Source: Mycolicibacterium tusciae JS617 (lineage in GTDB: Bacteria > Actinomycetota > Actinomycetes > Mycobacteriales > Mycobacteriaceae). Taken from it: 64,000 bases of DNA. A program made the position numbers and the translations under genes. The stretch covers positions 5,661,837 through 5,725,836 of the forward strand of contig NZ_KI912270.1 in the NCBI RefSeq assembly GCF_000243415.2. The letters run 5' to 3'. This document shows positions 1 through 64,000 of the stretch, one piece after another. The notes under the pieces are model-generated. The model had not been told where the DNA came from. It searched no databases and saw only the letters and a program-made list of their open reading frames with translations. The stretch's first letter is position 1. Every line of letters begins with the position of its first letter.

Positions 1-1111
1 TGGGCGCAATCAGATTCCGCATCCCACGGGCGATCCGGGGACGCAACGTGACACCGCGCGCCATCAGACCCGACTGCAGCAGGACCCGCTTGCCGATCGG
101 GTGGCGTTCGTCGTGGTAGGTGTCGAGCACGTCGTCGTCGGCACCCGAGAGGACCGCGTCGATCTTCCATGCGAGATTGGCGGCGTCCTGGATACCGGTG
201 TTCATGCCCTGCCCACCCATCGGTGAGTGGACGTGTGCCGCGTCGCCTGCGAGAAATACACGGCCGCAGTGATATTGGGCGACCTGACGCTCGTCGCAGT
301 GGAACCGTGACAACCAGCCGACGTCGCGCACCCCGAGATCGCGTCCCATCGCCCGATTCAGCACGTCGATCACTTCCGGGGCACCGACGGGCTCGGTGTC
401 GGGCACCTGGTGGGCCCGATCCCACACCATCGTCCGATACCACACACCGTCTTCATCGCTTCGCCCGTACGGCGCCAGAAACGCGAACCGCTCGCGACTG
501 CTGCCGAGTGTGAGGCCACCGTCGGTCGGGCCGTCGGCGAGCTTGACATCGGCCAGCACGATCGACGACAGGATGGTCTTTCCCGGGAAGTCCACGCCGA
601 TCAAGTCCCGGACGGTGCTGTGTGCGCCGTCGGCGCCGATCACGTAGTCCGCACGCCATATCGTCTGGTGACCCGGGTCGTCCTTGGCCTGCGCCGTGAC
701 GGTGACACCTTCCGAATCCTGTTCCAGCGCCACGACTTCGAACCCACGGTGAATCTCAGCCCCGTGACAGGTGGCGTAGCCGGCGAGCGCGCTGTCGACG
801 TTGCTCTGTGGGGTGACCGCGACGAACTGGAATTTCGAGTGCAGATGGGTGAGGTCGATGCGTGCACCGGCGAATATGGAGACACCGGGGGCCAGGTGCG
901 CCCTGGCGATGACGTCGTCGGCCAGGCCGCGTGCGTCGAGAAGCTCAAGAGTCCGGGCCATCGTGGCGAACGCCCGGCTGGATGGGTTCGCCTGCGGCCA
1001 GCGTTCGAGGACGACGACTGAGCGGCCGCACCGGGCCAGGTCGCCGGCCGCGGTCAACCCGGTGGGGCCGGCACCGATGACAATCACGTCCACGCGCTGT
1101 GAAGTAGTCAT
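1..1111 (-). CDS. FAD-dependent aromatic-type monooxygenase (3' end beyond window)
   Basis: Class A flavoprotein monooxygenase (FAD_binding_3 family), expected to hydroxylate an aromatic or polyketide-like substrate with NAD(P)H and O2. The N-terminus has the Rossmann dinucleotide motif (VIGAGPTGL), followed by a DG motif (GADGAHSTVRDL) and the GD FAD-ribityl motif (FLAGDAAHVHSPMGG). About 370 residues are visible and the C-terminus lies off the left edge. The ATG at 1111 follows the stop of the upstream small gene by one base (TGA C ATG), so the two are almost certainly translationally coupled. Expression is probably controlled by the divergent TetR regulator at 1613. The substrate cannot be read from the sequence. 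Confidence 0.9.
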   Translation of the reverse strand, partial: MTTSQRVDVIVIGAGPTGLTAAGDLARCGRSVVVLERWPQANPSSRAFATMARTLELLDARGLADDVIARAHLAPGVSIFAGARIDLTHLHSKFQFVAVTPQSNVDSALAGYATCHGAEIHRGFEVVALEQDSEGVTVTAQAKDDPGHQTIWRADYVIGADGAHSTVRDLIGVDFPGKTILSSIVLADVKLADGPTDGGLTLGSSRERFAFLAPYGRSDEDGVWYRTMVWDRAHQVPDTEPVGAPEVIDVLNRAMGRDLGVRDVGWLSRFHCDERQVAQYHCGRVFLAGDAAHVHSPMGGQGMNTGIQDAANLAWKIDAVLSGADDDVLDTYHDERHPIGKRVLLQSGLMARGVTLRPRIARGMRNLIAP

Positions 1112-1112
1112 G

Positions 1113-1526
1113 TCAGCGCGCCGGGGTGGAGTCGGCTGGATCCGGATACCAGCGGCGGATATCGTCCGGCGTCGAGGAGGGCGAATAGTTGAACACGAAC
1201 CGGCATCCGGGGTTGGCGCTGTGTGCCGCGTTGACGATGGCCTCGAAAAGCAGCGTGTTGTTGGCGACCAACCGCACACCGGCACCGATCAGCACCGCGT
1301 CGTAGCGCTTGTTGGTCAGCCAGGTCCGCACTTTCTCCAGCCCTGCCTCGCCGAAGTCGATCAGGCAGTTGTCGACGTCGTAGCCCGCGGCCCGCAGGCC
1401 TTCCACGTTGTCGGTGTTCGCTTTGGTCAGCTTCTCCCTGGTCAGGCCGGTGAATTGCGTGTAATCCGCGGATTCCACGTCGATGACGTCGGGGTGAAGC
1501 CCGATCTGGATTGCGGTGACCATCAT
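1113..1526 (-). CDS. Conserved hypothetical protein, partner of the monooxygenase
   Basis: A soluble protein of about 137 residues that I do not recognise. It contains a central alternating hydrophobic stretch (YDAVLIGAGVRLVANN), suggesting a small alpha/beta fold, and no signal peptide or membrane segment. Two adjacent ATG codons (1526, 1523) follow an AGGAG ribosome-binding site at about 1531-1535, so either could start; an ATG at 1538 would overlap the operator. It is the first gene of a two-gene operon with the monooxygenase and diverges from a TetR gene across an 86 bp gap. A role as accessory or substrate-handling partner of the monooxygenase is inference from context. Confidence 0.7.
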   Translation of the reverse strand: MMVTAIQIGLHPDVIDVESADYTQFTGLTREKLTKANTDNVEGLRAAGYDVDNCLIDFGEAGLEKVRTWLTNKRYDAVLIGAGVRLVANNTLLFEAIVNAAHSANPGCRFVFNYSPSSTPDDIRRWYPDPADSTPAR

Positions 1527-1538
1527 GGCGCTCCTCAT

Positions 1539-1560
1539 CAGTTCAACGCTTGTTGAACTG
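1539..1560. promoter_or_regulatory. Perfect inverted repeat, probable TetR operator 1
   Basis: Arms CAGTTCAAC and GTTGAACTG are perfect 9-bp inverted repeats around a 4-bp centre (gctt). The site lies in the divergent intergenic region 12 bp upstream of the small gene's start, where a TetR dimer would block transcription. The same CAAC-N4-GTTG core recurs at 1586-1599. Confidence 0.75.
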
Positions 1561-1585
1561 ACGTTAGAACCGTTCCATAATGTTG

Positions 1586-1599
1586 TCAACAGTCGTTGA
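1586..1599. promoter_or_regulatory. Second TetR-type half-site pair, probable operator 2
   Basis: TCAAC-agtc-GTTGA: the same core and spacing as the operator at 1539-1560 but with shorter arms. It lies 13 bp upstream of the TetR start codon, consistent with autoregulation. Confidence 0.6.
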
Positions 1600-1612
1600 A
1601 TATAGTGTGGGC

Positions 1613-2170
1613 ATGGCTGTACGAGCACGGGATGCCGCGGCGACGAAGGCCGCAATATTGGCTGCCGCAAGGGTGCACTTCGGGCAAAGCGGATTCGAAA
1701 GAACGACGATCCGGTCGGTGGCGAAGGCGGCTGGTGTTGATCCCGCGCTGGTGATGCATTACTTCGGCAACAAGGACAAGCTTTTCGGCGAGGTGTCGCG
1801 CCTGGATATCTCACCCCCGGACCTGTCCGGTGTGGCGCCCCAGGATGTAGCCGACGTGCTGTTGCCGCTTTTCACCCAGGTGTGGGGACCCGAAGGGCCT
1901 TTTCTGCCGCTGCTCCGTGCCGCCGCGTCAAGCCAGGCGGCGGCGGACGCACTCCTCGACGTCTTCGCCCGGCAGGTCGCGCCCGCACTGGCGGATGTGG
2001 CCATCGACCGGCCGATGGAGCGTGCCGCGCTGATCGGATCCCAACTGCTGGGCGTTGCGGTCGGGCGCTACATCCTCGGCATTCCGCCCCTTGTCGCGAT
2101 GGATGACGAAACGCTGGCCGGCTGGCTCAAACCTGTTCTGACGCACTACCTGACTGATCCGGCACCGTAG
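1613..2170 (+). CDS. TetR/AcrR family transcriptional regulator
   Basis: A 185-residue repressor with the TetR N-terminal helix-turn-helix (residues about 8-55: ATKAAILAAARVHF, then TIRSVAKAAGVDPALVMHYFGNKDKL) and a variable ligand-binding C-terminus. The ATG at 1613 was preferred over an upstream in-frame start at 1580 because the family N-terminus begins at MAVRARDAAATK and the upstream start would run through the operator. It is divergent from the small gene/monooxygenase pair, and two palindromes sharing a CAAC-N4-GTTG core fill the gap, so it very likely represses that pair and itself. The ligand is unknown; a substrate of the monooxygenase is the obvious candidate. Confidence 0.9.
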   Translation: MAVRARDAAATKAAILAAARVHFGQSGFERTTIRSVAKAAGVDPALVMHYFGNKDKLFGEVSRLDISPPDLSGVAPQDVADVLLPLFTQVWGPEGPFLPLLRAAASSQAAADALLDVFARQVAPALADVAIDRPMERAALIGSQLLGVAVGRYILGIPPLVAMDDETLAGWLKPVLTHYLTDPAP

Positions 2171-2241
2171 GAAGCCTGCATACTGGCAATCACGTGGTCC
2201 AGCAGCGGACTCATCCGCCGACCCATTTGGAGGCCCGCGCG

Positions 2242-4503
2242 TTGTCTGACGCTGAACTGAGCGAGCCGTCGCCCGCGGGCTACGTTCCGGTCGGCACGCC
2301 CGTCGATCTCGACAACTGCGCGCGCGAGCCGATCCATATTCCCGGCCTTGTTCAGCCGCGCGGCGTGCTCGCGGTGTTGCGTGAGCCCGACTTCGAGGTA
2401 CGCCAGGTCAGCGCCAACGTTCTGGATTTGCTCGGCCGGTCAGTAGACGACGTCCTCGGCCGGCACCTCTCATTCCTCATCGGTGCCGACGAGGCCGCCC
2501 GCGTCGAACAGGCGGCGTCGGCTCCCGGCGATCTACGCCAACGCAACCCGCTCGAGTGCACGATCGACGTTGCCGGCCAACCGCGCGCGTTCGATGCGAT
2601 CCTGCACCGTGAGCCAGGCGGCGTTCTGCTGTTGGAGGTCGAGATCGCCTACGGCGCGCGACCGTTCACCTTCCCGAACACCTACCTGGCGGTGCGCAGT
2701 TCGGTGGACGAACTCAACCGTGCCACGACACTGACAGAGCTTTACGACGGCACCGCGCGCGCAGTCCGCGAGCTCACCGGCTTTGACCGCGTCATGGTGT
2801 ACCGCTACGACGAGGACTACAACGGCGAGGTTGTCGCTGAGGCCAAACGTGAGGAGCTCAATTCGTTCCTTGGCCTGCACTACCCGTCCACTGACATTCC
2901 GGCGCAGGCGCGGGCGCTGTACGAGAAGAGCTGGCTGCGGCTCATCGACGACGTCGGCTACACACCAGCACCTCTGGTGCCCGCGGCCGACCCGGAAAGG
3001 GGCGTGCCGACGGACCTGACGCACGCGACGCTGCGCAGCGTCTCGCCGATTCATATCGAGTACCTGCAGAACATGGGCGTGCATGCGTCGATGTCGATTT
3101 CACTGCTGCGGCAAGGGCGGCTGTGGGGATTGATCGCCTGCCATCACTACGCCGGTCCGCATCTGCCGCCATTCGGGACCAGGGTGGCAGCCGAATTCCT
3201 TGGCTCGACTCTCTCACTGCGACTCGTCGACCAGTTCGAAGACGAACAATTACACCGGCGGTTGGCTGCGCAGGCCGTCCTGGGCAAGCTCACCGCCGCC
3301 ACGCTGGACGACGGCGATGCGCTGACCGCGGTCCTGCTCGGAACGCCCAGTCTGCTCGACCTCGTGCCCGCCGACGGCGTCGTCGTCAACATCGGTGGCG
3401 AGTACGGGGTTCTGGGTTCGGTTCCCTCGCCGGAGATCGTGGCCGCCGTGGCCAAATGGGCACTGGACGCCGGCGACGAGATCGCAAGCAGTGAGTCGTT
3501 GTCCGGCGAGTTGGATCTCGACCTCGATCCGCAGGTGGTCTCCGGTGCGCTGGCGATCAACCTGCCCGATGGGCAGTACGCCATCTGGTTTCGAGGTGAG
3601 GTGCTGCGATCCGTCGACTGGGGCGGTGACCCACACAACAAGGCGATCGCGGTCAGCGAAGGTGACGGGCTGCGCCTGAGTCCACGCAAGTCATTCGACC
3701 GCTGGCGCGAAATCGTGGACCGATGCTGCGAGCCGTGGGCGCCGACCGAGAGGGAGTCTGCCGAAGCGTTGCGGCGACACCTCGTCGAATCGTTGTATCG
3801 ACGGACGCGCGGCGCGCTCCGCGTCGCCGAGACGCTGCAACGCAGCCTGTTGCCGTCAACGATTCCCACCCTCGAAGGCTGGCAGTTGTCGGCACACTAT
3901 GAACCCGCCGTCGGAGGGCGCGTCGGCGGCGACTGGTACGACGCGTTCGAGTTGCGCGACGGCCGGTTGATCGTGCTGATCGGCGACGTCGCAGGCCATG
4001 GCATGACCGCGGCGGGAACGATGGCGCAAGTCCGAAATACTTTGCGCGCCTACCTCTTCACGGGTGCCGCCCCCGCTGAGGCGCTCAATCAGCTCAACGA
4101 CTTCTGCATGCACATGGTCCCCCGCGCCTTCGTCACCGTGATCGTTGCCCGGGTCGATTTGGGCACCGGGTACGTCGAAGCTGCGTGCGCTGGCCACCTG
4201 ATCCCATATGTCACCCAGCGGGGCGCCTCGGCCGTCCCCGCGCCGGTACGACTGTCGCCGCCGATCGGCGCCAACGGCATGACCTATGAACCCAGCACGT
4301 TCACGATCGAGGCCGGGCAGGGCTTGGTGATGTTCTCCGATGGCCTCGTGGAACGCCGCCATGAGCCGATCGATGACGGCATCGAGCGACTTGCCGAAAC
4401 GCTCAGCCACGCAGATGATTCGACGGCGACCTGGATTGCGACGGCGATGGCGTCGAGCGAAACCGACGACGATGTCACGATCGTCACGCTCCGCCGTCCC
4501 TAG
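2242..4503 (+). CDS. Bacteriophytochrome with C-terminal PP2C (SpoIIE) phosphatase
   Basis: A red/far-red photoreceptor whose output is a Ser/Thr phosphatase rather than a histidine kinase. Order: PAS (about 15-120) with the biliverdin-attachment Cys26 in CAREPIHIPGLVQPRG; GAF (about 135-305) with YPSTDIPAQAR near residue 214 and the chromophore histidines in IACHHY near 300; PHY (about 310-495) with the conserved tongue motif PRKSF at 481; SpoIIE/PP2C (about 545-750) with GGDWYDAF, GDVAGHG, FSDGL and a terminal DDDVTIVTL metal-site motif. A TTG start at 2242 has a GGAGG site 8 nt upstream and puts Cys at 26, close to other bacteriophytochromes; the alternative GTG at 2194 has no good site. 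The probable target is an anti-sigma-factor antagonist, by analogy with RsbU. No heme oxygenase is in the window. Confidence 0.93.
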   Translation: MSDAELSEPSPAGYVPVGTPVDLDNCAREPIHIPGLVQPRGVLAVLREPDFEVRQVSANVLDLLGRSVDDVLGRHLSFLIGADEAARVEQAASAPGDLRQRNPLECTIDVAGQPRAFDAILHREPGGVLLLEVEIAYGARPFTFPNTYLAVRSSVDELNRATTLTELYDGTARAVRELTGFDRVMVYRYDEDYNGEVVAEAKREELNSFLGLHYPSTDIPAQARALYEKSWLRLIDDVGYTPAPLVPAADPERGVPTDLTHATLRSVSPIHIEYLQNMGVHASMSISLLRQGRLWGLIACHHYAGPHLPPFGTRVAAEFLGSTLSLRLVDQFEDEQLHRRLAAQAVLGKLTAATLDDGDALTAVLLGTPSLLDLVPADGVVVNIGGEYGVLGSVPSPEIVAAVAKWALDAGDEIASSESLSGELDLDLDPQVVSGALAINLPDGQYAIWFRGEVLRSVDWGGDPHNKAIAVSEGDGLRLSPRKSFDRWREIVDRCCEPWAPTERESAEALRRHLVESLYRRTRGALRVAETLQRSLLPSTIPTLEGWQLSAHYEPAVGGRVGGDWYDAFELRDGRLIVLIGDVAGHGMTAAGTMAQVRNTLRAYLFTGAAPAEALNQLNDFCMHMVPRAFVTVIVARVDLGTGYVEAACAGHLIPYVTQRGASAVPAPVRLSPPIGANGMTYEPSTFTIEAGQGLVMFSDGLVERRHEPIDDGIERLAETLSHADDSTATWIATAMASSETDDDVTIVTLRRP

Positions 4504-4520
4504 GCTGCTACGGTCCGAAC

Positions 4521-5582
4521 GTGCATCGGGTCATTCAGTGGGGCACCGGCACGGTGGGCGCCGAGATCATCACCGCGATTCTCGACCACCGCGACGATCT
4601 CGACCTCGTCGGTGCGCTGGTGTACTCCGAGTCGAAGAACGGTGTCGATATCGGCGCGCTCGTCGGCCGTGAGCCGATCGGCGTGACCGCGACCACCGAC
4701 GTCGAGCAGATCGTCAAACTGGACGCCGACTGTGTCCTCTACACCCCGCGCACCGCGCAGCTGGACGACGTGTGCCGATTGCTGGAAAGCGGAAAAAACG
4801 TTGTCACGACGGCGTTTCTGTTTCATCCGGCGCGCATCGTCGCCGCAGACCGTGACCGTGTCCTCGCGGCCTGCGAAAAGGGTGCCAGTTCGGTTCACGG
4901 CAGCGGCCTCAACCCCGGCAACCTCTCGGGTGTGCTGCCGCTGGCACTTTCGGGCATGAGCCGAACGATCGACAGGATCACGCTGCAGGAACGCGCTGAC
5001 TGGTCGGTCTACGAGAGCACCGGAATCACGTTCGACAACATGGCATTCGGGCAGCCCGTCGAGTCGATCAGCCCGACCGCGACCGATTTCCTGGCGTTCA
5101 ACAGCTCGATATTCACCGAACAGGTCTGGCTTCTTGCCGACGCGCTGAACGCCGGCATCGAGGACGTCTCCGCCACCGTGGAGGCCATCGGAGCCGAACA
5201 CGATCACCAGATCTTCGACCATCTGCTGGCCGCGGGTACGACGGCCGGACAGCGCTGGAACTGGGCTGGCCATCGCGACGGCGAAACGCTCATCGAGATC
5301 GAAACTCTGTGGACGGTGGGCGGCGAGTACCCCGCCCACTGGCCCAAACCGCAGCACGGCTGGACGCTGACCATTGAAGGTGACCCGTCGATGCGCACCC
5401 ACTTCATGTCGCTGGCCAGTTTCACGCGCAACGCCAGCATGGAAGAGCACGTCCGGTCGGCCAGCGTCGCGACGGGCATGCAGGTTCTCAACGCCGTGTC
5501 CGCCGTCTGCCAAGCCGCACCGGGTTTCGCCACTTCGGCGACGCTGCCCCTGATTCGCAGCCATACGGGGTTCAGGCGTTAA
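4521..5582 (+). CDS. NAD(P)H-dependent amine dehydrogenase / DapB-like oxidoreductase
   Basis: A 353-residue protein with an N-terminal Rossmann fold (VIQWGTGTVGAEII) and the architecture of the dihydrodipicolinate-reductase-like family that includes 2,4-diaminopentanoate dehydrogenase. GTG start at 4521, 17 bp after the phytochrome gene, so probably co-transcribed. A paralogue lies at 42812-43879 beside another TetR gene. Mycobacteria carry many copies and their substrates are largely unassigned. Its placement inside a light-signalling operon is unexpected and may be incidental. Confidence 0.75.
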   Translation: MHRVIQWGTGTVGAEIITAILDHRDDLDLVGALVYSESKNGVDIGALVGREPIGVTATTDVEQIVKLDADCVLYTPRTAQLDDVCRLLESGKNVVTTAFLFHPARIVAADRDRVLAACEKGASSVHGSGLNPGNLSGVLPLALSGMSRTIDRITLQERADWSVYESTGITFDNMAFGQPVESISPTATDFLAFNSSIFTEQVWLLADALNAGIEDVSATVEAIGAEHDHQIFDHLLAAGTTAGQRWNWAGHRDGETLIEIETLWTVGGEYPAHWPKPQHGWTLTIEGDPSMRTHFMSLASFTRNASMEEHVRSASVATGMQVLNAVSAVCQAAPGFATSATLPLIRSHTGFRR

Positions 5583-5697
5583 ACCGGGACGGGCTAGCCG
5601 CTATTGTCGGGAGTGTCACTAAAGAAGCGGTCACGGCGGCCACGGTGAATACGCGTGAAAGACGTGGTTGCGAGTGCGTTCGGTATATAAACCTGGG

Positions 5698-6885
5698 GTG
5701 AGCACGTCGGCTGATCAGTCCGCCATTGCGCCGCCGTTCTCGGTGCTGCTTGTGGAAGACGACCGGGCCGACGCGGTACTGGTCGAGGAACTGATCGCCG
5801 ATTCAGGCGCCGATATCCAGGTGGCCTGGGCGTCGTCGATGGAGGACGCCGAGCGTCGATTGGCGGTCGCCCGTCCCGACTGCGTACTTCTCGACCTCAA
5901 CCTTCCCGACGCGGACGGAATCAAGGCGCTCGACCAGATCGCCAAACATGACCCGACCATGCCGATCGTGGTGTTGACGGGTCTCCACGACGAACACTTC
6001 GGGGTCTCCGCCGTCGCTGCGGGTGCACAGGATTACCTGGTCAAGGGGCGGGTTGAGCCCGATACTCTGCACCGCGCGCTGCTGTACGCAGTCGAACGTA
6101 AGCGCTCCGCGCTGACCACGGTCGAATTGCGCGCCAGCGAACTACGCGCCAGGGAGAACGCCCGCCTGGAACGCGGACTGCTGCCGTCACCGCTGCTGCT
6201 GGACAACCCGGGCGTGGACATTGTCGCGCAGTACCGGCCCAGCCGGCAGTTCGCGCTGCTCGGCGGCGACTTCTACGACTTCGTTCAAACGCCCGACCGC
6301 ACCGTGCACATCATGGTCGGTGACGTCGCCGGACACGGTCCGGACGAGGCGGCGCTGGGGGTCGCGCTGCGTATCGGTTGGCGCGCATTGACATTCGCCG
6401 GCCTGCGCGGCAACGAGCGGATGCGTCAGCTGGAACGGATTCTGAGCACCGAGCGTCCCGGTACGAGCATCTTCGCGACAGTGCTTTCCGTGGCGATCTC
6501 GCCCGACGATCTGAGCTTCAACGCGGTGTCCGCCGGGCATCCCGGCATGCTGCTGCACGGGCCCGGTTCGGTGGAGTGGCTGGAACCGTCGGTGGGTCCC
6601 GCGCTGGGTCTCAACGGCTTCGAATGGCCGCTGAACATCCTGGAACTGCCGCCCGACCACGGCCTCGTGCTCTTGACCGACGGCTTGTTCGAGGGCCGAT
6701 CCGGAACCGGGACCGAGCGGCTGATGGAGACAGGCCTGCTGGAGGTGGCCCGGTCCTATGCGAGCCTGCCCGGTCCCGAATTCGTCAATGCGCTGATCGA
6801 GGACGTCGAGCGGCGCGCGCAGTCCGTCGGTGGGACCAGTGACGACATCGCTGTCGTGCGGGTCGAGCGGACAGCCACCGAATGA
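5698..6885 (+). CDS. Response regulator fused to PP2C (SpoIIE) phosphatase
   Basis: A receiver domain (residues about 10-135) with the acidic pair EDD, phospho-acceptor Asp66 in LLDLNLP and the conserved lysine in YLVKG, a short coiled linker rich in Glu/Arg, then a SpoIIE phosphatase (about 165-395) with LLGGDFYD, GDVAGHG, LTDGLFEG and DDIAVVRV. This is the RsbP/RssB-like layout in which phosphorylation controls dephosphorylation of an anti-sigma antagonist. The GTG at 5698 was chosen because the conserved region begins soon after; a TTG at 5668 is in frame but lacks a ribosome-binding site. The stop overlaps the next start (ATGA at 6882), so receiver, kinase and second receiver form an operon. 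Confidence 0.9.
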   Translation: MSTSADQSAIAPPFSVLLVEDDRADAVLVEELIADSGADIQVAWASSMEDAERRLAVARPDCVLLDLNLPDADGIKALDQIAKHDPTMPIVVLTGLHDEHFGVSAVAAGAQDYLVKGRVEPDTLHRALLYAVERKRSALTTVELRASELRARENARLERGLLPSPLLLDNPGVDIVAQYRPSRQFALLGGDFYDFVQTPDRTVHIMVGDVAGHGPDEAALGVALRIGWRALTFAGLRGNERMRQLERILSTERPGTSIFATVLSVAISPDDLSFNAVSAGHPGMLLHGPGSVEWLEPSVGPALGLNGFEWPLNILELPPDHGLVLLTDGLFEGRSGTGTERLMETGLLEVARSYASLPGPEFVNALIEDVERRAQSVGGTSDDIAVVRVERTATE

Positions 6886-8453
6886 CGTGGCGACCGACGG
6901 TCCAGGGGTGGCAGAACCTGGTGCTTGCGGTCATGGGCGTCATCGTGCTCGCCGCCGCCATCACCGCGGGATTTCTGCAGACCCGGACAGACCAGCTGTT
7001 TGACGAGATCCTCGGAGAGATCGGACCGATGCGGATCGCCGCCTACCAGCTGCAGGCCGCATTGCGTGATCAGGAGACGTCGGTTCGTGGATATGCGATC
7101 TCCGCCGATCCCCAGTTCCTCGAGCCGTATGTCGCCGGGCAGAAGGCCGAAGCATCCGCAGAGCAGGTGATCCGGGAACACGCTGGAGACCGCACAAAGC
7201 TGCTCGCCGACGTGGAGGCCATCGAGGCCACGTCCGCAACGTGGCGAAGCGCCTATGCCGAGGAACTCATCGCCGACGTCAAACCCGGCGTGCCTACGGT
7301 CATCGACAATGTGACCGCCGAACGCGGGAAGACGATATTCGATGATCTCCGCCAGAACTTCGACGCACAGCTCCAACACCTGCAGCAAGAGCGTGACGCC
7401 ACGGTCGCCGAACTTGCGGCGGTGCAGAATTGGCGGGACATCGTTCTGGTCGCGGTAGTCCTTGCGATCGCCGTCGCCGCCATCCTGTCGGCTTTGGTGA
7501 TCAGAACCACCGTCACGCGCCCGCTCACCGCCCTGGCCAGCTCATGCAGGAGAATCACCGAGGGCGACTTCAGCGAGCACATCGTGCCCCAAGGCCCCAA
7601 AGACATTCGCGCGATCGCGGCCGACGTCGAGGACATGCGTCAACGGATCGTCGACGAGCTCGAAGCCACCCAGACGGCGCGAAGCCAACTGGCCGATCAG
7701 GCTCTTGAACTGCAGAGGTCGAACGCCGAACTCGAGCAGTTCGCGTACGTCGCGTCGCACGACCTTCAGGAGCCACTGCGCAAGGTGACCGCGTTCTGCC
7801 AACTCATCGAGAAGAGATACGGCGACAAGCTCGACGAGCGAGGCGTCGAGTACATCGCGTTCGCCGTCGACGGCGCCAAGCGTATGCAGACGCTGATCAA
7901 CGATCTGCTCACCTTTTCTCGCGTCGGTCGGTTCAATTCGACGCGTACCGACGTCGACCTCGGCGCCACCCTGGACGCCGCACTCGAAAACCTGGAGACC
8001 GCCGTCGCCGAGTCCGGCGCGCAGATCGTTCGCCAGGGGCCGCCGCTACCGCGGATCATGGGGGACCCCACCCTGCTGACGATGGTGTGGCAGAACCTCA
8101 TCGGCAATGCGGTCAAGTTCCGGCGCGACGGCGTCGCGCCACACATCGTCATCGAGTGCGAACAGAACTCGAACGGGCAAGACAAGTCGTGGAAGATGAC
8201 GGTGACCGACAACGGCATCGGCATTCCCGCGGAGTTCTCCGAGAAGGTGTTTGTGGTCTTCCAGCGCCTGCACGGCCGCGACGCCTACACCGGTACCGGT
8301 ATCGGGCTCGCTCTGTGCAAGAAGATCATTGAATACCACGGCGGCAACATCTGGATCGACACCGCCTATTCCGAGGGAACCCGGTTTCGATTCACCATCC
8401 CCTCCGCTGTGGGCGCGGCCCCCTCAGCCGCTCTGGAAGGAACGAACGCATGA
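6882..8453 (+). CDS. CHASE3-HAMP sensor histidine kinase
   Basis: A 523-residue membrane kinase. TM1 is about residues 12-32, followed by an extracytoplasmic CHASE3 domain (about 35-180), TM2 about 185-207, HAMP (about 208-262), a short coiled coil, then HisKA with His293 in VASHDLQEPLRKV and HATPase_c with GNAVKFRR (N box), DNGIGIP (G1) and GTGIGLALCKK (G2). The HDLQEPLRKV phospho-acceptor motif is the type seen in phytochrome-like and Rcp1-coupled kinases. ATGA overlaps at both ends tie it to the response regulator-phosphatase upstream and the receiver downstream, which are its likely phosphorylation partners. Confidence 0.92.
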   Translation: MTWRPTVQGWQNLVLAVMGVIVLAAAITAGFLQTRTDQLFDEILGEIGPMRIAAYQLQAALRDQETSVRGYAISADPQFLEPYVAGQKAEASAEQVIREHAGDRTKLLADVEAIEATSATWRSAYAEELIADVKPGVPTVIDNVTAERGKTIFDDLRQNFDAQLQHLQQERDATVAELAAVQNWRDIVLVAVVLAIAVAAILSALVIRTTVTRPLTALASSCRRITEGDFSEHIVPQGPKDIRAIAADVEDMRQRIVDELEATQTARSQLADQALELQRSNAELEQFAYVASHDLQEPLRKVTAFCQLIEKRYGDKLDERGVEYIAFAVDGAKRMQTLINDLLTFSRVGRFNSTRTDVDLGATLDAALENLETAVAESGAQIVRQGPPLPRIMGDPTLLTMVWQNLIGNAVKFRRDGVAPHIVIECEQNSNGQDKSWKMTVTDNGIGIPAEFSEKVFVVFQRLHGRDAYTGTGIGLALCKKIIEYHGGNIWIDTAYSEGTRFRFTIPSAVGAAPSAALEGTNA

Positions 8454-8893
8454 CGCCAGCCGGTCGGGCCATCGACGTCTTGCTCATCGAGGACGATCCG
8501 GGAGACGAGCTGATCACCCGAGAAGCCTTCGAGCACAACAAGATCAAGAACAAGCTGCACGTCGCCCACGACGGTGAGGAGGGGCTGGACTTCCTGTACC
8601 GACGCGGGGCCCATAAGAATGCGCCACGACCGGATCTGGTGCTGCTCGATTTGAACCTGCCGAAATACGACGGCCGCCAGCTGCTCGAGCGGATCAAGAC
8701 CGACCCGGATCTCTGCCACATCCCCGTGGTGGTTTTGACGACGTCCTCGGCGGAAGAGGACATCCTGCGCAGCTACAAGCTGCACGCCAATGCCTACGTC
8801 ACCAAGCCGGTCGAACTGGATGAGTTCATGCACGTAGTGCGTCAGATCGACGAGTTCTTCGTTCAGGTGGTCCGGCTGCCGCCGCAGGTCTGA
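8450..8893 (+). CDS. Single-domain response regulator, Rcp1-like
   Basis: A 147-residue stand-alone receiver with acidic pocket EDDPGDELI, phospho-acceptor Asp67 in VLLDLNLPKYDG, Thr/Ser in VLTTSS and Lys in YVTKPVEL. The EDDPGDxxLxxEAF start and VTKPVELDEF end are typical of Rcp1, the response regulator partnered with cyanobacterial phytochrome Cph1. There is no output domain, so it is probably a phospho-shuttle or phosphate sink for the kinase at 6882. Its 3' end overlaps the convergent RsbW-like gene by 31 bp. Confidence 0.9.
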   Translation: MTPAGRAIDVLLIEDDPGDELITREAFEHNKIKNKLHVAHDGEEGLDFLYRRGAHKNAPRPDLVLLDLNLPKYDGRQLLERIKTDPDLCHIPVVVLTTSSAEEDILRSYKLHANAYVTKPVELDEFMHVVRQIDEFFVQVVRLPPQV

Positions 8894-9336
8894 GGGGGCG
8901 CGTCGAACTTCAGTCGCACGGTGGTGCCCCCGGGCGACGACTTGACGTCCACGAGCGCGCTCACCGCGCGCATGATCGGCAGTCCGCGGCCGCGGGTGCT
9001 CGGCTGGGTCGGGGGTGCCTGCCAGACGCCGTGATCGGCGACGTCCACGAGGATCTGTCCGCGTTCGTGATTCGCATCGACGAGGATCGGCCCCGCAGCG
9101 ATGCCGCGGTACGCGTGCTCGATGCAGTTGGTGCAGGCCTCGTTGACGACGAGCACGATGTCCGCGATGCCGGTGGCAGATACCCCTATCGGCTCGAGCC
9201 AGACAGCCAGTCGGCGGCGGATTTCGGCGAGTCGCTCGGCAACCGCGGGAACCTCGATGCGGAGCGACTCAACTGGTCGCGAGCACGCATCTATTGCCAC
9301 GCACGAGGTTGTACCCCGAATGAGCCGAAATCTCAC
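8863..9336 (-). CDS. RsbW-like ATP-binding anti-sigma factor / serine kinase
   Basis: A GHKL ATPase of about 157 residues with an N box (VVNEACTNCIEHAYRG), a G1-like VADHGVW and a G2 box (RGRGLPIMRAV), matching the RsbW/SpoIIAB type that binds a sigma factor or phosphorylates an antagonist. It lies tail-to-tail with the receiver gene (31 bp overlap). With two PP2C phosphatases in the neighbouring operon it completes the parts of a partner-switching circuit, although no STAS antagonist or SigF-type sigma factor is in the window. GTG starts are possible at 9336 or 9300 and neither has a strong ribosome-binding site. Confidence 0.82.
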   Translation of the reverse strand: MRFRLIRGTTSCVAIDACSRPVESLRIEVPAVAERLAEIRRRLAVWLEPIGVSATGIADIVLVVNEACTNCIEHAYRGIAAGPILVDANHERGQILVDVADHGVWQAPPTQPSTRGRGLPIMRAVSALVDVKSSPGGTTVRLKFDAPPQTCGGSRTT

Positions 9337-9367
9337 GCACGCATTCGGCGCGTTATCAGTGTGTGAC

Positions 9368-9739
9368 CTATTTGTAGAACGTCCAGCTGTAATCGGACGT
9401 CCAGGCGCCGCCGATGCAGCTCAGCGGGACACCGTCCGGCGACTGCGCGACACCCGTCTGGTCCCCGCAGGGTAGCCGCAGCGTGCGGACCCCTACCAGC
9501 GGCGGCGCCGCGATCCAGACGCTGCGCGAACTGCAGGCCAGGGTGTTGCCCGAGGCGTCGACGCCCCAGTTGTAGCGGGTGTTCTGGTTGCAGTGCTCCC
9601 CAGCGACGGCAGTGCGAGTGAGGTACGGCACACAGTCCACGCCGTCGCAGTACACAGGGGAGGCCGATGCGTTCGCCGCGATCACCATGGGCGCCCCCGC
9701 GAACCCACACGCCAGCGCAACTGCAGCCAGGATTTTCAT
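9368..9739 (-). CDS. Small secreted mycobacterial protein
   Basis: A 123-residue precursor with a Sec signal peptide (about residues 1-27, cleavage after NASAS/A-SP), giving a small mature domain with six cysteines (VYCDGVDCVPY, EHCNQ, LACSS, LPCGD, LSCIG), so probably disulfide-bonded outside the membrane. It ends in aromatic WTSDYSWTFYK. I know of no function for this family. The start codon is 48 bp from the divergent DUF732 gene, in a gap containing a repeated 12-bp motif. Confidence 0.75.
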   Translation of the reverse strand: MKILAAVALACGFAGAPMVIAANASASPVYCDGVDCVPYLTRTAVAGEHCNQNTRYNWGVDASGNTLACSSRSVWIAAPPLVGVRTLRLPCGDQTGVAQSPDGVPLSCIGGAWTSDYSWTFYK

Positions 9740-9749
9740 GAGCCTCAGC

Positions 9750-9784
9750 GTAGGTTTTCGGGTGGCGCCCGCGTAGGGTTTCGG
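9750..9784. repeat. Two 12-bp direct repeats in a 48-bp divergent promoter
   Basis: GTAGGTTTTCGG (9750-9761) and GTAGGGTTTCGG (9773-9784) are 11/12 identical, offset by 23 bp (about two helical turns). They fill the gap between divergent secreted-protein genes and are candidate binding sites for one regulator. Confidence 0.45.
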
Positions 9785-9787
9785 TTT

Positions 9788-10141
9788 ATGAAGCTGGTCT
9801 TCAACTCAATGGCTGCCGCGCTGGCGACCGCCGCAGCCGCCGTGACACTGGCGCCGCCGGCCGGCGCCGACAGTGTCGCCTACCTAGTCAACGTGCACGT
9901 GCGGCCCGGCTACAACTTCCCGAACGCCGAGGCTGCGATCGGCTACGGCAACACCATCTGCGACCGGGTCGCGGCCAAAATGGGTTACGCGCAGCTCGTC
10001 GACCAGGTGAAGGCCGACTTCCACACGGCCGACTACTACCAGGGCGCATACCTGATCAACCAGGCCGTCAACGAGCTGTGTCCTGCGCAAATCTGGCAGC
10101 TGCGCCAGTCCGCCGGCGGTTACACCCTTCCTGCAGTCTGA
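9788..10141 (+). CDS. DUF732 family secreted protein
   Basis: A 117-residue protein with a signal peptide (about residues 1-28, cut near PPAGADS) and a mature helical domain containing two conserved cysteines (NTICDRV and NELCPAQ), the layout of DUF732 proteins common in mycobacteria. The function is unknown. The ATG at 9788 directly precedes the signal peptide (MKLVFNSMAAAL). It diverges from the small secreted protein at 9368-9739 and converges on lpqH, from which it is separated by a strong hairpin. Confidence 0.82.
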   Translation: MKLVFNSMAAALATAAAAVTLAPPAGADSVAYLVNVHVRPGYNFPNAEAAIGYGNTICDRVAAKMGYAQLVDQVKADFHTADYYQGAYLINQAVNELCPAQIWQLRQSAGGYTLPAV

Positions 10142-10203
10142 TCGCGGCCTCACGCCAAACGGGCCAAGCGCGGCGTGGGACAACCGCGTGGGACAACGAT
10201 GAC

Positions 10204-10237
10204 AACGGCGGCGCCCCCGTTGGGGACGCCGCCGCTG
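10204..10237. terminator. Hairpin terminator between convergent genes
   Basis: GGCGGCG (10207-10213) pairs with CGCCGCC (10227-10233), and inside it CCCC pairs with GGGG around a GTT loop. There is no U tract, which is common in mycobacteria. It separates the DUF732 gene from lpqH and can act for both strands. Confidence 0.65.
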
Positions 10238-10258
10238 TGACGCGATGGGGTTGTCTAG

Positions 10259-10723
10259 CTAGGGGCAGCTGACCTCGATTTCGAATGGCTTGTTCACCGG
10301 CTGCATCGGGTTGGCCATGTCCACACCGGTGGCGGTGCCGGAGATCTTGTAGGTGCTGCCGTCCTTCTCAGCCTTGGCCTCGCCCTGGCCGGTGCCGGTC
10401 TGATAGCCCAGCGTCACGCCGTTGACGTTGCCAAGACCCACCGACTGCACCGTGGGTTCATCACCCTCGCTGACCACCGCCGCGATGCCCGTGGCGGCGT
10501 CACCGATTGCGATGTTCATGTTTCCACCCATTGAGCTGCAGACGACCGTGCCCTGGACCGCCTGGTCCTGACCATCGATCGTGACGGTGGACTTACCCTC
10601 CGCCGCCGCGGCGGACGACGTCTCGCCGGTGGTCTCAGATTTCTTGTCGTCCGACGAACACCCGGACAGGCCGGCGACGAGGATAGCCATGCCGCCCACG
10701 GCGACTACGAACCCACGCTTCAC
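10259..10723 (-). CDS. lpqH: LpqH, 19 kDa lipoprotein antigen orthologue
   Basis: A 154-residue lipoprotein (M. tuberculosis LpqH is 159) with a lipobox at LVAGLSGC (Cys22), a Ser/Thr/Ala-rich linker that would carry O-mannosylation, and the PF05481 domain. The stretches [28 protein letters not shown] and [10 protein letters not shown] agree with my memory of LpqH. It is exported, lipid-anchored and a TLR2 ligand in pathogens. An AAAGGAG site sits 7 nt upstream of the GTG at 10723 (a second GTG at 10726 is possible). A paralogue lies immediately upstream on the same strand. Confidence 0.92.
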
Positions 10724-10832
10724 CACTGATCTCCTTTTGTCGGCGCGACCCGTCAAGATCAGCGGATCGTCTCGGCCAGTATGGTGCGCGGCGCACGGCC
10801 CGACACCGGATTGGGCGAAAACGTGCGGGCGG

Positions 10833-12544
<1,712 letters not shown>

Positions 12545-12548
12545 CGTT

Positions 12549-12592
12549 GCGATTTCGGTGCCCGTACGCTCGCTGAGCGGGCTGTCTCGAAT
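12549..12592. repeat. Left terminal inverted repeat of the IS
   Basis: Begins GCGATTTCGGTGC and continues with a CGCTCGCT block and a TCGAA block that match the complement of 14451-14493 with one gap. It starts 5 bp after the tgt stop codon. Confidence 0.8.
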
Positions 12593-12666
12593 TGAAGTTC
12601 TCGCTGGATCGACGGGCATAGTTCGTCGCTGGATCGATGGTGAGTGTTAGTACTGGGGCCGCCCGA

Positions 12667-14434
12667 TCAGGCGGGCAGTGGTGTGCTGGCGAGGTGGTTG
12701 AGGATCTTGCCGATGTTGTGGACCGCGGCGTGGAATGTCCATTCGCTGCGTGCTCGGGCCAGGCCTCTGCCGGTGAATCGGCGGAATCCGAGGTTGTGCT
12801 TGGCATGTCCGAATGGTGTCTCGGCGATGTGAGATCGCATGGCGTACTGAATGATTCCCTGCGGGGTGCGTAACCGGTGAGCCATCGCCGCGATCGGATC
12901 GGCGTCGGTGGGCGGTGGCCCTTGAGTGGGATGTTCGGTGGCCGCGTGGTGCACGTCGCGGGCCTTGCCGGTAGCGATCAGCCGGTCTGGTCCTGGCGCG
13001 GTCAGGTTCTCGTTCGTGCAGTAGCCGGCGTCGGCGAGCACCATCGCGATCGAGGAGGCGGTGGCCGTGGTTGATGTGTCATCGCGGCGGTGGCCGGTGA
13101 TCAGGTCCGCGGACTTGATGGCCTTGTCGATCATGTCGGTGTAGTACTGGTTGTCCACCGGGCTGGTGCCCACCCCGGTGGCCACGATCAGCCCGTCAGC
13201 GGCGGTGACTGCCTGGCAGTTGTAGCCCTGCAGCCAGCCACCCCCGCGCAACGGCTGGATCCGTGATTGGGGATCGGTGAGATTGGCCGTGCGTTCGACG
13301 TTGGTGGCGGCCTGGGCGGCAGCCACCTGCGCGGCCCGGGCCCGCTCCAGTCGCGCTCGCGCCTGACGGACCCGGGCGTTCTGCTCGACGGGCGCCGGTG
13401 AGCGCCCCGGACGTCGGGCGCCGACCGCGCCCGCGTGCGGCCCAACTCTGGTGTTTGGCCTGCGACCTGGCCACCGCCGCGGCCAGCACCCGCTCGGCCA
13501 TCGCCACCTGGGCGCCGGCCGGGATCCGGCCGGTCATCTTCTCCCCGGCCGCGATGCGCGCCAGATACTTGCCCACCAAGGCGTCGCGTTCGGCGCGTTC
13601 GGCGGCGATCTCGGCGTCGATGCGGGCCTGGGCTTGGGCGATGCGCCCCGATCGGTCGTGGGCAACCCGTTCGAGCTCAACCGATTCCGCAGCCGGTGCA
13701 CCATCATCGGCGGCGGGCCCCTGGGCGGTGTCCTCGGCGTTGCGCCGTGCCAGCGCTTCGGCGATGCGTTTAGCCAGCACCGCCGGATCGGTCAACTCGG
13801 CCGGTACCGACCCCGGGTTATCGTCGCCAAACATCTCGTCCTCGGCGGCATCAGTGGCTTCGTGTGCGGCCGCCGCAGCCTTGGCGATTCGGGCCGCCTC
13901 CGCCGCGGCGGCCTTGGCTAGCCCCGAGGTGGTGCGGTTGGCCGACAGCGACGCGTTCGAGGCGATCTTGACTCCGTCGAGTGCCACAGTCTCCAGCCGG
14001 CCCAACCCCAGCCCGGCAGCCAACATCAACACCTCGGTGAACAACTGCTCACACGCGGCGTGGTTCTCGGCGCGAAACCGCGCGATCGTGACGTGATCAG
14101 GCCCATCACCAGCACAGATCACCCGATAAGACACCACATCAGCACACGCCCGCTCGATCCGACGCGAGGACCGCACCCCCTGCGACCACGCCCAGATCAG
14201 CAGCGTCACCAACATGTCGGGGTCATACCCGGCCCGCCCGACACCACCGGTCCGTCGCTGGTGGTGAAACGCCGAGGTGTCCAACCCCTCCACGATCCCG
14301 ATCAACGCCCACACCGAATGATCCGCAGGCAGCCACTCCCGCATATCCGGCGGAACTAAGAACTGCTGATCACGCACTACCGGTCGATACCCCTTGGCCA
14401 CCAACACATTCTCGACGACCAACAAATCAGGCAC
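12667..14434 (-). pseudogene. IS1182-family transposase, frameshifted
   Basis: The N-terminal part (14434 to about 13410) has the DUF772 segment (YDPDMLVTLLIWAWSQGV, ERACADVVSYRVI, HVTIARFRAEN) and the first catalytic region (LETVALDGVKIASN). The C-terminal DDE part (from about 13405 to 12667) has GGGWLQGYNCQAV, DAGYCTNENL and HIAETPFGHAKHNLGFRRF. The two parts are in different frames and the switch falls near 13395-13415 in a GC-rich linker; continuing in frame +1 restores a linker reading PVEQNARVRQARARLERA. No slippery heptamer is evident, so this looks like an inactivating indel or a base-call error rather than programmed frameshifting. GTG start at 14434. Confidence 0.85.
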
Positions 14435-14450
14435 TCACACCGACACGCCA

Positions 14451-14493
14451 TTTCGAAACAACCCGTGAGCGAACGTTTAAGCACCGAAATCGC
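14451..14493. repeat. Right terminal inverted repeat of the IS
   Basis: Reverse complement starts GCGATTTCGGTGC, identical over 13 bp to the left end. The outermost base supplies the last base of the amine oxidase TAG stop, so the insertion may have set that gene's present C-terminus. Confidence 0.8.
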
Positions 14494-15863
14494 TATGAAA
14501 GTTCGGCGATGACGGCCCTCGCCGCGCGTTCCCCGGCGTCGACCGCGCCTTCCATGTAGGCGCTCCAGTACGTCGCGGTATCGGTTGACGCCCAATGGAT
14601 CACGCCGATCGGCGTGGACAGTGCCGGACCGTAGGTGGTCCACACATGCGGGCCGTGGTTGGCGTTGTAGCAGCCGCGGGTCCACTGCCGCTCCGACCAT
14701 TCACCGTCGACGTAGAACTCGGGCTTGGCGGCCTTGGGGCCGAAGTGGCGCACGAGTTCTGCGGTCAGCACTTCACGCCGCTCGGGTTCGGGGAGGCGGC
14801 CGTAGGTGCGGGCTTGATCGCCCTCCAGGAACATCAGGATCACGCCGTGGTCGTCGCCGGGGACGCACGTGTCATTGGACATGCGGGCAGGGCCGATGTC
14901 GGAGATGAGCTGACCGTTGAAACCGTCATTGCGCCAGAACGGCTCGTCGTAGATGAAGAACGCCTTCATCGACGAGCCGTTGGGCAGCCGCTGGGTCAAC
15001 TGGTCGCGCATCCCGGGCAGCGGCGGGTCGTACATGATGCGACCGGCGAGCGTCGGCGAGATCGCGACGATGGCCCGTCGACCACGCGCGGACAATCCGC
15101 CGCGGCAGTGCACGGTCACGCTGTCGGCCGTGTGCTCGATCAGCTGAACGGGCACGTCGAGCACGATGCGGTCCGAGATCAGTGCCGCCAGCCGATTGGG
15201 GATCTCGCTGGTGCCGCCGATGAAGCGAGTGGTCTGCGCGCCACCCTCGGATTCGGCGAACAGTTCCGAGGTCACACCGCAGGTCTTGATGGTGAACAGC
15301 AGGTGCAGGAAGGAGACCTCGGCAGTCGGCACCGCGAGGATTCCGACGGTGCAGATCTCCAACAGATTGCGGGCCACCGGCGAAAGACCCTGTGCGTCAT
15401 ACCAGGCGCCCGCAGTCACGGCGTCCCACTCGAGAGCCCGAGGGGCTGTCCATGGTGATTCGACGGGAACGTCTGCGGCCAGCACGTCGAGGCGCCGCAG
15501 TACGAGTTCGAGTTCCTTGAGTTCCGACTCGAACCGGGTGTGAAATTCGCTCTCCCGCAACACACCCGAGCCGACGAGTTCATACGAGGTATCACCCTCG
15601 TCGTACTGGCCGAAGGTCTCGACGCCGAGTTCGGCGGCGAGGCGGAACATCCGTTCGTGCGTATCGCCGATCCATTGGGCGCCGAGTTCGACCGGAACCC
15701 CGGGCATGACCTCTTGGGTGAGGATCCGCCCCCCGACACGTTCGTCGGCTTCCAGCACCAGCGGCGTCAGTCCCGCCTCGAGCAATTTGCGTGCCGCGAT
15801 CATCCCGGAGAGACCGGCGCCGACGACGATGACGTCCGCTTCCATGGTCGATGGCTGCACCAT
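14493..15863 (-). CDS. Flavin-containing monoamine oxidase family protein
   Basis: A 456-residue oxidase that should oxidise a primary amine or polyamine to aldehyde, ammonia and H2O2. It has the N-terminal FAD motif VIVVGAGLSGMIAARKL with VLEADERVGGR, LGAQWIGDTHERM, and a C-terminal FAD/substrate segment IHWASTDTATYWSAYMEGAVDAGERAA. The RGCYN motif near residue 398 lies where mammalian MAOs attach FAD through Cys, so covalent flavin is possible but unproven. ATG 15863 has an AAGGTGG-like site. The gene diverges from the decayed saccharopine-dehydrogenase-like gene and neighbours an amino-acid importer, suggesting amine or lysine catabolism. The stop codon spans the IS boundary. Confidence 0.88.
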   Translation of the reverse strand: MVQPSTMEADVIVVGAGLSGMIAARKLLEAGLTPLVLEADERVGGRILTQEVMPGVPVELGAQWIGDTHERMFRLAAELGVETFGQYDEGDTSYELVGSGVLRESEFHTRFESELKELELVLRRLDVLAADVPVESPWTAPRALEWDAVTAGAWYDAQGLSPVARNLLEICTVGILAVPTAEVSFLHLLFTIKTCGVTSELFAESEGGAQTTRFIGGTSEIPNRLAALISDRIVLDVPVQLIEHTADSVTVHCRGGLSARGRRAIVAISPTLAGRIMYDPPLPGMRDQLTQRLPNGSSMKAFFIYDEPFWRNDGFNGQLISDIGPARMSNDTCVPGDDHGVILMFLEGDQARTYGRLPEPERREVLTAELVRHFGPKAAKPEFYVDGEWSERQWTRGCYNANHGPHVWTTYGPALSTPIGVIHWASTDTATYWSAYMEGAVDAGERAARAVIAELS

Positions 15864-15946
15864 CGAGCCACCTTCTCACAGCGCCTCGCTTTGAGTTGCG
15901 ATAGACCGAATCTGCCGCGGAATCCCTGCCGGTACGGGTCTAGCGA

Positions 15947-16890
15947 ATGCGGATTCTTCTGGTGGGTGCCGGTGGTGTCGGGGCGGCGTTCTGCGCGATC
16001 GCGGCGAGTCGGGACTTCTTCGAACTGCTCGTCGTCAGCGATTACGATGAGGCCCGAGCCAGGCGGGCTTGTGCGCCGCCATGAGATCACCCATGTGATG
16101 AACGCCGTCGACCCGCGGTTCGTGATGCCGATCTTCACCGGCGCGCTGGCCGGCGGCGCCGACTACCTCGGTATGGCGATGAGCCTGTCGCAGCGCCACC
16201 CCGAACATCCATACAGCCAAACCGGGGTCAAACTCGGCGATGAGCAGTTCGCCGCAGAGCAACGGTGGAAGGACGCGGGCCGCCTGGCGCTGGTCGGCAT
16301 CGGCGTAGAGCCGGGCGCCCGCGACGGCTCGAACCTCACGGTCGACGGATACGAGTTCGCCCCCGTCGTTCTCCATCTGGACCACGATCGAGGAGTGCCT
16401 CAATCCGCCGGTCATCTGGGAGGCCGATCGCGGATGGTTCACCACCGAACCCTTCAGCAAGCCTGAGGTTTTCGACTTCCCCGAAGGTATCGGGCCGGTC
16501 GACTGCGTCAACGTCGAGCACGAGGAAGTGCTGCTGATGCCACGCTGGGTGCAGTGCAGGCGCGCGACGTGGTGGCCGCCTGTCTGCCCGCTCGGGCCGG
16601 TGATGCGCGGTAAGACGTGTGCGGGTCTATGGGTCACCGGCACCGGCAAGGACGGCAAGCCCAGGTCGACCTACCTGTACCACGTCGTCGACAACGAGTG
16701 GTCGATGGCGGAGTACGGACACCAGTGTGTGGTGTGGCAGACCGCGATCAATCCTGTTGTGGCGCTCGAGCTTCTGGCCAACGGCACCTGGTCGGGCAGC
16801 GGCGTGCTGGGCCCCGAGGCGTTCGACGCGGTGCCGTTCCTGGACCTCTTGACCGCCTACGGCTCACCCTGGGGACAGCGCGAGCTCTAG
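15947..16890 (+). pseudogene. Saccharopine dehydrogenase-like gene with several internal deletions
   Basis: The Rossmann N-terminus (MRILLVGAGGVGAAFCAIAA, then VVSDYDEARA) ends in a TGA at 16082. In another frame ITHVMNAVDPRFVMPIF through LALVGIGVEPG follows; after about 16370 the frame shifts again to SIWTTIEECLNPP, FDFPEGIGPVDCVNVEH and EEVLLMPRW. Then a further gap and shift lead to GKTCAGLWVTGTGKDGK, LYHVVDNEWSMAEYG and VVALELLANGTWSGSGVLG at the C-terminus. Compared with my memory of the roughly 400-residue family, at least three segments (after DYDEARA, after VEPG, after MPRW) are missing, so it cannot encode a working enzyme. The stop at 16890 abuts the stop of the convergent ABC ATPase gene. 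Confidence 0.85.
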
Positions 16891-17646
16891 CTAAAGCGGG
16901 TTGAGGATCCGGTCCAGGAACTGGCGGGTGCGCTCTTCGGACGGGTTGCCGATCACCTCTGACGGCGGGCCCTTCTCGAGGATGACGCCGCGATCGGTGA
17001 ACAGCACCTGATCGGAAACCTGTCTGGCGAACTGTATTTCGTGGGTGACGATCACCAGGGTCCAGTCCTCGACGGCCAGATCCCTGATCACCGACAACAC
17101 CTCGCCGACAAGTTCGGGATCGAGCGCCGAGGTCGGCTCGTCGAACAGCACCACCTTCGGCTTGAGCGCCAGCGCGCGGGCAATGCCGACCCGCTGCTGC
17201 TGTCCACCGGACAACTGGAACGGGTACTGGTCCTTCTTTTCGGCGAGCCCCACCTGATCGAGCAGCTCGGCGGCTTCGGCCTCCGCTTCGTCCTTCGGCC
17301 GCTTCTGCACGACGACCGGTCCCTCGGTGACGTTCTGCAGCACCGTCTTGTGCGGAAACAGGTTGTGGGACTGGAACACAAACCCGCTCTGCGCGCGGTA
17401 GCGCCGCAGCTGGTCCTTGGCCACCGGCTTGGAGAAGTCGATCTCGATCTCTCCAACGCGGATCACGCCTTCGTCGGGCACATCGAGCGCGTTGAGAGCG
17501 CGCAGCAGCGTCGTCTTCCCCGAACCGGACGGACCGATGATCGTGGTGGCCGAGCCCTGCGCCACCTCGAACGAGACACCGTTGAGAACCTTGTTGTCTC
17601 CGAAGGCTTTCTGGATGCCTTCCGCGCGGACGCGATATTCGGTCAT
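16891..17646 (-). CDS. Amino-acid ABC transporter ATP-binding protein (GlnQ-type)
   Basis: A 251-residue polar amino-acid importer ATPase: Walker [11 protein letters not shown] loop [11 protein letters not shown], signature [15 protein letters not shown], Walker [14 protein letters not shown] and the H switch VTHE. ATG 17646 overlaps the permease stop (ATGA), giving a two-gene operon with the binding protein-permease fusion upstream. The substrate is probably glutamine, glutamate or a basic amino acid; the adjacent amine oxidase and dead saccharopine dehydrogenase hint at lysine or a polyamine-related compound, which is inference. Confidence 0.93.
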
Positions 17647-19097
17647 CGTGCTACGTACCTTTCCAGTCGGCGCTCGTATCGGTTCTGGGCGAATGAGAGC
17701 GCCAGGCAGATGATCCAGTAGTACAACGCGGCAGTGCCGTAGAGCGCGAAGAACTCGAAGGTCGGCGCGGCGACGTTTTGCGCGGTTCGGAACAGTTCGG
17801 TCACCAGGATCGTCGACGCCAACGACGTGTCCTTCACCAGCGAGATCAACGTGTTGGACAGCGGCGGGACGGCGACGCGGGTGGCCTGCGGCAAGATGAT
17901 CCGCCGAAGCGAGCCAACGTAATCGAGGCCGATGGTCTCGGCGGCTTCCCATTGTCCCTTGGGAATGCTCTGGATCGCCGACCGGATGATTTCCGCGGCG
18001 TAGCCGCCGACGTTGAGCGAGAACGCGATGACCGCGGCGATGAACGGCTCGATCTTCACACCGATCTGCGGCAGCGCATAGAAGACGATGAACAGCTGCA
18101 CCAGCAGTGGTGTGCCACGGATGATCGAGATGTAGAACCGCGCCAACCCCGATACGACGACGTTCGACGACAGCCGCGCCAGCGCGACGACGAGCGCGAG
18201 AGCCAAGCCGACGATGAAGCTGATGATCGTCAGTGGAATCGTCTTCTCGATCGCGGCGCGCGCCAGCGGCCAGAGGTTGTCGAGAATCAGCTGCCAGGTA
18301 CTCGTCGGCCCGGCCTTCGACAGATCCACGTCCAGGTACTGCTCCGAGATCTTGGTGAGGGTGCCGTCGGCGCGCAGTTCGTCGAGCGCGGTGTTCAGCT
18401 CGGGCAGCAGCCCGCTGTCCTTGCGGGCGGCGAACGCCTGCTCGCCACGTTCGTCGGGAATGGTGGTCACCTTGAGCGGAGCCTCGGGGTGTTCGGCCTG
18501 ATAGGCGAGCACGGTGATGCTGTCGTTGACCACAGCGTCCACCCGGCCGTCGTTGAGCACGGTGATGGCTTGGGAGAACCCGTCGACGGATTCGACCTGG
18601 GCGCCGGCGTTGCGTGCGATCTCGGCCCAGTTGCTGGTGGGGTTCTGTGCGGTCCGCTTGCCCTTCAGGTCCGCCACCGTCTTGATCGAGTCGTCGTCCT
18701 TGCGGGTGACGATGACGCCCTGGGAGATCGAGTACGGCTCAGAGAGGTCGTATTTCTGCTTGCGTTCCTCGCTGATCGTGACTTCGTTGGCGACGATGTC
18801 GAAGCGGTCGGCTTCCAGCGCCGCGAACATGGCATCCCACGGTGTCTCGACGAATTCGATTTGTACACCGAGCTTCTCGGCGACGGCATTGGCCACGTCG
18901 ACGTCGTAGCCGGCGAGCTGCCCACCCTGGCTCGAGTCGTGGAACGAGTACGGCGGATAGACACCTTCGGTGCCCACCCGCAGCACGCCTGCCGATCTGA
19001 TGGGGTCGCTGGTATCGGTACTCGACGAACCACATGCCGTCAGCAGCACCGCCGACAGCAGTAGTAGCGCGAGAACCGATCTTGATAGACGGTGCAC
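17643..19097 (-). CDS. Fused amino-acid-binding lipoprotein and ABC permease
   Basis: A 484-residue protein: signal peptide with lipobox LLTAC (Cys22), a periplasmic binding domain of the SBP_bac_3 family (about 38-262: GVLRVGTEGVYPPYSF, GYDVDVANAVAEKLG, FDIVANEVTISEERKQKY, VDAVVNDS), then a HisM/GlnP-type permease (about 275-480) with PLTIISFIVGLALALVVAL and the ATPase-contact EAA loop EAAETIGLDYVGSLRRIILPQA. Fusion of binding protein and permease occurs in GlnP-type importers and fixes 1:1 stoichiometry. It is the first gene of the operon with the ATPase. The start sits just upstream of the signal peptide, 73 bp from the divergent CoA-transferase start. Confidence 0.9.
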   Translation of the reverse strand: MHRLSRSVLALLLLSAVLLTACGSSSTDTSDPIRSAGVLRVGTEGVYPPYSFHDSSQGGQLAGYDVDVANAVAEKLGVQIEFVETPWDAMFAALEADRFDIVANEVTISEERKQKYDLSEPYSISQGVIVTRKDDDSIKTVADLKGKRTAQNPTSNWAEIARNAGAQVESVDGFSQAITVLNDGRVDAVVNDSITVLAYQAEHPEAPLKVTTIPDERGEQAFAARKDSGLLPELNTALDELRADGTLTKISEQYLDVDLSKAGPTSTWQLILDNLWPLARAAIEKTIPLTIISFIVGLALALVVALARLSSNVVVSGLARFYISIIRGTPLLVQLFIVFYALPQIGVKIEPFIAAVIAFSLNVGGYAAEIIRSAIQSIPKGQWEAAETIGLDYVGSLRRIILPQATRVAVPPLSNTLISLVKDTSLASTILVTELFRTAQNVAAPTFEFFALYGTAALYYWIICLALSFAQNRYERRLERYVAR

Positions 19098-19170
19098 CAG
19101 CGGACGTTAACAATTGCGCGGCGGCCGACCAATAGTTCCGCTCAGACTGAGGCCGTGGTTGGCTAGCGCC

Positions 19171-20493
19171 ATGCCCGAGGAGCTCACCGCCGAGCAGGCC
19201 GCCGCGCGCCTTCAGACCGCCGACACGCTGGGGATGGCGCTGGGCCCCGGCCAACCACCCGCGTTCATGCGTGCCCTTGGCGAGCGCGATGACTGGACCG
19301 ATCTACGCGTCTACGGCGCGCTGATCGCGGTGCTCACCGAACTGTTCGCCCGGAAGGGCGTCCACTACCTGTCGGGCTTCTTCGGTCCGCTCGAGCGGGC
19401 GTTGCGCGACGGTGGCGCAGACATCGAGTTCACCCCCGCGGATTTCCGCCGGTTCGCGCCATTGCTCGAACGACAGCGACCGCGCGTGATGACCACGGTC
19501 GCGACGCCACCCGATGCCGACGGCTGGTGCTCGCTGTCGCTGCATGCGGGAGGCACGATCGGCGAATTGCACCGCGCGGGCGCCGATCCCGATCGGCTGC
19601 TCGTCGTGGAGGTCTCCGATGCCTACCCGCGCACGTTCGGGCTGCGTGGCTCGAACGAGTTCCGCCACGCTGTGCACGTCGACGAGATCGACATCCTGGT
19701 GCGTTCGACCGACGAGCCGCTCGCGCTGCCAGAGGGCGAACCCACCGACGCCGACGAGGCGATCGCGAGGCACGCTGTCGAATTCGTCCCGTCCGGCGCG
19801 ACCCTGCAGACGGGTATCGGCTCGATCCCCAACCAGATCGCCACGCTGCTGGCCGAGGGGGACGGCGGCGATTACGGGCTGCACAGCGAGATGTTCACCG
19901 ACGGCTGTATGCGGCTGCATCAGGCCGGCAAGATCTCCAACGCGCGCAAAGGCCAGTTCGACGGCGTGAGCGTGACGACCTTCGCGTTCGGGTCCCCGGA
20001 GCTCTACGCATGGCTGGACGGTAATTCCGATGTCGCGTTCCTACCGGTCGAGATCGTCAACTCGCCCGAGGTGATCGCCGCCAACGCCAACATGATCTCC
20101 GTCAACGGTGCGCTGGCGATCGACATTCAGGGCCAGGTCGTCGCCGACACCATCAACGGCGACCAGTTCAGCGGGATCGGTGGCGCCGAGGACTTCGTGG
20201 CAGGCGCCGGACTGCAACTTTCGGACCGTTCGTTGATCTGCCTGCCCTCGACGTTCGAGAGGGACGGCAACCTGCAGTCGCGGATCGTGCCGTGGTTCGG
20301 TCCCGGCGCCGTGATCACCACGCCGCGGCATCAGGTCGACGTCATCATCACCGAGTACGGCGCCGCCGAATTGGAGGGCAAGACGGTTGCGCAGCGTGGT
20401 GCAGCGCTCGCGGCGATCGCACATCCGCAGTTTCGCGACGAGTTACTGGCCGCGGCGGAGCGTGCCGCGAAGGGCCTTTCACCCGTCAGCTAG
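19171..20493 (+). CDS. Acetyl-CoA hydrolase / 4-hydroxybutyrate CoA-transferase family protein
   Basis: A 440-residue class I CoA-transferase. It has the N-terminal AcetylCoA_hydro domain and the C-terminal half carrying the likely catalytic glutamate in GLHSEMFTDG, preceded by LQTGIGSIPNQIATLL, and CoA-contacting motifs in ANANMISVNGAL, DQFSGIGGAEDF and VDVIITEYGAAEL. It moves CoA between short acyl-CoAs and a carboxylate such as acetate; the exact pair cannot be read from sequence. ATG 19171 (MPEELTAEQAAARL) fits the family N-terminus better than the upstream GTG at 19114. Converges on gluQ. Confidence 0.87.
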   Translation: MPEELTAEQAAARLQTADTLGMALGPGQPPAFMRALGERDDWTDLRVYGALIAVLTELFARKGVHYLSGFFGPLERALRDGGADIEFTPADFRRFAPLLERQRPRVMTTVATPPDADGWCSLSLHAGGTIGELHRAGADPDRLLVVEVSDAYPRTFGLRGSNEFRHAVHVDEIDILVRSTDEPLALPEGEPTDADEAIARHAVEFVPSGATLQTGIGSIPNQIATLLAEGDGGDYGLHSEMFTDGCMRLHQAGKISNARKGQFDGVSVTTFAFGSPELYAWLDGNSDVAFLPVEIVNSPEVIAANANMISVNGALAIDIQGQVVADTINGDQFSGIGGAEDFVAGAGLQLSDRSLICLPSTFERDGNLQSRIVPWFGPGAVITTPRHQVDVIITEYGAAELEGKTVAQRGAALAAIAHPQFRDELLAAAERAAKGLSPVS

Positions 20494-20546
20494 CCGGGCC
20501 GGCATCCGCGCGAACGTGGGTTACCCGCACGCCCAAGTGCCATCAA

Positions 20547-20567
20547 AGTGTGTGTCAATCCCACACT
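20547..20567. terminator. Weak hairpin between convergent genes
   Basis: AGTGTG and CACACT form a 6-bp stem with a 9-nt loop in the gap between the CoA-transferase and gluQ. Weak evidence for a shared terminator. Confidence 0.3.
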
Positions 20568-20575
20568 CGCGGCGG

Positions 20576-21445
20576 CTAAGGGCGGTAAATCCAGGGCTCG
20601 CGAGGCAGCGTCGACGGATCGAACTGCGGCAGCATGTCGTCGACGGTCCTCGCCTGGTAACCAAGGGAATCTGCGATCTGCGCGACGGCAGTTTCCACGC
20701 CGAGCTCGGCGAGTGTGACGGCTCCGTCGCGTTTGGCCAGTCGCGCGCCGTCCTCGTTCAGGACCAGCGCGACATGCGCGTAGGTCGGCTCCAGATGGCC
20801 GAGTAGTCCGGCCAGATACGCCTGACGCGGCGACGACGACAGGAGATCGTCGCCGCGCACCACCTGATCGATTCCCTGCGCCGCGTCGTCGACCACGACG
20901 GCCAGGTTGTACGCCGCGACGCCGTCACCGCGCCGCACCACGAAATCGTCGACAATCCCGGTGTAGTCACCGTGCAGCAGGTCGTGCACCGTGTGCGTGA
21001 CCGCGTCGGTGCGCAGCCGCAGCGCGGGGGGCCGACCTAGTTGCGCACGCCGATCGGAGCGTTCGGTGTCGGTGAGGTCCCGGCATGTTCCCGGATACGC
21101 CCCCTGCGGTGCGTGCGGGGCTCGCGCCGCCTGGGCGATATCCTTTCGGCTGCAATAGCATTCGTACAGCAGTCCGCGGTCCGCGAGCGTCGTGATCGCC
21201 GCGTCGTAGCGCTCGGAATGCTGGGTCTGCCACTCGACGGGCCCGTCCCAGGTGAGACCGATGGCGGCAAGATCCTCGAGTTGGCGTTCGGCGATATCGG
21301 TGAACGTGCGGTCGTCGAGATCGTCGACGCGGACGAGGAACCGGCGCCCGGTCGAGCGGGCGAACAGCCAGGCGAGCACCGCGGTGCGCAGATTGCCGAT
21401 GTGCAGATCGGCCGACGGACTCGGGGCGAACCTGCCAGCGCTCAC
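20576..21445 (-). CDS. gluQ: Glutamyl-Q tRNA(Asp) synthetase
   Basis: A 289-residue truncated GluRS paralogue lacking the anticodon-binding domain; it esterifies glutamate onto queuosine at position 34 of tRNA-Asp. Motifs: [19 protein letters not shown] (HIGH equivalent), VRVDDLDD, the zinc-site segment CYCSRKDI with [24 protein letters not shown], and a KMSKS-like LAKRDG. GTG start at 21445. Its substrate requires Tgt activity, encoded at 11285-12544. It lies 13 bp downstream of a small hypothetical gene on the same strand. Confidence 0.94.
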
Positions 21446-21458
21446 CCACGCAATCTAG

Positions 21459-21827
21459 CTAGCTGTCCTCCCAGGGCGGGTCTTCGCCCATCTTCTTGTA
21501 GTACTTCGCGAGGTGGCTCTTCACGCGGTCGACGTCGTCCTTCGGGAGGTCGACCCCGCCGCGGGCGCCGTTCATGATGCCGCCCGCGGCCATCACCCCG
21601 CGCGGCACGACCTGCAGCTTGCCGTCTACCACGTCGGCAATCAGCAGCTTGTAGGCGGTGAAATTTGTCTTGTTGTCGCTGTCGTACCAGACGTGGGCAT
21701 CGCGGTATTTCTGGTTGGGTTCGTCCTCCGCGTTGGCCCACTTGCGCACCCGCTTCTCGGCGGCACCGCCGTCCCACTCACGGTCCCGGTCGGCCAGCGG
21801 CAGGTCCTGAAAACTCGTTACTGACAT
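21459..21827 (-). CDS. Small protein resembling a phage prohead-protease C-terminal module
   Basis: A 122-residue soluble protein. The N-terminus (LADRDREWDGGAAEKRVRKWA) and the C-terminal pattern YKLLIADVVDGKLQVVPRGV, then NGARGGVDLP, then a helix ending HLAKYYKKMGEDPP, resemble the tail segment that follows the protease domain in some phage prohead proteases. That resemblance is from memory. No other phage gene is nearby, so it would be a domesticated or stand-alone copy; function unknown. It lies between an MFS gene (3 bp gap) and gluQ (13 bp gap), all on the minus strand and probably one transcript. ATG start at 21827. Confidence 0.7.
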   Translation of the reverse strand: MSVTSFQDLPLADRDREWDGGAAEKRVRKWANAEDEPNQKYRDAHVWYDSDNKTNFTAYKLLIADVVDGKLQVVPRGVMAAGGIMNGARGGVDLPKDDVDRVKSHLAKYYKKMGEDPPWEDS

Positions 21828-21830
21828 GGC

Positions 21831-22952
21831 TCAGGCGTGCCCTGGCCGCGCCGATTCAAACCGGCTACTGCCCAACCAGCAGGCAATTGCCAGGTACGGC
21901 AGCATCAGCAGCGCGAAGGCACCGCCGTGACCGCCGAGGCCGACCAGCGCGGCGTAGCTGACGTAGACCGCCAGCGTCGCGACGTCGGTCGACATGCCCG
22001 CCAGCGAGGTGACCGTCGCCCTCGCCGGTCCCGTGATGCTGTTCTGAAGACGGGTGTCGGCGACGACGGTGACGCATTGAAAGACGCCGAATGCCGCGGC
22101 CAGAGTGGCCACCCCAAGTGGATATCCCGTCAGCGCACCGGCTGCCATCAGCACCGCGCCGGCACAGACGAGCATCGCGAGGCCCGTCGATCCCAAGTGC
22201 GCGGCCCGGCCCGCGGCCAGGCCACCGGCGGAGGCGCCCGCCCAGATGACCACCATCAACAGGGAGACGTCTGCGGCCGAGACGCCACCGCTTTCGATCA
22301 GCATCGGTGTGTACTCGTCGAGCGCACCCCATACCGACGCGACGACCGCGACGAGGATCACCGCTGCCCGGACCGAACATGACCGCCGGACTTCCCGCAG
22401 ACCAGCGGTCAACGTGGCCGTCCAACCGAGATCGGGCTCGTCGCGCGATCGAATCCGGTTCTCCGGGAACAGGATTGCGACCAGTGATGCCACTACGCAA
22501 ACGACGACACTCGCCACCCCGACCGCCAGAAAACCACCGGAAGTGATCACCGGCGCCGCGACCGCCCCCGAACACATCGCGGCCAATACGCCTGCCACCT
22601 GACCGCGGCCCATCAGAGTGGCGTACTTCCCGGGTGCGTCGAGCCGCTGCAACTCCTCGTACACCAGCGCCTCCAATGCCCCCGACGTCAGCGCCGATTT
22701 GAGACCCCACAGCACGAAACCCACCGCGAATACCCAGTAGCCGGGCGCGGTCACCCACAGCGCGAATGCCACCGCTGTCAGCAGCGGACCGAGGATCAGC
22801 AGCCGTCGGCGTGACGTGGCGTCCGCCAAAGCACCCGACGGCACCTCGAGCGCGAGGCTGGACACCGACCAGATCACGAACAGCGACGAGATCTGCCACA
22901 CCGACAGGCCGTTGTCGCCGAACAGCAACGTGTACACGGGGTACAGCAGCAC
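21831..22952 (-). CDS. MFS transporter with clipped N-terminus
   Basis: A 12-TM-type major facilitator. The cytosolic A-motif-like SGALADATSRRRLLILG follows TM2, and about ten further hydrophobic segments are visible through ALLMLPYLAIACWL; it is probably an efflux carrier. The only usable start, GTG at 22952, falls in the middle of TM1: the hydrophobic sequence continues in frame upstream (RRLAGVLYAYLFLDDF) for 26 codons to a TGA at 23031-23033 without ATG, GTG or TTG. Either translation starts at 22952 with a damaged TM1, a non-standard start is used, or the 5' end is mutated. It is oriented away from the DUF899 gene. Confidence 0.75.
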   Translation of the reverse strand: MLLYPVYTLLFGDNGLSVWQISSLFVIWSVSSLALEVPSGALADATSRRRLLILGPLLTAVAFALWVTAPGYWVFAVGFVLWGLKSALTSGALEALVYEELQRLDAPGKYATLMGRGQVAGVLAAMCSGAVAAPVITSGGFLAVGVASVVVCVVASLVAILFPENRIRSRDEPDLGWTATLTAGLREVRRSCSVRAAVILVAVVASVWGALDEYTPMLIESGGVSAADVSLLMVVIWAGASAGGLAAGRAAHLGSTGLAMLVCAGAVLMAAGALTGYPLGVATLAAAFGVFQCVTVVADTRLQNSITGPARATVTSLAGMSTDVATLAVYVSYAALVGLGGHGGAFALLMLPYLAIACWLGSSRFESARPGHA

Positions 22953-23134
22953 GAAGTCATCGAGAAAGAGGTACGCGTACAGAACGCCGGCCAGGCGGCG
23001 ATGACTTTTGGGGCCCTCTAGCGGTCTATATCAACATCGCCAGCTCATGAAATGAGACTAAGGGAGTGTTCGCGATGGCAACACCGTGAATTGTCGACCG
23101 GGATAAGTGGCAGGCCGGGCTCGATGAGCTGCTT

Positions 23135-23785
23135 GTGCGGGAGAAGGCGCACACCCGCGAGGGCGACGCGATCGCCGCCGCGCGACGGCGGCTGCCGATG
23201 GTAGAGGTGGACGCCCACGCGCGGGTCGTCGGTCCCGCGGGTTCGGTGCCCCTGCTCGATGTCTTCGAGGGACGCACGCAGTTGCTCACCTACTTCCACA
23301 TGTGGCACGACGGCAAGCCCGCGCCGGAGCAGTGCGAGGGCTGCACGTTCTTCACCGGGCACGCGCAGGAGCTGTCGTATCTGCACAGCCGTGACGTCAC
23401 GTATGCGACGTTCTGTCAGGGCACCTACGACGAGAGCGTGCGGTACCGGGATTTCATGGGCTGGGAGATGCCGTGGTACTCGGCGCGTGACGCGGCCGCG
23501 ATTCTGCAGGGTCGCGATTTCGGCTTTTATGCGTGCTTCCTGCGCGACGGCGACCGGGTCTACGAGACGTACTGGAACACCGGTCGAGGCACCGAGGCCG
23601 GCGGTAACAGCTACCACCTGCTGGATCTGACCGTGTACGGCCGCCAGGAGCAGTGGGAGGAATCACCGGAGGGCTGGCCACAGCCTTACGACCCCGCTGC
23701 CGGGGCGCAGTTCCGGTTGGGGGAACGGCCGACCTCGCAGTGGTCTCGGATCGCCGCGGGCCGATCGGACGACTTGTCGGGTTAA
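23135..23785 (+). CDS. DUF899 thioredoxin-like protein with premature stop near its N-terminus
   Basis: DUF899 proteins have a thioredoxin-like fold. Here the core runs from VPLLDVFEGRTQLLTYFHMW and CEGCTFFTGHAQEL to GFYACFLRDGDRVYETYWNTGRG and DLTVYGRQEQWEESPEGWPQ. The natural start appears to be ATG 23075, with AGGGAG 8 nt upstream, but codon 5 of that frame is TGA (23087-23089); after it the family N-terminus continues as IVDRDKWQAGLDELLVREKAHTRE. Translation could restart at GTG 23135, giving 216 residues, or the gene is dead. A second DUF899 gene at 30813-31570 is also broken. The stop overlaps the convergent secreted-protein gene by 4 bp. Confidence 0.75.
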   Translation: MREKAHTREGDAIAAARRRLPMVEVDAHARVVGPAGSVPLLDVFEGRTQLLTYFHMWHDGKPAPEQCEGCTFFTGHAQELSYLHSRDVTYATFCQGTYDESVRYRDFMGWEMPWYSARDAAAILQGRDFGFYACFLRDGDRVYETYWNTGRGTEAGGNSYHLLDLTVYGRQEQWEESPEGWPQPYDPAAGAQFRLGERPTSQWSRIAAGRSDDLSG

Positions 23786-24201
23786 AGCGGAACCAGGCTG
23801 ATCGGATTCTGGCCGGACGTCCAGTCCGGGTCGCCGCAGACCCCGGGCTTCGACCGGAAGCTCACGGCCCCGACCAGAGTCGCGGGGTCGAACGAATACA
23901 TCAGATCCGCGGGACCGGTACTGCCGTTGGCGCATATCCGGCCGTTCGGGACGTCAGTGCGTTCGATGGTCCAGGGGCCGCCGGCTACCCGGGTGATCCC
24001 CTCGAGCAACCCGGTGGACGACGAGATCGTCCCTGCACACGTGACCTCGGGGTTGCACTGCGTGGTGATGGTCCAGGTATTCGTCGTCGGACCGTTGATG
24101 AAGCTGAAGTCGCCGTCCAGCCGATCGTCGGCCCAGGCGGGGCCGGCCAGCCCGGTGGCCACCCCGGCCAGGACACACGATGCCGCCACCGCTCGAATCA
24201 T
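23782..24201 (-). CDS. Small secreted protein
   Basis: A 139-residue precursor with signal peptide (about 1-25: MIRAVAASCVLAGVATGLAG, cut near PAWA-DD) and a beta-rich mature domain with cysteines in TTQCNPEVTCAG, RICANG and GVCGDP. The segment NTWTITTQCNPEVTCAGTI resembles the Cys-containing strands in the ectodomain of the kinase at 36553, so a related fold is possible. ATG 24201 is preceded by two in-frame GTGs (24204, 24207). Function unknown. Confidence 0.7.
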   Translation of the reverse strand: MIRAVAASCVLAGVATGLAGPAWADDRLDGDFSFINGPTTNTWTITTQCNPEVTCAGTISSSTGLLEGITRVAGGPWTIERTDVPNGRICANGSTGPADLMYSFDPATLVGAVSFRSKPGVCGDPDWTSGQNPISLVPL

Positions 24202-24227
24202 CACCACGCGAGCATCACACGGTTCGG

Positions 24228-24261
24228 CCGGGTCCGGGGACGATATCGCCGAGGCTGAAGG
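24228..24261. repeat. Displaced copy of the ligC 3' end (copy 1)
   Basis: 34 bp that match 25806-25839 (the last codons of ligC) at 32 positions. Read on the minus strand it still spells FSLGDIVPGPG, against FSLGDIVPGLG in LigC. Together the two copies flank the GT39-like gene. Confidence 0.75.
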
Positions 24262-24274
24262 CTGGTCGAAGTGG

Positions 24275-25795
24275 TCAACTCCTCGCGAATACGCTGACGA
24301 CCCGCCGCGGGCCGTCGACGAATCGGTCGACCAGTCGGGCGCGGGTGAAGCCCATCTGGCGAGCAATCGCCGTCTCAGCGGGCCCGCGGCACCGAAGGCC
24401 CACGCCGGCTTCGAACAGAGGGTCACAGGTCACGACGAGGAATTCTGCCGCTGACGGCGGGGTGGCTGGCGTCCCCTGCCGTTGCAGCGGGAATGCCAGC
24501 GCAGCACCGCTTTTGGCGACTCCGGTGACGGTGGTAGGTCGATCGCCGACTATCGAGCCGATCCTGGCGGCGGATTGCGCTGCGCGCGGCCACCCGCCAT
24601 CGGGCGACGAGAGTGGCGGCATCGCGGCAACGGACAACGCGACACAGGACGCGACCATGAGAGTAGCCGCGGATCTACCAAGGAGTGCGCGTGGCGCGGC
24701 TGACAGCGTTGCGACGGCGACGCCGATCGCCGCGAACAAGACCGGGTCCAGCCAGGCGTGATAGTGGTCATTGGGGAGCCCGGGGATGGTGAGTGCCAGC
24801 TGCGGTGAGATCAGACTCAGCGCAACCACGGCCCACAGGGTCGAGGCGGCGGCCCAGCGGCCGAACTGTCGCGCCACGCCCTGTGTCAGGCAGACCGCGA
24901 CGGTCAGCGCCACGACCGTGAGAACCGCAGCCGGCACTCCCCACAGCGGCGCGGCCGCGAAGAGCCCTGAGATCGGCCAGACGACGACACGCCAGGCGAC
25001 GATCATCAGCGCGACCATTGGCAGGGGCGGCGGCGTTTGGCCGTATGCGTTGGCGCCAGTGGCGTATTCGACGATCGCCCGTGTCTCCGAAAAGTCGTAT
25101 CGCAACTCGTGTACCACCAGCGGTGCGCAGCCAACGGCCACGATCGCGGCCGAGCCGAGCAGCGGTAGGTGCATCTGGCGCCGCTGGCAGCGCGGCCGTC
25201 GCAGGATGTCGGCGACAAGCAAGACGACAAGCGGTATCACGATGACGGCCGCCAGCATGTGGCCGTGCAACGCCAGCATTGCGCCGATGCTCGCCGGTAC
25301 CCACCATCGCGCCTGACGTGTCCGCCAGGCGTGCCAACCGGCGGCCGTGGCAAGTGCCGCTCCGGGCGCGACGATGTCGGGGTTCCACAGCAGCGTCGAC
25401 GCGGCGATCGACGACGGACTCACCGCCATGAGCAGCCCCGCCACATGACCCGCCAGCGCACCTGCGACGGTTCGACCGAGCCACCACGTCGCCGCGACAC
25501 CGCCGATACCGATGACCGCGACGGTGACGAATGCAGCAAGGGGGTTGGCGTCGGTCAGAAATGCACCCGGCGCCAGCAGCCAATAGATTCCGACACCATG
25601 GTGGGCGCCGCCGAACGAACTCAGCGGACCAAGCAGCGGAACTTCTCCGTCACGAACCCAATGCAGCATCACCAGCAGCAGCCCGCCCTGGTCGTCGTCC
25701 CACTCGCCGCGGCTCCGGAGATTAACGAATCGAAGGATCGTTGCCAGAGCAATGATCGCGGCCAGGATGAGGCCGTCGCGTCGCCCCAGTGTCAC
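24275..25795 (-). CDS. GT39/ArnT-like membrane glycosyltransferase
   Basis: A 506-residue polytopic membrane protein with the first-loop acidic motif RGEWDDDQGG after TM1, the usual catalytic Asp position of GT-C (PMT/ArnT/GT39) enzymes that use polyprenyl-phosphate sugars. About 10-11 TM segments follow (for example FVTVAVIGIGGVAATWWLG and VVWPISGLFAAAPLWGVPAA), then a soluble extracytoplasmic tail from about 400. Acceptor and sugar are unknown; in mycobacteria arabinan or protein mannosylation is typical. GTG start at 25795, 6 bp after ligC stops on the same strand. The gene is bounded on both sides by copies of the ligC tail, suggesting it arrived by recombination. Confidence 0.75.
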   Translation of the reverse strand: MTLGRRDGLILAAIIALATILRFVNLRSRGEWDDDQGGLLLVMLHWVRDGEVPLLGPLSSFGGAHHGVGIYWLLAPGAFLTDANPLAAFVTVAVIGIGGVAATWWLGRTVAGALAGHVAGLLMAVSPSSIAASTLLWNPDIVAPGAALATAAGWHAWRTRQARWWVPASIGAMLALHGHMLAAVIVIPLVVLLVADILRRPRCQRRQMHLPLLGSAAIVAVGCAPLVVHELRYDFSETRAIVEYATGANAYGQTPPPLPMVALMIVAWRVVVWPISGLFAAAPLWGVPAAVLTVVALTVAVCLTQGVARQFGRWAAASTLWAVVALSLISPQLALTIPGLPNDHYHAWLDPVLFAAIGVAVATLSAAPRALLGRSAATLMVASCVALSVAAMPPLSSPDGGWPRAAQSAARIGSIVGDRPTTVTGVAKSGAALAFPLQRQGTPATPPSAAEFLVVTCDPLFEAGVGLRCRGPAETAIARQMGFTRARLVDRFVDGPRRVVSVFARS

Positions 25796-25801
25796 GAGGC
25801 G

Positions 25802-26875
25802 CTAACCGAGTCCGGGGACGATGTCGCCGAGGCTGAAGGTGATCGGCCTTTCGAGCTGATCGTAGGTGCATGATCGCGGGTCGCGATCGGGCCGCCAGCG
25901 GTTGAACTGCGCGGTGTGGCGAAACCGCTCGCCTTCCATGTGGTCGTAGCGAACCTCGACAACCCGCTCGGGGCGCAGGGGCACGAACGAGAGGTCCTTG
26001 CCCGCGTTCCACCGCGAACCCTCGTTGCGGCGCGGAGTGCGTTCGCCCGACATATGAGCGGCCCAGTTCCACGGATGATCGTCGAAAGTTGTTATGAGGG
26101 ACTGGAATTCGGTGAACAGCTCGCGCCGCTTGGCCATTGGGAACGCGCCAATGACACCCACCGATGCGAGTGTGCCGTCGTCTTTGTACAGGCCCAAAAG
26201 CAGCGAGCCGATCGCGCCACCTCCCGATTTGTGCACCCGGTAACCGGCGACGACGCAGTCCGCCGTGCGCACGGGCTTGATCTTGAACATGACTCGTTTG
26301 TCTGGCTGATATGTGACCGTCAGCGGCTTGGCGACCAGGCCGTCGCAGCCGGCGCCCTCGAATTCGGAGAACCAGCGCCGTGCCGTCGGCAGATCGGTGG
26401 TCGCGGGTGTGATGTGGATCGACGGTCCCGAATCCGCCAACGCGTCGACCAGCGCGGCCCGGCGCTCGGTGAACGGCTTCGATGTGTAGTCCTCGTCATC
26501 GAGTGCGAGCAGGTCGAAGGCGATGAACGAAGCAGGGGTCTTTTCGGCCAGCATCTGCACGCGCGAGTCGGCCGGGTGGATGCGTTGTTGCAGTGCTTCG
26601 AAATCCAGGCCATGGTCGGATGCGATGACGATCTCGCCGTCGATCACGCAGCGCGTCGGCAGTTCCGCCCGGACGGCGGCGACGAGCTCGGGAAAGTACC
26701 TGGTCAACGGCCGCTCATTGCGGCTGCCCAGTTCGACGTCGAAGTCGTCGCGGAAGCAGATGGACCGGAATCCATCCCACTTGGGCTCATAGGACAGCGT
26801 GGGCGGACCCTCGGGGATTGAAGCCACCGACTTGGCCAGCATCGGCGACACCGGCGGCATCACGGGCAATCGCAT
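25802..26875 (-). CDS. ligC: ATP-dependent DNA ligase LigC
   Basis: A 357-residue ligase with adenylated lysine motif I EPKWDGFRS, motif III SFIAFDLLAL, motif IV CDGLVAKPL, motif V VMFKIKP and a C-terminal OB domain ending RFRHTAQFNRWRPDRDPRSCTYDQL. LigC enzymes seal nicks and serve as backup end-joining or excision-repair ligases in mycobacteria. ATG 26875 (MRLPVMPPVSPMLAKS) fits the family N-terminus; a TTG at 26896 is in frame upstream. A second, divergent ligC with PolD lies at 32661-34772, like the paired ligC1/ligC2 locus of M. smegmatis. Confidence 0.92.
   Translation of the reverse strand: MRLPVMPPVSPMLAKSVASIPEGPPTLSYEPKWDGFRSICFRDDFDVELGSRNERPLTRYFPELVAAVRAELPTRCVIDGEIVIASDHGLDFEALQQRIHPADSRVQMLAEKTPASFIAFDLLALDDEDYTSKPFTERRAALVDALADSGPSIHITPATTDLPTARRWFSEFEGAGCDGLVAKPLTVTYQPDKRVMFKIKPVRTADCVVAGYRVHKSGGGAIGSLLLGLYKDDGTLASVGVIGAFPMAKRRELFTEFQSLITTFDDHPWNWAAHMSGERTPRRNEGSRWNAGKDLSFVPLRPERVVEVRYDHMEGERFRHTAQFNRWRPDRDPRSCTYDQLERPITFSLGDIVPGLG
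25806..25839. repeat. ligC 3' end, partner of the copy at 24228 (copy 2)
   Basis: The terminal coding bases of ligC (FSLGDIVPGLG). 32 of 34 bases match 24228-24261 in the same orientation, so the pair are direct repeats 1.58 kb apart. Confidence 0.75.
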
Positions 26876-26911
26876 CGGCTCATTGTCCCGCGACAATTTG
26901 TGCCGATGTGG

Positions 26912-27493
26912 TCAGTCACCGGTTCGCGTGAAAGTCGTGGTGTATTCCCAGGTGCCGGTGCACCCGCCGGATGTCTTGGCTTGTCCAGTGCCGGTGACGG
27001 TGGGCAGTGGGTCCGGCGCGGGCTGCGGGACTGGAAAGACGGTGTGGAACTCGTTGTGTCTGGGCTCGCCGTTCTTGCACTTGGCGGTGTCAGTTGTGAA
27101 AGCGGAAACCCATTGGTTGTCGGCGAAAGCGATTGCAGTGACGCCATCTGGCTGGTGTAAGTAGCTCAGGCATCGGTCGCCGCTGCGGAGGCAGGCCGTC
27201 ACGACCCTGTAGTCCAACTCGTTCTTTGTCCCGTCGGTGTATTGCCGCACATAGTGGTAACGACCGCGAAACCCTTGGGCGGGCGCTGGAACTCGCGGCG
27301 GCAGGATTGCCGGGTCGGTGACTTGTACACCGGGGTCGGCATCGCCGGTGCGGGTGAACGTCACCGCTTGCCGACTGCTACAGCGGTTGTCCCACGTCGA
27401 CAGGAAGTCGCCCGTGAGGCCGACCCTCCACTGATCCCCCCTCGTCCGCGAATGCCACTTCTGCGGCCCCGGCCCTGCGGGGTCAGCAAATCT
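26912..27493 (-). pseudogene. Orphan C-terminal sensor domain of a Ser/Thr kinase-type protein (remnant)
   Basis: The open frame from 27493 down has no start until GTG 27364, yet its coding character begins earlier (WRVGLTGDFLSTWDNRCSSRQAV). It then follows the ectodomain of the kinase at 36553-38811: VTFTRTGD, ILPPRVPAPAQ against LPARVPSPAQ, CLRSGDRCLSYLH against CLRTGDRCLSYWF, FADNQWV against FAKNQFV, and the same terminal RTGD-stop. Kinase domain and TM are absent, so this is either a decayed kinase gene or a solitary secreted copy that has lost its 5' end. A 150-residue product from 27364 is possible but would lack a signal peptide. Confidence 0.7.
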
Positions 27494-27536
27494 TCACGCA
27501 CTGTGTCGGTCGGCGGGCGGTTAAACAAACCTGAGC

Positions 27537-29687
27537 TCAGGGGCCCAGCGGTATCCGGCACGCGTCGGGATCGCCGCAATGGGCGCCGGCCTCGGCGGTG
27601 ATGTCGCCGCCGTCCAGCACGAATCCATCGGCGGTCCAGCGCTGCAGCGGCCGCAGGGAGCAGTTGACCGTGACAGAGATGCGCTCGCCGGCTGATACCG
27701 CTACCGAGGCGAATCCGACCAGATGGTGAACCGGTTGCCCGTCGACCGTACGCACTGCGTACACCTGAACGACGTGGCGGCCGTCGCGATCGCCGATATT
27801 GGTGACCGTCACGGTGGCTTCGAAGCGCTCGGCGTCGACGGGTCCGAGCGTCATGTCTGTCGTGGTGAACGTCGTGTAGCCGAGCCCGAATCCAAGCGGA
27901 TATGCCGCCCGCACCCCGTCGTGATCGAGCTTGCGCTGCCCCCACCAACGGTCGTAAGTCACCGAGCGGGCCCGCCAATCCACCTGCGGCAGATGCGATT
28001 GCTGCACAGGGGTGGCCACGGGCATCCGCCCTGCCGGTTCGGCATCCCCCAGGAGAACGTCGGCAAGTGCCCGACCGCCCTCCATCCCCGGGTACCAGGC
28101 CATCAGCAACGCGGCGACGTCACTGTCCCACGGGTCGACGACGACGGTGCCGCCCGCGATGACGATCACCACGGTGCGTGGGTTGGCCGCGGCGACGGCC
28201 CGGATGAGCGAGACGTCCTCGCTGTGCAGACGAAGATCGGATCGATCACCGCCGAAGGTCCACCAGCGCTGCGAGAAAGCGAACAGCGCGCTGGCGAGTT
28301 TGGCGACACGTGGTCGACGCATGATCCCGCCAAACAACGCCAACGTGTCGGCGTCGATGGCGATCAGAGCCTCACCCTCGTCCTTCGGCGTCAGGCCTAC
28401 GACGACAACCGCGACATCGGCGGCGCGTGCAATGTCGGCGGCGCGTTGCGGTGACGCGTCCGCGTCGGCCCTGACCACGCGGTGACTCCCGAGCCGCTCC
28501 CGCAGACCTTGCACCACGGAGACCGTGTTCGGGGGCCTGACGTTCGACGATCCGGTGTCACCGAGGTTCGGTCGGTCGGCGAGCCGGCCGAAGACGGCGA
28601 CGCGTTGCAGGTTCTGCTCGGCGAGTGGCAACAGCCTTGTGCCGTCGGTGTTTTCGTTGCGCAGCAGCACCGTCGCACGGTGGGCCACCTCGCGCGCCAA
28701 CGCGCGATGCTCGGCACCGGCCACGACCGAGCGGGGCGGGGTGGGCCGGGCCCGCGCCGCGAACTCGATCTGGGTGCGCAGGATTCGGGCGCCGGCCCTC
28801 AAGACGTCGGCGCGGGCAAGCTCGCCGGAGCGCAATGCGGCGGGCAGCGCAGCGGCGCGCTGCTGGCGGAACGGCATCTCCACGTCCTGGCCTGCCGCGA
28901 CGGATTTCACCGGATGGCGCAGACCCCAGACCCAGTCGGTGTGGACGAAACCGGTGAAACCCCACTGATCCCGGAGAATCTCGGTCAGCAGGCGGCGGTT
29001 CTCCCCGGCCCACTGCCCGTTGACCGAGTTGTAGGAACTCATGACGGAGTCCACGCCGGCCTCGACGGTTCGGCGAAAGTGCGGAAGGTATCTCTCGTGA
29101 AGGATGTCCTCCGGCACACCGACGTCGACCTGGAACCGTGCTTCCTCCATGGAGTTCAGCGCGAAATGCTTCACGCTCGTGATCACCCACGGCTTGGCAC
29201 CTTCGGTTGCCGCCGAGCCCATTTCGCCGAGCAGTAACGGATCTTCGCCGTAGGACTCTTGGGCGCGACCCCAGCCGGGGAAGGGTGCGACGTTGATGCA
29301 GAGTCCACCCCAGAAGTTGGCGCCGTGGGCCCGCGCCTCGGCTCCGATGGCAGCGGCAACGCGCCGTTCGACGTCGACATCCCAGGTTGCCCCTCGCGCG
29401 ATGGCGACCGGGAAACTGGTCGACGGGGCGATTCCGACGCCGCGCGGGCCGTCGGTGAAGCGCAGTCCGGGGACGCCAAGGCGGTCGATGCGGCCTGCCG
29501 TGACGGCGAGGAAATTCTTCCGAGCGCGCGCACCGTCGACGGCAGACCCGATCATCGTCTTATCGCCGTCGAGCAGCCACAGCAGTTCCTTGTCGGTCAG
29601 CATGTGCAGCAATGCGTCGGCGGCTTCGCCCGCGTCTTTTTCGCCACGACGAACCGCGTCGACAGCCTCGGCGAACGGCGTGGTCAT
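27537..29687 (-). CDS. Glycoside hydrolase family 3 beta-glucosidase
   Basis: A 716-residue cytoplasmic enzyme (no signal peptide) hydrolysing beta-glucosides. GH3 N-domain: DGPRGVGI, APFPGWGRAQESYGEDP, VKHFALNS, and the nucleophile Asp in GFTGFVHTDWVWG. GH3 C-domain (from about 320: ATVLLRNEN through AALLMAWYPGMEGGRALADVLLGDAEPAGRMPV) and a C-terminal fibronectin-III-like domain (about 580-680: GFGLGYTTF, VTVTNIGDRDGRHVVQVY). ATG 29687 overlaps the threonine aldolase stop (TGATG), so the two are co-translated. The pairing is not an obvious pathway. Confidence 0.92.
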   Translation of the reverse strand: MTTPFAEAVDAVRRGEKDAGEAADALLHMLTDKELLWLLDGDKTMIGSAVDGARARKNFLAVTAGRIDRLGVPGLRFTDGPRGVGIAPSTSFPVAIARGATWDVDVERRVAAAIGAEARAHGANFWGGLCINVAPFPGWGRAQESYGEDPLLLGEMGSAATEGAKPWVITSVKHFALNSMEEARFQVDVGVPEDILHERYLPHFRRTVEAGVDSVMSSYNSVNGQWAGENRRLLTEILRDQWGFTGFVHTDWVWGLRHPVKSVAAGQDVEMPFRQQRAAALPAALRSGELARADVLRAGARILRTQIEFAARARPTPPRSVVAGAEHRALAREVAHRATVLLRNENTDGTRLLPLAEQNLQRVAVFGRLADRPNLGDTGSSNVRPPNTVSVVQGLRERLGSHRVVRADADASPQRAADIARAADVAVVVVGLTPKDEGEALIAIDADTLALFGGIMRRPRVAKLASALFAFSQRWWTFGGDRSDLRLHSEDVSLIRAVAAANPRTVVIVIAGGTVVVDPWDSDVAALLMAWYPGMEGGRALADVLLGDAEPAGRMPVATPVQQSHLPQVDWRARSVTYDRWWGQRKLDHDGVRAAYPLGFGLGYTTFTTTDMTLGPVDAERFEATVTVTNIGDRDGRHVVQVYAVRTVDGQPVHHLVGFASVAVSAGERISVTVNCSLRPLQRWTADGFVLDGGDITAEAGAHCGDPDACRIPLGP

Positions 29688-30760
29688 CAGCGTGCGAACT
29701 CTTCGGCGATGATGGCCACGAAACGGTCGACGTCATCAGATGTGGTGTCCCATGCGGTCATCCACCGAACTTCGCCGCGGGCGCGGTCCCAGTCGTAGAA
29801 GCGCACCCGCTCGCGGATCCGGTCGGCGATCTCGGTCGGCAGTGTCGCGAAGATCGCGTTCGCCTGGCTGTCCTGGGTGAAGGCCAGACCGCTCAGTGTG
29901 CCGTCGACGATGCCCGCTTCGAGCGCGCCGCGCAGACGCGCTGCCATCGCATTGGCGTTGGCGGCGCTGCGCAGGCCTAGGTCGTCGTCGAAGAGGGCGA
30001 GCAGCTGTGCGGACGCGAAGCGCATCTTGCTCGCCAGTTGCATGGTCATCTTGCGCAGGAACACCAGCCCTCCGGACCGGTCCGGGTCGAGCACCAGCAC
30101 CGCCTCCGCGCCGAGTAGCCCGTTTTTGGTGCCGCCGAGGCTGAGGATGTCGACACCGGCGTCGGTGGTGAACTCCCGGAAACCGAGGCCGAGCGCGGAC
30201 GCCGCGTTCCACACCCTGGCGCCGTCCATGTGGACGGCCATCCCGTGTTGGTGGGCGAAGTCGCAGATCGCGCGCACCTCGTCCGGCGTGTAGAGGGTGC
30301 CCAGTTCGGTGGTCTGGGTGATGCTCACGGCGAGTGGCTGAGCGCGGTGTTCGTCGCCCCAGCCCCATGCCTCGCGAGCGACCAACTCGGGCGTCAGCTT
30401 GCCGTCCGCGGTGGGGACGGTCAGCAGTTTCAGGCCGGTCACCCGCTCGGGGGCGCCGGCCTCGTCGGTGTGGATGTGCGCGCTCGACGCCGCCACGACG
30501 GCCCCCCAGCGCGGTAACACGCTGGTGAGTGCGATGACGTTGGCGCCGGTGCCGTTGAAGACGGGAAACGTCTCGGCACGCTCACCGAAATGCGCGCGGA
30601 TCACGTCGGCGAGCTTGGCGGTGTAGAGGTCTTCGCCGTAGGCGACCTGATGACCACCGTTGGCGGCAGCGAGCGCGGTCAGCACCTCGGCGTGCACGCC
30701 TGCGTAGTTGTCGCTCGCGAAGGCGCGCCGGTCGGGATCGTGCAGCGGGGATATCGACAC
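29687..30760 (-). CDS. Low-specificity L-threonine aldolase family PLP enzyme
   Basis: A beta-eliminating lyase/threonine aldolase of about 357 residues that cleaves threonine to glycine and acetaldehyde. Fold type I PLP motifs: FNGTGANVIAL, SSAHIHTDEAGAPE, VHMDGARVWNAA (PLP Asp) and the Schiff-base Lys in LSLGGTKNGLLGAEAV. GTG 30760 (SISPLHDPDRRAF) is preferred; an upstream GTG at 30775 would invade the shared promoter segment. It is divergent from the broken DUF899 gene and overlaps the glucosidase start. Confidence 0.88.
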   Translation of the reverse strand: MSISPLHDPDRRAFASDNYAGVHAEVLTALAAANGGHQVAYGEDLYTAKLADVIRAHFGERAETFPVFNGTGANVIALTSVLPRWGAVVAASSAHIHTDEAGAPERVTGLKLLTVPTADGKLTPELVAREAWGWGDEHRAQPLAVSITQTTELGTLYTPDEVRAICDFAHQHGMAVHMDGARVWNAASALGLGFREFTTDAGVDILSLGGTKNGLLGAEAVLVLDPDRSGGLVFLRKMTMQLASKMRFASAQLLALFDDDLGLRSAANANAMAARLRGALEAGIVDGTLSGLAFTQDSQANAIFATLPTEIADRIRERVRFYDWDRARGEVRWMTAWDTTSDDVDRFVAIIAEEFAR

Positions 30761-30772
30761 ACGTCGATCCTG

Positions 30773-30817
30773 CACCCGATGACTATGCGGCGGCTGGGAG
30801 GTCTACCTATGTATGGA
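30773..30817 (+). promoter_or_regulatory. Conserved upstream segment, copy A
   Basis: 45 bp preceding the second DUF899 gene and covering its ribosome-binding site and ATG. It matches 32627-32671 at 34/45 positions without gaps, including identical blocks CACCCGATGAC, GGAGGTCTAC and GTATGGA. Probably a shared leader or regulatory region. Confidence 0.5.
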
Positions 30818-31570
30818 CGACATGGCGAAGCAGGAAGCTCCCGCTATCCCGTCACCATCGATGGAGCAGGAGTCGATCGCGCTGCCGGAGATTGTCTCGC
30901 GCGACGAATGGCAGGCGGCGCGCGACGAGCTGGTGGCCGAGGAGAAGGCGTTGATGAAGGCGAGGGACGCCCTGGCCGCGAAGCGTCGGCGACTGCCGAT
31001 GACCCCCGTACGCAGCGACTACCGCTTCGTCGGCCCCGAGGGCGAGGTGAGCCTCCTCGACTTGTTCGACGGGCGGCGCCAGCTGATCGTCTACCGCTTC
31101 TTCTATGCCCCCGACGTCGAGAACTGGCCGGAGGGGTCCTGTTCGGGCTGCGCGTTCTTCGCCGACACGGTGACCCATCCGGCACATCTGGCGGCCCGCG
31201 ACACCAGCCTCGCATTCGTAACGGCCGCTCCGCAGGGGCGCATCGCACAGTTCAAGGCGCGGATGGGGTGGGAGCACCTGTCCTTCTTCACCCTTGTCGG
31301 TGATGAGTTTCGCAGGACTTCGGCGTCGAGGAGATGTTCGGTCTCATCGTCTTCATCCGCGACGGCGACCGCACCTATGAAACGTATTTCCTCAACGGAC
31401 GCGGCATCGAGGAGATCGGCCCGGCGTGGTCATTGCTCGACATCACGCCACTGGGCCGGCAGGAAGAGTGGCAGGACGTTCCTGAAGGGCGGCCGCAGGG
31501 CGCGCCCTATGAATGGTGGCGCCTGCACGACAACTACGGCGAGGTGGCGACGGAGCGCACCACTACATGA
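30813..31570 (+). pseudogene. DUF899 thioredoxin-like gene with single-base frameshift
   Basis: ATG 30813 (GGGAGG 10 nt upstream) opens a good DUF899 sequence: IVSRDEWQAARDELVAEEKAL, LLDLFDGRRQLIVYRFFY, CSGCAFFADTVTHPAHLAARD, and GWEHLSFFTLVGDEF. At about 31315 the frame is lost and the expected DFGVEEMFGLIVFIRDGD, TYFLNGRGIEEIG and LGRQEEWQDVPEGRPQG continue one frame away to 31570. A missing G in cgcaggact would explain it exactly (cgc agg gac). This is either a real 1-bp deletion or a base-call error. It is a paralogue of 23135-23785. Confidence 0.82.
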
Positions 31571-31600
31571 GGTTTCAGACTCGGTGCGCTGGGCCGTGAT

Positions 31601-32560
31601 TCAGCTGTGTCGAGTCGATGGTCGCTGCTTGTGGCTCCAACGGTGTGGATCCACTTCGAGCGCGGCGCGGTCCCAGTCGCCGCGTACGGCTGCGGCCTCG
31701 TAGGTGGTCTGCAGAAACTCCAGCAGCGTGCGGTCCGGGTCCGCCGCCGTCCGCACCGCCTCGTAGGGCAGCAGGAACTGGCCGTTCTCCTTGCTGTAGA
31801 AGGCTTCCCGGGGAGCGACGGGATAGTCGGCGAAGCCGTCGGGTTCGGAATAGGCGTACGCGTAGAAAGCGCCTTCATCGCCGCCCGGCCAGAAACCGCA
31901 GCTGCTCAACTCGTGTGAGTAGCCCTCTACCATCACCCAGTCCCCGCAGTTGGGTGCGCCGCCAGGATGTTCGGGCGCCCTGCGGCCGGAGAATCTGGTG
32001 CAGGCCAGATCCATGGCGCCCCAGAAGAAGTGGACCGGGCTGACCTTGCCGATGAACTTCGAGCGAAACTCATGCATAACCCGATCGGCCGCGACCAGCT
32101 GGCGCCAAAAGAGGTTTACGGCATCGCGGTCGTAGGAACCATGCTCGCGGTCGTCGGCGAACGGGATCGCCGGATCGACCTCATTGGGCGTCGCCTGGAT
32201 CGTCACCGCGATGCCGAGCTCGTCGAGGGCACTCATGGTCTCGGCGTGGAAGTCGGCGACCGACTTCGGCTCGAGCGCGACGTGACGAGCGCCGCCGTCG
32301 CTGGACCGGAGCACCAACCTGTGGTCGACGAAGTCGAACTCGATGTCGAAGACCCCCGCTCTGTACGGGATCGTCGAGGTGGTCAGACCCCGGGGGCTCA
32401 CGTAGAGGGTGACCTGCCACCAGTGGTTGACCAATGGCGCATGCGCGAGCCGTATCTTGCCGACGATCTGTGTCCACATGTGCAGCGTGTCGCGGGACGC
32501 GGTCCAGTCGTCGACCCGCAATTGTGGCCAGCGTGCCGCCGTCGTATGACTATCGGTCAT
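31601..32560 (-). CDS. DUF5996 family protein
   Basis: A 319-residue soluble protein: WPQLRVDDWTASRDTLHMWTQIVGKIRLA, HWWQVTLYVSPRGLTTSTIPY, FDIEFDFVDHRLVL, SPVHFFWGAMDLACTRFSGR and YSHELSSCGFWPGG are typical of DUF5996. I know of no assigned function. In mycobacteria it is often near DNA-ligase/polymerase genes, as here (100 bp from the divergent ligC), so a link to end-joining repair is conceivable but unproven. ATG at 32560. Confidence 0.82.
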   Translation of the reverse strand: MTDSHTTAARWPQLRVDDWTASRDTLHMWTQIVGKIRLAHAPLVNHWWQVTLYVSPRGLTTSTIPYRAGVFDIEFDFVDHRLVLRSSDGGARHVALEPKSVADFHAETMSALDELGIAVTIQATPNEVDPAIPFADDREHGSYDRDAVNLFWRQLVAADRVMHEFRSKFIGKVSPVHFFWGAMDLACTRFSGRRAPEHPGGAPNCGDWVMVEGYSHELSSCGFWPGGDEGAFYAYAYSEPDGFADYPVAPREAFYSKENGQFLLPYEAVRTAADPDRTLLEFLQTTYEAAAVRGDWDRAALEVDPHRWSHKQRPSTRHS

Positions 32561-32626
32561 CCTGCTCCCTCGAACTCGCTCTCACGTCGTCCACCCAAAC
32601 CGTACGTGCGCTCCTCTGCCGAGAAT

Positions 32627-32671
32627 CACCCGATGACATTGCCGGACGTCGGAGGTCTACGTGAGTATGGA
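32627..32671 (+). promoter_or_regulatory. Conserved upstream segment, copy B
   Basis: 45 bp upstream of and including the ligC start, 34/45 identical to 30773-30817. It includes the GGAGG ribosome-binding site (32651-32655). Confidence 0.5.
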
Positions 32672-33722
32672 GACTGTGGACCTACCCGTCATGCCACCGC
32701 TGGAGCCGATGCTCGCGAAGGCGCAGGCCAAGGTGCCGACCGATGCGGGGGTGTGGTCCTACGAGCCGAAATGGGACGGCTTCCGGGCGCTGGTGTTCCG
32801 CGACGGCGACGAGATCGTCCTGCTGTCGCGCAGCGGTAAGGATCTGGGTCGGTATTTCCCCGAACTCCTCGTCGCGCTGCGTGACGAGCTTGCGCCCCGG
32901 TGTGTGCTCGACGGCGAGGTCGTCGTCCCCAGGACGATCGAGGGACGCATGCGGCTGGACTGGGAATCGCTGTCCCAACGCATCCATCCAGCGGTCAGCC
33001 GTATCAAAATGCTGTCCGAGCAGACGCCCGCGCATTTCATCGGATTCGACGCACTCGCCACCGGTGACACGTCGCTACTCAAGGAGGCGTTCCGGGTCCG
33101 CCGCGAAGCGCTGTCCGATGCGGTGAACGAGAAGACGTGGTGCCACGTCACGCGCACCACTGAGGACCCGGAGCAGGGCACGCAGTGGCTCGAGACATTC
33201 GAGGGCGCGGGGCTGGACGGGGTGATCGCCAAGCGCCTCGACGGTCGCTATCTGCCCGGCAAGCGGGAAATGGTGAAGGTCAAGCACGCCCGCGACGCCG
33301 ACTGTGTGGCCATGGGCTACCGGATCCACAAGAGCGGTGAAGGTGTCGGATCGATCCTGCTCGGCCTCTACCGGGGTGACGGGGAACTCCAGATGGTCGG
33401 TGGGGCAGCATCGTTCAGCGTCAAGGATCGGATCAAGCTACTGAGCGAGCTGGAGCCGCTGCGCGAAGGTGACGAATTGCGCGAGGGCGACCCGAGCCGG
33501 TGGAACTCCGCGGCCGACAAGCGATGGATTCCGGTGCGTCCGGAAAAGGTGTGCGAGGTCGCTTATGACCAGATGGAAGGAAACACGGCGAACGGTAAGC
33601 GGTTTCGGCACGCGGTCAAGTTCATGCGCTGGCGTCCCGACCGTGAGCCGGCCAGCTGCACCTTCGATCAGCTCGATGTGCCCTTGAATTACGATCTCGA
33701 CGACGTGTTGGAGTCAACGTAA
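32661..33722 (+). CDS. ligC: ATP-dependent DNA ligase LigC (second copy)
   Basis: A 353-residue ligase: motif I EPKWDGFRA, motif III HFIGFDALA, motif IV LDGVIAKRL, motif V MVKVKHARDADCVAMGYRIHKSG, and a C-terminal OB fold ending FRHAVKFMRWRPDREPASCTFDQLDVPL. GTG 32661 has a GGAGG site 5 nt away; ATG 32667 is an alternative. The stop TAA is followed directly by the ATG of the PolD polymerase (zero gap), so ligase and polymerase form a repair operon as at the M. smegmatis LigC/PrimC locus. Confidence 0.93.
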   Translation: MSMETVDLPVMPPLEPMLAKAQAKVPTDAGVWSYEPKWDGFRALVFRDGDEIVLLSRSGKDLGRYFPELLVALRDELAPRCVLDGEVVVPRTIEGRMRLDWESLSQRIHPAVSRIKMLSEQTPAHFIGFDALATGDTSLLKEAFRVRREALSDAVNEKTWCHVTRTTEDPEQGTQWLETFEGAGLDGVIAKRLDGRYLPGKREMVKVKHARDADCVAMGYRIHKSGEGVGSILLGLYRGDGELQMVGGAASFSVKDRIKLLSELEPLREGDELREGDPSRWNSAADKRWIPVRPEKVCEVAYDQMEGNTANGKRFRHAVKFMRWRPDREPASCTFDQLDVPLNYDLDDVLEST

Positions 33723-34772
33723 ATGGCAACGCCCGCAGAAGAAATCGATGTCGACGGGGTCAAGGTGCGGCTGACCAACCGGGACAAGCCGTACTTCCCG
33801 AAGCTGGGCAAGAACGGCACCAAAGGCAAGCTGTTCGACTACTACCTGGCCGTCGCCTCGGGCCCCATGCTCGCTGCCCTGCGGGACCGGCCCACCCACC
33901 TGCAGCGCTTCCCCGACGGGGTAGAGGGCGAGGAGATCTACCAGAAGCGCGTGCCGCAGAAGCACCCCGATTATTTGGAGACCTGCGTCGTCACCTTCCC
34001 GTCGGGCCGAACGGCCGACGCGCTCAAGGTGACTCACCCTTCGGCGATCGCGTGGGCCGCGCAGATGGGCACGGTCACGCTGCATCCGTGGCAGGTGCGC
34101 TGTCCCGACACCGAACACCCCGACGAACTGCGAATCGATCTGGATCCGCAGCCAGGCACTGTGTTCAAGGAGGCGCGTGAGGTCGCGGTGGACGTTCTGA
34201 AGCCACTGCTCGACGAGCTCGGACTGGTCGGCTATCCCAAGACGTCCGGTGGGCGCGGTGTGCACATCTTCCTACGGATCACACCGGACTGGGATTTCAT
34301 CGCGGTGCGACGCGCGGGCATCGCGTTGGCACGTGAGGTGGAGCGGCGGGCGCCTAAGGCGGTGACAACGTCGTGGTGGAAAGAGGAACGCGGGAAGCGG
34401 ATCTTCATCGACTACAACCAGAACGCCCGCGACCGCACTTTCGCATCGGCTTATTCGGCGCGCAAAACCCCGATTGCGACTGTGTCGACACCGCTGAGCT
34501 GGGAAGAATTGCGCGACGCCGATCCCGACGACTACACCATCTCGACGGTCCCGGATTTCGTCGCAAGCCGGCCGGACCCGTGGGCCGACATCGACTCCAA
34601 CGCCCAGTCGCTCGAGTCGCTGCTGGAGATGGTGAAGGCCGACGAGCAGGAGCGGGGGCTTTCAGATCTGCCGTACCCGCCGAGTTACCCGAAAATGCCG
34701 GGGGAGCCGCCACGCGTGCAGCCAAGCAAGAAGGTGGCCGCGAACTGGGACGACGACGGGAATCCCGTGTAG
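33723..34772 (+). CDS. LigD-like polymerase/primase (PolD/PrimC type)
   Basis: A 349-residue stand-alone archaeo-eukaryotic primase-polymerase of the LigD POL family, which adds ribo- or deoxyribonucleotides during gap filling and end joining. Visible: LTNRDKPYFPKLG, THLQRFPDGVEGE, metal-binding DxD in LRIDLDPQPGT, LGLVGYPKTSGGRGVHIF with catalytic His, and FIDYNQNARDRTFASAYSAR. It is the orthologue type of M. tuberculosis Rv3730c. Coupled to ligC (zero-bp gap). Neither a nuclease domain nor Ku is in the window. Confidence 0.92.
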   Translation: MATPAEEIDVDGVKVRLTNRDKPYFPKLGKNGTKGKLFDYYLAVASGPMLAALRDRPTHLQRFPDGVEGEEIYQKRVPQKHPDYLETCVVTFPSGRTADALKVTHPSAIAWAAQMGTVTLHPWQVRCPDTEHPDELRIDLDPQPGTVFKEAREVAVDVLKPLLDELGLVGYPKTSGGRGVHIFLRITPDWDFIAVRRAGIALAREVERRAPKAVTTSWWKEERGKRIFIDYNQNARDRTFASAYSARKTPIATVSTPLSWEELRDADPDDYTISTVPDFVASRPDPWADIDSNAQSLESLLEMVKADEQERGLSDLPYPPSYPKMPGEPPRVQPSKKVAANWDDDGNPV

Positions 34773-34907
34773 TGCAGGTTTAGGCGCTTGTCACACATTG
34801 GTAACGGCGGTCGAAGAGAATTCCGTTCACGAACGACGCTCCGTGAGGTTTCATTGTTTCGGAGGAATCTGCGCGAACTATGGAGTCCAGAAAGGCGTGT
34901 AAACGTC

Positions 34908-35774
34908 ATGACGGAGAATCTGAAACCGCACTTCGAAGAGGTGCAGGCACATTACGACCTGTCCGACGACTTCTTCCGCCTGTTCCTCGACCCTTCCATG
35001 ACCTACAGCTGCGCGTACTTCGACCGCCTACGCGATATTCCGCTCGAACAGGCGCAGCTCGCCAAGATGGACCTGGCGCTGGGCAAGCTGGGTCTGCGGG
35101 CCGGTATGACGCTGCTGGACATCGGCTGTGGCTGGGGCGGAACGATGCGCCGCGCGATCGAGAAGTACGACGTCAACGTCATCGGATTGACGTTGTCGAA
35201 ACACCAGGCCACCCACGTGCAGAACGTTTTCGATGCGATGGGCACCGAGCGCAGCAGGCGAGTGTTGCTGCACGGCTGGGAGGAGTTCGACGAGCCCGTC
35301 GATCGGATCGTCTCCATCGGCGCCTTCGAGCATTTCGGGTATGACCGGTACGACGATTTCTTCGGGATGGCCCACCGCGTCCTGCCCGATGACGGAGTGA
35401 TGCTGCTGCACACGATCACGATGCTGACTCCGGAGCAGATCGTCGACCACGGCTTGGAAATGTCCGAAGACATGACCAGCTTCAACGAGTTCATCGCTAC
35501 CGAGATCTTCCCGGGCGGGCAGTTGCCCGCGATCGAGATAGTGGAGTTTCACTCGTCGAAGATGGGTTTCAACCTGACGCGCCGGCAGTCGCTTCGGCTG
35601 CACTACGCCAGGACACTTGACCTGTGGGCCGCTGCACTGGAGGCGCACCACACCGAGGCCGTCGAGATTCAGTCCGAAGAGGTATACCAGCGGTACATGA
35701 GGTACCTGGTCGGTTGCGCCGACGCCTTTCGAGCGGGCTATATCGATCTCACCCAATTCACGCTGAAGAAATAG
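34908..35774 (+). CDS. Mycolic-acid cyclopropane synthase family methyltransferase
   Basis: A 288-residue SAM enzyme of the CmaA/MmaA/PcaA family (usually 287-301 residues) that modifies double bonds in the meromycolate chain. Motifs: VQAHYDLSDDFFRLFLDPSMTYSCAYF, SAM site LLDIGCGWGG, IVSIGAFEHFG, FIATEIFPGG, LQLHYARTLD-like LRLHYARTLDLWAAALEA and a terminal FTLKK. It may introduce a cyclopropane, methoxy precursor or methyl branch; sequence alone does not say which. ATG 34908 with AAAGG upstream. 135 bp of intergenic sequence precede it, containing a small CGTTC/GAACG palindrome at 34824-34835. Confidence 0.92.
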   Translation: MTENLKPHFEEVQAHYDLSDDFFRLFLDPSMTYSCAYFDRLRDIPLEQAQLAKMDLALGKLGLRAGMTLLDIGCGWGGTMRRAIEKYDVNVIGLTLSKHQATHVQNVFDAMGTERSRRVLLHGWEEFDEPVDRIVSIGAFEHFGYDRYDDFFGMAHRVLPDDGVMLLHTITMLTPEQIVDHGLEMSEDMTSFNEFIATEIFPGGQLPAIEIVEFHSSKMGFNLTRRQSLRLHYARTLDLWAAALEAHHTEAVEIQSEEVYQRYMRYLVGCADAFRAGYIDLTQFTLKK

Positions 35775-35827
35775 CCCACCGCCGAAACCGTCTGCGGGCT
35801 GCGGATTTGCTGTCTACCATCGGGCAG

Positions 35828-36556
35828 ATGGCATTCGACGCGGCGCGCCCGCGCAGGTTCTCTGTCCGTCTATTCGCCGCCGCGTTGACCGTCGTCGCGA
35901 TGTCGTTCGCGCCCAACGGCGTTCCGACGGCAGCTGCCCAGGGGTGTCCCGATATCGAGGTGATATTCGCCCGCGGAACCAACGATCCGCCGGGCATCGG
36001 CATTGTCGGCCAGGGATTCGTCGACGCCTTGCGCTCCAAGGTCGCCCCCAGGACGGTCGGCGTGTACGCGGTCAACTACGCCGCGACGTTCAACTTTCTT
36101 CGCGCCGCCGACGGGGCCACCGACGCGAACAATCACGCTCAGTTCATGGCGAATACCTGTCCGAACACCAAGCTGGTTCTCGGCGGATTCTCCCAGGGCG
36201 CGGCCGTCGTCGATTTGATGTTGGGCGTCGCCCCGAACGTGTCGGCCGTAGCGGGCATGAGTGCGATACCAGGCCTGAATTACGTCCCGGGCCTCAACCT
36301 CAACGCACTTGCAACTCCGATGCCGCCCGATGCGGCGAACCGCGTGGCCGCCGTCGCCGTGTTCGGCAACCCCCTCGGCAGAGTGATGGGCCCGCTGAAC
36401 GTCCTCAGCCCCGCATTCGGCGCGAGAACCATCGACCTGTGCAACCCCCAGGACCCGATCTGCGACAAGGGCGACCTGAGTAACCGGGCCCCGCACCACC
36501 AGTACGTCCCCGGCATGACGGATCAGGCCGCGACGTTCGTCGCCGGGTTGGTCTAG
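35828..36556 (+). CDS. Secreted cutinase family esterase (culp)
   Basis: A 242-residue serine esterase with a signal peptide (about 1-38, ending TAAAQG) and the mycobacterial cutinase-like fold: VIFARGTNDPPGIG, catalytic Ser in LGGFSQGAAV, catalytic Asp in LCNPQDPICD and His in APHHQYVPGM. It should cleave lipid esters at or outside the envelope. ATG 35828 directly precedes the signal. It converges on and overlaps by 4 bp the Ser/Thr kinase gene. Confidence 0.92.
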   Translation: MAFDAARPRRFSVRLFAAALTVVAMSFAPNGVPTAAAQGCPDIEVIFARGTNDPPGIGIVGQGFVDALRSKVAPRTVGVYAVNYAATFNFLRAADGATDANNHAQFMANTCPNTKLVLGGFSQGAAVVDLMLGVAPNVSAVAGMSAIPGLNYVPGLNLNALATPMPPDAANRVAAVAVFGNPLGRVMGPLNVLSPAFGARTIDLCNPQDPICDKGDLSNRAPHHQYVPGMTDQAATFVAGLV

Positions 36557-38811
36557 TCCCCGGTTCGCTCCACCCGGGATTCGAAGTCGCTGTTGAACGG
36601 ACAGGCGCCGGTGACCGTGTAGTGCCCGTTTCCGGTGAGTAGCGTGATCGGATCCTGCGCCGGCGTGGGCACTGGGTACTGCAAGGTGATCTCGCGGTGT
36701 GCGGGACCGCCTTTCTCACACGTCGAGTCCGAAGACGTGTTGGCCAAGACAAATTGGTTCTTGGCGAAGGTGAGGATCTTGGCGTCGCCCGGGTTGAACC
36801 AGTAGCTCAGGCAGCGGTCGCCGGTGCGAAGGCAGTAGGTCGAGATGTCGAAGCTCACGTCGGCGCTGCGGTTGCCGTCCTTGTAGATGTCGACCTCCTG
36901 GTAGCGGCCGTACAGCGCCTGCGCCGGCGATGGCACCCGGGCGGGCAGGGATGCGGGATCGACGACGGAGACACCCTCCTCGACGTCTCCGGTGCGGGTG
37001 AACGTCACTGTTCGGTTGCTGGCGCAGTTGGGGTCCGTCGACCGGACGATGAACTCGCCTACCAGCGACCCGTCGGGCTGTGACTGCAACGACATCGACT
37101 CCCAGACCTCGGTCGAGGCGGCGCCACCGCACTTCCCTTCCTTTGTGGTCACCGACTCCCACCGACCGTCGACCTGGTCCAGCACCAATGCCGTTGCCGC
37201 GGTAAGAGATCCAGCGACCTTCGTCGCACTCGCCGCGCACTTGCCGCTGCCGTCTTCGCACGCCGAGTTGATCGCCCACGTCTCGTTGCCGCCCGAAGCA
37301 TTCTGGAACGGCTGACCATTGGGCTGGGTCGGGGCGCCGAAAGAAGCAGTGAACGTACCGTTGGGTCCGGCGCCCGGTGGTGGTGCGCTACCGCCGGGCT
37401 CTGTTGCCTCGTCTCCGCCGAGCACGAGCAGGATCGTAGCGACGGCGGCGAAGATCATCACCAGGGCAACGGGCACAACGATCGCCGGGCGCCGGTACCA
37501 CGGCCAGGGCGCATCGTCGTCGGACTTCTGTTGCGGGGCGGCAGAATCCGGTGGTAAAGGTGGGCTTGGCGCCTGCGCCGGTTGTGCCTGGGTAGGAGCC
37601 GCCGCGCTCTCGGCGTGCGGCGAGGGTGCACCGAGGTGCGTCGGGGCCCACGCCTTGGCCACGTGCTCGGGCGGTCCGGCCTGGGTTGGTGCCCACTGGG
37701 GCTGGGCCGGTTGAGCTGTCGTTGGAGCCCATGCCTTTTCGACGTGCTCGGGCGTGCCGGCTTTGGTCGCCGCCCATTGGGGCGGGGCCGGTTCGGCCGG
37801 ACGGGCCTGCGTCGCGTCCACGGCCGGTTGGGCCTGGGTAGCATCCGCGGCGGGCTCAGCGTGCTCGGCCGGCAGAGCCTTTGTTTCTTTATGCCAGTGC
37901 TTTTCGGTGTCTTCCTCTTCAAAACCCCGCGTCAGCGCCGCGGGCGCAGCCCCGGCCGCCGTCTGCGACGAACCGGGTCTGGCGTCCCGGGTGCGCCCGC
38001 TGGCGGCGAGCGCCGCCACGGCCGCGCGGGCCATCTCCGTCGTCGTTGGGTACCGGTCCTCGGGGTCCTTGGCCATCCCGGAGGCGATCACCGCGTCCAG
38101 CTCGGGCGACACCCCCGGGATCTTGATCGACGGCCGCGGCGGCGGGGTCGTCAGGTGCCCAGCGATCTGCTGCTCCACGCTGTTGCCGGGGAATGGCCGG
38201 CTGGAGGTAAGGCACTCGTACAGCACGCAAGTCAATGCGTAAATGTCCGAACGAGTGTCAGACTGGCCGGTGGTGAAGCGCTCTGGCGCCATGTACGGCC
38301 AGGTGCCGACCACGTTGCCGGTGGCCGTCAACTTCGTCTCACCAGCTGCGCGCGCGATGCCGAAATCGATCAGGTACGAGAAGTCGTCTTCGGCGACCAG
38401 AATGTTGGAGGGCTTCACATCACGATGCACGAGCCCGATCTTGTGCGCCGCGTTGAGCGCCGACGCGATCTGCTCGATGATCTTCACCGCTCGCGCGGGC
38501 TCCATCGGACCGTCGGAAAGAACGTTTTCGAGGTCTTGGCCTTCGATCAGCCGCATGTCCACGTATAGGCGGCCCTCGATCTCACCGAAGTTGTGAATCG
38601 GGACGACGTGTGGGTTGTTGAGCCCCGCAGCGGCGAATGCCTCATGCCGAAACCGCTCCTCGAACGTGGGGTCTGCGGCCAGCTGCGCAGGCAGCACCTT
38701 GACCGCAACGACTCGCCGGGTGGCTGTGTCGAATGCCTTCCACACCTCACCCATGCCGCCGCGGCCGATCAACTCGACGAGGCGGTACTTGCCGAAGGGC
38801 GTGCCCTCCAC
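36553..38811 (-). CDS. Transmembrane Ser/Thr protein kinase with C-terminal sensor domain
   Basis: A 752-residue PknB-type kinase. Kinase domain (about 1-285): glycine loop IGRGGMGEVW, VAVKVL lysine, HRDVKPSN, DFG in LIDFGIARA, APE in YMAPERF. A Pro/Ala-rich juxtamembrane linker (about 290-435) contains repeats such as PQWAPTQAGPPEHVAKAWAP. One TM (IVVPVALVMIFAAVATILLVL, about 440-462) leads to an extracytoplasmic Cys-rich domain with NSACEDGSGKC, VTFTRTGDVEEG and CLRTGDRCLSYWF, ending ERTGD. GTG 38811 (GGAGG nearby) gives the family start EGTPFGKYRLVEL. A remnant of the same ectodomain lies at 26912-27493. Confidence 0.92.
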   Translation of the reverse strand: MEGTPFGKYRLVELIGRGGMGEVWKAFDTATRRVVAVKVLPAQLAADPTFEERFRHEAFAAAGLNNPHVVPIHNFGEIEGRLYVDMRLIEGQDLENVLSDGPMEPARAVKIIEQIASALNAAHKIGLVHRDVKPSNILVAEDDFSYLIDFGIARAAGETKLTATGNVVGTWPYMAPERFTTGQSDTRSDIYALTCVLYECLTSSRPFPGNSVEQQIAGHLTTPPPRPSIKIPGVSPELDAVIASGMAKDPEDRYPTTTEMARAAVAALAASGRTRDARPGSSQTAAGAAPAALTRGFEEEDTEKHWHKETKALPAEHAEPAADATQAQPAVDATQARPAEPAPPQWAATKAGTPEHVEKAWAPTTAQPAQPQWAPTQAGPPEHVAKAWAPTHLGAPSPHAESAAAPTQAQPAQAPSPPLPPDSAAPQQKSDDDAPWPWYRRPAIVVPVALVMIFAAVATILLVLGGDEATEPGGSAPPPGAGPNGTFTASFGAPTQPNGQPFQNASGGNETWAINSACEDGSGKCAASATKVAGSLTAATALVLDQVDGRWESVTTKEGKCGGAASTEVWESMSLQSQPDGSLVGEFIVRSTDPNCASNRTVTFTRTGDVEEGVSVVDPASLPARVPSPAQALYGRYQEVDIYKDGNRSADVSFDISTYCLRTGDRCLSYWFNPGDAKILTFAKNQFVLANTSSDSTCEKGGPAHREITLQYPVPTPAQDPITLLTGNGHYTVTGACPFNSDFESRVERTGD

Positions 38812-39287
38812 TACGCCTCCTGCGGACGGTGGCAAACCAGCGGGTTCACAGTCTTCACGATCGGGCAGCCGCCCGGTCCCGTATTAGAGATTGAATCGGC
38901 GCTCGACATACCGCAACCCACGTGGCGCGAGCGGATCCGCAAGCTCTTCACCTCCATGGCCGCAGGGCGAGGTCAGCCACGGTAGGAAGCCGGACTATCC
39001 CTTGAAAACGCAAAGCAACCACGTCGCCTAGCCAACCGCATTCCACGCCAGGATGCCATCCGTCGTCAAAATTTGCTGATTTCACTGAATGGGTGGCGGT
39101 GCGCGCCGCTGACTGCGAGAATTCGACGATCTGACGTGTTCGGGGGAATCGCCAGCGTGAACGGGGTAGCTGATGTCCGTTTTTGGCCGGCCCACAGCAG
39201 GCCTGTCGAATTGCGTTTCGCTGCCCGCTTTTGTTGCCGAAGCCGCACTCCGGCTCACACGCCCGACGACCTGACTGGGGAACGACA
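38812..39287. other. 476-bp intergenic region between divergent kinase and repeat-protein genes
   Basis: Divergent promoters for the kinase and the Pro/Thr repeat protein must lie here. The right half (from about 39060) is relatively AT-rich (aaaatttgctgatttcactg), as expected of a promoter. Several short frames exist but none has a ribosome-binding site plus mycobacterial-like composition. I see no RNA gene. Confidence 0.5.
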
Positions 39288-40979
39288 ATGCATGATCCAA
39301 CTCCTATCCGGCGCATTTGCGGTCTAGCCGTCGCGCTGTCTTCGGTTGTCGTGGTCTCGTCCACCGCGCTCGTCGCCGGAGCATTCCCCGCTCTTGCTCA
39401 GCCGACGGAAACGACGATTGTGGACACCCCGGTCTACGAGGAGCCGGTAGCGACCGAGGCTCCGCCGGTCTACGAGGCGCCGGTTGTCCAAGCTCCGCCG
39501 GTGCCCGCGTATACCCCGGAAGCGCCCGTCGTGACCGAGGCTCCCGTGGTGACCGAGGCTCCTGTCGTGACCGAGGCGCCCCCGGTAGTGACTCAGGAGC
39601 CGGTGGTGACTCAGGAGCCGGTGACGACGCCGGCGCCGGTGGTGACGCAGGAGCCCGAGGTCGTCACGACTGAGGCCGCACCGCTCCCGACCCCCACGGG
39701 CCCGCTCCCGACCCCCACGGGCCCGCTCCCGACCCCCACGGGCCCACTCCCGACTCCAACTGGTGCGTTACCAACTCCAACGGGTCCGCTCCCGACTCCA
39801 ACTGGTGCGTTACCCACGCCAACGGGTGCGTTACCCACTCCAACGGGTCCGTTACCCACTCCAACCGGTCCGTTACCAACTCCAACTGGGCCGTTACCAA
39901 CGCCAACGGGCGCACTCCCGACTCCGTCGGCGGCTACGACTGCGGTGACACCGACCACGGGATCCACGCCCGGCACGTCGACGTCGGCAACCGACTCGAA
40001 AGAGACCAGCGGTGAGTCGACCGTCGAAGACGCCGGAAGCATCGAACCCGCCGCGGGTGTCACCACGACTCCCGAGCCGCAACGACCGGAAGCAGACCCG
40101 GAGAACATCGAGATCGCTCAGCAGGCGCCGCCGGTCCTAGAGGATCCGCCGCCTGCGCCGGCCGCCGAGATCGACAAGCTCAGGGATCTGGTCCTCACGC
40201 CGCCGGACGCCAATACCGGCGGGGATCCGGGTGACGGGAACCCGCCCGCCAACGCCCAATTTGCCGCCGAACGCGATGTCCTGCAATGGCAGCCGGACTG
40301 GGTGCAGTACGACAAGTACTACCGGCCGATGCTTTCCAACCCGTTTCCCGAGCCGTTGCAGCTTGTCTATGACGTCGACGGTGTGCCCAGGGTGCTGATC
40401 ATTCCGCCGCTGGGTCGGATCGTGACCGAGGTGCGCGACGTTGGTTCGTACAACTTCACGGCAATGCGGTTCAACCCCCTCGGCGAACTCATCGCGACCG
40501 CGGTGGGCAACTTCTTCGGTGGCGGGTACTTCCCGGGACCGGGATTGCCACCTCCGCCGCCACCGCCGCCGGTGCGCACCCTCACCGACGTCCCCGTCCA
40601 GGTCAAGTACGCCAGTGCGACGTACCGGCCGATCGTGGTCCGCAAGATCGTCGACGTCGGCCCCGATCCGGCCCAGGCCGGCGCGCACAAGGTGCTACTC
40701 GACGGTGTCACACCGGCGTGGGGCGAGTGGAAGCAGAACGAGCAAGGCGTGCCACAGTTCGAGATCAACCAGACGCAGAGCTTCCCCGGGATGGAAGCGC
40801 CCGCAGAGGGACCGCTGCCGGGCAACTACGACATGGAGCTGGTGAGTGACTCGTCGCCCACCGGTATGTCCGGCAAGGACATCACCATGATCGTGGCCGC
40901 GGTGATGGCGGCGGCGGTCGGCATCGGCGCAATCGTGCTGACGATCTTCCTCGGCAGGCGACGGCGGCCACTGCACTGA
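39288..40979 (+). CDS. Cell-surface Pro/Thr-rich repeat protein with C-terminal membrane anchor
   Basis: A 563-residue protein: signal peptide (about 1-38, ending FPALAQ), a long extended segment with EAPVVTEAPVVTEAP/VVTQEP repeats followed by 11-12 heptapeptides PLPTPTG or ALPTPTG (about 132-215), an acidic linker, a conserved globular domain (about 320-525: WQPDWVQYDKYYRPMLSNPF, VLIIPPLGRIVTEV, GSYNFTAMRFNPLGE), a poly-Pro stretch and a C-terminal TM (about 530-555) with tail GRRRRPLH. The Pro/Thr stalk is a likely O-mannosylation target. Function unknown; a wall-spanning stalk presenting the globular domain is inference. ATG 39288 has GGGG 7 nt upstream. Confidence 0.8.
   Translation: MHDPTPIRRICGLAVALSSVVVVSSTALVAGAFPALAQPTETTIVDTPVYEEPVATEAPPVYEAPVVQAPPVPAYTPEAPVVTEAPVVTEAPVVTEAPPVVTQEPVVTQEPVTTPAPVVTQEPEVVTTEAAPLPTPTGPLPTPTGPLPTPTGPLPTPTGALPTPTGPLPTPTGALPTPTGALPTPTGPLPTPTGPLPTPTGPLPTPTGALPTPSAATTAVTPTTGSTPGTSTSATDSKETSGESTVEDAGSIEPAAGVTTTPEPQRPEADPENIEIAQQAPPVLEDPPPAPAAEIDKLRDLVLTPPDANTGGDPGDGNPPANAQFAAERDVLQWQPDWVQYDKYYRPMLSNPFPEPLQLVYDVDGVPRVLIIPPLGRIVTEVRDVGSYNFTAMRFNPLGELIATAVGNFFGGGYFPGPGLPPPPPPPPVRTLTDVPVQVKYASATYRPIVVRKIVDVGPDPAQAGAHKVLLDGVTPAWGEWKQNEQGVPQFEINQTQSFPGMEAPAEGPLPGNYDMELVSDSSPTGMSGKDITMIVAAVMAAAVGIGAIVLTIFLGRRRRPLH
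39681..39932 (+). repeat. 21-bp tandem repeats encoding [P/A]LPTPTG
   Basis: Eleven full 21-bp units plus a partial twelfth, in frame within the surface protein. Early units are nearly identical at DNA level (cccgacccccacgggcccgct) while later ones vary at third positions, suggesting recent expansion at the 5' end of the array. Confidence 0.9.
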
Positions 40980-41027
40980 CGAGCACCCGGGCTACCGCCT
41001 GCGGCACGCGCCAGGTTGAGTAGGCGT

Positions 41028-41483
41028 ATGCACGTTTCGTCGACCGTTCGGAAGTGGTGCGCGGGCCTGGCGCTGTTCGCCATCGTCGCCGGCGGTGTCG
41101 GCGTCGCGGCAGTGATGATCTATGGCAGCGTGACCGCACCCAAACCGTCTGAGCGCACCGCGACACCGCGCACGACGTTGGCGCCTCCGCCGCCGAAGGT
41201 GCCCACACCCGTCGAGTTCGCGGTCGGGGTGATTGTCACCGAGCAGACTTGTGTGCCAGCGGGTGCGTGTAGCTACAAGTACACGATCGAGCCGAAATAC
41301 ATTGGCCTGCACCCCTTGCCAGAGACACCGTTCACGGTGTTCTACGAGGTTCTCGGCGGGAACGCGCCCCAGAAGGGTGAGTTCACCGTGCACAAAGAAC
41401 AGGCGCAGATCCTCAAGGACGTCGTCCTGGAGGGCCCGCCTGGAGCACAGCTGAAGGCCAACGTCATGAGCGTTACCGGCTGA
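41028..41483 (+). CDS. Membrane-anchored hypothetical protein
   Basis: A 151-residue protein with one N-terminal TM (about 10-33: CAGLALFAIVAGGVGVAAVMIYG), a Pro/Thr linker (TLAPPPPKVPTP) and an extracytoplasmic beta-rich domain with one cysteine pair (TCVPAGACSYKY). It follows the surface repeat protein by 48 bp on the same strand, so the two may be co-expressed and interact at the envelope. ATG 41028 fits the TM position. Function unknown. Confidence 0.72.
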   Translation: MHVSSTVRKWCAGLALFAIVAGGVGVAAVMIYGSVTAPKPSERTATPRTTLAPPPPKVPTPVEFAVGVIVTEQTCVPAGACSYKYTIEPKYIGLHPLPETPFTVFYEVLGGNAPQKGEFTVHKEQAQILKDVVLEGPPGAQLKANVMSVTG

Positions 41484-41534
41484 ATATCGCGGTTCTGGGT
41501 CCACAGCGATGGCTGCGGACGCATTGTTGGCGGT

Positions 41535-42815
41535 ATGACGAAGGCGTCACTTCTGCGGGCCGGGGAAGGTTTGCCGCGCGACGTCTCGGGCGCGGCAGAT
41601 CCCCGCTTCGGAAACGTCATGCGAATCTTCGCCGGACTGTTCCCGGGCCAGCGGTTCGGTGGCGGGGCGCTGGCGGTCTACATCGACGGCAGACCCGTCG
41701 TCGACGTGTGGACGGGATGGGCCGACAGGTCCGGTGAGCACCCATGGACCGCCGACACGGGGGCAATGGTGTTCTCTGCGACCAAGGGGGTCGCGGCGAT
41801 GGTCATCCACCGCCTGGTGGATCGCGGCCTGCTGTCCTACGACGAGCCCGTCGCGCAGTACTGGCCCGAATTCGGCGCCAGCGGCAAGGAAGACATCACT
41901 GTGCGCGACGTCCTGCGACACAGGGCAGGACTGGCGCATCTCAAGGGCGTGACCAAGGATGAGCTGCTCGATCACCTGTTGATGGAAGAGCGACTTGCCG
42001 CGGCGCCGTCCGATCGCCAGCGGGGCTGGCCGGCCTACCACGCGCTGACGTATGGATGGATTCTCTCCGGGCTGGCCCGGGCCGTGACGGGTATGGGCAT
42101 GCGTGAGCTCTTCCGCATCGAGGTCGCGCAACCGCTGAACACGGATGGTGTGCATCTCGGTCGGCCACCGGCGGGCTCGCCGACCAAGGTTGCGCAGATT
42201 CTCGCGCCACAGGGCAGCCGCGCGAATCCGGTGTTCGACTTCGTCGCTCCGAAGGTGGCCGGATTGCCGCTGTCGGGGGCGCTGGGCGCGATGTATTTCC
42301 CCGGCATCAAATCCTTTGTGCAGGGCGATATCCCGTTCCTCGACGGCGAGGTTCCTGCAGCCAACGGGGTGGTGACGGCACGTGGACTGGCCAGGATGTA
42401 CGCCGCGATCGCGAATGGCGGCAGCATCGACGGCGTCGAACTCCTTTCGGAGGACCTGACGCAGGGGCTGATCGGAAACCCGAAGCCGTGGCCGGATCTG
42501 AACGTCGGCGTTCCGATGCCGTTTCATCTCGGCTATCACGAGTCGCCGATCCCCGGTCTGCTCAAGGGTTTCGGCCACTTCGGTTTGGGCGGGACGCTCG
42601 GTTGGTCCGATCCGGGCTCCGGTAGCGCCTTCGCGTTCGTCCATGATCGCCTGCTTACGCCGATGCTCTTCGATATGGGATCGTTCGCCGGACTGGCCCG
42701 GCCGCTTCGCAACGCGATCACTGCTGCGCGGCGCAACGATCCCGTCGTGGTACCGAAATACGGTGCGCGCTATCGGGAGTCGGCTGTTCCCAAGAAGGTC
42801 GCGGGCCGACGCTAA
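41535..42815 (+). CDS. Serine beta-lactamase family esterase (EstB/LipL-like)
   Basis: A 426-residue penicillin-binding-protein-fold hydrolase with nucleophile motif SATK (FSATKGVAAMVIH), a class C-like tyrosine motif in WPAYHALTYGW, and FGLGGTLGWSDP in place of KTG. No signal peptide. Mycobacteria have several of these as lipases/esterases rather than beta-lactamases. ATG 41535. The 3' end overlaps the convergent amine-dehydrogenase-like gene by 4 bp (shared TTAG region). Confidence 0.88.
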   Translation: MTKASLLRAGEGLPRDVSGAADPRFGNVMRIFAGLFPGQRFGGGALAVYIDGRPVVDVWTGWADRSGEHPWTADTGAMVFSATKGVAAMVIHRLVDRGLLSYDEPVAQYWPEFGASGKEDITVRDVLRHRAGLAHLKGVTKDELLDHLLMEERLAAAPSDRQRGWPAYHALTYGWILSGLARAVTGMGMRELFRIEVAQPLNTDGVHLGRPPAGSPTKVAQILAPQGSRANPVFDFVAPKVAGLPLSGALGAMYFPGIKSFVQGDIPFLDGEVPAANGVVTARGLARMYAAIANGGSIDGVELLSEDLTQGLIGNPKPWPDLNVGVPMPFHLGYHESPIPGLLKGFGHFGLGGTLGWSDPGSGSAFAFVHDRLLTPMLFDMGSFAGLARPLRNAITAARRNDPVVVPKYGARYRESAVPKKVAGRR

Positions 42816-43879
42816 GCCGTTGGCACAGTGCCGCGCGCCTGCGGCAGCGGCAGATCCTTGTACGTGGCGATGCCCGGCGCGGCCGCCACGACGGCTCCGA
42901 TGGCGTGGATCGGCGGCATCGCCGTCATGATGTGACCGAGCACGAAGAAGTCCTCGATGGTCTTCGCGTTCTCGATCATGTCCGGCGGCGGCAGGAAACC
43001 CACCTGCATGTTGACCGTCGGCCGGCCCTCGATGGTGATCTTCCAACCGTCGCCGTCGAGCTGCCAATCGGGCTGCAGCGTCGTGCCCTTCTTCCACCTC
43101 ACATTGATGTCGATCACGGTCTTTCCGTTGACGATGCCCTGCCAGCTGGCATAGACCCCTGCCACGTGGCCGGCCTTGATGGTCCACGAGGCCATCGCGA
43201 GATCCTCAGTGGTCTGGGCGTATTCGGAGACGCACTTGATTTCGTCGAGCTCGAGGCCCAGAGAGTCGGCCACGAGTTGCACGGCCTCGGCGAACACCGC
43301 GGTGCCGTTCGCGGCCATCGGCTGCAGCGCCGGGTCGTCGATGGCCATGTCGAAGCCCACGGGACGCTCGGTGTCGGGTGAGTCGTACAGGGTGGTGTCG
43401 GCGGACTCGGCGATGATGACCTTGTCGACCCGGTCACAGGCCGTCGTCGCCACGATGGCCAGCAATTCGGCGAAACCCGGGCTGACGCCAGAGCCGAAGA
43501 GCGTCGATCCGCCGCGCTGGCATGCGTCTTCGAGTTTCTGCCGGCCTTCACCGAGGTTGTGTCCGGTGATGAAGGACGCCGACGCGACGACGTTGACCCC
43601 CGCCTCGAGGATGCGGACGAGCTCGCCGACGTCGATCCACATCGGGTTGTAGACCACGACATCGGGCTTGAGTGCCAGCAGCTCATCGACATCGTTGGTG
43701 GCCTTCACGCCCAGCGGCTCGATACCCGCCAGTTCGCCGGCGTCGCGGCCCGATTTGTCCTTCGACCACGCGTAGACGCCGACCAGTTCGTAGTTCGGGT
43801 TCTTGGCGATCGCCTCGACCGAGCTCTTTCCGACATTTCCAGTCGTCCACTGGACGACCCGGTAGGGGGTGTTTGGCAC
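42812..43879 (-). CDS. NAD(P)H-dependent amine dehydrogenase / DapB-like oxidoreductase (paralogue 2)
   Basis: A 355-residue protein of the same family as 4521-5582: VVQWTTGNVGKSSVEAI (Rossmann), GVKATNDVDELLALKPDVVVY, GVNVVASASFITG, GSTLFGSGVSPGF and a C-terminal WKKGTTLQPDWQLDGDGWKITIEG. GTG start at 43879. It is divergent from a TetR gene across a 78-bp gap that contains G-rich repeats, so it is probably that regulator's target. Substrate unknown. Confidence 0.8.
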   Translation of the reverse strand: MPNTPYRVVQWTTGNVGKSSVEAIAKNPNYELVGVYAWSKDKSGRDAGELAGIEPLGVKATNDVDELLALKPDVVVYNPMWIDVGELVRILEAGVNVVASASFITGHNLGEGRQKLEDACQRGGSTLFGSGVSPGFAELLAIVATTACDRVDKVIIAESADTTLYDSPDTERPVGFDMAIDDPALQPMAANGTAVFAEAVQLVADSLGLELDEIKCVSEYAQTTEDLAMASWTIKAGHVAGVYASWQGIVNGKTVIDINVRWKKGTTLQPDWQLDGDGWKITIEGRPTVNMQVGFLPPPDMIENAKTIEDFFVLGHIMTAMPPIHAIGAVVAAAPGIATYKDLPLPQARGTVPTA

Positions 43880-43909
43880 CCGCTCAGCATAGGGAAGCCC
43901 GACGCGCTA

Positions 43910-43926
43910 GGGAAGGGTTTTTTCCC
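43910..43926. promoter_or_regulatory. Candidate operator between divergent TetR and oxidoreductase genes
   Basis: GGGAA (43910-43914) and TTCCC (43922-43926) form an inverted repeat with a 7-bp spacer, and AGGGAAG occurs as a direct repeat at about 43891 and 43909. Modest support. Confidence 0.35.
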
Positions 43927-43957
43927 GACCGGCGAAAAATCGCCTAGGGTGACGGTG

Positions 43958-44626
43958 ATGAACGGGCGAACCAGGGGGCGTCCACCGCGGATCAGCCGGG
44001 ACCAGATCGTCGCCGCGGCGCGCAGCATCTCGGCCAGCGACTTGACCATGCAGGCGGTCGCCGATGCACTCGGAGTGAGCCGCAAGGCGCTGCACTACTA
44101 CGTCGGCGACCGTGCGGGTCTGCTGACCTTGATGGTGCTCGACCAGTTCGAGCGAGAACTCGCTCCCGTCGAGCTGCCCACCGACGACGACTGGCGAGTC
44201 ACGCTGCGGGCATACGCGGTGGCCTACCGCGATGGACTGATCAAGGTCGGTGCCACGACCGACTTCACCCAGCTGCGCGGCCTCAGCACCGCCGCGGCGT
44301 TGGCCTTGGCCGATCGTGTCCTCGACGCGCTGCTGTCGGCGGGTCTCGATCCCGACAGCGCGCGGCACGGTCTCACCGCCGCCTCCAACATTGCCCAATC
44401 GGCCGCGCAAACCGTCGTCGCACAGACCGGGTCGGGTGTTCACCGCCACCGCGCCGAAACCACCGAGGCGCTACTGCGGGAACCGGAGGGCCACTACCCG
44501 GCGCTACGCCGAGTGCTGGAATCGGCTCAACGTGCCGAGCATGACGGCCAAACTCAGTTCGAGTTCGAACTCGACGCCGTGATCGCCCGGCTGGATAGCC
44601 TTCTAGATCGCGCGGAACTGTTGTGA
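43958..44626 (+). CDS. TetR family transcriptional regulator with TetR_C-type ligand domain
   Basis: A 222-residue repressor. The N-terminal HTH reads GRPPRISRDQIVAAARSI and LTMQAVADALGVSRKALHYYVGDRAGL, close to TetR-class (TetR_C_1) regulators; the C-terminal domain has ALHYYVGDR followed by WRVTLRAYAVAYRDGLIK. ATG 43958 chosen (MNGRTRGRPPR). Divergent from the amine-dehydrogenase-like gene, its likely target. The stop is 9 bp from the convergent PepA-like protease stop. Confidence 0.88.
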   Translation: MNGRTRGRPPRISRDQIVAAARSISASDLTMQAVADALGVSRKALHYYVGDRAGLLTLMVLDQFERELAPVELPTDDDWRVTLRAYAVAYRDGLIKVGATTDFTQLRGLSTAAALALADRVLDALLSAGLDPDSARHGLTAASNIAQSAAQTVVAQTGSGVHRHRAETTEALLREPEGHYPALRRVLESAQRAEHDGQTQFEFELDAVIARLDSLLDRAELL

Positions 44627-44635
44627 GGCAACGAT

Positions 44636-45661
44636 TTACAGCGGAATGAGCGCTACCTTGCCGGTGCGCTGCTGGCCGCTACCGTCGATCCACGTGAGAT
44701 CGATGACGTCGCCGGGGTAGTGGCGATCGAGCACGTAGGTCAGGGCGGTGGCCGAATCCAGCGGCACGCCGTCCAGCGTCGTGAGCATGTCGCCGCTCAC
44801 CAAACCCGCCTGTTCGGCAGGACCACCGCGCAGGACGTCAGCGACGAGCACGCCCGGTCCCTCCGAGGGAGCGGTGCGCACACCGACACCGAGCAGCACC
44901 GGGGGTCCGATGTGGATCGAGTCTGACGCCGCGCCTGAGCGGATCTGATTGGCGATGGCCATCGCGTCGTTGATCGGAATCGCGTAACCCTTGCCGCCCG
45001 GACCCATGCGGAAGTTGACCGACGCGGCGGTCGTGATTCCGACGACCTGACCGGCTCCGTTGACGACGGGGCCGCCGGAGTCTCCGGCGATGACCGGTGC
45101 CGCGAACTCGATCAGGCCGGTCAGCTCGTCCTTGCTGCCGGTGAGCGTGTCCTCAGCGGTGACCGTTCGGCCGAAACCGCTGACGGTCCCAACCTCGTGT
45201 GTCAGCGGTGCATTGCTGCCCTGCGCATTGCCGATGGCGACGACGGGCTCGCCCTCCACCAGGGCGCCGGAGTCACCGATCGGGGCGACGGGCAGCCCAC
45301 CCGCACCGATGAGGCGCAGCACCGCGATGTCGCGTCGGCGGTCGTAGCCGACGAGCTCAGCGGGGAACGCGCGGCCGACGACGCTGACGGTGATGCGGTC
45401 CGCGCCCGCCACGACGTGGAAGTTGGTCAGCACCTGACCGCCCGGGTCCAGGACGATGCCGGTGCCGCTTCCGACCGCGTTCTGATAGTGAACCTCGGTG
45501 TCGATGCGTGCCACCGCCGGTTCGACCTGGCCCGCAGCAGCGAGCGGGTCCCCGGGAGCGGCCGTGGACGCTGCCGGATTGACTGGCGCGACCAGCGCCA
45601 GGACCGCGACCAGCGCGGTCAGCAGCGTCGCCGGCGAGCGACGCACAGGGAATATGCGCAT
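44636..45661 (-). CDS. pepA: Secreted trypsin-like serine protease with PDZ domain (PepA/MTB32A-like)
   Basis: A 341-residue S1C protease: signal peptide (about 1-35), protease domain with His in VLTNFHVVAG, Asp in YDRRRDIAVLRL, Ser in AGDSGGPVVNGAGQVVG, and a C-terminal PDZ domain (about 240-335: LLGVGVRTAPSEGPGVLV, VLRGGPAEQAGLVSGDML). The NAVGSGTGIVLDPGG and GDSGGPVVNGxGQVVG context matches my memory of M. tuberculosis PepA (Rv0125); orthology rather than paralogy is not certain. ATG 45661. Confidence 0.87.
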   Translation of the reverse strand: MRIFPVRRSPATLLTALVAVLALVAPVNPAASTAAPGDPLAAAGQVEPAVARIDTEVHYQNAVGSGTGIVLDPGGQVLTNFHVVAGADRITVSVVGRAFPAELVGYDRRRDIAVLRLIGAGGLPVAPIGDSGALVEGEPVVAIGNAQGSNAPLTHEVGTVSGFGRTVTAEDTLTGSKDELTGLIEFAAPVIAGDSGGPVVNGAGQVVGITTAASVNFRMGPGGKGYAIPINDAMAIANQIRSGAASDSIHIGPPVLLGVGVRTAPSEGPGVLVADVLRGGPAEQAGLVSGDMLTTLDGVPLDSATALTYVLDRHYPGDVIDLTWIDGSGQQRTGKVALIPL

Positions 45662-45690
45662 CAGCTCATCTTGCCCGAAACCTAGGTTTC

Positions 45691-46494
45691 TTAATCCTCG
45701 ACCGCGACACCGCCACGCAGCCGCCTGCGGCGACGACGCGTCGGATCACCCTTGGCGGACGTGCCGCCCGCGGGCGATGTGCCATTGGTCTTCTTCGTCT
45801 CCGGGTCCTTGTCAGCGGCCTGCGCCTCCGGCGCTTCGGGCTCCTCGGCTTCGACTGTGACCTCGGCCGGCTTGTCTTCGGGCTGGTCATCGGCGTCCGG
45901 CGCCTCTTCGGCGGCCTCGTCAGAGGACGCTTCCTCCTCGGCGTCCGGATCTTCGGTCTCGGTGGCCTGGGCGTCTTCGGTGGCGTCCTCGGTGGCGTCC
46001 TCGCCGTCGTTCTTCCGGCGGCCGCGCCGCTGCTTCGGCGTCTTGGGCTTCAGCGGTTTCGGCGGTGGCGGCGGCAGCTCGGCGACGTCGGCCAGATAGA
46101 ACGCGAATATCCCGAGCAGTGCGATCGCGGCGGCCGCACCGTAGACCCCGAAGAGCCACTGACCTGCGTCGTCGAGCGAGAGCCAGATCTCGCTGATCGC
46201 CGCACCGATGATCAGCACACCGGCCAGGACGTGCAGCACGATCGACGCCGTGCGCAGCCGCAGGGCCAGCAGGGGCGTCAGGAATTCCGGCCGGCGCGTC
46301 CGCAACAGCGTGAACACCACCGGCAGCGCGGCCAGGCCGATCAGCACACCGGTGACGATGCGCAGCACCGTGCCCAGGGTGTGCGACGTGGTGCCCGTCA
46401 GCTCCCACCAGCGCGGCAGGACGAAGGCGAAATAGAGGACCGCGGCTACACACGAGAACGAGGCGTGCCACAAGACCGCGATCCAGCGCCGCAT
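45691..46494 (-). CDS. lucA: Rv3723/LucA-like membrane protein
   Basis: A 267-residue protein with four predicted TMs (WIAVLWHASFSCVAAVLYFAF; VLRIVTGVLIGLAALPVVFTL; IVLHVLAGVLIIGAAISEIWL; GVYGAAAAIALLGIFAFYLA) and a long acidic Glu/Asp/Ala-rich cytosolic tail ending RRRRRRLRGGVAVED. By position (next to tRNA-Ser, the SRP RNA and aspB) it is the counterpart of Rv3723, reported as LucA, which coordinates cholesterol and fatty-acid uptake by Mce1/Mce4 complexes. The gene name rests on synteny plus topology. ATG 46494 follows AGGAGG directly; an upstream in-frame start at 46554 is less likely. Confidence 0.75.
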   Translation of the reverse strand: MRRWIAVLWHASFSCVAAVLYFAFVLPRWWELTGTTSHTLGTVLRIVTGVLIGLAALPVVFTLLRTRRPEFLTPLLALRLRTASIVLHVLAGVLIIGAAISEIWLSLDDAGQWLFGVYGAAAAIALLGIFAFYLADVAELPPPPPKPLKPKTPKQRRGRRKNDGEDATEDATEDAQATETEDPDAEEEASSDEAAEEAPDADDQPEDKPAEVTVEAEEPEAPEAQAADKDPETKKTNGTSPAGGTSAKGDPTRRRRRRLRGGVAVED

Positions 46495-46568
46495 GCTCCT
46501 CCTACAGGTTGTCGGTCCGAGGTGCGACCAGGAGATTCGTGATGTTGGTCGCACCTCGGCCCCGAGTG

Positions 46569-46654
46569 CGGAGGATAGGGGATTTGAACCCCTGAGGGCT
46601 ATTAACCCAACCCGCGTTCCAGGCGAGCGCCATAGGCCACTAGGCGAATCCTCC
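46569..46654 (-). tRNA. serT: tRNA-Ser(GGA)
   Basis: 86 nt folding as a class II tRNA: acceptor GGAGGAT/ATCCTCC, D arm GCC...GGC, anticodon stem CTCGC/GCGGG around loop CTGGAAC (anticodon GGA), a long variable arm, T arm AGGGG-TTCAAAT-CCCCT, discriminator G. CCA is not encoded. Reads UCC and UCU serine codons. The gene symbol is conventional only. Confidence 0.95.
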
Positions 46655-46715
46655 GCCGGTCATGGTAGCCGACCACGCTGATGTACCCGTTGAGTCACGC
46701 ACTAGACTCCGTTCT

Positions 46716-48113
<1,398 letters not shown>

Positions 48114-48124
48114 CCGCGGTCACG

Positions 48125-48877
48125 TCAGTTTTTGATGACGGCGCAGCCGACCATGGCCGCGGAGCTGACGAGGCTGCGGCGGCAGTCGTCGCATGTCGGG
48201 CACGACTCGATATGGCGCGCAATACGTTTGCGCATCAGCACGTTGAACTGTCCGTCCCAGTCAGAGACGACCGCGGCGAGTTCCGGGCATCCGTTCACCG
48301 CAGCGCGCCGGGCCACCAACAGGGCGCCCAACGAGCGCTCGAAAGTGTTGCGCAGCCGTTGTAAAAGCTTCTTGGCGCAATCGTGGCTGACACCCAGCGC
48401 CTCCGCGAGCTCTGGGCCGGCCAGGCCCTGGCGGTAGGCCAGCTCCAGCACGTTGCGATCGCGGTCGCACAATCCCCTGGCAGCCGCACCGACCAGCGCA
48501 GCGAGCTCATTGCGTGCGGTCAGGGTGAACGGGCCGGGACCGACGAACGCCGTGTCGGGCATCTGGTCGACGGCGGGTTCGCGGCGCTGCTCGTGCAGTT
48601 TGCGCAGGGCGGTGCGGCGGGCGATGGCGTACAGCCACGGCCGCAGCTTGTCGGGCTCACGCAGTTTCGCCAGATCGGCTGCCGCGATGCAGAAGACGTC
48701 TTGCACGCAATCGGCGGCCGTGTGTTGGTCGCGCACCAGTCCCACGCAATAAACGTGAAGCCGGCCCGCGTAGCGGTGGTAGATGGCGCCCAAAGCGACA
48801 CGGTCGCCTGCTGCCGCGGCCACCGCAAGCTCCGCGTCGCTGAGGGTTTGTACCGGCGGTGTGGTGGTGGATGCCAT
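48125..48877 (-). CDS. Sigma-70 family (ECF-like) sigma factor with C-terminal anti-sigma zinc motif
   Basis: A 250-residue protein: sigma region 2 (about 15-85: ELAVAAAAGDRVALGAIYHRYAGRLHVYC, TAADCVQDVFCIA, LRPWLYAIARRTALRKL), region 4 (about 120-180: CDRDRNVLELAYRQGLAGPELAEALGVSHDCAKKLLQRL) and a C-terminal segment with HIESCPTC, the HX3CX2C signature of zinc-binding anti-sigma factors, plus further cysteines (DDCRR, VGCAV). Carrying both functions in one chain suggests self-control. It is the last gene of the RiPP island, on the same strand, and the probable activator of the cluster. ATG 48877. A stem-loop separates it from the precursor gene. Confidence 0.87.
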   Translation of the reverse strand: MASTTTPPVQTLSDAELAVAAAAGDRVALGAIYHRYAGRLHVYCVGLVRDQHTAADCVQDVFCIAAADLAKLREPDKLRPWLYAIARRTALRKLHEQRREPAVDQMPDTAFVGPGPFTLTARNELAALVGAAARGLCDRDRNVLELAYRQGLAGPELAEALGVSHDCAKKLLQRLRNTFERSLGALLVARRAAVNGCPELAAVVSDWDGQFNVLMRKRIARHIESCPTCDDCRRSLVSSAAMVGCAVIKN

Positions 48878-48987
48878 GAGTGAAATCGTCGCTTCTCGGC
48901 CCGTATTCCGTAATCGCCCCGAGGCCAGATTCCACGTCCGAGAGGGAAGGGTTTCCTGTCCGACAGGTAAGTCCGCCACACAACGAC

Positions 48988-49029
48988 GACCGCCCCACAA
49001 CCGAAAGGGAGGTCGGTTGTGGGGCGGTC
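48988..49029 (-). terminator. Stem-loop 1, downstream of the precursor peptide gene
   Basis: A perfect 17-bp stem (48988-49004 with 49013-49029) and an 8-nt loop. On the transcribed minus strand the loop reads CCTCCCTT, similar to the anti-Shine-Dalgarno sequence. No U tract. It lies between the precursor and sigma-factor genes and is nearly identical to the stem at 49414-49456. Confidence 0.75.
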
Positions 49030-49091
49030 TGGTTGTGGTCAGTGGCCGGCTACGTCGGGTGTAGCCGCGCCGACTCACTACTTCGTGTGGG

Positions 49092-49283
49092 CTACTTCGT
49101 GTGGGCGGTGCCCGTGCCGGTGCCGTTGCCGGTCCCGCCGCCGGTGCCGTTGCCGGTTCCGCCGCCGGTGCCGTTGCCACCGCTGAGCAGGGGGCGACGG
49201 CCGCCGTGGGCGAGGCTCATCTCATCGGCCGTCAGGGTGCGGATGCTCTGGCGACGCAGGGCCAGCTTGTTGCGTGCGTTCAT
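49092..49283 (-). CDS. RiPP precursor peptide, double-glycine leader and Thr/Gly/Asn repeat core
   Basis: 63 residues. The leader 1-28 ends LTADEMSLAHGG, matching the C39-peptidase consensus (Leu -12, Glu -8, Met -7, Ala -4, Gly -2, Gly -1). The core 29-63 starts RRPLLSGG and continues with GNGTGGGT-type octapeptides repeated about 2.5 times, ending GTAHTK. It has one Ser and eight Thr but no Cys, so LanB-type dehydration is possible but thioether rings are not. A second GG (35-36) is an alternative cut site. The ATG has a strong AGGAGG site about 8 nt upstream. It lies between dehydratase and sigma genes and is bracketed by twin stem-loops. A 14-bp tandem duplication spans the stop codon. 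Confidence 0.82.
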   Translation of the reverse strand: MNARNKLALRRQSIRTLTADEMSLAHGGRRPLLSGGNGTGGGTGNGTGGGTGNGTGTGTAHTK

Positions 49284-49413
49284 GGTGTTCTCCTCCAGGT
49301 TGTCGCTGCCCCGGGTGGGCCGCGCTCATAGGTAAGAGGACCAAACCCGTTGAAAGGGGACGCTTTTAGCCTGCACTTGTCGGAACTCTCGGCGTTCGAC
49401 ACCGCACGCAGAA

Positions 49414-49456
49414 CACCGCCCCACAAACCGAAGGGGAGGACGGTTGTGGGGCGGTG
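49414..49456 (-). terminator. Stem-loop 2, between dehydratase and precursor genes
   Basis: A 16-bp stem (49414-49430 with 49441-49456, one bulged A) and a 10-nt loop reading TCCTCCCCTT on the minus strand. The stem is nearly the same as 49/48.99 kb stem-loop 1. It sits 18 bp after the dehydratase stop and upstream of the probable precursor promoter, so it may terminate the long transcript or stabilise its 3' end. Confidence 0.75.
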
Positions 49457-49474
49457 CCGTGGGGGTGATGCGAG

Positions 49475-52400
49475 TCAGCGTCGGGCGAGTTGGCTGGCGT
49501 AGTGCCGGTCCAGGAAGCTCAGCAGGACGAGCTCATGCGTGCGGGCGGCCGACCTCAACAGCCGCACCGCGTTGAGGTGGCTGAAGCTGTGCAACAGTGC
49601 ATCGTAGGACTGCGTCAGCTCGCCGCGCTTCGACCGGTCCGCCAGCTCAGCGAGCAGCGGTGCCAACCGTTCGGATCGCCGCCGGAACACCTGGCGTGCC
49701 GCCTCGTAGGGATGATCGGCAGTCTCGTCGAGCAGCGCAGCCACATCGGATCGTTCGCTGCGCCACCGTTGCCCGATCCCGGGGTCGAGGTTGTTCGCAT
49801 TCGGGTACTCGGGGCGATAACCCGCTGCTCCGCTCTTCGCCCAGTCGCGGCGTTGTCCGATGCCGAGTCCGGCGTCGGCGAGCAGACGGTCGGTGGCGTA
49901 CAGGCACAGCTTCCAGCGCGCGTCTGCGGCCCCCTCGTCAAAGTGCTCGCCGTCGAGCATGGCAAGGACGTCGAGCACGGCGTCGCTGTCCACGGCGTGG
50001 ATCTGCTCGGCGAGATCGATACCGGCGTCACCGCCGTACCTTTCGACCTCGCGGTCGTAGGTGTCGGTCGAGACCTTCCACACCGTGCCGTCGCCGAGGT
50101 GGGTGGCCAGAACGTCGGTGAGCGCCGGCAGCGCGTGTTCGCGCAGTGCGGCCGGGTCTCCATGCAGACGCAGCCTGAGGTGGTGCTCCGGGTCGGCGTA
50201 GCGCAGGAAGAACCAGTGGTCGAGGATCCCGGCGTCGCGCAATCCGGCGATTGCAGGGCCGACGGCGTCGGTGAGAATGCGGTCCGCGCAGGCAGTTCCG
50301 GTGTACGCCTTGAGATACAGCCATTCGCTGCCAGGGGCGAAACTGCGCCGTGCTCCTGGCGCTCGCCACGGCTGGGGGGCCGACGCGGGCTCACCCGCAC
50401 GCAGGAACGGCACGATGAGCTCGTGGGCGAATCGGCCCTGCGGGCCGGTGGCGATCGCGCTCGACAGCACCTCCTCGATGACGGCCGCAGACCGCCCGCG
50501 CAGCACCTTCGCCGCTGTCGCCACCAACGCGGGGCTGGAGGTGTCGACATACAGGCGGTTGTCGCCGTCTGCGATCAGCAGCTCCCCTGGTAGCCCGCGG
50601 GCGTCGCTCAGCGATCTCCAGCCGGCGATCGGGTCGTCTCCGGTGACCGTCTTGAGTTCGGCGGCCGACAGGTGCCAGCGGGCCCGGGCCAGCACCAGCT
50701 TTCCCGCCGTGACGCGCGGCAAGCTCGGCGCCGACGACAGTGCGCCCCAATCCCACGCCAGCCCGCCGGCCGCGCCGTCGTTCTGCACCGCGGCCAGGAA
50801 CCGGTAGACGCCGAACCCACGCCACGCTGGATTGTGCGCGGTGGTCAGCCTGGGCCGGACTTCGGCGCCAAGCCGGTGGCTGTAGAGGACCACCCGATCG
50901 CCGTCGAGGCGCACGGTCAGTTCGTCCACGCTGATCTGGCGCTCCGCCGGCGCTCCTGAGCGGCCAAGCAGCACCAGCTCGTAGTCGCGCAGCACCGGCC
51001 GCGCCAGCACGTTGCCGACGCGCCCTTCCGGCAGGTGGATGATTTCGGCGAACACGACGCCGGGTGCCTGCGCCTCCTCGGCTCGCAGGTGCGATGTCAC
51101 CGCGTCGTGCAGACGACTATCGCCGTGGCAGAATCGGCCGAGCAGCTCTGCCCCGGAAGGCCCACTGGCACTGTGGATTTCGATGCCGTCGTCCAGCACG
51201 CTGGCGAACACCGCCAGTGCGTCGGGCAACGGCAGCGGCGTGGCGGTGGCGAGACGGGCCACCGTCGCCGCGTCCAGCTCCAGGGCGCCTCGATCGCGGG
51301 TGCGCATCACCAGGTCGAGCAACGTCGCGTCGCGCGCGGTGAACGCGACATCGCCTGCGACGCCGCCTAAGTCGAGACCTGAAAGCAGAGGCGACTCGTC
51401 TGCGGCGGGGTGCGACGACCGGTCGTAGCCGATGCCCATCTCCTCGTCGAGGGCCTCCATCAACGGGATCTCGCGGTCCTCGTAGCGGGCCGCGAAGTCA
51501 GCCTTGAACCGGCGCAACGCCGGATCGGCGCGGTGGGCCGAAAGTCGATGCAGCAGATCCACGCCCTGCGTCAGGAGCCGCACGTCGTCGCTGCCGAGCG
51601 TCAGACCCTCGCCGTCGCGGTGCAGGTCGACCTGGATCAGCCGGGCTTTGTCGCCGCCACCGGCAAGCTCCAGCAGGCTGGTCGCCACGCTGTCGTAGGC
51701 GGTTGGCAGGTTGCCGAGCCCGGCGGCGTCGAGCTTGGTGAGCTCCTCGGCCACCTGGGCGAGCGCCTGCGACGACGCGGTGAGGCCGGCTGCGTTCAGA
51801 GCCGAAAGGACGTGCGCCAACGGCTCGGGTCCGGTCACCGCGGGTTCGGCCACCGGGGTGAGCACCCGCGCCTCGACGAGGGCGTCGACGTACTCGCGTG
51901 CCTCGTCGGCCTCGACGCCGATCTGTGCCTGGACCGCCTGTGCGACCGTCTCGACCGAGCGCCCGCCCGCCGCGGCGTCCAGCGCGCACCGCAACGGTGC
52001 GTCGTCGGTGATCATGACGAGGTGGTGGGTGCGCCTGCCCTCGCCCAGCCGACTCTCGATGAGTCGCATCGCGCCGGCGGCGTGGTAGCGGCTGGAGTTG
52101 GGCTCGACGGCCATCGCCGGCCGTGTCGCCGGGTCGGCGAGCAGACGTTCGACGAGAGCAGCAAGCGCCTCGGTGTCGGGGCGGCTGTGGCGCGTGGTGC
52201 CCTCCGGACCGTCGACCCTCAATGCGGTGGTCTCACTCACCGAGCCAAGTGCGCAGCCGGCAAAGAGCCCGAAAGGCGTTGCCCGGGTGCACATCCGAAC
52301 CAGATAGGCGGTCACGGAGGCGGCCACCTTGTCGTCCGGTTTGCCGTCCGCCAAGCGCTGCAGCAGCCCGGGTGACGCAAGATGCAATGCCTCGCGGACC

Positions 52401-52534
52401 TCGGGTCGCTCCGCGAGAACCTGCCAGTACCGCGCGTCACCGCGCAGGCGATCCAGCTCGTCGGTCGGCAGTAACGGGGCGCGCATCACGAAGAAACCGC
52501 TCGGCGTCAACTTCGTCGTGGCTGGGGCATTCAT
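49475..52534 (-). CDS. LanB-type lantibiotic dehydratase, full length
   Basis: 1019 residues. The N-terminal Lant_dehydr_N part (about 1-680), which in the family transfers glutamate from Glu-tRNA to Ser/Thr, has YLVRMCTRATPFGLFAGCALG, FKADFAARYEDREIPLMEALDEEMGIGY and VFAEIIHLPEGRVGNVLARP. The C-terminal SpaB_C elimination/thiopeptide-type domain (about 730-1015) has EWLYLKAYTGTACADRILTD, WFFLRYADPEHHLRLRLHG, DTYDREVERYGG and LHSFSHLNAVRLLRS. Both halves are fused, so it should complete dehydration to Dha/Dhb alone. ATG 52534 with AGGA 7-8 nt upstream, 9 bp after the transporter stop. The likely substrate is the 63-residue peptide at 49092-49283. No LanC is encoded nearby. Confidence 0.92.
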   Translation of the reverse strand: MNAPATTKLTPSGFFVMRAPLLPTDELDRLRGDARYWQVLAERPEVREALHLASPGLLQRLADGKPDDKVAASVTAYLVRMCTRATPFGLFAGCALGSVSETTALRVDGPEGTTRHSRPDTEALAALVERLLADPATRPAMAVEPNSSRYHAAGAMRLIESRLGEGRRTHHLVMITDDAPLRCALDAAAGGRSVETVAQAVQAQIGVEADEAREYVDALVEARVLTPVAEPAVTGPEPLAHVLSALNAAGLTASSQALAQVAEELTKLDAAGLGNLPTAYDSVATSLLELAGGGDKARLIQVDLHRDGEGLTLGSDDVRLLTQGVDLLHRLSAHRADPALRRFKADFAARYEDREIPLMEALDEEMGIGYDRSSHPAADESPLLSGLDLGGVAGDVAFTARDATLLDLVMRTRDRGALELDAATVARLATATPLPLPDALAVFASVLDDGIEIHSASGPSGAELLGRFCHGDSRLHDAVTSHLRAEEAQAPGVVFAEIIHLPEGRVGNVLARPVLRDYELVLLGRSGAPAERQISVDELTVRLDGDRVVLYSHRLGAEVRPRLTTAHNPAWRGFGVYRFLAAVQNDGAAGGLAWDWGALSSAPSLPRVTAGKLVLARARWHLSAAELKTVTGDDPIAGWRSLSDARGLPGELLIADGDNRLYVDTSSPALVATAAKVLRGRSAAVIEEVLSSAIATGPQGRFAHELIVPFLRAGEPASAPQPWRAPGARRSFAPGSEWLYLKAYTGTACADRILTDAVGPAIAGLRDAGILDHWFFLRYADPEHHLRLRLHGDPAALREHALPALTDVLATHLGDGTVWKVSTDTYDREVERYGGDAGIDLAEQIHAVDSDAVLDVLAMLDGEHFDEGAADARWKLCLYATDRLLADAGLGIGQRRDWAKSGAAGYRPEYPNANNLDPGIGQRWRSERSDVAALLDETADHPYEAARQVFRRRSERLAPLLAELADRSKRGELTQSYDALLHSFSHLNAVRLLRSAARTHELVLLSFLDRHYASQLARR

Positions 52535-52543
52535 TTCCCTGTC

Positions 52544-54697
52544 CTAACTTTCGGCACCGACGAGCTGGCCTGCGACGAGCTGTGCATAGTGACCGTCTGC
52601 CGCCATGAGATCGCGATGGCGGCCGACCTCGACGACCCGGCCTTGGTCCATCACGACGATGCAGTCGGCGTCGACGACCGTCGCGAGCCGATGTGCGACC
52701 AGTACGACGGTGCAGCCGAGCCGGGCGATATTGGCGTGCACCTTCGCCTCGGTGACGGTGTCCAGATTGCTGGTGGCCTCGTCGAGCAGCAGGAGCCGTG
52801 GCCGGGTCGCCAGCGCGCGGGCCAGCGCCAGTCGCTGGCGTTGGCCACCGGACAGTGAGGCGCCCGCGTCGACGAGCGGGGTGTCCCAAGCCATCGGCAT
52901 CGCACGGATGTCGTCGGCGATCCCGGCCTGCTCGGCGGCGGCCTCCAGCTGCTCCAGCGGAAGGCTCGGGTCACCGAGACTGAGGTTGTCGCGTATCGAC
53001 AGCCCGAAGATGTACGGATCCTGGGTCACCACCCCGATCTGCGAACGCACACTGCGGGGAAGCATTGCCGCCAAATCGATTCCGTCGAGCACGACCCGGC
53101 CGGCTTCGGGGGCGTACAGACCAAGCAGCAGCCGGCCCAACGTGGACTTGCCCGAGCCTGAGCGTCCGACGACGGCCAGCACCTGACCCGGCCGCACGTC
53201 GAGGTCGACGCCTTCGATGGCGGGCGGTCCGTGCGGTGTGTAACGGAAGGTGAGCCCCTCGGCGCGAAGTGCGCCGGTGAGCGCAGGAGCGTGCCGCAGG
53301 TCGCGCCCTGCGGTCTCGGTCGGGGTGTTGAAGACGTCGTCGAGACGGGCCAGGTAGCTGCCGAGGAGCTGAATCTGCAGGACGGTGCCGACGAGGACGC
53401 CAAGCGGTTCGAGGAACGCGGTGGACAGTGCGGCCAACGCGAGCATGGTGCCCAGCGAGAGCTGCCCGCTGCCGACCAGGTAGGCGCCGAATACGAGCAC
53501 CGCGATCGGGGAGAGCAGCGACAGTCCGTGGAGCGCGGTCTCGACGGCGGCCGAAAGGCGGCCGCGACGCAACGAGACGTTCAGCTCGGCCACGAACAAG
53601 TTGGTCCAGTGCGATACCGCGCGTCGTTCGGCACCGGCGGCCTTCAAAGTCTCGACAGCAGAGAACATCTCGTAGGCGTAGGACTGCGAACGGGCCTCGG
53701 TGGCCAGTGCCTCTCCCATCAGATGCTGGTTGCGTCTCCGCGCCGACAACAGGACGACGACCTGGGCTGCGCCGAGGACCACCACAAGGAAACCGAGCTG
53801 CGGCGACAACGCGAAGATCACCGCCAGGTATGCGGTGGCCAGCACACCGTCGAGCAGAGCGGCGATGGTTCCGCTGGTCAGAATCTCGCGGACCGTCGCG
53901 TTGCTCCGCAGCCGCATCATCAGGTCCCCGGACGAGCGTTTCAGGAAGAACGCGTACGGCAGGTCCACCAGGTGCTCCAGGAAGCCCAGCGTCATCTCGA
54001 CGTCGAGGCGGCTGCGCAACCGCAGCAGCAGGTGGGCTCGAAGGAAGGTGGCGAGCGCCGAATAGCAGATCAGTGCGGCCATCACCGCGGCGACGATCTT
54101 CAGCAGGCGGTCACCGCCGGCGGGCACGATCTGGTCCACGATCACGCCGGTGAGGATCGGCACGGCCAGCGCCATCAGCCGGACCACCACCGAGGTGGCC
54201 AGCACCTTGCCGATTCCACTCGAGCGGGTCATCAGTCGCCGCGCGTGGTGCAGCGCACCCGGCGCCCGTCGTCCGCCCGCGCTGAACGCGTCGCTGGGCT
54301 CGAGCAGGATCGCGACCCCGCTGTACAGCTCGCTGACGGCCTGCCACGAGACGCGGTAGCTGCCCGCGGCGGGATCGACGATCGTGACTCCGCGCCGCGA
54401 TGTCGAATCTAGCACAACGAAATGTGCCGCACCCCAGTGCAATACGGTGCCGCGTGGCAGCATCCGCAGATCGTCGAGTTCGGTGGCCACCCCGCGGGCA
54501 CGAAGACCGTACGCCGTCGCGGCTTCAGCCAACCGCAGCGCGTCGACGCCGTCGCGTCCGGTGCCGGTGGCCTCGTGCATCTCCGACAGGGACACGTGGC
54601 GGCCGTGATAGGCGAGCGCCATGCACATCGCGGCGGCCCCGCAATCGGCCATCTCGGCCTGCGAGATATAGGGGATCGCGCGTCGTCGCCAGCTCAC
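52544..54697 (-). CDS. Peptidase (C39)-containing ABC exporter
   Basis: A 717-residue PCAT. N-terminal C39 protease (about 1-130) with Gln13, Cys19 (QAEMADCGAAAM), His92 (WGAAHFVVLD) and Asp108 (TIVDPAAG) all present, so active; a six-TM ABC membrane domain (about 155-440); and an ATPase with GRSGSGKSTLGRLL, LSGGQRQRLALARAL, LLLLDEATSNLD and the H loop VLVAHRL. It should cut the leader after Gly-Gly and export the core peptide. GTG 54697 overlaps the adaptor stop (GTGA), so the two are coupled. Partner of the precursor, whose leader matches the C39 consensus. Confidence 0.93.
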   Translation of the reverse strand: MSWRRRAIPYISQAEMADCGAAAMCMALAYHGRHVSLSEMHEATGTGRDGVDALRLAEAATAYGLRARGVATELDDLRMLPRGTVLHWGAAHFVVLDSTSRRGVTIVDPAAGSYRVSWQAVSELYSGVAILLEPSDAFSAGGRRAPGALHHARRLMTRSSGIGKVLATSVVVRLMALAVPILTGVIVDQIVPAGGDRLLKIVAAVMAALICYSALATFLRAHLLLRLRSRLDVEMTLGFLEHLVDLPYAFFLKRSSGDLMMRLRSNATVREILTSGTIAALLDGVLATAYLAVIFALSPQLGFLVVVLGAAQVVVLLSARRRNQHLMGEALATEARSQSYAYEMFSAVETLKAAGAERRAVSHWTNLFVAELNVSLRRGRLSAAVETALHGLSLLSPIAVLVFGAYLVGSGQLSLGTMLALAALSTAFLEPLGVLVGTVLQIQLLGSYLARLDDVFNTPTETAGRDLRHAPALTGALRAEGLTFRYTPHGPPAIEGVDLDVRPGQVLAVVGRSGSGKSTLGRLLLGLYAPEAGRVVLDGIDLAAMLPRSVRSQIGVVTQDPYIFGLSIRDNLSLGDPSLPLEQLEAAAEQAGIADDIRAMPMAWDTPLVDAGASLSGGQRQRLALARALATRPRLLLLDEATSNLDTVTEAKVHANIARLGCTVVLVAHRLATVVDADCIVVMDQGRVVEVGRHRDLMAADGHYAQLVAGQLVGAES

Positions 54698-55152
54698 CAA
54701 AACCTCGGCAGGAACACGTCGATCAACCGTTGGCGCTCGGCCGGGACCACGAGCTCACCGGCGGATGCCGGGGTGGGCTCCTGCAATCGGGCGGTCACCT
54801 CGGTCCCGGTGACGTCGACGATGACCGCGTCGACTGGTAATCCGAATGCGTGGCGGAACTGCACCGCGGCACCGGGGGCGGGCGGCGGGGGCGGACCCGC
54901 GGCGCGGTCGGCGGTCAGGGTGGTGCCCTGGACGACCGCGGGCATCGTCGCGGTCTGTTCGACGGTGATCGTGCCTGCGGCAACCGCACCGCCGATCAGT
55001 GCCACGACCAGCGTGGCGAGTCCCGCATCGAGCCATCGGGGATTCCTGATCAACTCTCCGGGCCGGGCCCCCGCCCTCTGACGGTCCCGCCAGCTCGCGC
55101 GAAACACGGACTCGTAGCGGATTTCTTCGTGGTCGGCACCATTTGTCGTCAC
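54694..55152 (-). CDS. Short HlyD-like membrane adaptor for the exporter
   Basis: A 152-residue protein: N-terminal cytosolic segment (EEIRYESVFRASWRDRQRAGARPGELIRNPRWL), one TM (about 42-63: AGLATLVVALIGGAVAAGTITV) and a short extracytoplasmic part with a lipoyl/barrel-like stretch (TATMPAVVQGTTLTA, VIVDVTGTEVTARLQEP). It is placed like an HlyD membrane-fusion protein but lacks the long coiled coil, in keeping with an organism whose exporter need not reach a Gram-negative outer membrane. ATG 55152. First gene of the island's minus-strand transcript; its promoter lies in the 144-bp gap to dnaX. Confidence 0.75.
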   Translation of the reverse strand: MTTNGADHEEIRYESVFRASWRDRQRAGARPGELIRNPRWLDAGLATLVVALIGGAVAAGTITVEQTATMPAVVQGTTLTADRAAGPPPPPAPGAAVQFRHAFGLPVDAVIVDVTGTEVTARLQEPTPASAGELVVPAERQRLIDVFLPRFW

Positions 55153-55296
55153 ATCGACTCCCCAAAGTGTGGCTGCCGGTTGGCAACATTGGTAGGAGCG
55201 CTGACCGCGGCGAACGGTGACACATTTCCCGCGGAAGTGCCGGTTTGGTTACACGGCGCGCCGCGGCGTCACCCGGCCTCGGTAGCGTGGGCGAGC

Positions 55297-57174
55297 GTGG
55301 CGCTCTATCGCAAGTACCGACCCGCGACATTCGCCGACGTAGTCGGCCAGGAGCACGTCACGGAACCGCTGTCCACCGCGCTGACGGCGGGTCGGATCAA
55401 CCACGCATATCTGTTCTCCGGGCCACGAGGGTGCGGGAAGACGTCGTCGGCACGCATCCTGGCCCGCTCGCTGAACTGTGCGCAGGGGCCGACGGCCACG
55501 CCGTGCGGGGTCTGCGACTCATGCGTGGCGCTCGCGCCCAACGGGGGCGGCAGCGTCGATGTCACCGAACTCGACGCTGCCAGTCACGGTGGTGTCGACG
55601 ACACCCGCGAGCTGCGCGACCGCGCGTTCTACGCCCCGGCACAGTCGCGGTATCGCATCTTCATCATCGACGAAGCGCACATGGTCACCACGGCGGGGTT
55701 CAACGCCCTGCTGAAGATCGTCGAGGAGCCGCCGGAGCATCTGATCTTCGTGTTCGCCACCACCGAGCCGGAGAAGGTGCTGCCGACCATTCGCTCGCGC
55801 ACGCATCACTACCCCTTCCGGCTGTTGGCGCCGCGGACCATGCGCTCGCTTCTCGAACGCATCTGCGCGCAGGAGAACGTGAGCGTCGACGACGCGGTGT
55901 ACCCGCTCGTCATCCGGGCCGGCGCCGGATCGCCGCGAGACACGCTGTCGGTGCTCGACCAGTTGTTGGCGGGTGCGGACGGCAATCTGGTCAGCTATCC
56001 GCGGGCCCTGTCGCTGCTGGGCGCCACCGACGTGGCGCTGATCGACGATGCGATCGACGCGCTCGCGGCCGGGGATGCCGCGGCGCTCTTCGGAGCCGTG
56101 GAGGGCGTGATCGACGCCGGCCACGACCCGCGGCGGTTCGCCACCGATCTGCTGGAGCGCTTCCGCGATCTGATTGTGTTGCAGTCGGTTCCCGACGCGG
56201 TCGCCCGAGGCGTGGTGGACGGTCCCGAGGACGTGCTGGAGCGGATGCGCGATCAGTCGACACGGGTCGGCGCCGCAACGCTGACCCGCTACGCAGAGGT
56301 GGTGCACGCGGGGCTGGGCGAGATGCGCGGTGCGACCGCACCCCGACTGCTGCTCGAAGTCGTGTGCGCGCGGCTGCTGCTGCCGTCGGCCCACGACACC
56401 GAGTCCGCGTTGTTGCAGCGCGTCGAGCGCATCGAGACCCGGCTGGACATGTCGATCCCGCAGGGCGAGCAGTCCGACGCTCCGAAGCAGTTCAGCCGCA
56501 GGAGCAAGACCGAGCCGAAGCCTGCTCCGGAGATGAAGCCGGCACTCGAGCCGACGGTGGTGGTCGAGTCCAAGCCCATGGCTGAGCCCAAGCCGGCGGC
56601 TGAGCCCAAGCCCGCGGCTGAGCCACCGTCGGCCCCTGAGCCCAAGGCGTCCCCTCCGCCGGTGCGGCAGCCGGCCGATCCCGTCGTTGCGGCACCCCCA
56701 GCCGCGGCCGTCACGGGGGAGCCGAACGCGGCGGCGGTGCGCAGCATGTGGACGACGGTGCGCGAGAAGGTCCGTCAGCGCAGCCGTACCACCGAGGTGA
56801 TGCTGGCGGGCGCCATCGTGCGCGCCGTCGAGGGCGACACCCTGGTGCTCAGCCACGAGTCCGCGCCACTGGCGAAGCGGCTCACCGAACAGCGCAACGC
56901 CGACGTCATCCGCGAGGCGCTCAAGGACGCGTTGGGTGTCGACTGGAAGATCCGGTGCGAGGCAGGCCCACCTGACGGTTCGCCCATCGCCGTGCCCGAG
57001 GAGCCGGCAGCGGCCTTCGCGCCACCGCAGAGCGACCGCGACGACGAGGAGAGCATGCTGGCCGAAGCGGGCAGCGACACCTCCGAGACGCCGCGTCGCG
57101 ACCCGGAGGAAGTCGCGCTGGAGCTACTTCAGACCGAGCTAGGCGCCCGTCGCATCGACGGCGGACCGGCCTAG
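55297..57174 (+). CDS. dnaX: DNA polymerase III subunits gamma and tau
   Basis: A 625-residue clamp-loader ATPase: ALYRKYRPATFADVVGQEHV, Walker A GPRGCGKTSSARILARSLNC, zinc module with CGVCDSC, Walker B IIDEAHMVT, sensor 1 FATTEPEKVLPTIRSR, then domain III, a Pro/Ala/Glu/Lys-rich linker with EPKPAAEPK repeats (about 405-475) and a C-terminal tau-like domain (about 485-570). GTG 55297 begins the family N-terminus. In M. tuberculosis (Rv3721c) it lies beside aspB. Its stop overlaps that of the convergent cyclopropane synthase at a CTAG. Confidence 0.95.
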   Translation: MALYRKYRPATFADVVGQEHVTEPLSTALTAGRINHAYLFSGPRGCGKTSSARILARSLNCAQGPTATPCGVCDSCVALAPNGGGSVDVTELDAASHGGVDDTRELRDRAFYAPAQSRYRIFIIDEAHMVTTAGFNALLKIVEEPPEHLIFVFATTEPEKVLPTIRSRTHHYPFRLLAPRTMRSLLERICAQENVSVDDAVYPLVIRAGAGSPRDTLSVLDQLLAGADGNLVSYPRALSLLGATDVALIDDAIDALAAGDAAALFGAVEGVIDAGHDPRRFATDLLERFRDLIVLQSVPDAVARGVVDGPEDVLERMRDQSTRVGAATLTRYAEVVHAGLGEMRGATAPRLLLEVVCARLLLPSAHDTESALLQRVERIETRLDMSIPQGEQSDAPKQFSRRSKTEPKPAPEMKPALEPTVVVESKPMAEPKPAAEPKPAAEPPSAPEPKASPPPVRQPADPVVAAPPAAAVTGEPNAAAVRSMWTTVREKVRQRSRTTEVMLAGAIVRAVEGDTLVLSHESAPLAKRLTEQRNADVIREALKDALGVDWKIRCEAGPPDGSPIAVPEEPAAAFAPPQSDRDDEESMLAEAGSDTSETPRRDPEEVALELLQTELGARRIDGGPA

Positions 57175-58484
57175 GGCGTCCACCACGGGCGGAGCGGGAG
57201 GCCGCCGTCGTTGCCGCGCTCGTCGAGCTTGACGGCCAGAACCTGGTGCAGCTGAATGATATTCGTCTCGAAGCCCACCCGCGAACCGGCCATGTACAGC
57301 CCCCACACCTTCGCGGTGGGTAGTCCGACCTCTTCGACGGCCTCGTCCCAGTGCTCGACGAGGTTGCGGCACCAGTCGCGCAGCGTCAATGCGTAGTGGT
57401 GGCGCAGGTTCTCCTCGTGCACCACCTCTAGGCCGACGTCCTGTGCCTCGGTAATGATGCGGCCGGACCCCGTGAGCTCCCCGTCGGGGAAGACGTAGCG
57501 GTCGATGAAACCGCCTGCGCTCGCCCCGGTTTGGTTGTCATTGCGAGTGATGCAGTGGTTGAGCAGCAGCGCGCCGACCCGCATTTTCGACTGGAGGAAC
57601 CGGAAGTACGCCGGATAGTTTTGTACGCCGATGTGCTCGGTCAGCCCGATCGAGGAGACGGCGTCGAACCCGTATTCACGGATGTCGCGGTAGTCGCCGT
57701 GACGTACCTCGGCCAGGTCCGACAGTCCCTGCTCGGCGATGGCGTTTTGTGCCCACTCGGCCTGCTCCTTGGAGAGCGTGACGCCGATCGCCTTCACCCC
57801 GTGCCGCGCGGCGTAGCGGACCATGCCGCCCCAGCCGCAGCCGACGTCGAGCAGCCGGTCACCGGGTGACAGCCGCAGCTTGTCGAACACCAGCCGGTAC
57901 TTGTTGTCCTGCGCCTCTTCCAGTGTGGTGTCGGCATCGGGATAGCACGCACAGGTGTAGGTCATCGACGGACCGAGCACCCACTCGTAGAACCTGTTCG
58001 AGACGTCGTAGTGGTGATGAATGGCCTCGGCGTCGCGAGTCTTGCTGTGGCGCAACCCTTCCATGACACGGCGCCAGCGCGGCAGCGCCTCCTGGGGCGG
58101 CGGGGCGATCGGCTTCAAATGCTCGATGCCGATTGTTCGCACGATGTTGGCCAGCACGCGCGGAGGCGGAAGCTTGAACTCGAGCTTGTCGGCCAACGCC
58201 ATGAGCAGCTCGTAGGGATCGCCGGGATGCACGCCGAGCGGACTGAGATCGCCCGACACGTAGGCCCGCGCCAGCCCCAGTTCACCCGGAGCGGTTGCAA
58301 GATAGGTGGTGCCGCGGGGGGTCAGCAGGTCGAGGCCGAGCTCAGCGTCCTCGGGTCCGGCGATACTGCCGTCGTACGCCGTGAACTTCAGCGGGACCTG
58401 ACCCGAGGCGAAGATCTCCAAGACCTTTGCCAGGGTGAGTTGTCCGGCTGGCACGTTTGTCGAATGTTCCTTGAACGTAGTCAT
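57171..58484 (-). CDS. Cyclopropane-fatty-acid synthase-like methyltransferase (Rv3720 type)
   Basis: A 437-residue SAM methyltransferase acting on unsaturated phospholipid acyl chains. It has an N-terminal SCP2/CFA_N-like domain, then HHHYDVSNRFYEWVLGPSMTYTCACYPD, SAM motif LLDVGCGWGGMVRYAARHG, EHIGVQNYPAYF and a C-terminal GSRVGFETNIIQLHQVLAVK. It is longer than mycolate-type enzymes and belongs with Rv3720/UfaA1-like proteins. Paired with the FAD oxidoreductase upstream (28 bp gap), as in tms/bfa pairs that make 10-methyl branched (tuberculostearic-type) fatty acids. ATG 58484. Confidence 0.9.
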   Translation of the reverse strand: MTTFKEHSTNVPAGQLTLAKVLEIFASGQVPLKFTAYDGSIAGPEDAELGLDLLTPRGTTYLATAPGELGLARAYVSGDLSPLGVHPGDPYELLMALADKLEFKLPPPRVLANIVRTIGIEHLKPIAPPPQEALPRWRRVMEGLRHSKTRDAEAIHHHYDVSNRFYEWVLGPSMTYTCACYPDADTTLEEAQDNKYRLVFDKLRLSPGDRLLDVGCGWGGMVRYAARHGVKAIGVTLSKEQAEWAQNAIAEQGLSDLAEVRHGDYRDIREYGFDAVSSIGLTEHIGVQNYPAYFRFLQSKMRVGALLLNHCITRNDNQTGASAGGFIDRYVFPDGELTGSGRIITEAQDVGLEVVHEENLRHHYALTLRDWCRNLVEHWDEAVEEVGLPTAKVWGLYMAGSRVGFETNIIQLHQVLAVKLDERGNDGGLPLRPWWTP

Positions 58485-58512
58485 CGTGATCCGCCGCTCT
58501 TCGCGCAAGCGC

Positions 58513-59913
58513 TCATCGCCGTTGCACCGCCTTTGCATACAGGTCGAGAAGTCTCGAGTCGGGGTCGTAGGTCTTTTTGACGGTCTTGTAGATCTCTCCA
58601 CCATAGAGTTCGTCGAACTCGTCGGGGCTGTAGTACGCATCGGAATACAGCGATTTGTGACCTTCGAGTTCGCTGACCTTGCGCTCGATCAACTTGTTGG
58701 TGTGGCCTTCGGTTGGGCCGACAGGCACCGACGACCAGAAGCCTATGTTGACGTACGTGCTGTGGGCGCGGATGGGGTACAGCGGCCACGTCGCTTCCTC
58801 GCGGAGCCGCAACGGGCACAACCAGATCGGCTCGATGGGCACATTGTCCAGGAACCAGTCGACGAATTCGGCCGCCCGTCCGACCGGCACCTCGATGTCC
58901 TGCACGACCCGTTCCAACGGCGGCCGGCCCTTGCGCTTCTCGATCCTGTCGGCGATGTTGAACCGCTGGTCGTAGCCGATCAGCTTCCAGTAGAAGGCGC
59001 TTCGCCGGTAACGCCGCGGCCAGAACCGGCGGATCCGCGGATCCTGCGCGCCGAATGCCCGTGAGCACCAGAACCAGTCGGTGTCCCACCGCCACAGGTA
59101 GTCGTGGATCGTCAGCCGGTCGTGCTTCTCGGCTCCGTTGTCACTGGGATGCTGGATCGAGCGGTAGTAGATCTGCTGGCCGGTGTAGTCGCTGACCGGA
59201 CCCGGTGTCGCAGTCTGGAATCCCAGCGTCAGATAGCTCTCATCGGCCGAGAACACCACGCCGTCGAGGTAGTCGACGGGCGCACCAGCCTCTATGTCGG
59301 GGTGACCGCCGGTTTCAATGATGCGGTCCATCGTCGCGAAAAGTTCCGCCAGCGCGTTGAATCGCAGATGGCGAAGCGCGACGAACGGTTTCACCGGCTC
59401 CAGCTCGATTTTTATGCGAACCGAATATCCAAGCGTGCCATAGGAATTGGGGAAGGCCCGAAAGAGATCGGAGTGCTCGTGTGGCGAGGCCGTCACTACC
59501 TCGCCGGTGCCCGTGAGGATGTCCATCTCCAGCACCGACTCGTGCGGCAGGCCGTTGCGGAACGACGTCGACTCGATGCCGAGTCCGGTGACCGCTCCGC
59601 CCAGGGTGATCGTCTTGAGCTGCGGCACCACCAGTGGCGCCAGACCGTAGGGGAGGGTGGCCGCGACCAGGGTTTCGTAGGTGCACATACCGGCGACATC
59701 GGCGGTGCGGTTGTCGGGATCGACGGCAATGACCCCGGCCAGCCCCGAGACGTCCAGGCCCTTGGTAGCCGTCTTCGCGCGGGCTCGGAACAGGTTCGAC
59801 GTGGGTTTTGCCAGTCGCACCGTGGCGTTCGGGGGAATCGCCTGATAGCTGGCTAGCAGCCGCCTGACTCCGGCGGAATGAGCAGTACGTGCGTCGGTCT
59901 CCAGCGTTGACAC
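58513..59913 (-). CDS. FAD-binding oxidoreductase, DIMINUTO/Delta24-reductase-like (Rv3719 type)
   Basis: A 466-residue flavoprotein: PCMH-type FAD domain (about 35-205: TVRLAKPTSNLFRARAK, VIAVDPDNRTADVAGMCTYE, PQLKTITLGGAVTGLGIESTSF, DLFRAFPNSYGTLGYSVRIKIEL) and a C-terminal domain ending EIYKTVKKTYDPDSRLLDLYAKAV. Members reduce C=C bonds. Next to a CFA-type methyltransferase it fits the two-step 10-methylation of oleoyl chains (methylene insertion, then reduction), as proposed for TmsA/BfaA. ATG 59913; first gene of the pair. Confidence 0.88.
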   Translation of the reverse strand: MSTLETDARTAHSAGVRRLLASYQAIPPNATVRLAKPTSNLFRARAKTATKGLDVSGLAGVIAVDPDNRTADVAGMCTYETLVAATLPYGLAPLVVPQLKTITLGGAVTGLGIESTSFRNGLPHESVLEMDILTGTGEVVTASPHEHSDLFRAFPNSYGTLGYSVRIKIELEPVKPFVALRHLRFNALAELFATMDRIIETGGHPDIEAGAPVDYLDGVVFSADESYLTLGFQTATPGPVSDYTGQQIYYRSIQHPSDNGAEKHDRLTIHDYLWRWDTDWFWCSRAFGAQDPRIRRFWPRRYRRSAFYWKLIGYDQRFNIADRIEKRKGRPPLERVVQDIEVPVGRAAEFVDWFLDNVPIEPIWLCPLRLREEATWPLYPIRAHSTYVNIGFWSSVPVGPTEGHTNKLIERKVSELEGHKSLYSDAYYSPDEFDELYGGEIYKTVKKTYDPDSRLLDLYAKAVQRR

Positions 59914-60003
59914 GGATATACGCTAGTCCGCGGTCGCAGGTGATGCGACCGCACCAACCGCTAGATCACGTAGATACCGCCCCCGACCAAGGAGTTTGCA
60001 CCG

Positions 60004-60444
60004 ATGGGACAGGTCAGCGCGTCCAGCACTGTCGAGATCGCCGCCGCGCCGGAGACTGTGTTGGCCGCAGTCGCCGACTATGTCACCGTCCGCCCGACGA
60101 TCCTCTCTCCGCACTACAGCGAGTACCGGGTGCTCGAGGGCGGCCAGGGCGCAGGCACGGTGGCGACGTGGAAGCTGCAGGCCACCAAGTCGCGGGTGCG
60201 TGAGGTGAAGGCCAGCGTCGACGTGGCTGGTCACACGGTGATCGAAAAGGACGCCAACTCGACGATGATCACGAACTGGACGGTCTCCCCGGCAGGAGAG
60301 GGCTCGTCGGTGACGGTGAAGACGTCGTGGAAGGGTGCCGGCGGCATCGGTGGCTTCTTCGAGAAGACGTTCGCGCCGCTGGGTCTGCGCAAGATCCAGG
60401 CTGAGGTGCTGGAGAACCTCAAGAAGCAGGTGGAGGGCCGCTAG
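60004..60444 (+). CDS. SRPBCC (polyketide cyclase-like) family protein
   Basis: A 146-residue START/Bet v1-fold protein: VSASSTVEIAAAPETVLAAVADY, a central beta sheet (TVATWKLQATKSRVREV, MITNWTVSPAGEGSSVTVKTSWK) and a C-terminal helix (LRKIQAEVLENLKKQ). It probably binds a hydrophobic ligand. Positional counterpart of Rv3718c; function unknown. ATG 60004, divergent from the FAD oxidoreductase. A long inverted repeat lies downstream. Confidence 0.87.
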   Translation: MGQVSASSTVEIAAAPETVLAAVADYVTVRPTILSPHYSEYRVLEGGQGAGTVATWKLQATKSRVREVKASVDVAGHTVIEKDANSTMITNWTVSPAGEGSSVTVKTSWKGAGGIGGFFEKTFAPLGLRKIQAEVLENLKKQVEGR

Positions 60445-60476
60445 CGGGGCCCCCCGCGGCCGGGGAAGGTGCTTGA

Positions 60477-60571
60477 CGCGGTCCTACGGTCGAGATTGAC
60501 GTCAGGGCTGTGAATCTAGGGGCAGAGCCATTTCCAACGACCGTGGTGTCAATCTCGACGCTAGGACCGCG
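60477..60571. repeat. 95-bp imperfect inverted repeat, REP/MITE-like
   Basis: The arms 60477-60500 and 60548-60571 are 24 bp long and complementary at 22 positions (arm start CGCGGTCCTA, inner end GAGATTGAC), around a 47-nt loop. It lies between the convergent SRPBCC and amidase genes and could form a large hairpin or be a small mobile repeat. Confidence 0.7.
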
Positions 60572-60584
60572 TTCGTGTCTCCCC

Positions 60585-61352
60585 CTAAGAGGAGCCGAGG
60601 AAGCCCGCGATGCCGCGCACCACGGCGTCGGCATACTTCTGCCTGCCCTCGGGTGACTTCATCAGCGCGGAGTCGGCGGGGTTCTTCATGTTGCCCAGCT
60701 CGACCAGGATCGACGGGAACTGCGCGAGGTTGAGCCCGGCGATGTCCGAACGCGGATTCAGTCCACCCGAGCCGACGTAGGTCGACGGCACCAGGCCCGA
60801 GGCCTGCAGTTGGTCCTTCATGATCGAGGCGAGCCGCACCGACGGCCCGGCCTGGACGTCGTTGAGCGGCGGGGATGAGTACAGGACATGGAAGCCGCGG
60901 CCGGTGGAGGGCCCGCCGTCGCCGTGGATGCTGATGACCGCGTCGGGGTGCAGCGAGTTGGCCAGCGCCGCGCGTTCATCGACGCACGGCCCAACACCGG
61001 TGTCGTCGCCGCGCGACATCGCGGTGCGCACGCCCAATGCGGTGAGCGCCTGGCGGATGCGCAGCGTGGTGTCCCAGGCGAACGTGTGCTCCGCGTAGCC
61101 GTCGTCGGTGGAGGTGCCGCTGGCCTGGCAGTCCTTGGTGCCACCGCGGCCGGTGGGCACCTGCCTGCTGATGACCGACGCATCGTTGGAGCCGTTGTGG
61201 CCAGGGTCGAGGAAGACGATCTTGCCGGCGATGTTGGCCGGCGCCGCCGAAGCTGGGCTGACAAGCGTCGACGCGGCGATGAGTAGTCCGGTCGCCACGG
61301 CGGCTGAGCCGCGTATTGCTCTGGTGGCACCGACACGCAGGCAGGCATGCAC
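60585..61352 (-). CDS. Secreted N-acetylmuramoyl-L-alanine amidase (Rv3717/Ami1 type)
   Basis: A 255-residue zinc amidase that cuts the glycan-peptide bond of peptidoglycan. Signal peptide about 1-33 ([18 protein letters not shown]), Amidase_3 domain with zinc His in VFLDPGHNG, Glu in [20 protein letters not shown], zinc His in VISIHGDGG and catalytic Glu in [14 protein letters not shown], with cysteines DCQASG and GPCVDE that may form the Rv3717-type disulfide. GTG 61352 chosen; a further upstream start would overlap ybaB. Divergent from ybaB-recR. Confidence 0.92.
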
Positions 61353-61440
61353 GGGCGCCACCGTAGCGCCGACCGCGGCTAGTGTTGAAGCCCAACCCAA
61401 CGAAGCGACCAAGTCGAGACCAAGACGCAAGGGGATCGTC

Positions 61441-61779
61441 ATGCAACCCGGTGGTGGTGGCCAGCCAGATATGTCCGCACTCCTGGCTCAGGCCCAGCAG
61501 GTGCAGCAGCAGTTGATGGAGGCTCAGGCGGCACTGGCCGCGGCCGAGGTCAACGGTCAAGCCGGCGGTGGTCTGGTGCAGGTCACGATGAAGGGCAGCG
61601 GTGAGGTGATCGCCGTGCGGATCGACCCCAAGGTCGTCGACCCCGAGGACATCGACACCCTGCAGGACCTCGTCGTCGGTGCGATCGCCGACGCCTCCAA
61701 GCAGGTCACGATTCTCGCTCATGATCGCCTGGGCCCCCTGGCCGGCGGGATGGGCGACTTAGGCCTGCCGGGAATCTGA
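61441..61779 (+). CDS. ybaB: YbaB/EbfC nucleoid-associated protein
   Basis: A 112-residue DNA-binding protein with the YbaB helix-strand-helix core ([67 protein letters not shown]). ATG 61441 with AAGGGG upstream. Separated from recR by one base, the usual ybaB-recR operon that follows dnaX in many bacteria (Rv3716c-Rv3715c). Confidence 0.94.
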
Positions 61780-61780
61780 C

Positions 61781-62392
61781 TTGTTCGAAGGACCGGTCCA
61801 GGATCTGATCGACGAGCTCGGCAAGCTGCCGGGTATCGGGCCGAAGAGCGCGCAGCGGATCGCGTTTCACCTGCTTTCCGTCGAGCCGCCACAGATCGAC
61901 CGGTTGACCGCGGTGCTCGGCCGGGTCCGCGACGGAGTGACGTTCTGCGAGGTGTGCGGCAACGTCTCCGACGCGGATCGGTGCCGGATATGTTCTGACT
62001 CGCGACGTGACGGCTCAATAGTGTGTGTCGTCGAGGAGCCCAAGGATGTGCAGGCCGTCGAGCGCACCCGTGAGTTCCGCGGCCGCTATCACGTGCTGGG
62101 CGGTGCGTTGGATCCGTTGTCGGGTATCGGGCCCGAGCAACTGCGAATCCGTGAGCTGCTGAACAGGATTGGCGAACGGGTCGACGGCGTGGATATCAAC
62201 GAGGTGATCATCGCGACCGATCCGAACACCGAAGGCGAAGCCACGGCGACGTACCTGGTGCGGATGCTGCGCGATATCCCAGGCCTCACCGTGACGCGCA
62301 TTGCCTCCGGGCTGCCGATGGGTGGTGACCTGGAGTTCGCCGACGAGCTGACGCTGGGCCGCGCCCTGGCAGGCCGCCGCGCGATGGTCTAG
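61781..62392 (+). CDS. recR: Recombination mediator protein RecR
   Basis: 203 residues: HhH region ([23 protein letters not shown]), Cys4 zinc finger ([19 protein letters not shown]), Toprim domain ([36 protein letters not shown]) and a C-terminal [19 protein letters not shown]. It loads RecA with RecO(F). TTG start at 61781 fixed by the family start [13 protein letters not shown]. Followed by a palindromic repeat. Confidence 0.96.
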
Positions 62393-62404
62393 GTCCTCTT
62401 CGCC

Positions 62405-62467
62405 CATCGCTATCAACAAAATGCAGACCGCTTCTCGCACTTTCGCTGCAAAACGTGGATAGCGATG
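62405..62467. repeat. Palindromic repeat, copy 1 (upstream of DUF559 gene)
   Basis: Outer arms CATCGCTATC and GATAGCGATG are perfect complements; inner TGCAG and CTGCA also pair. The 62412-62462 part is about 80% identical without gaps to 63345-63395 at the 3' end of the next gene, including CTCGCACTTTCGCTGCA. Translated, it reads INKMQ...SRTFAA, like the C-terminus of that gene's product. Confidence 0.7.
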
Positions 62468-62498
62468 AGCTGTCGGTAGCCCACGGCAGGATGTGGTC

Positions 62499-63386
62499 AT
62501 GGCTGAGGTCTTCATTGGCAGCGAGGCGATGGCGGCGGGGCGGGTCACGCGCCATGAGTTGAGCCGCTGGTACCGAAGGGTTTATCACGGCGTCTACGCA
62601 CCGAAGAATGCGGAGCTGTCGTTGCGTGACCGTGCAATCGCGGCATGGCTGGCATCGCGTCGCAGGGGCGTGATCGCCGGGGTGGCCGCCTCGGCATTGC
62701 ACGGCGCTCCGTACGTGGATCGGACTCAGCCCATCGAGCTTGTGGGAGCCAAGATCCGTCCGCAGGAGGGCTTGGTGCCCCGCGCGGAGCAATTGGTCGA
62801 CGACGAAATCGCTCGTATCGGCGGCTTACCTGTGACGACCCGCGTACGTACCGCATTCGACCTCGGTCGCCACCTCGACCGACCGGAGGCGCTCGCCCGG
62901 ATGGATGCGTTGATGTGGAATCAAGTCTTCTCCATCGACGACGTGACGGCGCTGGCAGATACTCATCCGCGAGCCCACGGCGTCAAACAACTGCGTGAGC
63001 TGCTTCCCCTCGTCGACGGTGGAGCGTCCTCGCCGAGGGAGTCGCGCATACGACTGTTGTTGATCGATGCGGGGTTTCCTCGACCCGAGACGCAGATACC
63101 CGTCGTGCGCGGCGTGACTCCAGTGGCCTGGCTCGACATGGGCTGGCGCGACTTCCAGGTGGCGGTCGAATACGACGGCGATCACCATCGCAAATCACGT
63201 CGCCAGTACGTCAAGGACATCGCGAGGCTGCGCATGCTCGAGGCGCTCGGCTGGATCATCATCCGCGTGATCGCCGAGGACAAGCCGCAGGACGTGATCG
63301 CGCGGGTCGAGGCCGCATTGGTGAGTCGTGGGTGCTTCATCGAAATCAACGAAATGCAGCGGTTTACTCGCACTTTCGCTGCATAA
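62499..63386 (+). CDS. DUF559 (Vsr-like nuclease fold) protein with AbiEi-like N-terminus
   Basis: 295 residues, matching the size and position of Rv3714c. The N-terminal half resembles AbiEi-type antitoxin/winged-helix proteins (LSRWYRRVYHGVYAPKNAELSLRDRAIAAWLA, VIAGVAASALHGAP); the C-terminal DUF559 domain (about 195-275) has the PD-(D/E)XK-like pattern VAVEYDGDHHR, then YVKDIARLRMLEALGWIIIRV. Nuclease activity is unproven. ATG 62499 (preceded by AGGATGTGG). A remnant of a similar 3' end lies 32 bp upstream of the start, suggesting that a second copy was deleted. Confidence 0.82.
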   Translation: MAEVFIGSEAMAAGRVTRHELSRWYRRVYHGVYAPKNAELSLRDRAIAAWLASRRRGVIAGVAASALHGAPYVDRTQPIELVGAKIRPQEGLVPRAEQLVDDEIARIGGLPVTTRVRTAFDLGRHLDRPEALARMDALMWNQVFSIDDVTALADTHPRAHGVKQLRELLPLVDGGASSPRESRIRLLLIDAGFPRPETQIPVVRGVTPVAWLDMGWRDFQVAVEYDGDHHRKSRRQYVKDIARLRMLEALGWIIIRVIAEDKPQDVIARVEAALVSRGCFIEINEMQRFTRTFAA

Positions 63387-63395
63387 CGTCGATAG
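63345..63395. repeat. Direct repeat copy 2 (3' end of DUF559 gene)
   Basis: 51 bp matching 62412-62462 in the same orientation (identical blocks ATCAAC, AAATGCAG, CTCGCACTTTCGCTGCA, AACGT, GATAG). It covers the last codons and stop of the DUF559 gene but lacks the outer palindrome arm. Confidence 0.7.
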
Positions 63396-64000
63396 TTAGA
63401 CGCGCCGGGGTGCTGCGAGGCGTTCCTTACGCAACTGCGCGACCTCGTCGATATCCAGCGGCGCCAGGTCGCCGACCACGCGGGAAAGCAGATAGTCCGC
63501 GAGTTGTGGATTGCGCGCCAGACACGGCCCGTGCAGATACGTCGCGACGACGCTGCCCTGAACCGCCCCGTCGATGCCATCGCCAACACGGTTGCCGGAT
63601 CCCGAGATCACTTTCGCCAGGGCTGTGGCCGATGCCCCAAGAACCGTTCCGCCGCGGTGATTCTCGAACCCGGTGAGACGCTCGGAGAGTCCAGGCAACA
63701 GCGGCTGCGACACCACTTCACCGATGGTCCGGGTGTCCTGTGGGGCCGTCGTGACATCGAGCATCCCGGCGCCGTCGACGCGCTCACCCGACGATGTCTC
63801 ATACCAGTGGCCCAGCACTTGGATCGCCGCACAGATCGCCAGCACCGGTGCACCCCGGTCGGTGGCCTGCTGAAGACCCGGGTAACGGATCAAGTGTTTG
63901 GTGGCCAATCGCTGTGCGTAATCCTCAGCTCCGCCAAGGGTGTAGAGGTCTAACTCGGCAGGCACCGGATCGGCCAGGGTGATCTCGACGATCTCCGCGT
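63396..64000 (-). CDS. gatD: GatD-like glutamine amidotransferase (5' end beyond window)
   Basis: About 201 residues of a CobB/CobQ-like class I glutaminase. Nucleophile Cys in PVLAICAAIQVLGHWYE, catalytic His in VVATYLHGPCLARNPQLADYLL, with GFENHRGGTVLG between them. In mycobacteria the protein at this position (Rv3713) is GatD, which with MurT amidates the D-glutamate of lipid II. The N-terminus and the expected murT gene lie beyond the right edge. The stop is 9 bp from the convergent DUF559 gene stop. Confidence 0.88.
   Translation of the reverse strand, partial: AEIVEITLADPVPAELDLYTLGGAEDYAQRLATKHLIRYPGLQQATDRGAPVLAICAAIQVLGHWYETSSGERVDGAGMLDVTTAPQDTRTIGEVVSQPLLPGLSERLTGFENHRGGTVLGASATALAKVISGSGNRVGDGIDGAVQGSVVATYLHGPCLARNPQLADYLLSRVVGDLAPLDIDEVAQLRKERLAAPRRV

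Follow-up and report, generated by a model that had tools for sequence, protein, structure and literature searches.

A five-gene block in the genome of Mycolicibacterium tusciae JS617 is probably a version of the class I lanthipeptide pathway minus ring formation. It is likely that this pathway lost its cyclase and its Cys residues and now makes a ring-free peptide rich in dehydrobutyrine (Dhb). Because the block is accompanied by neither a ring-closing enzyme nor Cys, the exported peptide is probably free of rings and rich in reactive double bonds, and the occurrence of the same leader in sister clusters that bear both LanC and Cys gives the ring-free reading added support.

RESULTS

A five-gene block inserted between an aminotransferase gene and dnaX

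The block occupies positions 48125-55152 of the window (the whole 64-kb stretch of contig NZ_KI912270.1 that was analyzed). A sequence-only reading had described a five-gene island here, and all five ORFs were found in place on the minus strand. They encode a protein anchored in the membrane, an exporter of the C39-ABC type, a full-length LanB dehydratase, a Cys-free precursor with a double-Gly leader, and an ECF sigma factor. Profiles or the sequence itself confirmed four of the parts that had been named (LanB, exporter, precursor, and sigma factor), but not the fifth, an HlyD-type adaptor. The features are as follows.

48125-48877, minus strand: ECF sigma factor whose C-terminal part carries a Cys and HxxxCxxC (TIGR02937 above cut-off)
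48990-49028, no strand assigned: GC-rich hairpin 3' of the precursor gene (from the sequence)
49092-49283, minus strand: precursor gene, with a 28-aa leader ending in AHGG and a 35-aa Cys-free core containing three GNGTG[TG]GT octapeptides
49328-49361, minus strand: putative ECF promoter of the precursor gene, GTCCCC ... CTCTTACCTAT
49416-49455, no strand assigned: GC-rich, terminator-like hairpin with no T run in the gap from LanB to the precursor gene, a near-copy of the hairpin at 48990
49475-52534, minus strand: full-length LanB dehydratase with glutamylation and elimination domains (Pfam, conserved residues, structure model)
52544-54700, minus strand: C39 peptidase-ABC exporter (Pfam Peptidase_C39, ABC_membrane, ABC_tran)
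54694-55152, minus strand: 152-aa protein with a transmembrane helix and a small extracytoplasmic beta barrel (structure model)
55188-55221, minus strand: putative ECF promoter of the adaptor-ABC-LanB operon, GTCACC ... CTCCTACCAAT

The block, about 7.2 kb long, sits between an aminotransferase gene and dnaX. In 11 of 12 genus relatives, only 18 to 336 nt separate these two genes (the flanking sequence available for the 12th showed no dnaX), and thus the block is an insertion. No close plasmid relative of the cluster was found: all 78 records in a plasmid collection that matched LanB were less than 60% identical to it (best 33.6% among the 15 matches listed).

The predicted pathway and its product

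In the proposed pathway the cluster's own ECF sigma factor would turn on both the gene for the precursor and the operon of adaptor, ABC, and LanB. LanB would bind the conserved leader and, with glutamyl-tRNA, would glutamylate and then eliminate the Thr residues and the one Ser of the core. The precursor, leader then core, reads MNARNKLALRRQSIRTLTADEMSLAHGG followed by RRPLLSGGNGTGGGTGNGTGGGTGNGTGTGTAHTK; the core has eight Thr, one Ser, and no Cys, which agrees with the up to nine dehydration sites counted earlier and with the earlier statement that the precursor lacks Cys. The mass of the core is 3082.489 Da. Homology and the conserved residues point to a yield of up to eight Dhb and one Dha. 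Since the genome has no LanC and the core no Cys, no lanthionine rings would form. The C39-ABC exporter would cleave after AHGG and release a basic-tailed peptide of about 35 residues, rich in Gly, Asn, and Dhb. We infer both the dehydration of Thr and Ser inside the cell and a product that remains linear. Tentatively, and with slightly more doubt than belief, we picture the linear end product as three Gly-Asn-Gly-Dhb-type repeats whose dehydro residues are the working groups, either as an electrophile array or as a Dhb-stiffened strand, with the tail of the sigma factor possibly sensing metal or thiols.

Dhb and Dha are electrophiles, and they might therefore be only intermediates to which an outside nucleophile adds, either a small thiol such as mycothiol or a Lys or His of the tail, to give an adduct or an amine-crosslinked peptide. 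Several repeat-type cores do end in a His/Thr/Lys tail, for example AHTK or AHTKTKA. However, the tail is missing from the L009, L035, and TSVINPSGG-type cores, no conserved additional enzyme was seen in the block, and the neighboring genes vary from locus to locus; we consider this outcome unlikely.

LanB is full length and under constraint

Both LanB domains are in one 1,019-aa protein, Lant_dehydr_N scoring 458 bits and Lant_dehydr_C 206 bits, each over nearly the full length of its profile. The catalytic roles of the residues discussed here are known from work on NisB. Eight positions of the enzyme align with NisB active-site residues (R80, R84, T86, D120, R787, R789, E829, and R832), and all are invariant in 20 LanBs, as are D303, R467, and H986, which we take to be NisB D299, R464, and H961. 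In a wider set of 26 LanBs, D120 varies (T in L038 and S in L039). The best matches to the structure model were MadB, MibB, and NisB, and GodF and TbtB were also among the structural matches. The enzyme had been called a full-length LanB from the sequence, and both sets of catalytic residues are indeed present.

If LanB were vestigial or had another target, the peptide could be exported unmodified, as a Gly/Thr-rich bacteriocin-like or signal peptide. The leader would also serve as a plain double-Gly leader, and two genomes have precursors without LanB. Against this, the dN/dS of LanB is 0.18 to 0.22 in three cyclase-less pairs, 11 of its positions are invariant, LanB adjoins precursors in the clusters found, and Thr (24.9%) and Ser (8.2%) together make up about one-third of core residues. 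Some of the genomes analyzed are incomplete. Among 248 genomes, LanB of at least 67% identity was present in 7, all of which were among the 13 precursor-positive genomes, so that the proposed conservation of the small gene with the dehydratase held. The other six precursor-positive genomes comprise four with a LanB and the two without, G698 being a deletion remnant and G740 an orphan. Export of an unmodified peptide thus seems improbable, and we favor dehydration by LanB.

LanC and Cys occur together

The host genome is 7.3 Mb in 4 contigs, with a listed completeness of 100%. Genome-wide searches found one LanB and no match to PF05147 (LanC); the earlier reading is not contradicted by a LanC elsewhere in the genome. 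A text-pattern search found one precursor with this leader; precursors with other leaders would be missed by such patterns. Neither a cyclase nor a Cys-bearing partner with this leader was found elsewhere in the host genome.

Twelve mycobacterial clusters have LanBs 67 to 100% identical, a common leader, and no neighboring LanC; 22 of their 23 precursors have no Cys, the exception being one L003 precursor with a single Cys. In contrast, four LanC-bearing relatives from two other genera (LanB 68 to 71%, same leader) all have Cys-bearing precursors, with two or three Cys each, and the precursor of the outgroup L070 also has Cys. These sister clusters lend support to the overall reading of dehydration without a cyclase. 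(The Fisher test on precursors took in 22 from the cyclase-less clusters; the later count was 23.) LanC is adjacent in the relatives L005, L011, L112, L113, and L070, and outside the clade the best match to the LanCs of L005 and L112 is that of L070.

Ring formation, whether through a cyclase in trans or with a Cys-bearing partner peptide, is very improbable. The L003 Cys and a PF05147 match in the L006 genome, a kinase-LanC fusion on a different contig, are the observations in favor, but the other 11 of the 12 cyclase-less genomes have no PF05147 match, and the M. tusciae genome has its single precursor.

In the tree without an outgroup, the four LanC-bearing rows formed one side of a branch (support 100/99). 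With rooting on L070, the best tree did not unite the cyclase-less rows in one clade (p-AU 0.07; 0.19 before L112 and L113 were added), and loss of LanC in one event is not established. L012 (half a gene) and L073 were left out of the LanB-only tree, and later trees were limited to rows in which LanB and ABC were both present. Most likely, an ancestor had LanC and Cys, and mycobacteria lost both.

The precursor is a gene

The leader is conserved over 23 aligned precursors (alignment A1, which includes one LanC-associated precursor, that of L005, and in which the L002 row is incomplete at its end). It matched NF038153, the NCBIfam class I lanthipeptide leader, at 15.6 bits, below the cut-off of 22; at E values up to 1, 9 of the 23 aligned precursors matched. 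A window-type repeat core in one pair of close relatives had 8 synonymous and 0 nonsynonymous changes over 32 codons. The core at the locus itself differed from that of L002 by 8.5 synonymous and 8.5 nonsynonymous changes (dS 0.42, dN 0.16), and three pairs of A1 cores showed little constraint. The repeat core of close relatives is selected as protein, less clearly so the locus's own core. A chance origin of the small ORF, as one reading frame within a simple repeat rich in GC where other frames are also open, can be dismissed as having next to no probability, given the conserved leader, the synonymous-biased change, and the conserved upstream motif and GGAGGAG ribosome-binding site that precede the gene.

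Relation to known systems

Lanthipeptide-like clusters in actinobacteria were reportedly described by Zhang et al. in 2015. In the available portions of the open-licence PMC literature, we found no description of a mycobacterial full-length LanB that lacks a cyclase and is paired with Cys-free precursors. The nearest LanB-LanC clusters of the class I (NisB/NisC) type are those of Smaragdicoccus niigatensis (L005) and genus g97 (L112 and L113). They share the LanB (68 to 71%), leader, exporter, and membrane protein, and L112 and L113 also have an orthologous sigma factor, but they have LanC and two or three core Cys. Thus, of the class I hallmarks, the M. tusciae locus has the LanB domains and catalytic residues and lacks LanC and core Cys.

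Goadsporin and thiopeptide LanBs also carry out glutamyl-tRNA-dependent dehydration without a lanthionine cyclase, according to one paper (PMC10676384). Those enzymes, however, are split and act after azole formation by YcaO, whereas the LanB here is full length; by Pfam, none of the block's five genes encodes a YcaO. Cys-free precursors also occur beside class II (LanM) enzymes, some being "cyanotins," according to a large survey (PMC7268733), but LanM is another enzyme class with its own cyclase domain. PEARLs have a LanB-like fold and use aminoacyl-tRNA, as another paper states (PMC12945691). PEARLs are small and extend peptides, and we rejected this identity because Lant_dehydr_C is present and the elimination residues are invariant.

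The large survey was anchored on LanC (PF05147) (PMC7268733), so that clusters without LanC would be missed by design. If the linear-product reading is true, this would be a RiPP class invisible to LanC-anchored genome mining. The clusters look like a natural experiment in which cyclase and Cys go together and the full-length LanB stays intact; they therefore allow a direct test of whether a product of dehydration alone is under selection. Close clusters with and without LanC that share one leader are ready-made controls for LanB substrate choice.

The exporter and the membrane protein

The closest NCBIfam model to the exporter was TIGR03796, with a score below its cut-off. By pattern, QxxxxDCG was present in 17 of 17 exporters and H...DP in 16 of 17. 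The exporter named in the earlier reading thus has a C39 domain with Cys, His, and Asp as well as both ABC domains, and its substrate leader ends in GG, from which cleavage is predicted.

For the 152-aa protein there was no Pfam match, and its model (mean pLDDT 71) consists of the helix and small barrel, which does not bear out the HlyD-type assignment. The top structural matches were ATPase N-terminal barrels; HlyD was absent among the 50 matches listed, a listing that says little. The 152-aa protein is a possible partner of the exporter.

The sigma factor and putative promoters

The sigma factor ORF as listed (48125-49180, GTG start) overlaps the precursor gene. Because conservation starts at the ATG at 48877, the overlap is an artefact of an over-long GTG start.

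The promoter motif was derived by eye from upstream regions. It had two matches in the window versus 0 in 100 shuffles, a circular comparison since the motif was drawn from such regions. A motif of this kind lies 69 to 80 nt 5' of the adaptor gene at the locus and in L007, L010, and L034. A looser pattern matched 10 of 20 sequences, and a second pattern matched 8 of 20, missing L006 and L113 and matching L095 only away from its precursor. Over the 20 sequences, neither pattern matched any of the 10 loci for which no sigma gene was identified (the L012 contig ends early and may simply not extend to its sigma gene); the motif was seen only in loci with the sigma gene. The cluster's own sigma factor probably controls the pathway. 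Its residues C197, H222, C226, and C229 are invariant in all 10 aligned sequences.

Gene content of the block

Five genes, all on the minus strand, lie between an aminotransferase gene and dnaX in the window. In order of transcription they are as follows.

54694-55152, minus: membrane-anchored protein, 152 aa
52544-54700, minus: C39-ABC exporter
49475-52534, minus: LanB (dehydratase), 1019 aa
49092-49283, minus: precursor, 63 aa
48877 (start ATG) to 48125 (stop), minus: ECF sigma factor

The block is an insertion: 11 of the 12 genus relatives compared have 18 to 336 nt between the two flanking genes, and for the remaining relative the available flank showed no dnaX. The precursor reads MNARNKLALRRQSIRTLTADEMSLAHGG and then RRPLLSGGNGTGGGTGNGTGGGTGNGTGTGTAHTK. 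Read directly, its core consists of three octapeptides (GNGTGGGT, GNGTGGGT, and GNGTGTGT) and the tail AHTK, with 8 Thr, 1 Ser, and no Cys. The strain's own genome has one LanB and one precursor with this leader, and no LanC-domain protein (lanthionine cyclase) was found in it. Near-identical GC-rich hairpins follow the precursor gene (48990-49028) and the LanB gene (49416-49455); they may be what is left of a precursor-hairpin unit that was duplicated and then lost one of its precursors. Elsewhere in the window, 2194-4503 (plus strand) encodes a phytochrome-type protein (PAS_2, GAF, PHY) with a C-terminal SpoIIE phosphatase domain.

LanC and Cys in relatives

Beyond Mycobacterium, the LanB clade includes four members that serve as a natural control, with LanC, the common leader, and Cys in the core. 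They represent two lineages with a single core sequence each: RAFSDHGSGCATSDRCATYACPRSSSSW in Smaragdicoccus (locus L005) and a Nocardiaceae MAG (L011), and KPKFSEHGTQCATSDKCKTK in L112 and L113. Their LanCs retain WCYG and CHG. The outgroup locus L070 (LanB, 44% identity) has an adjoining LanC and a precursor with one Cys. Across the twelve mycobacterial clusters, 22 of 23 precursors are Cys free. The exception, in L003 (5141 onward), is a third precursor located 5' of the membrane-protein gene, with the common leader and a short one-Cys core (ANAKTGTCIPTRTTNRTK); no LanC match was found in that genome. The frequencies of Cys-bearing precursors (5/5 versus 1/22) gave a Fisher's exact test value of 7e-5, which only describes the pattern because the compared rows are related.

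No match to PF05147 (LanC) was found in 11 of the 12 genomes with mycobacterial clusters, although this absence is weaker for G041 (89% complete), G633 (92%), and G662 (84%) because these genomes are incomplete; the last two are apparently those of L006 and L012. The 12th genome, that of L006, has a PF05147 match in a kinase fusion on a different contig (L040 of G252, 3483-5792), which resembles a class III/IV synthetase.

For both the L005 and the L112 LanC, the best match from beyond the clade was the L070 LanC (128 and 143 bits; next-best matches, 88.6 and 84.7 bits), and in the LanB tree the closest outgroup was the L070 LanB. Because L070 is nearest by both measures, LanC and LanB were probably inherited together, with LanC then lost in mycobacteria. 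With the outgroup removed, a single branch (100/99) separated the four LanC-bearing rows from the rest. Rooting on L070 gave a best tree in which the cyclase-less rows did not group together, but a single clade was not rejected (p-AU, 0.07). Repeated loss of LanC, or loss followed by regain, is possible.

Distribution and selection

Of 248 genus genomes, 13 had a LanB match of any strength; in 7 of these, the strain's own among them, identity was at least 67%. Precursors occurred in 13 of 396 genus genomes, including all 7 of these; of the other six, four carry LanB and two lack it. One of the two, G698, carries a deletion remnant (L095, about 6529-8544) from which LanB is gone and in which the exporter is reduced to about its first 60 codons, while the membrane-protein gene and the sigma gene persist, as does a precursor whose core is shortened. 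The other, G740, has an orphan precursor (L096, 10086-10475) of the TSVINPSGG type, with no LanB or LanC match in the genome. TSVINPSGG repeats form a different Cys-free core in two clusters, L004 and L008. The cluster precursors of G665 are of this type, and an additional precursor on a contig separate from that of its LanB cluster (L097, 8395-8760) combines a lengthy Gly-Thr repeat with a Pro-rich tail. Several clusters have two precursors, a longer A1 and an octapeptide-repeat A2; only A2 was found in the window. A full-length LanB with 40% identity to that of the window is present in L114 (G931; 6966-10196). The leader pattern used in the search picked up no precursor near it, and its genome, listed as 99% complete, gave no PF05147 match; L114 is possibly another cyclase-less LanB system.

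Synonymous changes outnumbered nonsynonymous ones in four pairs of A2 cores: 8 to 0 over 32 codons (L007/L034), 7 to 1 (L010/L034), 3 to 1 (L007/L010), and 12.5 to 3.5 (L003/L010). The two L009 precursors differ by 11 synonymous and 2 nonsynonymous changes over 27 codons. Because the same residues are encoded by different Gly and Thr codons, the A2 repeats are not mere slippage. Between the window and L002 cores we counted 8.5 of each (dS, 0.42; dN, 0.16), and protein-level selection is less clear there than in the other A2 pairs. A1 cores showed little constraint in three pairs; L002/L003 was clearly constrained (15 synonymous, 6 nonsynonymous).

LanB and the proposed pathway

LanB residues R80, R84, T86, and D120 align with NisB R83, R87, T89, and D121, and R787, R789, E829, and R832 with NisB R784, R786, E823, and R826, residues with roles in glutamylation and elimination. 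These eight, plus D303, R467, and H986, are invariant in 20 of 20 LanBs, LanC-associated ones included; when the set was widened to 26 LanBs, two distant rows carried another residue in place of D120. The top structural matches of the LanB model (mean pLDDT, 82) were MadB, MibB, and NisB, followed by TbtB and GodF. Three cyclase-less pairs gave LanB dN/dS values of 0.18, 0.22, and 0.21; for two LanC-associated pairs the values were 0.17 and 0.10.

Gene content, the lack of LanC matches and of Cys, conservation, and selection in relatives are observed; in the pathway that we propose, the sigma factor would control the cluster, LanB would recognize the precursor leader, and glutamylation and elimination would yield Dhb and Dha (dehydrated Thr and Ser) in the core. 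C39 cleavage after AHGG and export would follow, and the product would stay linear. The cluster would work like a class I lanthipeptide pathway that halts before cyclization, but it lacks two defining features of that class, LanC and Cys. In goadsporin and thiopeptide pathways, LanBs dehydrate without LanC, after azole formation (PMC10676384, in the part consulted), but those LanBs are split whereas the window's is full length. Cys-free precursors beside LanM enzymes are mentioned in the part of PMC7268733 consulted. In the literature searched, we found no description of a full-length LanB with a conserved Cys-free precursor family and no cyclase. The system has a fair chance of proving to be a RiPP class in its own right once its product is observed.

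Regulation

The motif GTC[ACT]C-spacer-CT[CT][CT]TACC lies upstream of the window precursor (49361-49328); a second copy starts at 55221, 69 nt before the membrane-protein gene. The first motif pattern matched in 10 of 20 sequences, with 14 of 15 matches directly upstream of a precursor. The second gave 16 matches in 8 of the 20: 11 upstream of precursors, 4 preceding the membrane-protein gene by 69 to 80 nt (window, L007, L010, and L034), and 1 elsewhere in L095. A sigma orthologue was found in 10 of the 20 (window, L002, L003, L006, L007, L010, L034, L095, L112, and L113), and neither pattern matched outside these. Because both patterns were derived from the very loci scanned, the association of motif and sigma factor is no more than suggestive. 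In the sigma factor, all 10 aligned sequences share the C-terminal Cys and HxxxCxxC. ECF factors with metal-sensing Cys-rich tails, such as CorE, are known (PMC8999054, in the part consulted); the window sigma factor has a similar tail, a resemblance rather than a test. Several loci have an FHA-domain gene next to the sigma gene or the cluster (L007, 12743-13369, by Pfam in L007 only); by eye, similar N termini occur in L006, L010, L034, L095, and L112.
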